35,651 bases of DNA from a virus. Every line of letters begins with the position of its first letter. Position 1 is the first letter of the stretch. Under the pieces are notes generated by a model, which saw nothing but the letters and a program-made list of their open reading frames with translations, was not told the DNA's origin and made no database searches. This document shows, piece by piece, positions 1 through 35,651 of the stretch. The position numbers and the translations under genes are program-made. The stretch lies in IMG/VR virus record IMGVR_UViG_3300025115_000034, positions 1 to 35,651 of that record, one strand, 5' to 3'.

Positions 1-2698
1 CTAATAAATCTCTTAACATTTCTTGAAATACAAATGCCCGTTTATCTACAAAATCCATTTCATTAGAAAATCTAGCTAAGTCAGTTTCAATTCTAGTTTC
101 CATTTCACTTAACAACTCTTCACTAAACTTATCTTCTATAGAATACTCAATACCTTGATTTTTTCTTAAATATCTATATACATATTTAGTATCTGATGTA
201 TACATTACAGTATCAACTCCAGTAGGAGAAATAGCTGTACTTAGTCTGACATTAATTATTTGTTCTTTATCTGTTATATCATCTTTTTCAACGTCTGCTT
301 GAAGCATCACAACATTAATAGATTTAACTTTCTTACCAACTATTTTCTCAACCATATCTTTGTAAACACTAAGCTGTAAAGTAGCATACTCTCTATCAGT
401 CTTTTTATTTACTCTAAAAAGGTTTGGGCTAGTCCATTTATTAAAACCACTTTTAAATTGTTTTGTTCCAAAATAATAAATATGAATATCACCATTAGCA
501 TCTAGTATAATCATATCTACTTTACTAGCTAATCCTTTCTCAATATCTACTACTAATACTTCTGTTAATATAGTTGCACCTTTGGTCTTAAATCTATTTA
601 ATATCCTCTGTATTTGTTTTCTAGCATCATCTGTTATAGGTATTTCTAATTCCCTAGCTACTTGCTCTGATAAATCCCTAGTATTCATCTCTATTGTATA
701 GTGAATAGTAGATCTAATAGCAGCAGATTTTTTTAAAAAATCATTATCTTTATCCTTGAAACCCCATCCCATAGAACCTATTGTCCCAGTTAAACCAGTA
801 AGTTCTTTAACTCTATTACCTTTCTCATCTAATAGAAAATATTGGTGACTTGACTCAACAACTTCAACCCTTTTTTCTATATTCAAAAAGGTTTTGTATA
901 TATCCATATGAGTAGGGTTCTCTTTCTCTAAGAAAAACTCTTCCTCTATTTTCCTAGCAAACTTACCATCATATACAATTGGTGACATTACTTTCTCAAT
1001 ATAATCTACAGTTTGATTAAATATTTTATTATATACTGTATCTACATCAAGATCAATACCAAATATCTTACCTATAAGTCTTTTAATTCTTTGCCATATA
1101 TTTAATGGCATTTTCTTTAATTCATCCATTATAACAGGATTAGTTAAAGATTCTGATAAGAATTCCTCTACTGATTTATAAGCTTGTTTATTACCATATT
1201 TAGTATGCATTTTAGCTACTTTATATAGTCTATTAATTGTCTTATAAAAATCAGAGTTAGTATCTTTTAATTCATTAACACTGAAGGCATGTATAAATTC
1301 ATGTAAAATAGAGGTAACTAATTGATTAGAATTAATGAACTGACCTTTTTGGAAAGCTAATTCATTGATCCAGATAGTACCAGTAGTACCATCAAATATA
1401 GCGAAATTACCAAATAAATCTGTATTCTGTATAGAATCAGATACTTTGACTTTAACTCTAGGAATTAACCTTAAATGATTTTTAAGTAAATTAATTAATG
1501 GTGTAAGATTAGGATCATAATTTTCTAATTGAGTTAACATATCTAATATTTGTGAATTAGATACATCTCCTTTCTTAATAGTAGAAAGTAAGGTGTTTAC
1601 CTCATTTATTTCTGCTGTTATTGATTCATCAATCATCCTAGTTACTTCAGCAACTTCTTGAAGATCATTATCAATAGCTTTGGTATTAATACCTTTTTGA
1701 TAATAATATAATTCTCTATCCCAAGGAGTATACTCAACCCTAATTATAGCTTCACTAGTAGTAACAGTAGCATATCTTATTTTAATAGGATACATTTTTA
1801 ATTGTTCCCTCATTTCACTTGCTACTTCTATTGCTTTTTTAAGTTTAAACTTCTTATACTTTTTGTTATTTCCTTCCCATTTAACTAAATCATATCTACG
1901 TTCTATATCCCAAACATATGGGTTATTTGACATATCTGTTTGAGTTCTCCTACCATCTTTACCTGTATATACACCATATTCATTTATCTGAGACATTTTT
2001 TCATTAATCCAATCCATATCAAATTCTGGATCAATTTTCTTAGGATATACTTTTGAAAATGTCAAATATTGTTTAAACCCATCTATATCTTGTTTACTAC
2101 CTAATATGTGAATTTGTTTTTGGCTTGGTACAGCATAACTTATACTACCTTTATCTTCACTAAGATTTATATACTCAAATCCAATATTTCTATCTTTAAG
2201 TATTTCTTGAAGTTTTTCATTACCTTTCTTTTCACCTTCAGCTATCCTTGCTCCGTAGTGGTCACTATATGAATTTTCAATAGTTTTATTTTTAACTTCA
2301 ATAATACTTCTAACTTCTTCAATAGTTAAAATATTTCTATCAAGTAATTCTCTTAACAACCCTCCTTCCTGTGTACCTAAAAACCACATTCCATCTTTAA
2401 TAGTTTGTAAATCTCTAATATTAAGAAGAATTTGATGTAAAATATTACCTCTTTGCAGTGCTGCACTTTTAGTACCAAAATGAATTAAAGGTTCTTTTTT
2501 TATTTCAAACTGTTCTATTTTTTGATTGCTACCATGATAAACAATATCCTTTACTTTACTATCAGAAAATATAGTATCAAGATATTGAGAGTATAGTTGT
2601 TGAGCTTGTTGTTTTTGTTGCTCATTAACTCCATTAGCTTTGTATAACTCTTCTAAAGAGTTATATCGTATTCCATTATATGTAGGTAAACAAGCCAT
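1..2698 (-). CDS. Polyvalent phage protein, 3' end cut by window (ART-like, zincin, degenerate PD-(D/E)XK)
   Basis: The frame opens with ATG at 2698 (MACLPTYNGIRYNS) and stays open to base 1, giving 899 codons with no stop in the window. Visible parts in order: a conserved start segment (about 1-50); a YHGS motif at 54-57 followed by a hydrophobic/charged stretch, resembling the ADP-ribosyltransferase-like domains of phage polyvalent proteins; a zincin peptidase motif HEFIH at 466-470 with a likely third zinc ligand at E516; and a RecB-type PD-(D/E)XK fold near 640-780 (H666, E713, D728, Q in TLQLSVY). In that last domain the expected catalytic DFK reads YFG (Y742, G744), so it is probably not a nuclease. 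Known: polyvalent proteins of phages and conjugative elements combine such domains and are often delivered into the host. Inferred: this is ejected cargo. Its stop lies outside the window, so further domains are expected. Confidence 0.8.
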   Translation of the reverse strand, partial: MACLPTYNGIRYNSLEELYKANGVNEQQKQQAQQLYSQYLDTIFSDSKVKDIVYHGSNQKIEQFEIKKEPLIHFGTKSAALQRGNILHQILLNIRDLQTIKDGMWFLGTQEGGLLRELLDRNILTIEEVRSIIEVKNKTIENSYSDHYGARIAEGEKKGNEKLQEILKDRNIGFEYINLSEDKGSISYAVPSQKQIHILGSKQDIDGFKQYLTFSKVYPKKIDPEFDMDWINEKMSQINEYGVYTGKDGRRTQTDMSNNPYVWDIERRYDLVKWEGNNKKYKKFKLKKAIEVASEMREQLKMYPIKIRYATVTTSEAIIRVEYTPWDRELYYYQKGINTKAIDNDLQEVAEVTRMIDESITAEINEVNTLLSTIKKGDVSNSQILDMLTQLENYDPNLTPLINLLKNHLRLIPRVKVKVSDSIQNTDLFGNFAIFDGTTGTIWINELAFQKGQFINSNQLVTSILHEFIHAFSVNELKDTNSDFYKTINRLYKVAKMHTKYGNKQAYKSVEEFLSESLTNPVIMDELKKMPLNIWQRIKRLIGKIFGIDLDVDTVYNKIFNQTVDYIEKVMSPIVYDGKFARKIEEEFFLEKENPTHMDIYKTFLNIEKRVEVVESSHQYFLLDEKGNRVKELTGLTGTIGSMGWGFKDKDNDFLKKSAAIRSTIHYTIEMNTRDLSEQVARELEIPITDDARKQIQRILNRFKTKGATILTEVLVVDIEKGLASKVDMIILDANGDIHIYYFGTKQFKSGFNKWTSPNLFRVNKKTDREYATLQLSVYKDMVEKIVGKKVKSINVVMLQADVEKDDITDKEQIINVRLSTAISPTGVDTVMYTSDTKYVYRYLRKNQGIEYSIEDKFSEELLSEMETRIETDLARFSNEMDFVDKRAFVFQEMLRDLL
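2678..2698 (-). repeat. Start-region repeat, copy 1 (first codons of the polyvalent gene)
   Basis: These 21 bases encode the first seven residues, MACLPTY, of the polyvalent gene. They match 18 of 21 bases in the short gap after the giant gene (3921-3941), where they encode MSCLPTY. The repeat suggests that the start of this gene family was duplicated or left behind. Confidence 0.6.
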
Positions 2699-2700
2699 AG

Positions 2701-3903
2701 TTATTTCTTTTTATTTTTAGTTTGATAATCCAATAAAGCATTTTTAGTTTCATCTCCCCAAATACCGTCAAAAGTTCTATCTTTCTTAGTTGATTTAGGT
2801 AATTTATAACCTCTATTACTTAATTCTCTTTGTAGAGCAAGTGTATCAAAATTCTTTTTATTTATATCTAATTCAGAAAGTTCTTTATCAGTATAATACA
2901 TTCTTTTTTGTTTTCCATCTCCATAATCTTTATAATATATTCTATCATATACCTCAAACGGTTTAGCAAGTCCCATATACTCAGTTTTATTTAAATTTGG
3001 AGTATCGCTTTGACTTCTATTCCAAACATCATAGTATTGTACATAATGACCCCTCTCGTCTTCTCCTTTTTTTAATTTAAAGTTTCCTAATACATTAAAT
3101 GGTTTTAAATTTTTATCTTCTAATTTAGGGTCTGAGCCTTGTAGAAAATTAGCCCTAAAAACAACATTTCCATCTCCATCATAAATATTCTTTTTACTTT
3201 TTCTTATATTATATGGGGGTTTAAGGCTGTACGAGGGCCTATTAGCTTTACCAGTTTCTTGATAATAGTTATTTGTGTAGTAAAGTATGGCATCTTTAAA
3301 AGCATCATTTTGAATACTTATATACTTAGACGTAGGGTCAGTCTCATCATCGGGTCTGTATTTACTTACCCGCAAGTCATAATCTCCTGCTTCTAACGGT
3401 TTTCCAGTATAATAGTTTTTTACATTTCCCCAAGCAGTTGACCATGGAGAAAAAGTTAAATTTGGTTTTGAATCTTTTTTGATAGTATTTATAAAACGAC
3501 TACCAACAAAGTCATCTCTTTGTATAATTCTTTCTCCTGGAAGATTCTTTTCAATGGTACTAAACCTTTGATTATTCCACATAAACTCTTTTTTTCCAGC
3601 TTTCCTTGCAGCGGCATAAGCTTCTCCCCTTGTTTTATATTGAGAATAATCTGATACTCCCCAATTTTTAGGATTTATAGTAGATTTAACTTTATTCCAA
3701 TTAGGTAATAAACTACCATCTCCTGCATAATCAGCCATAACAGGTAATGTTTCTACTAAAGCATCTATACACCCATGACAACCATCTTTAATCATACCTT
3801 GCACCTCTGTACGATATTTTTTAGGTATAATAACATGGTCTCCAGCTTTATTGCGAAGAATAAGCTCTGAACCTTCTGCTTCTATGTTTATGTTTTGTTT
3901 CAT
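2701..3903 (-). CDS. Cargo protein with C-terminal peptidoglycan-binding domain
   Basis: 400 residues from ATG at 3903, ending two bases before the next ATG at 2698. The N-terminal 70 residues carry a CxxC pair (C42, C45) and the tag VMADYAGDGSL (55-65), which also occurs in the giant protein encoded just upstream. Residues 95-116 hold an AYAAARKAGKKEFMWN-type segment that I know from other gut Bacteroidota phage proteins, function unknown. The last ~50 residues fit a PG_binding_1 repeat (LQREL..RGY, then DGIWGDETKNALLDYQ), which binds peptidoglycan. No signal peptide or membrane helix is evident, and no catalytic residues are obvious. The position between the RNAP polyprotein and the polyvalent protein suggests ejected or tail-associated cargo that contacts the cell wall. 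The binding-domain call is fairly safe; the rest is inference. Confidence 0.75.
   Translation of the reverse strand: MKQNINIEAEGSELILRNKAGDHVIIPKKYRTEVQGMIKDGCHGCIDALVETLPVMADYAGDGSLLPNWNKVKSTINPKNWGVSDYSQYKTRGEAYAAARKAGKKEFMWNNQRFSTIEKNLPGERIIQRDDFVGSRFINTIKKDSKPNLTFSPWSTAWGNVKNYYTGKPLEAGDYDLRVSKYRPDDETDPTSKYISIQNDAFKDAILYYTNNYYQETGKANRPSYSLKPPYNIRKSKKNIYDGDGNVVFRANFLQGSDPKLEDKNLKPFNVLGNFKLKKGEDERGHYVQYYDVWNRSQSDTPNLNKTEYMGLAKPFEVYDRIYYKDYGDGKQKRMYYTDKELSELDINKKNFDTLALQRELSNRGYKLPKSTKKDRTFDGIWGDETKNALLDYQTKNKKK
3708..3744 (-). repeat. 37-bp near-identical repeat, copy 1 (encodes VMADYAGDGSL)
   Basis: This segment in the 400-residue gene is identical to 5665-5701 in the giant gene except for one base (t at 3725 against a at 5681 on the + strand). 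Both copies are in frame and encode the same 11 residues. The flanking DNA diverges at once on both sides. Confidence 0.85.
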
Positions 3904-3911
3904 ATCTTATT

Positions 3912-3941
3912 TTATTTTTTATATGTTGGTAAACAACTCAT
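3912..3941 (-). CDS. Nine-residue mini-ORF MSCLPTYKK (leader or relic)
   Basis: The ATG at 3941 starts two bases after the giant gene's stop codon, and the frame ends with TAA at 3912-3914, eight bases before the ATG of the 400-residue gene. Its peptide copies the first residues of the polyvalent gene (MACLPTY), with 18 of 21 matching bases. It could be a translated leader coupling the giant gene to the next one, or the truncated start of a lost family member. Expression cannot be judged from sequence, and no Shine-Dalgarno sequence is visible. Confidence 0.35.
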   Translation of the reverse strand: MSCLPTYKK

Positions 3942-3943
3942 AA

Positions 3944-6900
3944 TTATTCTGTTTTATTATTTTGTGAATTAATAGCTGCCCCTGTTGCTATTGCAGCTGG
4001 AACTAAACCAAAAGTATTTATTATTTTTTTTGTTTTACCATCTACTATAAACCCAACTTTTACATTCAATGGTTTGCCTATTCCTAGGGCTTTTCCAACT
4101 TCTATATTACCTATTGGTTCTGCTATTTTATCTATTATTTTACCTGTTATTGTATTAACTCCGCTTTTACCTTTAAATGGTTGTAAATCCCATATATCAT
4201 TAGCAAATATCTTGTAATTACCATCAGGAAGTTTATTTACTTCCCAATGAAATCCACCCATAGTACCAAACATATCTTTGTCACTATCAGGTATTATCCA
4301 TGAATCTCCTTTTTTATACATATCATCAGCAGCAATCATTTTCATTCTAGTCTTTCCATTTTTTTCTAATGACTTAATAGCATCTAAATATTCATCAAAT
4401 CTACTTTCTATACGATTTGTATTCATGAAATCCTTCTTAATAGTATAAATAACATCATTCTTAGAAGTAGTCAATTCACTAATGTCATACAATGGATGTT
4501 TAGTTTGAGGTTTTCCTAAATACATATCCCATGTTGCATATCTATTAGATACTGCATCAAAATATAAAGGTTCTCCATCTTTAGTAATAAGTCTTCCCTT
4601 ATCCCTAATGTCAATCGCTTCTTTAAGTGATTTAGTCTTTGTTATTTTAGGTTGTGGAGGAATGGGATAAAATACTTTAGATTCTAAAACCTCTTTATTT
4701 TCTTTAAAAAGTAGCCTTTGTACATTTTCTATGTGTTCTTGTTCTTTTAACCATTCTTCTTCTGTTTTATATAGTGGATTCTTACCATCAAATATAGCAC
4801 CTTTGACATCTTTAAATTTAGAGCCTGTAATGTTATGCCCAGCAACATCTCCATATCCCCAAGGTTCAATTCCCTTTCTTATAGGTTCTTTCCATGGCAA
4901 ATTTGGAGTTTTTTGAGATTTTACAATTCCTTTTTCAACTAACTCTTGTCTTAATTGCGATACTACATCATCTGTTTTATTTAAAACTTTACTTCCTGCT
5001 TTAGCAACATCTTCAACTACACCAACACCTTTAATTAAATTCTTACCTACTTTAAAAACACTTGGGATTTTACCCATAGCATCTAATCCTGGAATAGGTA
5101 ATGCCATTCCAATAACTGTATTACTAAAATTAGTAGCTTGCGCTTTACTTTCTCCCGTCAAATTAGGATACATCCACATACTATTAGGTGCAACGACATC
5201 TTTTCTTCTTAAATCTGTGGAAGGCAAGTCTATTTTAGATGTTGCATTGCGTGCCTGTTGTTCATAATATTTTCTATATTCTGAATCATTATCATATCTA
5301 TATCTATGGGGAGATGTACCATATCTTTTACTAAATTGTTCATCAGCTACAGCTATATCATCTTTTCCTTGTGGATTAAATCTTTGATATAATAAACCCA
5401 TTTTAGTAGCTTCATCTAACTCGGCATTTCTTTTTTTCAACCCTTCTTGTCTAAGCTGTTCTCTCCAACCTTTTTCATTAATTCTACTAATTGCTTCTCT
5501 ACCAACAGGATTATTAAATCTATCTTCTACATATTTATCAATATCAAAAGGATTTTCTTTTTCCCACTCTCGTTTATATTTTAACCATGTAGGAGCTTCT
5601 GCTGTTACAGTTACTTCTTTCAATTGAATTGTGTTGTTAGGATTAATTACAGGTTCTTCTGGATATAAACTACCATCTCCAGCATAATCAGCCATAACAG
5701 GAACTGCAGGTAATACTAATCCATGAGCAGCCATTATTTGACCACTACCTCTTGTAAAACTAAATCCATCTTTACCAAGTTTAATATCTACACCCCCTTG
5801 TGCGTGAGAAGGATAGCCTTTTAAATCTTTTACTACTTCCCATTTAGAACCTTTAGTAAAATTAGAACCTCTACCTCCCATTTTAGCACAAGGTTTACCT
5901 TCTTCATCAGTATAAGTTATTTCAGATTCATTAATAGTATTTAATCCCATTGCAGAATATACAGCATTAGCTAACTCAGGATTAGATTCAAATAGTTCTG
6001 ATACTCCTGGTTTGATACTATCTTGTTTTAACTGATATGCATTCTCTTCTTTTGGAGAAATTTTTAAATCTAATTTAGCTAAATTAGAACTTAAAATATC
6101 GTTAGCAGCTATTGCGTATGGATCAGTAGTTCCTTTACTGAAAAATGACTTAATAAATTCTATAAGTTTTGATAACCAAGTAGTAGATTGTTTTACAAGT
6201 CTATCAGACATTAGATCTGTAGATCCTGTTATTTTATCAGATATCAGTTTACCTATAGCCTCATCAATAAATTGTTGCTCAGTAGTATATAAATCTTTAT
6301 ATTTTTCTTTTACTTGAATATATTGTGGATAATTTACAATATCTGTAGCCATCTTAAGATATAATGCTGAATCTTTAGGTAATAAGTGTACATAAAAATG
6401 AGCTGCTTCTTCAGGTAATGTTTTTAAATTTAATTTACCATCTGCTAAATCTATAGTCATTTGTGTTAATCTTGCTACAGCATTAGCTCCTTCTATTTCA
6501 TTTCCAAATCTATCAGTTATAGCTTTTACAGAGTTTATTTTAACACCTATTGCATTTAAGAAATCAATAACATTATTGTTAATTTCTTCTGATAATTCTT
6601 TTATTTCCCCTTCATCTTCTAGTTGGAAAAGATTAGATGATAAACTAAACGGTAGTTCTCTTTGTGTATTATTAAAAGATTTATAATTTTCAAATCTCTT
6701 CATAAATGCAGATTTATCTGAAATATCTCCATCTAAAGTTCTAAATTTCCAACCTTTGGGAGCTAATATTGTTGTAGGTATACCTAATTTACTTCCAGCT
6801 TTAGCACCCGCCTCATCAAATCCAGTTTGACCACCTGTTCTAATAGATTCTATTTTTGTTTTTAATTTAGGAGATTCGATGATAGCTTTTAGTAACTCAT

Positions 6901-9900
6901 AAGTAAATTTATCAATTTGTTGTTGAGTATATTTACCTTTTAAAGTATAAATACCATTACCTGCTATATTAAGAGTTTTAGCATTTACAGAATTTAATTT
7001 AGAAACAATTGTATCTACTAATTTATCGTTTATTATAGGAAACCCTTCTTCTATTGGTACAGCTATGTATTTTTTACCTTGTTCTCTTACAACTTTTTTA
7101 GTTAATTTTTCTCCAGTAGATGCTTTATTATCTGTATCTTTACTTTCTGTAATATAGTTTGCAATAGCTATAGTTGCGTCAGCAGAAGCATTCTTTCTAG
7201 TTCTATCTGAATAATCACTACTTTTTGATTCTAGAAAATTTATAGGTGATTTAATTTCAGAACTAACCTGTTTATTAGTTGTTTCTGACGTAGTTGTTGT
7301 AATATCATAATTATTAGAAGGTAATACACTATTTATAATCGGTATGTTACCATAAGCCAAGAAATAATATTCCTTAAACCTCATACCATCACCTAATTTC
7401 TTAACAAGATTGTATTTGTAATATTTTTTTACTACACCTTTTTCATTAGTTTTTTGTATTATTTCAGGTTTTCCATGTTTGTATGATTTTTCAAATAACA
7501 ATACTTCTTTTCTAGGTCTAGCTCTTAATTTCTTCTTTTGTTTATATGTTTCAATGCTATCTACCAACCAGTAAGTTTTAAGAAAATCTCTTTTACCATT
7601 TTTACTATTTGCAAATACTTCTATATAATTTCTTTTTTCTTTAAGATTGTATGATATTTTAGGTACAATATCAGAGTTATTAGAATTGTTTTTATAAAAT
7701 TGTTTTTCAAATGATTCTAAGAAAGGTGTTATAGTACTATCGTATCCAATACTACTTAATACGTTATCCATCATCTTTACAAATGCTGTATTTGGTACAA
7801 GATTCATAAAATTAATATATGATGAACTTAACCCATTCTGTAGAAAAGCAAATTCTACAAGATCGTTTGCAAATTCTCTAACTTCTTTGTTGTCAGATTC
7901 TAATAATTCATCAAAGGATGCAACTAGATTATTAATATCGTCTACACTAAACCTATTATTAAATTTAGTTATGTAATCATAATCTCTAGACCTACCTAGA
8001 TTGTTTGCAAATTCAGATATAGCTGGTCTTAAAGCAATTAATAATTCGTTATCCTGTACAGATTTTATTTTACTAATTTCTAACAATCTCTTAGCAATAG
8101 ACTTCTCTCCTCTAAACATGTCTTTAAGTCTACTGTGCATTGCTTCATAAGTAGATGTGGCACTACTAGACTTATATTTATAAGAGTATAGGAAGTTTAA
8201 TAGTTCGTCAGATGCAGTATTTAATACTTTTTCTAAATCTCTTTGTTTAATATTAAAACTATTAAATTTATCTATAAATTTGGATTTAAAGAAGTTGTTT
8301 AATATAGGGTATTTTTGCATTAAAGAATAGTTCTTAAACATTTCTATAGCTTCAGTTTTTGCTAAGAATGGTTCTCTTAAGAAACTATTATTAATTAAGT
8401 TATTTAAATCATAAGGACTAAAAAATAATGTTTTTTCTAATGATTCTTTAGATAATAATTTAAGTTCTAATTCTTGTGGAGTTTTACCAAATTCTGCATC
8501 AGGTCTTGTTACAGAATTAAGTTTACCTAACATCCTACCAAAAAATTGATACATTAGGAAGTTATCTAATATTTGTATTTTTTGAGCAGCATTAGGTTTT
8601 TGAATTTGTTTAGATGTTAATGGTTTATAGTTATAATCTTTTATTTTTTTAAGTATTATTGAAGAATTTCTATTTTCAACAGGAGTTTCAAAATATTCTA
8701 TGACTGAAGCAGCTAATGTTTCTTCATAAGTAGTTGGAAGAATACCTTCTGATTTAGACCTGTTCCATACAGATAACATTTCTGTTACTATTTCGTTTTT
8801 ATGACCAAAGAATTTACTATGAAAGTCTTTTTCTTCATAAATGTTATGAAATGCAAATGTAGAATAAGATTTTTTAAACCTTAATAAATATTCTTTAACT
8901 ATAGGACTTCCAACAAATTTAGTTATTATATCTAAACCTGCAGGAGCTTTATTACCTACTCTGTTGAGAAATGCTATAATTGGAAATACTTCAGTTGTTG
9001 CATTAAGTTTAAATACGAATGGATCTTTTTCGGCATCTACGAAAGCTGATATAAATTCGGCTATATTGTAAGATATCTTTCTATTTTCTAAATCAGTTAA
9101 AAATCCTATTTTAAGGGATTCTGATTCATTTTTACCAACACCTTCTAAGAATATATTTACAAGAGAATTTAATGTTATAGGATGCTGTTGAGTTGTAGCA
9201 TGAGCTACAGAATGAACTGCAGATTGAGCAACACCCATAAGTGATTGCCAGAATACTTGAGCTTTATTTAAATTATACCATAGTTGAGTTATATTTTCAT
9301 AATTAGCAACATCCATTTTTTCAACATCAAAAACCTCATTGTAGTTGTTTTCAGCTAACTCTCTTAGATAGTTTGTTTCGTTTGGTCTTAATAAATCCTC
9401 AAATCTACTTACATCTAATATAGACGATATAGTTAATTCGTTTAGTCTATTAGTAATAGCATCTAAACTGTTTTGTTTTAATATAGGTAAATCTTCAATA
9501 GCTTTTGCTACATGTTCTTCAACTCTTACTGATTCTTCAGTATTTATTTCAATAGCTTCGTTGATATCAGATAGAAATCTTCTTTGAGCAGCAATATAAT
9601 TATATCTCTCTATAGATATACTTTCCCTTTCTTTTTGATTTTTAGCTTGTTTTTCTAACGTGTTATAATATTCTATTTTTTCTATGTATGATTGAAATTC
9701 CTCGGTTTTCTCAAGTTCTTTCTTAGTTTTATAGTTATCTTGAATAGTCTTATCTATCTCATTATAATAGTCTTTAATAATTTCTGCAGCATCTGTTCCA
9801 AGTAAAGTAATTAAATCAGAAAAATTACTATTCTTTAATAACTCTTTAGCCCTTTGTTTAACAGTTGAGTTTTCTTCTGTTAAAAATTCTTTATAAACAG

Positions 9901-12900
9901 GTCCTTTCCTAGTCATTTTAACACTCTTTAAATAAGAAGTTAATTTGTCAATATCAAAGTCAGAACCAGCTTTTACAACTATTTCATACGGAAGTATTAT
10001 TCTTTGACCAACATAAGTAGGTAAGAACTTTTTAATTTTCACTACCTCCATAGTATTTATATGTTGAGTAGGTATCCTGTTAGCTGTAAAAGTTAAAATA
10101 CGTTCATCAATTTCTCCTCTTTCTATTCTCTTGTTTAACTCTTCAATTCCACCTATTGATTCAACCCAAGGAATCCAATTTTCAGGTAACGGAACCATTA
10201 CTTCCATAGCTAATACTTTTCCATTTTCTACTCTATAGAATTTAAGAGATTCAGAATAAAGATAATTAGACTCTTGTACATACATTTCACCAGGAACTTT
10301 TCTTTTTATAACCTGGTTTTTAACAAGAGCATTAAGTACTTCTTTTATTTTGTTACCTGTTGTAAGTACATCGAATACTTTTTCTTTTGAATCTAATGCT
10401 AAATCTAACCCTTCAATTACATTCATAGGCATTAACCTTTGTACAAACATCTTAGTTAATGTATCTTTAAATATAGCTAATGATTCAGGAGTATCGTGTT
10501 TTAAAAAATATTCGCCTTCCTTATCAACCTTAAAACCTAACTCGTTTAATAATTTTACTTTATTTCTTATATAATATTCAGATAAAGTAGCTGTGTATTC
10601 TTCAGCTTTATCTTTTAAAGATTTATGTATTTCTAATATTTCACCTTTTGAGAATAGGTCAACAGTGTTTAATCTAACCAACTGTGAAGAATAAGTTACT
10701 TTTAATTTTTCTTCTGTTGCTATTTCTAACTGTAATCCGTAATCATCATAATATTGATATGTGAAAGAAGAATCCTTAGTTAAAAGAGATATAGTCTTAG
10801 TATCAGGATTATAAGTTTCATTTACTATTGCTTCAGCTTTTCTACTGTTGATATCAGATATAATATCAGTACCGGTATTAAGCATACTGAGAAACAGTTT
10901 GAAATTGTCATTATTATTAACTATTAAAGGGAATATAGGAGCTACAGACATCTTATTTATATCAATCGCAGCTACCGCTAAATTGTTAGCTAATACTCCA
11001 ACGCCTATGGGTTTAATAGGTGGTATTTGTTTTAAATCTTTTGTCTTTAATTCTTTCCCATTAAACATTGGGATAGTAGGAATAACTCCTTTAGTATGTT
11101 TATAAAATACTCCGTTTGGATCTGTGAAGACACTTTCACTAATATTATAGATTTCTTTATATTCTGGATTATTTAGTATCTTTATAGCTAACGTCTGCAT
11201 TTCCCACTGATAGGTTTTTTCTTGTCCGTCAGCCCAACTACCTTCACGTAAATGTACAGACCTGATAAAATCTAGAGTACCCCATGTTTGACCATCAGCT
11301 ACTTTTATTTTCTTATAATCGTTAGACACTTTCAGAGCATCTTTATTATCACTAGAAAACGAAATATTATTTACTGTGATTGCTTTAATTCTGTCAGTAT
11401 GTTCAATAGCATCAAATCTTTGATACTCTGTATTTAATTTATCAATTACTATTTTATCATTACTTAAATGTTTTCGTGTAGAAGCTATGCTTGATAAACG
11501 TTTATGAAAATCTACTGGTGTTTCATACATAGCTACGTCACCAATAACAAGTTTTAATTGCTCTTGACTACCAACAAAGTAATTATAAGTTAAAGCTAAT
11601 AGTAATTTATTCATACTATCAGCAGACATTATTCCTTTAGTACTCAGAGTTATATCTAAATACTTCTTGTCTTCTATTACTTCTCTACTAACCCCTGGTA
11701 CAATATAAGAACCATCACCTAATTTAATTATAATATTACTTTCTAAAAGACTTGTTCTATTTTTTTCTATTATGTTATCTATATATCTATCAAATATATA
11801 ATCTATTGTTTGTTGATTATAATCTATATATTTGTCAGTTAATGCTTGTAATTTAGTTAAGTCTTTTCTATTTGGTGATTTAGTTAATTTAGGACTACCT
11901 TCATCTTTTATAAACTGAGTTATAGTGGAAGCTGTTCTGTATTCTGCATCTATTTCTAGATCCTCTGGCTTTGTTATAATTAAAGTATCTTCCTTACCAT
12001 ATTCTTTATTTTGTAAAAACGAAAATACTCTAAGTTCTCTTGCATTCTTATTATAATTTCTCAAGTTTCTACCATATGCACCATTTTCAGTATAGTCCAT
12101 ATGTAAAGCTATAGATGTAATTACTTCGTCTCTGAGGTAATTATAAAGATCTTGTTTAAATACTTGTCTAGATATTTTTGAGCTATTTACAGGGCCCATA
12201 CTAAGAGTATATTCCATACCTCTGTTTCCTGCCCTCATTAAAGGAACTGCTCCCCTTAATACTGAGTCAACTATTGTTTTTTTATAATCGTGATGAGTTG
12301 TTTCTGTTATATCTAATCCTTTCCCATCTTCTGTTGTAGTACCACGAATTACATCTAGTTCTAACTTATTACCTGCTTGAGCAAGTTGGATATATTTACT
12401 ATTAGTAGAAAATAAACTACCTACAGTACCATTAAAAGGCATTATCTGTAATATACTAGGATGTATTTCACCTGTCTCTACAAAATGATTTAATCTATTT
12501 ACTATTTCAGATAAATGGGATTCTTTCGTTATAGAATATTCCATATTACCTTCTTGATTGAAATACATTAAATCTACATCATTCTCAATATTATCTGCTG
12601 ATTGTGCAAGTAATTTATTTAATTCTTTTTGATTTTCAAATACACGACTATCATATAATTCATTTAGTTCAAATACTTGTTTACCTGAAGCTTTCAAACT
12701 ATCTACCTCTAACCTTAAATATTTAAAATAAGCAAATACTTCATCATAATTAGATATATCTGCATTGTTGTCTGTTATCTCTATACCTAAATGATTTAAT
12801 ATTCTATTAGCTATTGGAAATTTAGCAGCACCGTAAGCTGCTTCCATAGATATGATATCCTTTTTAAGCTTGTCTATATTAAGTAAATATACACCATCGT

Positions 12901-15900
12901 TATAGGATATATAATCGCTAGACTTAGATCTAGCCATAGCTATTCCCTTATTTACCCATCTATTCTTTATTACTTCACTATCTGTTTTTGACAAAGGTTC
13001 AGCATAAGTTATAGTTCCATCGTTTTTAGTATTAGCTATACGTGGGTTATTTCTATTATTAGAAAACGAAGTATATAATTGAGTTAGTAATCTGAACTGA
13101 ACATTATTTAAATTAGAAATATCAAATACATATTTACCGTCTACTATATCTGTACTATATCCAAGTTTTTTAATTAAGTTAGAAAATTCTGGTTTTTTAA
13201 CAGCTAACTTTTCTAATTTCTCCAACATATGAGTTAAGCTAACTGACTTTGAAAGATGTCTTTGTAGTATATTAATAGATTTATTAAACTCTACAGTCAT
13301 GAGCATTCCGTAGTCACTAAGCTTTAATACAGCTTCTCTACCAGAAACTTTATCTTCATATGAAGGTAAACTACCAATTAATATTTTTATTCCATCAGGA
13401 AGTAATTCTTTAATCGAAACTTTATTGCTTTCTATATGATCTTGAGTATTTCTAGATACCTTATCATCCTCATCTAATTCTTCTCGAATATCTACTTTAT
13501 ATTGAGTTAAAAATAAAGCATGTTTTTGAACAAGCTCATCCCAATTACTTAATATTTTTTCATATATAGGTATCTGGTATGCAGGAATATCGCTAAGTTT
13601 TAAACTGTCTTCATACACCATAGTTTTTATAATTTCATAAATCATTGGTGCACTTTGCTCAATATTAAATATTGTATCAATGCCTGATTCAATATCTCCT
13701 GTAACTACCTTAAAAAAATGATAGTTTATATTCTTAATTGCTTGAAGAGTTTCTTTAGTAGATAAACCTTTTATTCTATTAAAGTCTGAGGTAGGTTTAT
13801 TTACTACATCTCCTATAGAGAATGTGTTTTGGTCTATATTTCTAAAAGCTAACTCGATAGCTGAGGTTTCCTCTTCTATATTGATTCCTAATAACTGATT
13901 AAATATACTTTTAATCGCATCCCATATTCTTTCAAAGAAATTCTTTTTAGCTGATTCTTTAGGAGAGAACTTATACTTTCTATTCTGTAACATATAGTCA
14001 CGAAAATCTTCAGCTAAAATCTCTTCTATTTGATTATCTGTTAATTCAGCTATACCTAATTCTTTTCTCTTTTCATTATATAGTTTAGTTCTTTCTGCAT
14101 CTGTTAAAAAGAACTGGCTCCATACGTGAAAAGCTTCGTGATAAATAGTTCCTTCTTCTGCTATATCTGAGATTAAAACTTTTCCTGCATGAGTTAGTCT
14201 ACCAAAAGCTTTTCCTTCTATAAGTCCTTTTACAATTTCTATAGGTAGATTAGGAAACTTTTGCTTAAACCAAGCCATCGTATTAGCTAAATCCTCTAAA
14301 GAGTAGTCTTTTTCTATTCTAGCAAATCTGTTATTTACTTTATCTCTGGCTTGCTTTTGTAATCTCCAAGCAGCTTCAGCAGCAAGTTGTTCTATTTCTT
14401 CTTGTGTCTCACCTGTCTTACCGTAGTATTTTCTATTAAGTTCTTTCATTTTCTCTGTAAGACCACCCCAATATTCCCACATAGCATCAATTTCTTGTTG
14501 CTCGGTAATACCTGTTTTAGCAGCAGACGGAATTTCAGTTTTATTGCTACCTGGTACAGGAACAGCTTTACTTTCAGGAATATCTACTTTTTTAGACTGT
14601 GCTGGTTTAACTTCTGTTGTTGTTTTCTCAACAGCATTTACCTTATGCCCTATTAAAGTTATTTGTGCCCCAGGTATATCAAAAGATACACTCTTACCTT
14701 CTGCAGGATGTCTTTCTCTTAAAACACTTGTTACAGCTTCGTCAACGTGTTTAACTCCATACCAAAGACCAATAGCCTCACCCTCTAATTCTGGAAAGTC
14801 TTTATTTTTTTGATCAGCTATTACATTATGTAGTATATTTTCACCATCAAAAGCTACATATGCTACCATTGTTTTACTTTGTGCAGGATTATTAGTTTTT
14901 TCAAATACTATTTCTACCTTAACAATACTTGGTGATTTTAAGGTAACTCCTTCGGTAGCTTCTGTAGTTTTAGACTCAGTTGTTTTTTTAGATCTTGATA
15001 CATCTGGTTCAGCAACTTCTTTGAACCCTGTTTGTGATATCTCTGGTATTGTTTCAGCTTCTCCACTTAAAGCCTCATCGCCACGCATTCTAAGCTTTAC
15101 AGATTGATTGATATATTGTGGATTCTTAGCAAGTAAGAAAGAGGAACCTTCTTTAGATTTAGGAGCAGGTGAAAGCTGAACAGTTCCCTTAGAGGGGTTT
15201 CTTCCTTTTTTGGAAGACTGAGTAGTATCATTAAATAAGAAAGACTTATAACCACCTTCTTTTGCTGGCCATATAACAGCAGATAATTTTCCTTTACTAT
15301 CAACTTTATAAGAAATATAATCTTGTTTAGTAGAGTTTTCTAGTGCGTTCTTATCAAAGTTCCAATATTTGTTAGATAGAAAAGCTTTAAATGCGTCTAA
15401 GTTTCTACCTGCAATTAAGTCTTCTATAGATATAGTATCTTGTCCAAATACTACTCTATCAAATTCATTAAGTATAGGTTCACCAGTCTCATCTACTTTT
15501 TTTATAATTAATAATCTATGCTTATCGTCTCCTTTATTATGATATAGTGCTTCTTTTAAGAAAGAATAAACTGCCTCTCTGTCAGGATTCTTCTTATCTA
15601 CAACATATCTAAATAAGTTTATTATATCATTAACAGATTCAGTTTCTCCCAGTGTTTTTGGTTTAACTGTTTCTAATCTATTATTATGATACATATATAA
15701 GAAACCATTAAATACAGGATGGTGTACACCAGATACGTATCTAACGGACATTTTTAAATCTTTACCATCAGTTGATACTTCGTCTTCAGATTTAATTGAT
15801 TCTATGAAGAAACTTACATCAGATATATTCTTATTTATAGCTTTCTCAACATCTGTTTCTTCTCTAGTTTCTACTTTTTTACCAGGCGAAACACTAGATA

Positions 15901-18900
15901 TATCTAATATAAGAGGATCTTTAGATAACTGAGATCTGAATACTTTATAATCCTCTATGGCTTTAGCCATAATAACATCAACTTCACTATTAATGCGTTG
16001 AATTAATTCTTCACCTACTAAATCTTTAGTGGCGGGATCAGCCTTTAGTTTCTCAACTATTTGTAATTTTACTTTTTTAAATGTAAACCTATCGTGTCCA
16101 CCTATTGTTTTTTCTGTAGCATCTGGCAGAGATGTATAAAGTATCTCTTTTTTATTTTTCTTATCTACAAAAGGATTACCGTATTTATCTGTCATTAAAT
16201 ACAGATTACCTTCTTTAACTATAAGTTTTATATCGCTTCTGGCAGTATTCTCTAACTCTATCCCTTTTTTATTATCGCTAGCTTTTACAGCTTGTATTTG
16301 TTCGTAGGTCATTAATACTCCACCACCTACATGAAACTTAACCTTATCTTTAACGAACTTTTTCTCTGAACCTACTTGATCGTAAGTCATTGTTTTAAAG
16401 GAATACCTACTATGTTTTAAATTTTTAGGATTCCTTAAATGTGCAAAATTATTTATGAATACAAACAATCTGGCTACATCATCATTAGTTGCAGCGTCTT
16501 CTTGGTTAGACTGAGAATATAAGAATGATTTCCATCCTAAAGCCATATCAAAAGGATGTTTAGGGCTAAACTCCCAAGCTCCCAGTCTATCATCAATAGA
16601 CTGTCTCATGTTCTCAAACATTTTCTCAGGACTTATAGTAGCCTCTACATCTTTACCTACTAAACTCTCAATGTCTACGTTTCTAGGTTCTACAATCCTC
16701 TCATATACTTTGAGAAACAAATCCCTCTGTCTTCTTTTTAAAAGATGTTGTTTTCTTGATTCATCAAGTATCTGTTGATAATTATCCTCAGCTGCTTCAA
16801 ATCCAGCTAAATCCCTTAATTTTCCATCAAGTATTCTTTCTGCATTTTCTCTACCAGCAAGTAAAGGATCTATAGTTTCAGCAGGAAGACTATCTAAGAA
16901 ATCCATAAAATTCCCTTTAAACTTTCTTTCTACTAATTGTTCTATCCTATCTTGTATTACGTTTGTTATTACAATAGATTTTTCTTCTTCAGTTAAAAAT
17001 TCAATACCTAAAGCTTTATCTGATAAATCAATACCTAATGCTTTACCTATACTGGTGTTATATCCTTTAAGTAATCTATGTATATGTACAAGATACTTAG
17101 TTATTTCTTCAATAGCTTTTTGAGAAATATTTATTCTTTCTTCTGCAAAAACTTCTTCTTTTTGATAACTATCAATTAAAGTATTGAGAGAATTTAAATA
17201 TTCACCTGGCTCTATTTTTAATGTTTTAAAATCTTCTGTAACTTGATTTCTTCTATCTCTTAATTCTCTAACTCTTTCTCTTAATTTCTTTTGGTTGTTA
17301 TCAAGTTTTTTAATTTCTCTTTCTATTTCGGTTTTAGTTTTGTATATTCTTACTACAGTATTTTTTTCCTTTTTACTACCGACATAAAATTTTCTCTCTG
17401 TACCTTTTTCTGTTAACAGATTGTTTTTGTGTTCTTTAACTATTTTTTTAAGAGATTCTTTTAAATTGGAAATAGTTTCAGTATTCTCTTTTATTTGAGA
17501 TGTTAGAGTATCTATATGTTCTCTATAGAAGGATAACGCATTCTCATAGTTCTTTTTAATAGCCCTCTCCTGATTAGAGGTTTTAGCTTCAGCTGCAGTA
17601 CGTACAGTCTCTACAGAAGTAACTTTAAATATACCACCTCTTAATTGCTTTTTATTATTATCTTTGTCTGTATAATCTACAGTTCCTATAGTTATAGTAT
17701 CATCACCATTTAAAAAGTCAGTAGTACTATTTAAACTATTCTCTTTTAAATTAAGTACTTCTCTAAGGTTTAAGTTTCCAGCATTATTTTTATTACCTAC
17801 TTGGAATATTTTACTACCAGTAATAGAATTACCATCAGGTGATGTACCTTCAAAATTTACTCTTATATAACCCCTATGTCTTATACTCATGGTTTTAGTA
17901 CCACCTTCAAGCATAAGGTTTTCATCTTCTATATGATCTTTGAATAATTTCTCTAATTTAGCACTAGAGAAACCTTTAGATTCGTTTTCTTTTTCCTGAT
18001 TAGCAGCTCCTTGTTCACTCTGTTTTCTAAGCTCTAACTGTTCTTTTTCATACTGATCATAGTCTTTCTGTTGTTTTTCAAGATCATATAAATCTGTCAA
18101 TTCGTCAAGTGATTCTTTATATCTTTCAGTATATTCTTTAAGATTAGCTAAAACTCTATCTATAGTTAGTTTTTGTTGTTTATCGTATTGATCTGTCTTG
18201 AGAGACTCTTGATAAGAATTATTTAAATCATCAAGTAATTGTTGGTCAATGTTGTCTGTAGAACTTGATATTTTGTTTTTAGATATATCAGATAAATCTT
18301 TTCTTAATTTTTCTACTCTCGTCTTAAAGAACTCTAAGTTATTTTTATGCGATAACTTATTATTCATTACAGTTGAACTAAAATGTTTAAATAAGTCAGA
18401 ATTCTTTTTATCGTATTTAAGATTAAAATTAATATCGTGAGTATCATAAATATCCTCTACGATTTCTCTATACCTCTCAGCTTTATCTAATAATTTCTTT
18501 TTTATTTCTTCAATATACTTAGTGGTAGTTTCTGTCTTTCCACCATTTTGAGTATCAATACTCTTTGCTTCTGTCTCTGCTAAATGATTAATATGTTGTT
18601 TTAATACCTCTATACCACCTTCTACAGTAAGATACGATAACATATAATCAAAATGTATCTGATCCATTATAGCTTCAAAACCTTCTTCATTCCCCAACAT
18701 CTGATAAAGCGATGCTAGTTCTTTTATCATGGTCTTGTTTAAATCTATTATTGCTCCAGCAGCAACTTTAGTAGGATCTACTTGGTATTCACCGTTTACA
18801 AATACAGGAACTTCGTTTCCATTTTCATCAGTAGTGGTTTTTATAACATCATTAACTTTAGAAACATAACTTAAATAGTTATTTTTTAATAACTTATGGT

Positions 18901-20206
18901 ATTCTGATTGTAATTTTTTAATTTGTTTGTCTTGTTTTATACCACCAATTGATGCCATACCTCCACCTAAGATAGAACCTAATACGACACTTTTCCAGAA
19001 ATCGGTTTTATTATCACCTAATAAGTTACCTAAATATGCTCCAACTGTTTCATCTATATCAGCAATAGGATCGTATCTTTCTCCCCTTTCTGCTGCGGCT
19101 TTAGCTGCTTCTGATATAGTGTATTGCAAACCTTCTTCAAAAAAACCTTCCCAAAATATACCAACTAAAGGATGTTTAGCCACATCCCAAGCATTTTTTA
19201 ATTTTGATATTCTAGGTAACTGATCAACAATTTCTCCTGTTGGTTTTATTACTCCTTTTAATGCTTGAGCAGCTGTACCTCTGCCTGCTGATGCTGATGC
19301 TGAAGCTAATTTAGCTGCTTTAAATCCGTTAAATAACCATTTTTGTGCTAAGATGTTTGGACCTAATAATATTGCAGCATTGCCTCTAAATACAGCAGTT
19401 GCCGCTTTAGATGCACCTTCTACATCATCAGGGAACTGTTTAATATATGAATCATATGTTTCAAGAGCTTCTACCGAAGCTTCGTATCCAGTGTTAAGAG
19501 TGGCTGCTGTCCAATTATCTATTTGTCCAGCAAGTTTTCTAGAGGCTTGTGCAGCTAATCCTGGCTTAGCCAATTTGGACATAGGAGATACAAATTTTGA
19601 AACTTTTGTTCCAACACTTAAAGCTCTTACTAACTGTCCTGGTGCCAACATTCCAATTAAAAATCCTACTCCATCAGCTCCTTCGTTTGCCCAAAACGCC
19701 GAACTACCTAGGTTTTCCCATAAGTTTCCATTAGCTACTGACTTTGGAGTGTAAATCGGCAATTTTTCTTTAATCTCTTCATCTAAAGCACCTACCATAG
19801 CTAACCAACCATTGTTGAAAGAATCCCTCATAGATTCTGCAGTAAAGCCTTGTTTACCCCATTCTACAAAAGCTTCAACTATACCTGGTAGTTTGGCTGC
19901 TTCCATAGCAGCTTTAGCTGCTGCTCTAGGTACAAAATATGCCCATCTCTCTGCTGCGCTTTGTTGAGCAGCTAATTCTTCATTTAGGTCAACCCCTATT
20001 GCAGGATAGTTCTCTCCTAACCTCCTAACCATCTTCTCATGTGAAGCAGGAGTTGAAACATTAATAGGAAAGTCAAATCTATTTGAATCTTTAGTTTCTT
20101 TGTTAAATTCTAAATACTCATTACCGTTAGCATCTTTTTTAACAAATTTACTAAGATCAGGTCTAGATATAGGATCTTGACCTAAAACAGAATTATTATC
20201 AGCCAT
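3944..20206 (-). CDS. Giant virion RNA polymerase polyprotein with zincin and SLOG-like domains
   Basis: 5420 residues from ATG at 20206. Domains by eye: hydrophobic Gly/Ala-rich segments around 155-200 and 405-425; charged coiled coils at roughly 430-760 and 885-1050; Thr/Pro/Lys-rich linkers near 1690-1750 and 1856-1905; a zincin HEAFH at 2023-2027 with E2066 as likely third ligand; an RNAP core with VADGQTW (2969), lysines K3065 and K3085, NRIPTQH (3376-3382) and DFDID (3416-3420); a SLOG-like module about 4330-4520 (LNIAGNGIYTL, then GGQTG at 4458); a second zincin-like EEAAH (4599-4603); and a C-terminal module from about 4776 with the VMADYAGDGSL tag (4837-4847). Known: crAss-like phages package a single-chain RNAP with a DxDxD motif that transcribes early genes. 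Inferred: an ejected protein, perhaps cut into parts. The frame is continuous over 16.3 kb with no frameshift. Domain edges are approximate. Confidence 0.88.
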   Translation of the reverse strand: MADNNSVLGQDPISRPDLSKFVKKDANGNEYLEFNKETKDSNRFDFPINVSTPASHEKMVRRLGENYPAIGVDLNEELAAQQSAAERWAYFVPRAAAKAAMEAAKLPGIVEAFVEWGKQGFTAESMRDSFNNGWLAMVGALDEEIKEKLPIYTPKSVANGNLWENLGSSAFWANEGADGVGFLIGMLAPGQLVRALSVGTKVSKFVSPMSKLAKPGLAAQASRKLAGQIDNWTAATLNTGYEASVEALETYDSYIKQFPDDVEGASKAATAVFRGNAAILLGPNILAQKWLFNGFKAAKLASASASAGRGTAAQALKGVIKPTGEIVDQLPRISKLKNAWDVAKHPLVGIFWEGFFEEGLQYTISEAAKAAAERGERYDPIADIDETVGAYLGNLLGDNKTDFWKSVVLGSILGGGMASIGGIKQDKQIKKLQSEYHKLLKNNYLSYVSKVNDVIKTTTDENGNEVPVFVNGEYQVDPTKVAAGAIIDLNKTMIKELASLYQMLGNEEGFEAIMDQIHFDYMLSYLTVEGGIEVLKQHINHLAETEAKSIDTQNGGKTETTTKYIEEIKKKLLDKAERYREIVEDIYDTHDINFNLKYDKKNSDLFKHFSSTVMNNKLSHKNNLEFFKTRVEKLRKDLSDISKNKISSSTDNIDQQLLDDLNNSYQESLKTDQYDKQQKLTIDRVLANLKEYTERYKESLDELTDLYDLEKQQKDYDQYEKEQLELRKQSEQGAANQEKENESKGFSSAKLEKLFKDHIEDENLMLEGGTKTMSIRHRGYIRVNFEGTSPDGNSITGSKIFQVGNKNNAGNLNLREVLNLKENSLNSTTDFLNGDDTITIGTVDYTDKDNNKKQLRGGIFKVTSVETVRTAAEAKTSNQERAIKKNYENALSFYREHIDTLTSQIKENTETISNLKESLKKIVKEHKNNLLTEKGTERKFYVGSKKEKNTVVRIYKTKTEIEREIKKLDNNQKKLRERVRELRDRRNQVTEDFKTLKIEPGEYLNSLNTLIDSYQKEEVFAEERINISQKAIEEITKYLVHIHRLLKGYNTSIGKALGIDLSDKALGIEFLTEEEKSIVITNVIQDRIEQLVERKFKGNFMDFLDSLPAETIDPLLAGRENAERILDGKLRDLAGFEAAEDNYQQILDESRKQHLLKRRQRDLFLKVYERIVEPRNVDIESLVGKDVEATISPEKMFENMRQSIDDRLGAWEFSPKHPFDMALGWKSFLYSQSNQEDAATNDDVARLFVFINNFAHLRNPKNLKHSRYSFKTMTYDQVGSEKKFVKDKVKFHVGGGVLMTYEQIQAVKASDNKKGIELENTARSDIKLIVKEGNLYLMTDKYGNPFVDKKNKKEILYTSLPDATEKTIGGHDRFTFKKVKLQIVEKLKADPATKDLVGEELIQRINSEVDVIMAKAIEDYKVFRSQLSKDPLILDISSVSPGKKVETREETDVEKAINKNISDVSFFIESIKSEDEVSTDGKDLKMSVRYVSGVHHPVFNGFLYMYHNNRLETVKPKTLGETESVNDIINLFRYVVDKKNPDREAVYSFLKEALYHNKGDDKHRLLIIKKVDETGEPILNEFDRVVFGQDTISIEDLIAGRNLDAFKAFLSNKYWNFDKNALENSTKQDYISYKVDSKGKLSAVIWPAKEGGYKSFLFNDTTQSSKKGRNPSKGTVQLSPAPKSKEGSSFLLAKNPQYINQSVKLRMRGDEALSGEAETIPEISQTGFKEVAEPDVSRSKKTTESKTTEATEGVTLKSPSIVKVEIVFEKTNNPAQSKTMVAYVAFDGENILHNVIADQKNKDFPELEGEAIGLWYGVKHVDEAVTSVLRERHPAEGKSVSFDIPGAQITLIGHKVNAVEKTTTEVKPAQSKKVDIPESKAVPVPGSNKTEIPSAAKTGITEQQEIDAMWEYWGGLTEKMKELNRKYYGKTGETQEEIEQLAAEAAWRLQKQARDKVNNRFARIEKDYSLEDLANTMAWFKQKFPNLPIEIVKGLIEGKAFGRLTHAGKVLISDIAEEGTIYHEAFHVWSQFFLTDAERTKLYNEKRKELGIAELTDNQIEEILAEDFRDYMLQNRKYKFSPKESAKKNFFERIWDAIKSIFNQLLGINIEEETSAIELAFRNIDQNTFSIGDVVNKPTSDFNRIKGLSTKETLQAIKNINYHFFKVVTGDIESGIDTIFNIEQSAPMIYEIIKTMVYEDSLKLSDIPAYQIPIYEKILSNWDELVQKHALFLTQYKVDIREELDEDDKVSRNTQDHIESNKVSIKELLPDGIKILIGSLPSYEDKVSGREAVLKLSDYGMLMTVEFNKSINILQRHLSKSVSLTHMLEKLEKLAVKKPEFSNLIKKLGYSTDIVDGKYVFDISNLNNVQFRLLTQLYTSFSNNRNNPRIANTKNDGTITYAEPLSKTDSEVIKNRWVNKGIAMARSKSSDYISYNDGVYLLNIDKLKKDIISMEAAYGAAKFPIANRILNHLGIEITDNNADISNYDEVFAYFKYLRLEVDSLKASGKQVFELNELYDSRVFENQKELNKLLAQSADNIENDVDLMYFNQEGNMEYSITKESHLSEIVNRLNHFVETGEIHPSILQIMPFNGTVGSLFSTNSKYIQLAQAGNKLELDVIRGTTTEDGKGLDITETTHHDYKKTIVDSVLRGAVPLMRAGNRGMEYTLSMGPVNSSKISRQVFKQDLYNYLRDEVITSIALHMDYTENGAYGRNLRNYNKNARELRVFSFLQNKEYGKEDTLIITKPEDLEIDAEYRTASTITQFIKDEGSPKLTKSPNRKDLTKLQALTDKYIDYNQQTIDYIFDRYIDNIIEKNRTSLLESNIIIKLGDGSYIVPGVSREVIEDKKYLDITLSTKGIMSADSMNKLLLALTYNYFVGSQEQLKLVIGDVAMYETPVDFHKRLSSIASTRKHLSNDKIVIDKLNTEYQRFDAIEHTDRIKAITVNNISFSSDNKDALKVSNDYKKIKVADGQTWGTLDFIRSVHLREGSWADGQEKTYQWEMQTLAIKILNNPEYKEIYNISESVFTDPNGVFYKHTKGVIPTIPMFNGKELKTKDLKQIPPIKPIGVGVLANNLAVAAIDINKMSVAPIFPLIVNNNDNFKLFLSMLNTGTDIISDINSRKAEAIVNETYNPDTKTISLLTKDSSFTYQYYDDYGLQLEIATEEKLKVTYSSQLVRLNTVDLFSKGEILEIHKSLKDKAEEYTATLSEYYIRNKVKLLNELGFKVDKEGEYFLKHDTPESLAIFKDTLTKMFVQRLMPMNVIEGLDLALDSKEKVFDVLTTGNKIKEVLNALVKNQVIKRKVPGEMYVQESNYLYSESLKFYRVENGKVLAMEVMVPLPENWIPWVESIGGIEELNKRIERGEIDERILTFTANRIPTQHINTMEVVKIKKFLPTYVGQRIILPYEIVVKAGSDFDIDKLTSYLKSVKMTRKGPVYKEFLTEENSTVKQRAKELLKNSNFSDLITLLGTDAAEIIKDYYNEIDKTIQDNYKTKKELEKTEEFQSYIEKIEYYNTLEKQAKNQKERESISIERYNYIAAQRRFLSDINEAIEINTEESVRVEEHVAKAIEDLPILKQNSLDAITNRLNELTISSILDVSRFEDLLRPNETNYLRELAENNYNEVFDVEKMDVANYENITQLWYNLNKAQVFWQSLMGVAQSAVHSVAHATTQQHPITLNSLVNIFLEGVGKNESESLKIGFLTDLENRKISYNIAEFISAFVDAEKDPFVFKLNATTEVFPIIAFLNRVGNKAPAGLDIITKFVGSPIVKEYLLRFKKSYSTFAFHNIYEEKDFHSKFFGHKNEIVTEMLSVWNRSKSEGILPTTYEETLAASVIEYFETPVENRNSSIILKKIKDYNYKPLTSKQIQKPNAAQKIQILDNFLMYQFFGRMLGKLNSVTRPDAEFGKTPQELELKLLSKESLEKTLFFSPYDLNNLINNSFLREPFLAKTEAIEMFKNYSLMQKYPILNNFFKSKFIDKFNSFNIKQRDLEKVLNTASDELLNFLYSYKYKSSSATSTYEAMHSRLKDMFRGEKSIAKRLLEISKIKSVQDNELLIALRPAISEFANNLGRSRDYDYITKFNNRFSVDDINNLVASFDELLESDNKEVREFANDLVEFAFLQNGLSSSYINFMNLVPNTAFVKMMDNVLSSIGYDSTITPFLESFEKQFYKNNSNNSDIVPKISYNLKEKRNYIEVFANSKNGKRDFLKTYWLVDSIETYKQKKKLRARPRKEVLLFEKSYKHGKPEIIQKTNEKGVVKKYYKYNLVKKLGDGMRFKEYYFLAYGNIPIINSVLPSNNYDITTTTSETTNKQVSSEIKSPINFLESKSSDYSDRTRKNASADATIAIANYITESKDTDNKASTGEKLTKKVVREQGKKYIAVPIEEGFPIINDKLVDTIVSKLNSVNAKTLNIAGNGIYTLKGKYTQQQIDKFTYELLKAIIESPKLKTKIESIRTGGQTGFDEAGAKAGSKLGIPTTILAPKGWKFRTLDGDISDKSAFMKRFENYKSFNNTQRELPFSLSSNLFQLEDEGEIKELSEEINNNVIDFLNAIGVKINSVKAITDRFGNEIEGANAVARLTQMTIDLADGKLNLKTLPEEAAHFYVHLLPKDSALYLKMATDIVNYPQYIQVKEKYKDLYTTEQQFIDEAIGKLISDKITGSTDLMSDRLVKQSTTWLSKLIEFIKSFFSKGTTDPYAIAANDILSSNLAKLDLKISPKEENAYQLKQDSIKPGVSELFESNPELANAVYSAMGLNTINESEITYTDEEGKPCAKMGGRGSNFTKGSKWEVVKDLKGYPSHAQGGVDIKLGKDGFSFTRGSGQIMAAHGLVLPAVPVMADYAGDGSLYPEEPVINPNNTIQLKEVTVTAEAPTWLKYKREWEKENPFDIDKYVEDRFNNPVGREAISRINEKGWREQLRQEGLKKRNAELDEATKMGLLYQRFNPQGKDDIAVADEQFSKRYGTSPHRYRYDNDSEYRKYYEQQARNATSKIDLPSTDLRRKDVVAPNSMWMYPNLTGESKAQATNFSNTVIGMALPIPGLDAMGKIPSVFKVGKNLIKGVGVVEDVAKAGSKVLNKTDDVVSQLRQELVEKGIVKSQKTPNLPWKEPIRKGIEPWGYGDVAGHNITGSKFKDVKGAIFDGKNPLYKTEEEWLKEQEHIENVQRLLFKENKEVLESKVFYPIPPQPKITKTKSLKEAIDIRDKGRLITKDGEPLYFDAVSNRYATWDMYLGKPQTKHPLYDISELTTSKNDVIYTIKKDFMNTNRIESRFDEYLDAIKSLEKNGKTRMKMIAADDMYKKGDSWIIPDSDKDMFGTMGGFHWEVNKLPDGNYKIFANDIWDLQPFKGKSGVNTITGKIIDKIAEPIGNIEVGKALGIGKPLNVKVGFIVDGKTKKIINTFGLVPAAIATGAAINSQNNKTE
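5665..5701 (-). repeat. 37-bp near-identical repeat, copy 2 (encodes VMADYAGDGSL)
   Basis: Partner of 3708-3744, with 36 of 37 bases the same. It lies in the C-terminal module of the giant gene (residues 4837-4847), about 15 residues before LKEVTVTA. Near-identity in AT-rich, fast-changing phage DNA suggests a recent copy or recombination between the two genes. Confidence 0.85.
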
Positions 20207-20222
20207 AAAATTTAATATATAA

Positions 20223-22391
20223 TTATTTACCTAACAATCTGGTTAATTCAGCTAAAAGATTCTTTTTACCATATAACTCTATATCTTTTCCTTCTGATTT
20301 ATATGGTATCCATTTATCATTTACTTTTACTTGTAAAGTATAAAACTCTTGCCCATCTCTTACTTTAAATGACCATTTAAAATCCTCTAAGTCTTTTTCT
20401 GTAATAAGGGTAGTATTTCTTTCTTTTACAGGACGTGTTGAAAATACTTCCAAGTTTATTAAATTAGCTACTTTACCTTTGTCTGTTGCTGCTCTATGTA
20501 AGTCTTGTAATAAAGCATCTTGAATAATTTCAGGGTTCCCTACTTTAGCAGCAAATTCAATCCACCATCTTATTCCTTCTTTTGTTGCTTTTGTTGGATC
20601 AAACGTAAAATCCATTGATTCAGGGGTACCTTTTCCACTAGGAACTCCAGATACAAGTTTTATAATAGCTAATCCTTCACTGTTAGTTTCAAGAGCTATT
20701 GATATATTAGGAACACCTTCTGGTGATGTTCCAGCTTTTGTTAGAAAATTAGCAACTGCATCATCGTCCCAAAGCCCTGAGTCTTTTTGATTTTTGTTTT
20801 TAAACTCTTTTTGGGTAGGTGTCATCCAAGTTCTATTTGATGTAATATTTTCTACTAATGCCCCAATTTCTGCTCTTGGTATACTTATTGACGGCACACT
20901 TATACTAGATGAAATACTTCTACCTTTAGATAATATATCATTTATAGGTTTTTCTATATTTGTATAATATCCAAAGTTTGGATCACTATACCATTTATTA
21001 AATTCATGTTTAATTATTGTAAGTTCTGAACTATTCCATTCTTCTTCAGCTTGCATTCTTAAATTTGGATCTTTAATAGTACTAAACACTGGAACATATT
21101 GTTCAGAAACCCTATCTACACTAAATGTTAAACCTGGGTATCTAAGCTTAAAATCATGTTCTCTATTTTTTTCTACTTCATACCCTGGTCTAGATTTTTC
21201 TATTTTTTCTGTTCTAGATGTATCTTTAATAACTTCTTTAACAAATTTCCTTAAATTTCTATCAAATCCCAATGCTCTTCTGTTTAGGGTAGTGTTATTA
21301 TAATATTTTACTAATTTTTGAAATATTTGTTGTGTTTCTTCTGGAGTAATGGAAGGTACAATAGAAGCTAAATTATTGCCTAAAACTTCAACCCCCCTAT
21401 TCAATATTTCTTGTGATTGCTCTGAATCTATTATTGAGTCAACTACTGCTTTTGTGGCAATCATATCATCACTTAATTCTCCACTCGCAGATTCCTCATC
21501 AAATCTTTTATTAAAAGACTTTATGTCTTGTACAGCATATGGTATATTTTGTACAGTATTACTTACTTCTGTAAATCTTGCTTCTGGATCTTTTGGTCCA
21601 CTAGTATCTGTTTCGGGCATTTTCATCTTTTGATAAGATGTTCTATATTCTCCAACAAGATTCTGTCTTGCTGCATTCATAGCTGCTTCTCTAATAATAG
21701 GATTATCCATGTATTTTTCAAAAGCAGTACCTTTCATCCAACTATCAAGATAGTCTTGACCTTCTTTCTGTAGCCACGCTTCTGACGCATCAGCATCTTT
21801 AAATCCATATTGTTCTCCTAACTCAGCAAAATATTCAGTTTGGCCCGTAGCTGGGTTTAAAACTCCAACTGATTTATTTATTGGTTTAACCATTGAAGTA
21901 GCATGCTCCTTAGCTGCTGCACCAACCATTTGCATTAAATCTCTGGTATCTAAAGGAGTATATTCGTTTAATGCTGCTTGATTATAGTAGCTAGCTGACA
22001 TGGGGTTATGTTCAGAAAAATAAAATGAACCTAACCTTCTACGATCTTCTTCTGCTTTACTAATTAATTCTTTTTTTCTTTCATTGTATGTCCAGAAAGG
22101 ATCTTTTCTAATGTTAGATATTTCCCTAGCTAACTCTTTTGTATAAGAAGAACTAGCTCTATCAAAATTATTCTTTTTTTCTAATTCTCTAAGTCTTGTA
22201 GAAAACTGATCTAATATTTTATTCTTAGTAGCAGTATCTCCTGCACCTATTGTAGGTATCAGAGAATATTGATCTTGTATTTGTAATTCTCTAGCAAGAT
22301 TATCATCATAAGCTTTTTGATACTCATTTAAAGTACCTTGAAGAGCTTGAGTGTTCGTAGGAACAAACTGAGGTATATAAGGAACTGGCAT
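20223..22391 (-). CDS. Internal virion (cargo) protein, 722 residues
   Basis: Starts with ATG at 22391 (MPVPYIPQFVPTN), one base after the TAG stop of the gene before it, and ends 16 bases before the giant gene. The N-terminal QFVPTN..LQ..L..YQ..YD pattern is one I know from the openings of internal proteins in crAss-like and related gut phages. Residues 20-130 are charged and helical, with many Lys/Glu/Arg. No transmembrane helix, signal peptide or catalytic motif stands out. The C-terminal ~70 residues look like a small beta-rich domain (VRDGQEFYTLQVKVNDKW). Its place between the lysin, the pilot-like protein and the RNAP gene indicates a capsid- or tail-stored protein ejected with DNA. That role is inferred from position only. 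Confidence 0.75.
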   Translation of the reverse strand: MPVPYIPQFVPTNTQALQGTLNEYQKAYDDNLARELQIQDQYSLIPTIGAGDTATKNKILDQFSTRLRELEKKNNFDRASSSYTKELAREISNIRKDPFWTYNERKKELISKAEEDRRRLGSFYFSEHNPMSASYYNQAALNEYTPLDTRDLMQMVGAAAKEHATSMVKPINKSVGVLNPATGQTEYFAELGEQYGFKDADASEAWLQKEGQDYLDSWMKGTAFEKYMDNPIIREAAMNAARQNLVGEYRTSYQKMKMPETDTSGPKDPEARFTEVSNTVQNIPYAVQDIKSFNKRFDEESASGELSDDMIATKAVVDSIIDSEQSQEILNRGVEVLGNNLASIVPSITPEETQQIFQKLVKYYNNTTLNRRALGFDRNLRKFVKEVIKDTSRTEKIEKSRPGYEVEKNREHDFKLRYPGLTFSVDRVSEQYVPVFSTIKDPNLRMQAEEEWNSSELTIIKHEFNKWYSDPNFGYYTNIEKPINDILSKGRSISSSISVPSISIPRAEIGALVENITSNRTWMTPTQKEFKNKNQKDSGLWDDDAVANFLTKAGTSPEGVPNISIALETNSEGLAIIKLVSGVPSGKGTPESMDFTFDPTKATKEGIRWWIEFAAKVGNPEIIQDALLQDLHRAATDKGKVANLINLEVFSTRPVKERNTTLITEKDLEDFKWSFKVRDGQEFYTLQVKVNDKWIPYKSEGKDIELYGKKNLLAELTRLLGK

Positions 22392-22392
22392 A

Positions 22393-23406
22393 CTAATTAG
22401 TTTGAGTTATACTTCTAACATAATCTCTATTCTTAACACTATATTTAGGACCGGATAAACGCCTCATGAATTTATCATAATTGCTTTCCTCATATGGAAT
22501 ATATTCAAATAGTCCATTATCTTTACCATAAGTACTTAGAAAAGCATCTTGTGATCTTTGTGCTCTATAGTCAGCTAATCCGGCAGGTATAGCTGCAAAC
22601 ATATTATCTATATAAGGTTGAGAAGCTTGTCCTTTCTTATAGTCCCAATCAAGTTTATGAAGTTTAAGTTGCATATTGGCTAAAGCTTCTTGAGCACCAA
22701 GTTGAGCATTAGTAGTATCAGACTGCATTTTCATTTGAGCATTGGTGTTGGCTTCCCTCATATATGAATCAGATATTCCACTCCCTAATGAGTCTGTTAA
22801 AGTAGATAACGCACCTACTTGGTTAGCATATGCAGCACCAGGAGATGACATATCTCTACTTGCTCTTAAGGCTACATTAGAAGCAGTATTATATGTTCTA
22901 TTTAAAGCTTCTCTTTCTGGTTCTAAGTTTATATTTGTAGGTGCAACTCTAGGTAGAGAAACAGATTTGGGTACATTTTTGGGTATACTATTTCTAGCAT
23001 TAATAGCACCAAATAAATTTCCTAACATAGAAACCCCTGTTGATATAGCTGTTGGTAAAAAAGATGTTTCTGGTGCTCTCCATGTGCCCTTTATAGGATT
23101 AGTTAACCATTTAGAAGCACTTTGTCCATACATATCCGACAAAGCTCCTGCACCAGTAGTATTAATAGGGGCTACATTTATATTGGTATAGGGTTTTAAC
23201 ACTTGTGTTGCGTTAGTGCCATCAAACTGTTCTGTATTTTCACCTTGGTCCAAACCATTTTCCATACGATAAAGTTCCTGCTCATCTCTAAGTTTCCTAA
23301 GAGCTTCAGTAAGTTCTTTACGCTCAATCTCATCAAATTCTGAACGAGAGTATTTTGCTTTTAGTTCTTTTGCTCTCTGTGCAAAAGTTTTAGTATTCTG
23401 TTTCAT
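22393..23406 (-). CDS. Internal virion protein, DNA-pilot-like, 337 residues
   Basis: ATG at 23406, two bases after the preceding stop; stop TAG at 22393-22395. The first 60 residues are highly charged and probably coiled coil. A short hydrophobic, Gly-rich segment follows (about 118-140, FLPTAISTGVSMLGNLFGAI). The central part is Ala/Gln/Asn-rich and helical (about 165-260), with a repeating ANAQ..AQLGAQEALANMQL-like pattern. One hydrophobic segment plus a long amphipathic helix is the general build of DNA pilot or ejection proteins, and the genomic position agrees. No enzyme motif is seen. The alternative is a structural scaffold of the tail interior. Confidence 0.65.
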   Translation of the reverse strand: MKQNTKTFAQRAKELKAKYSRSEFDEIERKELTEALRKLRDEQELYRMENGLDQGENTEQFDGTNATQVLKPYTNINVAPINTTGAGALSDMYGQSASKWLTNPIKGTWRAPETSFLPTAISTGVSMLGNLFGAINARNSIPKNVPKSVSLPRVAPTNINLEPEREALNRTYNTASNVALRASRDMSSPGAAYANQVGALSTLTDSLGSGISDSYMREANTNAQMKMQSDTTNAQLGAQEALANMQLKLHKLDWDYKKGQASQPYIDNMFAAIPAGLADYRAQRSQDAFLSTYGKDNGLFEYIPYEESNYDKFMRRLSGPKYSVKNRDYVRSITQTN

Positions 23407-23408
23407 AA

Positions 23409-26400
23409 TTAAAATCTATCGCTAAATATGTAAGACTCACCAGTATCAGGATCATCAAATCTAACCTCACCTTTTTCTACTCTAGCTTTTCCGCCTACAG
23501 GTATACCCCCATAAGGACTTTGCTCATGAGAACTACCTTGATTATATTCTGTTAAAAAATCTAAGTTGTTAAGAGAAGTACCTAATGATCCACCTTCATA
23601 ATACTTTGTAATATTTTTTTTACCGGCGGGTAAAAAATTGTCTTGTCCATATCCTACATCTAAAGGTAGTTTCCCCCATCTCCCTGCCATGTCAGAGTTA
23701 TCAAATTTAAAATATTGTGACTCTTCTGAAAAAGTAGGATGCCCTGGTAATTTATACTTGTCTGTGAAGTGTTGGCCTTTAGTCATTGGGGCAAACCCAT
23801 TTTCTTTATAATATCCTCTATAATCATAATAATGGGCTGGGGAATCTGGGTCAGGGTCTAACCCAAGCTCCTTAGATGTTTGTTTATACCACGACTGAAA
23901 TAACTTTTCTCTGTCTGGGTCAAGTTTGGTATGTTTAACAGGACCACCATCAGCATAACTGGGAGTAATCCCTGTTCTCATTATAGCTTTTCTTATTTGA
24001 TCATTTGTACGAGCAACTCCTCTACCAACGTTTTGCCTTATCATCTGCCTAGTTCTACTCTGTATAATTCTATCCTGTTTATTTGGATCTGCGATCAGAT
24101 TATCATTATTATCAAATACTGCTCTCCATTCTTGATTACCTCTGTTATAAATATTTACTCCAGGGGTTGAATCGCCAAATCCAAGTTCTTTAGTAGATAC
24201 AGATGGTCTATAATTAGTTAAAGCTAAACTACTTATAGTAGTTGGTAAAGCTTCTGCTAATCGAGCTGGATCAGCTGAAGGTTTATATAATTTTGGAATA
24301 ATTGGTCCACCTGTAGCATAGGTCATATATTCTCCTTTTCTAGATGCCATTATATCAGCTGCAGATACCTGTGGGTCTTGGTCTTTATGTTCACCACTAA
24401 CTGCACTACCAACCATTCCTCCAACGCCACTTGCCATCATACCAATTCCAGCTGCTTGTCCTCCAGGTACTAAAAAAGTTAATGCTGCACCACCTATAGT
24501 TTGTGCAAGATTACCTACGTTTCCTTTCAACCAACTACCAAAACCGTATTGGTCTACATCATAACCTAAGTATCCGCCATCCGCAAATACTCCAAATTTT
24601 TTATTATTTAATAATACTTTATCTTTCATATTAAGCTTATCAGTTATAGTAGAATAAGAAACTAAATCATTACCTTTTACATCATACTTATTTGAATAAC
24701 TTAAAATCTTATTTACATAAGATAAATCATGGTCTTTAGCATAATCTTTGGATGATTTCTGATCTTCTCCATATTTTTTATCTAAATTATACCTATTAAA
24801 TTTTTGTATAGCTAAATATAACGCTTCTTCATTATTACTAGTCTCGCTTTTAAGTTTACTATAATGGTTTGCTAATATTAAAAAAGCAGCTTTTGCAGAA
24901 TTACCACCTTTGTCATAAAGAGCTTGTATATTAGTTTCAGTTATTCCGTAATCTTTTTTAACGTTTAATTTATTTTTACCAAAATTTGTATCAAATTTTA
25001 TTCTAGCCCAACCTTTTGAAGCTTCATCTTTTTCCCCTTTTATACTTCTTATTCCTTTTATAATTCCAGCAGCTGCTTCTTTATGTGCTAATTCCAAACT
25101 ATTTGGAATCAATGGTATTAGACCTTTCTCACCCATACCTGTTTCTTGGTCCATTATACCAAGTACGGCTTTAGCTATTGATACAAACTCATAATTATCT
25201 AAGTTAAAATCAGACATTGTATATCTACGAAACTTTTCTTTATTGAATTCTGATATTGCATCCTTAGCTACTCTATTATTAGACTCAGTAGTTATAGATA
25301 ATTCCATATCTGGAACTACCGCTTTTTTATCTTTATTTATATTAGGTATTGCTATGTTTTCAACAGTATAGTGTTCAAATCCTTTAATTGATAATTTATC
25401 TAAATATAATTTATTTCTATATTCTCTACCTATATAGTCCTTTCCAGATTTTTTATGTACGTTATGTACAATATATACATAAGGTCTATTAGAATTATCT
25501 ATTTGAATATCACTATCAACTATTGCTGAATGAGTCGGATTTCCAGTTCCTGCGGTTCCTTGATAAGGAGACAACCCTCCAGTATAGATACTAATATGTG
25601 TACCAGGTCTAATTTTTGTTAATTGATCTTTATTAACAGTACCTTTTTTTGAGTCATATATAGATTCTCCACCAGCGTCTATAATATTTTTATGTATATT
25701 CCAGGCACTACCTATTAATCCTATCTTTTTTAAATCTTCGTCTTTTAAAGACGATGCTCTTTTTACATAAGATTGTGAAAACTCTGCACATTGTTTTTCA
25801 TCACAGTATCCCAAAAAACCCTCTTCGTCTGTATACTTAGATGAAAAATTTACTTTCTTACCATCAACTATATCTTTATTATATTGATCTATTGCTTTTG
25901 ATGTGACTTTTCCTAATTTACCGTCAACTCCCGCATTTGAAAATCTATCCTCACCAATATAATAACTATTGTCTTTTAAATATTGCTGTATAGCTCTTAC
26001 TGTAGAAGGCCCTAATTTACCATCGGTTCCGTATTTACCTAAATCATATCCTTCTCTTGCAAGAAACTCTTGTGTTTTCTTAATATTGTTTAAATCAATA
26101 GTTTTAGAATTACTCTTAGAGTATATATCTTGTTTTTGTTTTAAACTGTTTATATATTCTATTGTTTTTGGGTCGTTCATTAAAGTTTGTAACTCATCCT
26201 CCTTTTGAACTGGAACACTTTCTTCAAATGGGACAGGACCTATTTTTTCATCATCTGTTAAAATAATATTGTTAATGATTGATTTATTAATTGGAGTAAT
26301 AGTATTTCTAATAGAACTTTGAGGTGTAATTTCTGGTGAATTATTTAAAAAAGGATTTAGTAGCTTACCGCCATCACTATAGATAACTTTTTTACTACGA

Positions 26401-26450
26401 ACATAGTTCAGTAATAAATTATCTTCATAAGGATAGCTATTAAATTCCAT
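23409..26450 (-). CDS. Tail/ejected cell-wall hydrolase: PG-binding, cysteine-peptidase-like, lysozyme-like and membrane segments
   Basis: 1013 residues from ATG at 26450, just below a strong promoter match. Two peptidoglycan-binding repeats occupy about 124-193 (TDGKLGPSTVRAIQ and VDGKLGKVTSKAID). A CHAP/NlpC-like cysteine peptidase or amidase follows, with candidate C216 or C221 and H305 (NPTHSAIV). A lysozyme/transglycosylase-like domain then starts near 425, with a candidate catalytic Glu in MDQETGMG (about 436). A glycine-rich hydrophobic stretch near 643-690 could insert in a membrane. The rest is low-complexity, carrying Y-x-[DTE]-G-G tags at 24-28, 622-626, 711-715, 832-836 and 950-954. 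The C-terminus has SHEQ..GGI and ends YIFSDRF, a tail motif common in gut phage proteins. Likely role: local digestion of peptidoglycan during genome entry. The peptidase family is uncertain. Confidence 0.8.
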   Translation of the reverse strand: MEFNSYPYEDNLLLNYVRSKKVIYSDGGKLLNPFLNNSPEITPQSSIRNTITPINKSIINNIILTDDEKIGPVPFEESVPVQKEDELQTLMNDPKTIEYINSLKQKQDIYSKSNSKTIDLNNIKKTQEFLAREGYDLGKYGTDGKLGPSTVRAIQQYLKDNSYYIGEDRFSNAGVDGKLGKVTSKAIDQYNKDIVDGKKVNFSSKYTDEEGFLGYCDEKQCAEFSQSYVKRASSLKDEDLKKIGLIGSAWNIHKNIIDAGGESIYDSKKGTVNKDQLTKIRPGTHISIYTGGLSPYQGTAGTGNPTHSAIVDSDIQIDNSNRPYVYIVHNVHKKSGKDYIGREYRNKLYLDKLSIKGFEHYTVENIAIPNINKDKKAVVPDMELSITTESNNRVAKDAISEFNKEKFRRYTMSDFNLDNYEFVSIAKAVLGIMDQETGMGEKGLIPLIPNSLELAHKEAAAGIIKGIRSIKGEKDEASKGWARIKFDTNFGKNKLNVKKDYGITETNIQALYDKGGNSAKAAFLILANHYSKLKSETSNNEEALYLAIQKFNRYNLDKKYGEDQKSSKDYAKDHDLSYVNKILSYSNKYDVKGNDLVSYSTITDKLNMKDKVLLNNKKFGVFADGGYLGYDVDQYGFGSWLKGNVGNLAQTIGGAALTFLVPGGQAAGIGMMASGVGGMVGSAVSGEHKDQDPQVSAADIMASRKGEYMTYATGGPIIPKLYKPSADPARLAEALPTTISSLALTNYRPSVSTKELGFGDSTPGVNIYNRGNQEWRAVFDNNDNLIADPNKQDRIIQSRTRQMIRQNVGRGVARTNDQIRKAIMRTGITPSYADGGPVKHTKLDPDREKLFQSWYKQTSKELGLDPDPDSPAHYYDYRGYYKENGFAPMTKGQHFTDKYKLPGHPTFSEESQYFKFDNSDMAGRWGKLPLDVGYGQDNFLPAGKKNITKYYEGGSLGTSLNNLDFLTEYNQGSSHEQSPYGGIPVGGKARVEKGEVRFDDPDTGESYIFSDRF

Positions 26451-26471
26451 TACTAACTTATTATAAACCTA

Positions 26472-26503
26472 CAAAAATAATAAATCAAAAACTAATATCC
26501 AAA
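26472..26503 (-). promoter_or_regulatory. Bacteroidota-type promoter for the cargo block
   Basis: On the minus strand, TTTG (26503-26500) is followed by exactly 20 bases and TATTTTTG (26479-26472). This matches the Bacteroides primary-sigma consensus TTTG-N19-21-TAnnTTTG. It sits in the 107-base gap between the muzzle gene and the 1013-residue gene, the longest gap in the window. It predicts transcription starting near 26465, about 15 bases before the ATG. It implies that the host RNA polymerase transcribes the cargo genes. Confidence 0.75.
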
Positions 26504-26557
26504 TATTTAACCTAGTTTTTTAATCACTTATAATCTTAATTGATTACCAATCTAATA

Positions 26558-29500
26558 TTATGTCTTAGTGGGCCTGTAGTGTGTCATTACATCGTATAAC
26601 ACAATCTTCTTATTATTATTATTTTGATATGTCAATTTAGCTCTAACATATGTATCTACCATCCTATATATCTCTAACCCTACATCTTCCGGTAATAACC
26701 ATGTTCTCCATTTACGAGATATCTTTTGTATAGTGTTATCTATAGATAAAGGTTTAGTAAACGTAAGATAAGTGTTAGATGTTTCTAACGTATTAAACGT
26801 TTCGTTATTTAATAACGCTTCAGTACTATCATAAACATCTGATCTTAGTTCAAGAACATCATAAGAGTTAACTAATTCTCCATTAGGGTTTATTATTAGA
26901 TCAATAGATGTGTTATCTAACACCCCATAAAATTCACCTCTAACTCCTTCATTATGTAAATAACATTCGTTATCTTTTATACTATAAAAAGAATGGTTTA
27001 GTGGAAATATCCAATCTGGTGTAAATGACTGCCTACCTAAAAATACTCGTTGATACTCATCGTAAACAATAGTATTATTTTTAGAAGAACCATCTGACAC
27101 ATAAAAAAATACTCTCTTCTTTTGAGAATCATAACCTGTTTTAACATTGTTTATTGAAGTATAAGATTTTAATAAACTCTTTATTCCGTTTACTTCCGAT
27201 ATAGGTACATCTCCTTCTCCAGTAAACATGTATATTATTTTGTTACTTCTGTCTATATAATAGAAACTCTTATCACCAAGAACCACATCGTTGAATCCTT
27301 GGAAACCAGAACTAGTTGTAAGATAGTCATATCTTTCCAATACTGCGCCTGTACCAAGCACCAATTTACTTCTATTCATATCTGTTACTACAGACCTATC
27401 GTTAACAGCAATAAGAGATATGGCTTTATCCTGACCACAGAACAATTTATCTTGGTATGTAAATATGTTTCTTATAGGCCCATACTTAGGGTCTACTTCT
27501 ATAGTATTATTTAAATAGAGATTAGTCCAATTATCAAAATACTCATTATTTAATTTCTTACCTGTAGCTATAATCTGTACATCGTTAGAAGATATATTAT
27601 TTGAATCGAATATTTGACACTGTATAAGATTTGCATTAGCAGACGAAGAATAAACCTTATTATATCTATAGAGATTACCTACATCTGTTGGATAAGCTGA
27701 AGGATATTTGGCTATACCGTCTGATTCTAATTCCTGTAATTCAAATTTACCTGATACTCCATCAATATACTTTTGTGCTGGGTCTAATCTATAATTACAA
27801 TTTATTGTTGATTCTACACCAAGATGTACAGCTTGTATACACTTGTGGGTTGTACTATAGTCTGACGGTACCATTGATCTTAAATGTGTAAAATAAGATA
27901 TGAAACCATCCCCTTTATAACACGTAACATTACTAGTAGCTTTAGGGATATATTCCGAATAAGGTATTACCTGATTATAAGATCTGGATTCAAAAGTATT
28001 TCCATTATATTGAATATTAAACACATCTCTTACATAAGAACCAAGAATTAATCCATCAGTTCCAATATCAACAGGTATATTTGAAGAGGTACCAACAATA
28101 AAGGTTGATCCTTTCTGTCCAACATATGTTGGACTTGAAACCACATGCGCAATAACGTTTCTATAAGTTAAAGAGTTAAATTGTATATCTATTGGTGTTT
28201 GATATCTAATAGGTTCTATTTTACAATCGTTAACAGTTGTTAACGATGTTTCTCCAGAATGTCTTGCTCCAGTAGAAGATATTTTTAATTTGCTTCTTGC
28301 TGTATTCCATGTAGTACTTACAGTTACTGCTGCACTATATCTTCCTTCTATTCTAATTTTGTCACCTGTTATACAATTTATATTTTTATAAAACAACGAT
28401 TCTGGAGAAATCATCTCTAATAGATTAAGATATCTAGATATCCCTGAATCTTGTGCTCTTATCAACATCCCACTAACTGAATCAAAAGTAGATTGGATGT
28501 AAGGTCTAGCATAAGTACCAGGGCCAAAATTAAATGTAGGAGCAATAACTCCTCTAGCTAATATGCTTCTATCTTGTGGTTTTCTTTCACACCTGTAAAT
28601 TTGCCAACCTAATAATTCACTATCTGAAGGTAGGTTAGATATTGTTACTTTAGGAAATATGTATCTTCCCACATCTGCTGTTGGAATAGTTGTAATATCT
28701 GAATTAGTAGGAATCCTTAAATCACATATCCATTGAGGATTACTATATTGCATCTTAGTATTAAAGAATACAATGTATAATCTGTATACTTCTTCTCTAA
28801 TAGATGTTCTTTTGAAAGTATCTATCACACTACCAGAAAATGGTGTACTAATAGATGGTACATATGGATCACTGTTATCATCTATCTTAATATCTTCTGT
28901 TACAAAATCTACTGTTACATTTAATCCTTCTGCGCCTAAAGCAATACCATCAGATTTAAACTTATATTCGTATGCCGTATCACCGTCATTTTTAATATCA
29001 TTATATTCATTAATTCCGTCATGATCATAATCATAATTAGACCAGTCAGATACAATATTACTTATTGTTACATCTGGTTCACTATTGTCTTTTAGTACTG
29101 ATGATCCTGATGCAGCATCATAGTCAAATATAAATAATAAGTCAAACACACTACTAGCATCATCTATTGTAACGGCACCACTAAAATAATTTCCTGCTGT
29201 ATTAGTAGCTCTAAATGTTAAAGTATCTGTTTCTGAAGTATAGGTGATGTTTGTAAAGTTAGTATCTCCTGTTGAACTACTAAACGGGGTTCCAGAACTA
29301 TGTGTTCCGGATACTGCAGTAGGGCCTATATCTACTCCAACAAATGTAATATCTGTTAATATCGCACCAGCAGGAAGTTCAAAATAATCAGGGGTTTTAC
29401 CAGATATATCTGGAACTGTTACTTCTATAGTGTTGTTGGAAATATAAATCATATCTACACCATATGTACCTTTAGAAAAGTTTTCTCCAGTGTCAGTGTC

Positions 29501-30646
29501 TCCTACAAAAGGTATGCTTATTCTTTTAAACCTAACTGCTCTAGAATCCCAGAATGATATATGATTAGGATCTAACCAACTAGGATTCCATTTTTTTTCT
29601 TTTATGTTTCCTAAAAATAAAATATTGTCTTTAGATGTTATGCTGTCTGCTATATGATCTAACTGTCCAACTAATCTAAATTCTTCTATAGGGATTGTTC
29701 CGTAATTTGTGAACCCATTATCTATAAAAGATAAAGTAGAATTACTATATTCTAATTCGCCTACAATATTAATAGTTGGATTAACTACATCTTCTTTATA
29801 ATGTATACTTACTATTCTTATCCTAGAATAATTAGTATCCAGGTTTGTAAAATTGACATTTACTGATTTTCCAGTATTAACATTTAAATTAGTTCCTGTA
29901 TGACCTATAGAGGTACTATCAGAATCTCCTCCTGTTAAATATACAAGATTTGAACACGAAGAAAAAGTAGTTCTTGCACCATTTCTTACATATAATTGGT
30001 AAGCATATTGAACCAAACCAGAAGTATATCCTCCGCCAACTTCAACAGTAGCAGTAGGAGATATTAGTTCTGCAGTAGGATTAACATCAAAGATAGTAAC
30101 AGGATCTGTATTAGAGACCCTATCAACAATCATATATTTGAAGTTATTATTACCATCCACCCAATATACTTTTCTAATATTAGCTGATTCATATCTACCT
30201 TCAGCTTTTATAGGATAAGCTTCATTAAAATTTAAATCATCACTTCTATAAATATATCCTGCTTTATATGCTGTAGGACCACTGCCAACTGTAGCAAACG
30301 CACCTGACATATTTACAGTACTTAGTCTTTTCATGTCAGCTTCTAGTAAATAAATTCTAGAAGTTGGTGAAGAACTATTTACAGCAAAGAATACAATAGA
30401 GTCTTTGTCTGAATCATTAAAATTATTTCTTATTTTACAATGACCTATTATTTTATCCCCGGTATCAAATGTTAATTTTAAAACGTTACCTTTTACGTTT
30501 GTAACAGATGCTGTATTTAAACTATCTTCTGAAATTATTTCTAAGTTAACTGCATCAAAATAACATGTGTTTGGATACTTATTAACAGAAGTATCCATAT
30601 CCATTCCACCAGAGAATGTATTAATTGCTGTTTGTAAACGTATCAT
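26558..30646 (-). CDS. Tail muzzle-like structural protein, 1362 residues
   Basis: ATG at 30646, one base after the previous stop. The opening (MIRLQTAINTFSGGMDMD, then YPNTCYFDAVN) fits the F-x-GG-M-x-x-D...Y-x-A-x-N start I know from large tail proteins of crAss-like and other gut podoviruses. The protein is Ser/Thr/Asn/Val-rich and predicted mostly beta strand throughout, with few charged helices, as expected of a tail tube or nozzle component. The C-terminus (LYDVMTHYRPTKT) is also beta. Length, fold type and position, after the ring genes and before the cargo, match the muzzle protein that closes the tail in the phi-crAss001 virion structure. No enzymatic motif is seen. A receptor-binding role for part of it cannot be excluded. 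Confidence 0.75.
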   Translation of the reverse strand: MIRLQTAINTFSGGMDMDTSVNKYPNTCYFDAVNLEIISEDSLNTASVTNVKGNVLKLTFDTGDKIIGHCKIRNNFNDSDKDSIVFFAVNSSSPTSRIYLLEADMKRLSTVNMSGAFATVGSGPTAYKAGYIYRSDDLNFNEAYPIKAEGRYESANIRKVYWVDGNNNFKYMIVDRVSNTDPVTIFDVNPTAELISPTATVEVGGGYTSGLVQYAYQLYVRNGARTTFSSCSNLVYLTGGDSDSTSIGHTGTNLNVNTGKSVNVNFTNLDTNYSRIRIVSIHYKEDVVNPTINIVGELEYSNSTLSFIDNGFTNYGTIPIEEFRLVGQLDHIADSITSKDNILFLGNIKEKKWNPSWLDPNHISFWDSRAVRFKRISIPFVGDTDTGENFSKGTYGVDMIYISNNTIEVTVPDISGKTPDYFELPAGAILTDITFVGVDIGPTAVSGTHSSGTPFSSSTGDTNFTNITYTSETDTLTFRATNTAGNYFSGAVTIDDASSVFDLLFIFDYDAASGSSVLKDNSEPDVTISNIVSDWSNYDYDHDGINEYNDIKNDGDTAYEYKFKSDGIALGAEGLNVTVDFVTEDIKIDDNSDPYVPSISTPFSGSVIDTFKRTSIREEVYRLYIVFFNTKMQYSNPQWICDLRIPTNSDITTIPTADVGRYIFPKVTISNLPSDSELLGWQIYRCERKPQDRSILARGVIAPTFNFGPGTYARPYIQSTFDSVSGMLIRAQDSGISRYLNLLEMISPESLFYKNINCITGDKIRIEGRYSAAVTVSTTWNTARSKLKISSTGARHSGETSLTTVNDCKIEPIRYQTPIDIQFNSLTYRNVIAHVVSSPTYVGQKGSTFIVGTSSNIPVDIGTDGLILGSYVRDVFNIQYNGNTFESRSYNQVIPYSEYIPKATSNVTCYKGDGFISYFTHLRSMVPSDYSTTHKCIQAVHLGVESTINCNYRLDPAQKYIDGVSGKFELQELESDGIAKYPSAYPTDVGNLYRYNKVYSSSANANLIQCQIFDSNNISSNDVQIIATGKKLNNEYFDNWTNLYLNNTIEVDPKYGPIRNIFTYQDKLFCGQDKAISLIAVNDRSVVTDMNRSKLVLGTGAVLERYDYLTTSSGFQGFNDVVLGDKSFYYIDRSNKIIYMFTGEGDVPISEVNGIKSLLKSYTSINNVKTGYDSQKKRVFFYVSDGSSKNNTIVYDEYQRVFLGRQSFTPDWIFPLNHSFYSIKDNECYLHNEGVRGEFYGVLDNTSIDLIINPNGELVNSYDVLELRSDVYDSTEALLNNETFNTLETSNTYLTFTKPLSIDNTIQKISRKWRTWLLPEDVGLEIYRMVDTYVRAKLTYQNNNNKKIVLYDVMTHYRPTKT

Positions 30647-30647
30647 G

Positions 30648-31577
30648 TTAGAAATTTCTTTGTTCTAACGAGTTAGTGTTTTTAAATCCTGTTCTATGCT
30701 CGTTAATTTTAACAACACTTCTTAAAATCATATTTTTTATAGACTCCATCATATCATAACTAGGAATCTTATGTTTTGTTCTAGCTGCACCTACATACCA
30801 TAAATATTCTCTTTCTGAATCTCTATATATCCTTTCGTGGTTAGGGTTAGCAGTTGTTCTCCATCTTTTAAAATCTAGTCTGGATATAATATAATATTTT
30901 ACTGCTTGTATAAATCTTTCTTCATCAGGAACCATCGGCATACCAAATTCATCAACAGGTAATGCTAGATAAGCCATCTCTATAAATCCATTTTTAAAGT
31001 TAGTATACATTATACCATTTTCGATTCTGTATTTATATACACCTGATCTGTCAGGATAAGATTCTGATAAAGAAGATACTCTAGCTTTTGTTCTATCTAT
31101 ATCATTTAATATATCTTCCATAGTATCAGCAGCATCAGACACATTACCACTGTTAATTTGGTCTTGTGCTTCATCCATCTTTAAATCTAAAGATGTACTT
31201 TCTATAGTTGGAGACCAATCTGAAACATCAGAATATCTAGCACCAGCTTGAGTTGGTGTTTGATAGAACACATCTTGTGTTTCTATCATTGTAGAAAATC
31301 CTATTATTTCAGCATCAGAGTTTAATCTGATTCTCCTACATGGGCCAGGTATAGCAACATCCATAGGAATTTCCCCTTTGAAGTTTTCTATTATTATTGG
31401 TGTTGGATTAACACCTTGCCCGTTGGTTGTTTTTTCCATGTAAGACATAGGTACACCTATGAGACGTAAAACTGAAATTATATCTTCAGCTACATCTTGC
31501 CAGGGTATTACCTCATATTCCGTACCTCTATAGACACTGTCTACTATCGAAGCAAACGATATAAATCTTTTAGCCAT
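30648..31577 (-). CDS. Tail ring / adaptor structural protein, 309 residues
   Basis: I place the start at ATG 31577 (MAKRFISFASIV), which overlaps the preceding stop by 8 bases. The longer frame from ATG 31643 would add 22 hydrophobic/basic residues and overlap the previous gene by 74 bases, which is less likely. A segment GMPMVPDEERFIQAVKYY (about 216-233) followed by a basic helix is typical of a conserved crAss-like structural protein that I associate with the ring stacked below the portal. The middle, about 120-190, is acidic and helical (DEAQDQI..DTMEDILNDID). No membrane segment or catalytic residues. It sits immediately upstream of the muzzle gene and probably forms the interface between connector rings and muzzle. 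The exact ring cannot be assigned by eye. Confidence 0.7.
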   Translation of the reverse strand: MAKRFISFASIVDSVYRGTEYEVIPWQDVAEDIISVLRLIGVPMSYMEKTTNGQGVNPTPIIIENFKGEIPMDVAIPGPCRRIRLNSDAEIIGFSTMIETQDVFYQTPTQAGARYSDVSDWSPTIESTSLDLKMDEAQDQINSGNVSDAADTMEDILNDIDRTKARVSSLSESYPDRSGVYKYRIENGIMYTNFKNGFIEMAYLALPVDEFGMPMVPDEERFIQAVKYYIISRLDFKRWRTTANPNHERIYRDSEREYLWYVGAARTKHKIPSYDMMESIKNMILRSVVKINEHRTGFKNTNSLEQRNF

Positions 31578-32184
31578 TTTGTTGATCTTTCTCTTGTTGC
31601 TCTTTATAAATTTTAAATTTATTATAAACAACACTGTTATCATTTAAAAAATAATCATTCTCTCTATCAGGAGAATTTATCCATTCTGCTAAATCTAATC
31701 TGTTCTTCTTAACTGGTTTAAATGTGTACACACATCTATTATGTAATTTACATAATCGTTTATCCCAAAACCAAGACATTACATATCCATTAGTGTGATC
31801 ATTTAAATTATAAATAACTGTTTTATTAGGTATAGCCATTATTTCTTTTCTAGTTAATCCTGGATAATCTTGTAACCATATGTCCCAAGATTTCTTCCAA
31901 TCAACTATCATTCTATTTCTCTTTAACTTACCGTCTTTTACGTAAATCTTAACTTTTCTTTTTACTATTGATAAAGTACCAAGACCACCTGGTAGCTTCA
32001 ATTCTAATGATTCTTTAATTATTTGTTCAGATAATAATTTATTTATATCGTATAATATTTTATTGTGTTTAGTTTCTGGTATATTAAAATGTTTCAATCT
32101 ATATTTCTTTTTAAAGTAAGCGTATAGATCAGACACTCCTTTAGTTATTTTATCCCTGTGTTTGTATTTCTCCACTGGCATCAT
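31570..32184 (-). CDS. Tail ring / connector protein with IHF/HU-like segment
   Basis: 204 residues from ATG at 32184 (a second ATG follows directly). It overlaps the previous gene by 35 bases and the next by 8. Residues 40-85 run helix-helix-beta with LKLPGGLGTLSIVKRK, close in pattern to the LPGFGTF.V..R strand of IHF/HU proteins, but the DNA-inserting arm (NPxTGE) is absent and replaced by a Trp/Lys-rich stretch. Known: IHF-like proteins are encoded in the structural block of crAss-like phages, and ring proteins of several phages share this fold. The C-terminal half is basic and Trp-rich. Position between two other ring candidates favours a structural role over gene regulation. Confidence 0.55.
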   Translation of the reverse strand: MMPVEKYKHRDKITKGVSDLYAYFKKKYRLKHFNIPETKHNKILYDINKLLSEQIIKESLELKLPGGLGTLSIVKRKVKIYVKDGKLKRNRMIVDWKKSWDIWLQDYPGLTRKEIMAIPNKTVIYNLNDHTNGYVMSWFWDKRLCKLHNRCVYTFKPVKKNRLDLAEWINSPDRENDYFLNDNSVVYNKFKIYKEQQEKDQQNG

Positions 32185-32815
32185 TTTTATTATCAGATAA
32201 AGTTGATATTAGTACTCTAAAATCACTCTCTAAAATACTATTCTTTATATACTCAAACATGTAATCATTTAGTGGATAATCATGTGATTCTCTAACATAA
32301 GTAGAAACAAGAGTAGGATCAGCAAACACACCTTTAAGTAATACTGTTCTTACTGCTTCCGCAGCTTTAGATCCTGATTTTATATATAACCTACCGTCGT
32401 ATATAGAACCATAAACAAAATGTTTATTTATCTTTCCATTTCCCACCCATCTTAATCTATCAAAAGGAACATACTGAATTGTTTTTGACATATAGTCTGG
32501 TGAAGATATTTCATAGATAGCTAACCCTGCTCTAAATTCAATTACCTTTGGTATTAAACCAGATCTCTTAACTGATTCATCTATAGATATTCCAGCATGA
32601 AGCATAGATGAGTCAAACTTAGACATAGTTAATACTTCTGTTTGAATGGTATTTAACTCAATATTATGTTTATCATTAAAATGATTTTTGATAAAATTGT
32701 TTCGTTTGATCATGATATAGTCTTGCCATATCCTATCATCTATTTTCTCATCATCCACTACTTTAGCATTACGAGCAGTTTCTCTAAGTAATGCAATCAT
32801 ATCATCTAGTAACAT
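32150..32815 (-). CDS. Tail ring / head-tail connector protein, 221 residues
   Basis: ATG at 32815, directly abutting the stop of the gene before it. The N-terminus is helical and charged; the middle contains beta-rich segments with YVPFDRLRWVGNGK and YDGRLYIKSGSK. Near the C-terminus, VLLKGVFADPTLV followed by YPLNDYMFEYIKNSIL matches a layout seen in connector proteins that dock on the portal (a strand with G-V-F-x-[DN]-P, then a P-[LI] turn and a long helix). No enzyme or membrane signature. The ~35-base overlap with the following gene suggests translational coupling and fixed stoichiometry of ring components. The family assignment is from position and pattern only. Confidence 0.6.
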   Translation of the reverse strand: MLLDDMIALLRETARNAKVVDDEKIDDRIWQDYIMIKRNNFIKNHFNDKHNIELNTIQTEVLTMSKFDSSMLHAGISIDESVKRSGLIPKVIEFRAGLAIYEISSPDYMSKTIQYVPFDRLRWVGNGKINKHFVYGSIYDGRLYIKSGSKAAEAVRTVLLKGVFADPTLVSTYVRESHDYPLNDYMFEYIKNSILESDFRVLISTLSDNKNDASGEIQTQG

Positions 32816-33406
32816 CTATTTCTGTATTTCAGTTATCACTTGTTTTATCTCTCCGCAGTCCGATTTAGCATTTACTAAAACTTGTTTAGGTCCATATCTA
32901 AATAACACTTTACCAAACAATTTAAATTCTTCAGATTTCTTCTGATACTTTACAGTAACTGAAGATATATTTACCTCTTGTGTAGTTATACCTACTTTAA
33001 CACTATCTGGATTAACTATAACAAAACCTTCAGTGTTTATACAATCTCTATCAACTTTCCAATCATAATAACCTGTAATAGGATTCAAAACAGTATTAGT
33101 AATAGTTGTATCGTAGTTGTTATATATATAGGTAGTCTGAATTACATCAGAAACCCACTTAGGCTTTATTTTAAACTCGTTTAATACTTTTCTGGTAGAT
33201 GAGTCCATCTTTTGCTCAAACTGTCTTAAATCGCTTATTTTAACGAAATTTTGAGAATTCGATAAAAGCGAATCAATAGCTATGTTAGACTGAGTTGTTT
33301 GTCTCCTTAACATAGACACTTCATCTTTTAAAACATTATAACTTATTGCAAAATAAGCCATAAATGCTAAAACAATAATTCCAAATATAATTTGAAGTCG
33401 TTTCAT
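32816..33406 (-). CDS. Membrane-anchored periplasmic protein, spanin-like
   Basis: 196 residues, ATG at 33406 overlapping the endolysin stop (ATGA). Residues 5-24 form one transmembrane helix (IIFGIIVLAFMAYFA), followed by a coiled-coil stretch to about 85 and then a beta-rich C-terminal domain with two cysteines (DRDC and KSDC). This is the layout of an inner-membrane protein with a periplasmic domain. Next to an endolysin and a holin-like gene, it could act as the inner-membrane spanin, connecting to the outer membrane to finish lysis. No lipoprotein partner gene is visible nearby. The alternative is a membrane-linked virion or superinfection protein. The function is inferred from context. 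Confidence 0.55.
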   Translation of the reverse strand: MKRLQIIFGIIVLAFMAYFAISYNVLKDEVSMLRRQTTQSNIAIDSLLSNSQNFVKISDLRQFEQKMDSSTRKVLNEFKIKPKWVSDVIQTTYIYNNYDTTITNTVLNPITGYYDWKVDRDCINTEGFVIVNPDSVKVGITTQEVNISSVTVKYQKKSEEFKLFGKVLFRYGPKQVLVNAKSDCGEIKQVITEIQK

Positions 33407-33822
33407 TTTTTTATAATTTCAAAATGAGGAGCATCTTTAAATTTAGTATCGTGGATATTTCTATCATCGTTCCAATCTACACCACTCCTTATTTTATGTT
33501 TAATTTTTCCATCTGCGTATAATCTCTCAGAAATCCCAAGAACAAATCCTGCAAAAAACAATCCTTGTTCCCAACTCCAATCTATACCACCTTTTTCATA
33601 AGGTGAAACATCAACCGCCTCTGAAGGCTTTACATTATGATTTGAGTTAGGCCATTTCTTTGTACTCTTACCTTCAGCAAAAGCTTTGTTTTGATCAGCC
33701 TCTCCTCTGTGACCGCACACGACCGTACAATCATAATACTTTATAACTTCAGTAAACAAAGTTATTAAATCTTGATGACAAGTATTTAATCTATCTAGTG
33801 AAGTTTTACTAAAACTAGGCAT
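33403..33822 (-). CDS. Endolysin, M15-family peptidase
   Basis: 139 residues starting MPSFSKTSLD at ATG 33822. A longer frame begins at a TTG (33858), but the ATG has GAGGAGG six bases upstream and gives the usual family length. Zinc site: H62 (SNH), D71 (AVDV) and H133 (PHFE), with D130 as likely catalytic base, the arrangement of M15 D,D- or L-Ala-D-Glu-type peptidases such as the Listeria phage enzyme Ply500. All key residues are present, so it should be active. It cleaves the peptide stems of peptidoglycan. There is no signal peptide, so it depends on the holin-like protein encoded just upstream. It overlaps its neighbours by 8 and 4 bases. Confidence 0.87.
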   Translation of the reverse strand: MPSFSKTSLDRLNTCHQDLITLFTEVIKYYDCTVVCGHRGEADQNKAFAEGKSTKKWPNSNHNVKPSEAVDVSPYEKGGIDWSWEQGLFFAGFVLGISERLYADGKIKHKIRSGVDWNDDRNIHDTKFKDAPHFEIIKK

Positions 33823-34051
33823 CTTCTTCCTCCTCTTTTTTACTCTTCTTTCCTGCAACTATTTTAGCGATAGCTATAATTGTTTCTTCTGCGTTGTTAT
33901 TCTTAACGTATATTAAGAAAGCTCCTGCTAATATTCCTCCCATAGCATTCCACCAACTATCTACTTTTCCATTCATTATAGAAATAGCAGATAGGGCTAT
34001 GATACATAACCCCATCACGCTAGTAGATACGTTTATGAAATTTACTTTCAC
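33815..34051 (-). CDS. Holin-like small membrane protein
   Basis: 78 residues with two hydrophobic segments (about 10-27, VMGLCIIALSAISIM, and 35-48, AMGGILAGAFLIYV) and a strongly charged C-terminal tail ending KKEEEEDA. The start is a GTG at 34051 overlapping the preceding TGA (GTGA); a later ATG at residue 13 is possible. Size, two helices, charged tail and a place immediately before the endolysin fit a class II-type holin that permeabilises the inner membrane for endolysin release. Holins are too diverse to confirm by sequence, so this is a context-based call. Confidence 0.65.
   Translation of the reverse strand: MKVNFINVSTSVMGLCIIALSAISIMNGKVDSWWNAMGGILAGAFLIYVKNNNAEETIIAIAKIVAGKKSKKEEEEDA
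33829..33835 (-). promoter_or_regulatory. Shine-Dalgarno site that sets the endolysin start
   Basis: GAGGAGG on the minus strand, six bases before ATG 33822. It overlaps the Glu/Lys codons at the end of the holin-like gene, so part of the match may be incidental. It is still the best reason to prefer ATG 33822 over the upstream TTG. Confidence 0.5.
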
Positions 34052-34218
34052 TGAGAAAACATTTTAATCATTGCAAAAATTATTGCTACAGCTACTATTC
34101 CATACAGTGTATACAATAACCAAGTATACGATCTTTTGGGTTTTTCTACTTTAGGAGTAGATGGTCCACCACCACTAGTAGGTTCATCTTCTATGAACTC
34201 TTTAATCGGCTTTGACAT
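34048..34218 (-). CDS. Small single-helix membrane protein in lysis block
   Basis: 56 residues starting MSKPIKEFIEDE at ATG 34218. The frame can be extended to a TTG at 34236, but that codon overlaps the ribosome-binding site. The N-terminal half is acidic, then Gly/Pro/Ser-rich; the last ~22 residues form one hydrophobic helix (LLYTLYGIVAVAIIFAMI). A C-terminal membrane anchor with a cytoplasmic head, next to the holin-like gene, suggests a holin partner, antiholin or spanin-related role. No family is recognised. Confidence 0.55.
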   Translation of the reverse strand: MSKPIKEFIEDEPTSGGGPSTPKVEKPKRSYTWLLYTLYGIVAVAIIFAMIKMFSQ

Positions 34219-34408
34219 GTTTAAGTTCCTCCTCAAATTGTATTTTTAATTGTTCTTCATTTAACATCTCCTTCATCTGTTTAGATAACTGATCATCTAA
34301 TTTAACTAATAATGCTATTGTATACTTTCCAGGTAATTCTAATAGCGCTTTGTAAATTAATTCAAACTCTTGTTCCGTCCCCGTAAAACTAAACACTTTC
34401 ATATTCAT
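34202..34408 (-). CDS. Small conserved phage protein, first gene after promoter
   Basis: 68 residues from ATG 34408 (MNMKVFSF); an in-frame ATG at 34402 is equally possible. The TTG at 34426 cannot be the start because it lies inside the promoter's -7 element. The pattern EFELIYKALLELPGKYTIALLVKLDDQ (quoted in part) is helical and resembles short proteins found in many gut Bacteroidota phages, where an E..L...L..LP....LL.KL..Q signature recurs; their role is unknown. The last third is charged (Glu/Lys). The 17-base overlap with the next gene indicates co-translation. Confidence 0.6.
   Translation of the reverse strand: MNMKVFSFTGTEQEFELIYKALLELPGKYTIALLVKLDDQLSKQMKEMLNEEQLKIQFEEELKHVKAD
34228..34234 (-). 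promoter_or_regulatory. Shine-Dalgarno site that sets the small membrane protein start
   Basis: GAGGAGG on the minus strand, nine bases before ATG 34218. It supports that ATG over the overlapping TTG at 34236. Confidence 0.5.
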
Positions 34409-34423
34409 TAATTTAAATTTATG

Positions 34424-34455
34424 CAAAGATAATATATATTTATCTAAAAAGCAAA
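34424..34455 (-). promoter_or_regulatory. Bacteroidota-type promoter for the lysis/tail block
   Basis: On the minus strand, TTTG (34455-34452), exactly 20 bases, then TATCTTTG (34431-34424): a full match to TTTG-N19-21-TAnnTTTG. The -33 element begins immediately after the methyltransferase stop codon. The predicted start of transcription is near 34417, about 9 bases before ATG 34408. It has the same spacing as the cargo-block promoter at 26472-26503. Confidence 0.75.
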
Positions 34456-34968
34456 TTATTTTTTAGTTAATGTTATAATTATATCAGATACAACATTATT
34501 ATAATGTTTTACTGCGAAATCTCTAGCCTCTTGAGATCTGTTTACCCATTCTGGATAAAACGCATAACCATACACGAAATCAAAATCTGATTTTATACCA
34601 TAATGATCTAGTTTATTAACATCTCTCCATTGTTTATTAAAGTACATAAAACTAGCTTCACTGATAGCCCTTTTATGTGTAGGGTCTTGCCAACATCTCA
34701 TTGAAGTATAATAAGGACAAGATATTCTTATCTGCCCACCTTGTTTTAATATTCTATATACCTCATCCATGAATTTAATCAAATCTGTAGTATGTTCTAC
34801 ATAATGATTACATATTATTTCTTGAGCACTTTCAGACTCAATATCCCAAGGATACTGCTCTAAGTCCATTACTTGATCTACACCTTCTACTGGTTCTATA
34901 TCAATCCCAAAAAAACCAGGTGTTTTGTTTTGACCACATGCCAAATCTAACTTTAACTCTTTTACCAT
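34456..34968 (-). CDS. SAM-dependent methyltransferase (class I)
   Basis: 170 residues from ATG 34968, 15 bases after the glycosyltransferase-like gene. Motif I is LDLACGQ (8-14), followed by an acidic residue in FGIDIEP that would bind the ribose of S-adenosylmethionine. The EIICNHYVEH segment (about 51-60) and LKQGGQIRISCP (about 74-85) complete the Methyltransf_11-type Rossmann fold. The glycine motif is ACGQ rather than GxGxG, as in several small-molecule and sugar methyltransferases. No DNA-methylase (N/D)PP(Y/F) motif is seen. Pairing with a glycosyltransferase suggests modification of a sugar on the virion or host surface, but the substrate is unknown. Confidence 0.75.
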   Translation of the reverse strand: MVKELKLDLACGQNKTPGFFGIDIEPVEGVDQVMDLEQYPWDIESESAQEIICNHYVEHTTDLIKFMDEVYRILKQGGQIRISCPYYTSMRCWQDPTHKRAISEASFMYFNKQWRDVNKLDHYGIKSDFDFVYGYAFYPEWVNRSQEARDFAVKHYNNVVSDIIITLTKK

Positions 34969-34983
34969 AACTAAGCTTTTAAT

Positions 34984-35651
34984 TTACCAAACAATATCGT
35001 TTCTATAATCATAATGTCCTACTCTAACTCTATTATCACATGCAAACTTATAACCTTCTTTAGATGCATTTTCATAGAAATATAGATCTTGGGTATACAT
35101 TTTTACTCCTTCTCCTGGAACATTTTCCTGTAATGTTTTAAACCAAGGAGCTTTCATCTTTTTGAAAATATCTAATTTATAAAGATTAAACCCCATCCCT
35201 AATCCGTTAGCTGGTTGTATTGCATCTGGTATAGGAACCTGTGGAATAAAGTTCTTTGGAAATACAGCTGGATTACCATATATCATAGGTTGACCTTCTT
35301 CTCCTTTGGTCCAGTATAACCCGCCTATAACATCAAATTTATCCATGTTCTCATACAATTTCATTAGACCATCAGGAGGAGGAATATTATCTTCTTCTAT
35401 TGTAAGAATATATTTCCACGTAGAAAGATCCGGGCTATTTAATATATTTTGAATCATTACGTTGTAGGCTTCTCCTACCTCTAAGCCAACTGCAAATAGA
35501 GGACCTATAACTTTCTGATTCATGGGTCTAATAAGACCCATCCAAGACTGTACTACTCTCGCAGGTATCTGTCCTCGTGTGGGACAAATAATGATAGTAG
35601 ACAAGTCCTGATAAGTCTTAGACTTTTCTAATCTGTTCACAGAAGAATCAA
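34984..35651 (-). CDS. Glycosyltransferase-like protein (GT-A fold), 5' end at window edge
   Basis: The frame is open from the window edge to the stop at 34984; GTG at 35640 is the first candidate start, but codons before it remain open, so the true start may lie outside. After STIIICPTRGQ, the usual first strand of GT-A enzymes, there is ILTIEEDNIPP where the acidic cluster (EED) stands in the place of the DxD metal/nucleotide-sugar site. Later GGLYW and GMGFNLYKLDIF resemble the acceptor-side region of family 2-like transferases. No membrane helix is seen. With the methyltransferase it forms a two-gene unit upstream of the lysis promoter. It probably transfers a sugar to a phage or host component; donor and acceptor are unknown. 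Confidence 0.7.
   Translation of the reverse strand, partial: DSSVNRLEKSKTYQDLSTIIICPTRGQIPARVVQSWMGLIRPMNQKVIGPLFAVGLEVGEAYNVMIQNILNSPDLSTWKYILTIEEDNIPPPDGLMKLYENMDKFDVIGGLYWTKGEEGQPMIYGNPAVFPKNFIPQVPIPDAIQPANGLGMGFNLYKLDIFKKMKAPWFKTLQENVPGEGVKMYTQDLYFYENASKEGYKFACDNRVRVGHYDYRNDIVW

Follow-up and report, generated by a model that had tools for sequence, protein, structure and literature searches.

A divergent virion RNA polymerase of the crAss-like kind predicted within a 5,420-residue phage protein

Cellulophaga phage phi14:2 carries in its virion the RNA polymerase (RNAP) that transcribes its early genes. This protein, gp66, is a separate 2,180-aa chain of solved structure (PDB 6VR4); gp66 and gp67—the latter a virion protein from a separate gene—owe their annotation to virion mass spectrometry. 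In crAss001, gp47, gp49, and gp50 are separate genes, with gp47 on the opposite strand; gp50 is a homologous RNAP (DFDVD at residue 1483), and a zincin lies at the C terminus of gp47. All three crAss001 proteins are virion cargo, and RNAP-associated cargo is believed to leave the capsid in a partly unfolded state and to regain its fold inside the host (PMC10172136). Fusions are also known. Among Suoliviridae, those of cr4_1 (4,491 aa), cr114_1 (4,272 aa), cr50_1 (4,774 aa), and cr118_1 (4,946 aa) are giant single genes upstream of a second large gene, and a review puts crAss-like RNAP genes at up to ~6,000 aa (PMC10136315). Thermus phage P23-45 gp96 is a 5,002-aa tape measure–RNAP fusion with a metallopeptidase and membrane segments; in P23-45 the fused virion RNAP has been proposed to be coupled to the entry of DNA, and such coupling is also suggested for fusions of the crAss-like and N4-related kinds (PMC10770324).

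Here we describe a giant gene in IMG/VR record IMGVR_UViG_3300025115_000034, analyzed over positions 1 to 35,651 (hereafter, the window). Nucleotide coordinates refer to the window and residue numbers to the giant protein (Table 1). On the grounds of homology, synteny, and predicted fold, residues 2640–3839 are very probably a crAss-like virion RNAP, predicted to act in early-gene transcription after injection. The closest solved relative, phi14:2 gp66, shares the predicted fold, the residues DFDID, R1322, K1012, K1027, K1065, and D962, and the gp66–gp74 neighborhood, whereas the window RNAP follows gp67-like and zincin parts within one chain and has a C-terminal extension. In the window, as in the Suoliviridae fusions, one giant gene lies upstream of another large gene, and cr4_1 and cr114_1 also hold zincin and RNAP in one chain; read with the standard code, these two contain in-frame stops, whereas the window ORF is free of them and a little longer. 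P23-45 gp96 likewise joins a two-barrel RNAP to a giant virion protein with a metallopeptidase, but its RNAP is N-terminal, flat, and clampless, carries DFDGD, and belongs to a long-tailed phage and to another branch of two-barrel RNAPs. The window protein is not of this type, with an N-terminal RNAP on a tape measure protein: Its core lies at residues 2640–3839 of 5,420. Novelty of the giant fusion was considered and rejected, given the 4,272–4,946-aa crassvirus fusions and the ~6,000 aa of the review (PMC10136315); with chains of similar size known, the surprise implied in the initial annotation at a 5,420-residue chain is weak. The window RNAP is a divergent addition to a known family, of the phi14:2 gp66 kind.

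Table 1. Features of the giant protein and its neighbors, in window coordinates
Feature	Position	Strand	Basis
Fused giant chain of 5,420 aa, predicted virion protein	3944..20206	-	ORF intact over 5,420 codons; homology map
Chain layout: gp67-like N-terminal part, zincin, two-barrel RNAP, SLOG domain, C-terminal extensions	3944..20206	-	
Residues 83-750, phi14:2 gp67 homologue	17957..19960	-	phmmer, gp67 residues 71-722, E=1e-23
Residues 1967-2422, zincin-like metallopeptidase region	12941..14308	-	HEAFH 2023-2027 = window 14126-14140
Residues 2640-3839, predicted RNAP core: first barrel, connector, second barrel, bridge helix	8690..12289	-	Profile, AlphaFold2, Foldseek
VADGQTW (2969-2975), first-barrel region	11282..11302	-	D2971 = gp66 D962; D in 68/68 ungapped rows
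K3065 = gp66 K1012, candidate active-site lysine	11012..11014	-	K in 70/70 ungapped rows
K3085 = gp66 K1027, candidate active-site lysine	10952..10954	-	K in 70/70 ungapped rows
K3123 = gp66 K1065, third near-invariant lysine	10838..10840	-	K in 70/70 ungapped rows
NRIPTQH (3376-3382), R3377 = gp66 R1322	10061..10081	-	R and P in 71/71 rows
DFDID (3416-3420), candidate metal-binding DxDxD	9947..9961	-	= gp66 D1361/D1363/D1365
Residues 3642-3674, 33-residue helix, bridge-helix candidate	9185..9283	-	AlphaFold2 secondary structure; gp66 alignment to ~1562
Residues 4325-4417, cpYpsA SLOG domain (PF12694)	6956..7234	-	E=2.2e-8, 34.4 bits, cut-off 26.2
Residues 4510-4749, additional domain, EEAAH at 4599	5960..6679	-	Matches part of L092/L037 ORF
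722-aa ORF directly upstream of giant gene, phi14:2 gp68 position	20223..22391	-	Position only; L001 ORF match 2.1e-8
Muzzle (tail tip) protein, phi14:2 gp71 homologue	26558..30646	-	6e-36, 4e-30; PHROG virion structural protein 2e-108
Tail ring/tubular protein, phi14:2 gp72 homologue	30648..31643	-	2.5e-13
IHF-like protein, phi14:2 gp73 homologue	31570..32184	-	5.3e-16
Structural protein, phi14:2 gp74 homologue	32150..32815	-	3.7e-8

Searched against phage genomes by tblastn, residues 2603–3935 matched 139 records, chiefly crAss-like and several annotated as RNA polymerase; the best match was cr108_1 (6e-16), and crAss001 gp50 was found at 3e-10. Profiles were required for comparison with known structures because a single-sequence phmmer search of the same residues against the PDB returned just spurious dUTPase matches (E ~0.4); the RNAP region is unrecognized by Pfam, NCBIfam, and PHROGs. 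A degenerate DNA pattern for GSDFD[IV]DK retrieved 120 stretches from IMG/VR (115 of them relatives by profile score) and was much more productive than a related-locus search from the single protein, which gave one locus. A 70-sequence profile matched 6VR4 at E=2.6e-232, spanning gp66 residues 578–1767. To rule out signal borrowed from gp66-like rows, we ran a clade-only profile (the window with loci L001 and L064), which had 6VR4 (5.6e-28) as its single PDB match up to E=10. Homology between the RNAP core and gp66 covers ~1,150 residues, with ~19% identity in the alignment. Aligned with phi14:2, crAss001, DAC15, cr4, cr111, and cr114, the catalytic positions fall in register, with RIPTQ followed by GSDFDID.

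The initial annotation had proposed a structure prediction for comparison with gp66. AlphaFold2 gave a confident model of residues 2640–3839 from 70 sequences (pLDDT 83.2, pTM 0.82), for which 6VR4 was the sole significant Foldseek match in the PDB (1.9e-32; TMq 0.64; 1,282 alignment columns). The subthreshold PDB rows, individually nonsignificant, were two-barrel RNAPs (AR9, P32 gp64, E. coli β′, Pol IV, and phiKZ), and the named matches among predicted viral structures (BFVD) were nearly all crassvirus proteins. From the fold match to 6VR4, the chain is predicted to contain two double-psi barrels, with D3416, D3418, and D3420 putatively clustered at a metal site. The second barrel with arginine and DxDxD, first recognized by eye, is placed consistently by the 6VR4 profile match, the gp66-register alignment, the predicted model, and Foldseek, and the proposed first-barrel region with VADGQ and two lysines aligns with gp66 D962, K1012, and K1027. 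The suggested bridge-helix sequence VAQSAVHSVAHATTQQH starts at residue 3659, not at about 3654 as first given; most of it lies inside the predicted helix 3642–3674, which by its length and alignment is probably the bridge helix.

The motifs themselves—NRIPTQH, DFDID, VADGQTW, K3065, K3085, R3377, and G3414—were found where the initial annotation had put them, in one intact minus-strand ORF. K3123 was missing from its list of lysines. Across the aligned family rows, D2971, K3065, K3085, and R3377 are near-invariant, and R3377 with DFDID is kept in over 100 related proteins from phages, the R-to-D spacing being 39 in 110 of 114. DFDID aligns exactly with gp66 1361–1365, bearing out the likeness drawn to crAss-like RNAPs. 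Invariance of DFD[IV]D among the pattern-fetched relatives is partly by construction, and glycine at the N458 position (G3414), present in 71 of 71 rows, should be read with the fact that most rows were fetched with a pattern containing that G. Conservation of R3377, D2971, K3065, K3085, and K3123 lies outside the fetching pattern and so does not arise by construction, and crassviruses found by tblastn, where no pattern was used, also carry DFDID, DFDVD, or DLDVD. Together with DxDxD, these five residues, kept through to gp66, provide a short list for mutagenesis.

The same conservation bears on whether the protein might be a decayed or repurposed RNAP relative that keeps the fold but has lost activity and serves an ejection or structural role only. 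Very high divergence, fusion to nonpolymerase domains, and a polymerase activity that is predicted only would all fit such a protein. All checked catalytic positions are nevertheless kept—three aspartates, R3377, three lysines, and D2971—and the ORF is intact through 5,420 codons, which leaves this reading improbable beside that of a crAss-like virion RNAP.

For the crAss-like RNAP preferred here, the relation to bacterial β′ is one of shared order, R...P and then DxDxD, with DFDID in register with DFDGD. R3377, at the position of β′ R425, is a true shared feature, as the initial annotation held, and its reading of a glycine as the counterpart of N458 extends throughout the family rows. The β′ sequence N458-A459-D460-F461-D462-G463-D464 is absent; the window and its family show G-S-D-F-D-[IV]-D, with G where β′ has N458 and DFD[IV]D where it has DFDGD. 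Sequence similarity to β′ is not significant: PF00623 (Rpb1 domain 2), the β′ family profile that includes NADFDGD, had no window match at E≤10 (control genomes matched 14/14), and hhalign against E. coli β′ aligned 28 residues around DFDGD, DFDID in register, at a nonsignificant E=0.21. The description "β′-style NRxPTxH" over-reads the motif. The family consensus at this site is [YF]RIPTQG; N precedes R in 3 of 71 aligned rows, those of the window and the two relatives closest to it, and H at 3382 occurs in the window alone among aligned relatives. Because N and H lie outside the family consensus, they are no sign of special kinship to β′, an idea we rejected given also the absent PF00623 match, and from sequence the resemblance of N3376 and H3382 is best read as coincidence. 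Separate acquisition of a β′-like RNAP from bacteria, with NRxPTxH retained, could appeal to that resemblance and to the hhalign pairing of DFDID with DFDGD; it is highly improbable given that nearly all relatives lack N and H, that PF00623 has no match at E=10, that the profiles find gp66 and no cellular β′, and that a tree, albeit one without cellular sequences, nests the window among phage RNAPs.

NRIPTQH occurs once in the 5,420-aa protein and D.D.D twice, the other copy being DSDKD at 5307. Among 2,000 shuffles, R.PT followed 30–45 residues on by D.D.D appeared in 0.25%, and no shuffle had R.PT with DFD.D after it; homology is stronger evidence for an RNAP than these shuffle statistics. 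An unrelated structural protein carrying the motif by coincidence has a vanishingly small chance of being correct: DxDxD by itself turns up often (each shuffle of the giant protein is expected to hold 1.3), but the long homology to a solved RNAP and the fold match to 6VR4 stand against it. A motif call made by eye, R...P with DFDID further along a very large phage ORF, is confirmed as marking what very probably is a genuine virion RNAP of the crAss-like family.

A tree built from 31 RNAP cores unites the window, L001, and L064 with full support, on a side of 15 uncultured sequences (97/98) that contains none of the sampled named Steigviridae or Suoliviridae. The tree has an arbitrary root and no cellular sequence, leaves out the Intestiviridae, Crevaviridae, epsilon, and zeta groups, and omits cr108_1 because its ORF stops inside the motif; we therefore make no claim of a new family. 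The family, most of whose known members come from gut phages, gains a divergent uncultured lineage. In cr108_1 (locus L003), the RNAP ORF ends in the catalytic motif (...AKAGSD) at ~16578, with the next ORF ~290 bases on. Interruptions of the DxDxD region have been reported in other crassviruses, and this one looks like an intron.

The window is colinear with phi14:2, with homologues of gp74, gp73, gp72, and gp71, further ORFs, and then the giant gene replacing gp67 and gp66. By this synteny, the window belongs to the tail/cargo gene block of crassviruses. Judged by its relatives, the window protein is most likely packaged in the virion, ejected, and active in early transcription. The giant chain, with the polymerase behind the gp67-like part and the zincin, would be housed in the cargo zone of the capsid, thread its way down the tail on infection, and refold in the cytoplasm. 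The first barrel (~2960–3130) would then provide the conserved lysines and the second (~3300–3440) R3377 and the magnesium-binding D3416, D3418, and D3420, and the polymerase would transcribe early phage genes while DNA enters. The window protein leaves the known working of crAss-like virion polymerases unchanged.

The zincin HEAFH lies ~1,400 residues ahead of DxDxD. A profile of the zincin region gave 46 matches, most of those listed having HExxH and lying, in fused chains, 800–1,500 aa before DxDxD; many share one chain with the RNAP, and the crAss001 counterpart is the gp47 C terminus. In L036, L079, L035, L016, L092, L037, and L019, the region is kept upstream of the RNAP without HExxH, which suggests that peptidase activity was lost there. 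The counterpart of residues 4510–4749 in L092 and L037 is part of a separate downstream ORF.

The YpsA-like SLOG domain is the one unusual detail of the chain. Among the loci compared, it occurs in the window and L001 only, L001 being the closest relative compared; it follows the RNAP in the window and precedes it in L001 (residues 1956–2162). Speculatively, one polypeptide of this uncultured lineage could deliver the whole injection and takeover set of ejection part, zincin, RNAP, and SLOG domain, with the SLOG domain arriving with the polymerase as an early counter-defense against nucleotide immune signals of the cADPR type, a suggestion we consider unlikely.

Other ORFs in the window add minor observations. 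The 1,013-aa tail-block ORF at 23409–26450, unmatched among the loci compared, contains an endolysin-like stretch (PHROG 2649, 1.6e-5). A truncated 899-aa ORF downstream of the giant gene (2–2698) carries a zincin-like HEFIH motif and a weak exonuclease-like match, and SAM methyltransferase-like and glycosyltransferase-like ORFs occupy the distal end of the tail block (34456–35649).
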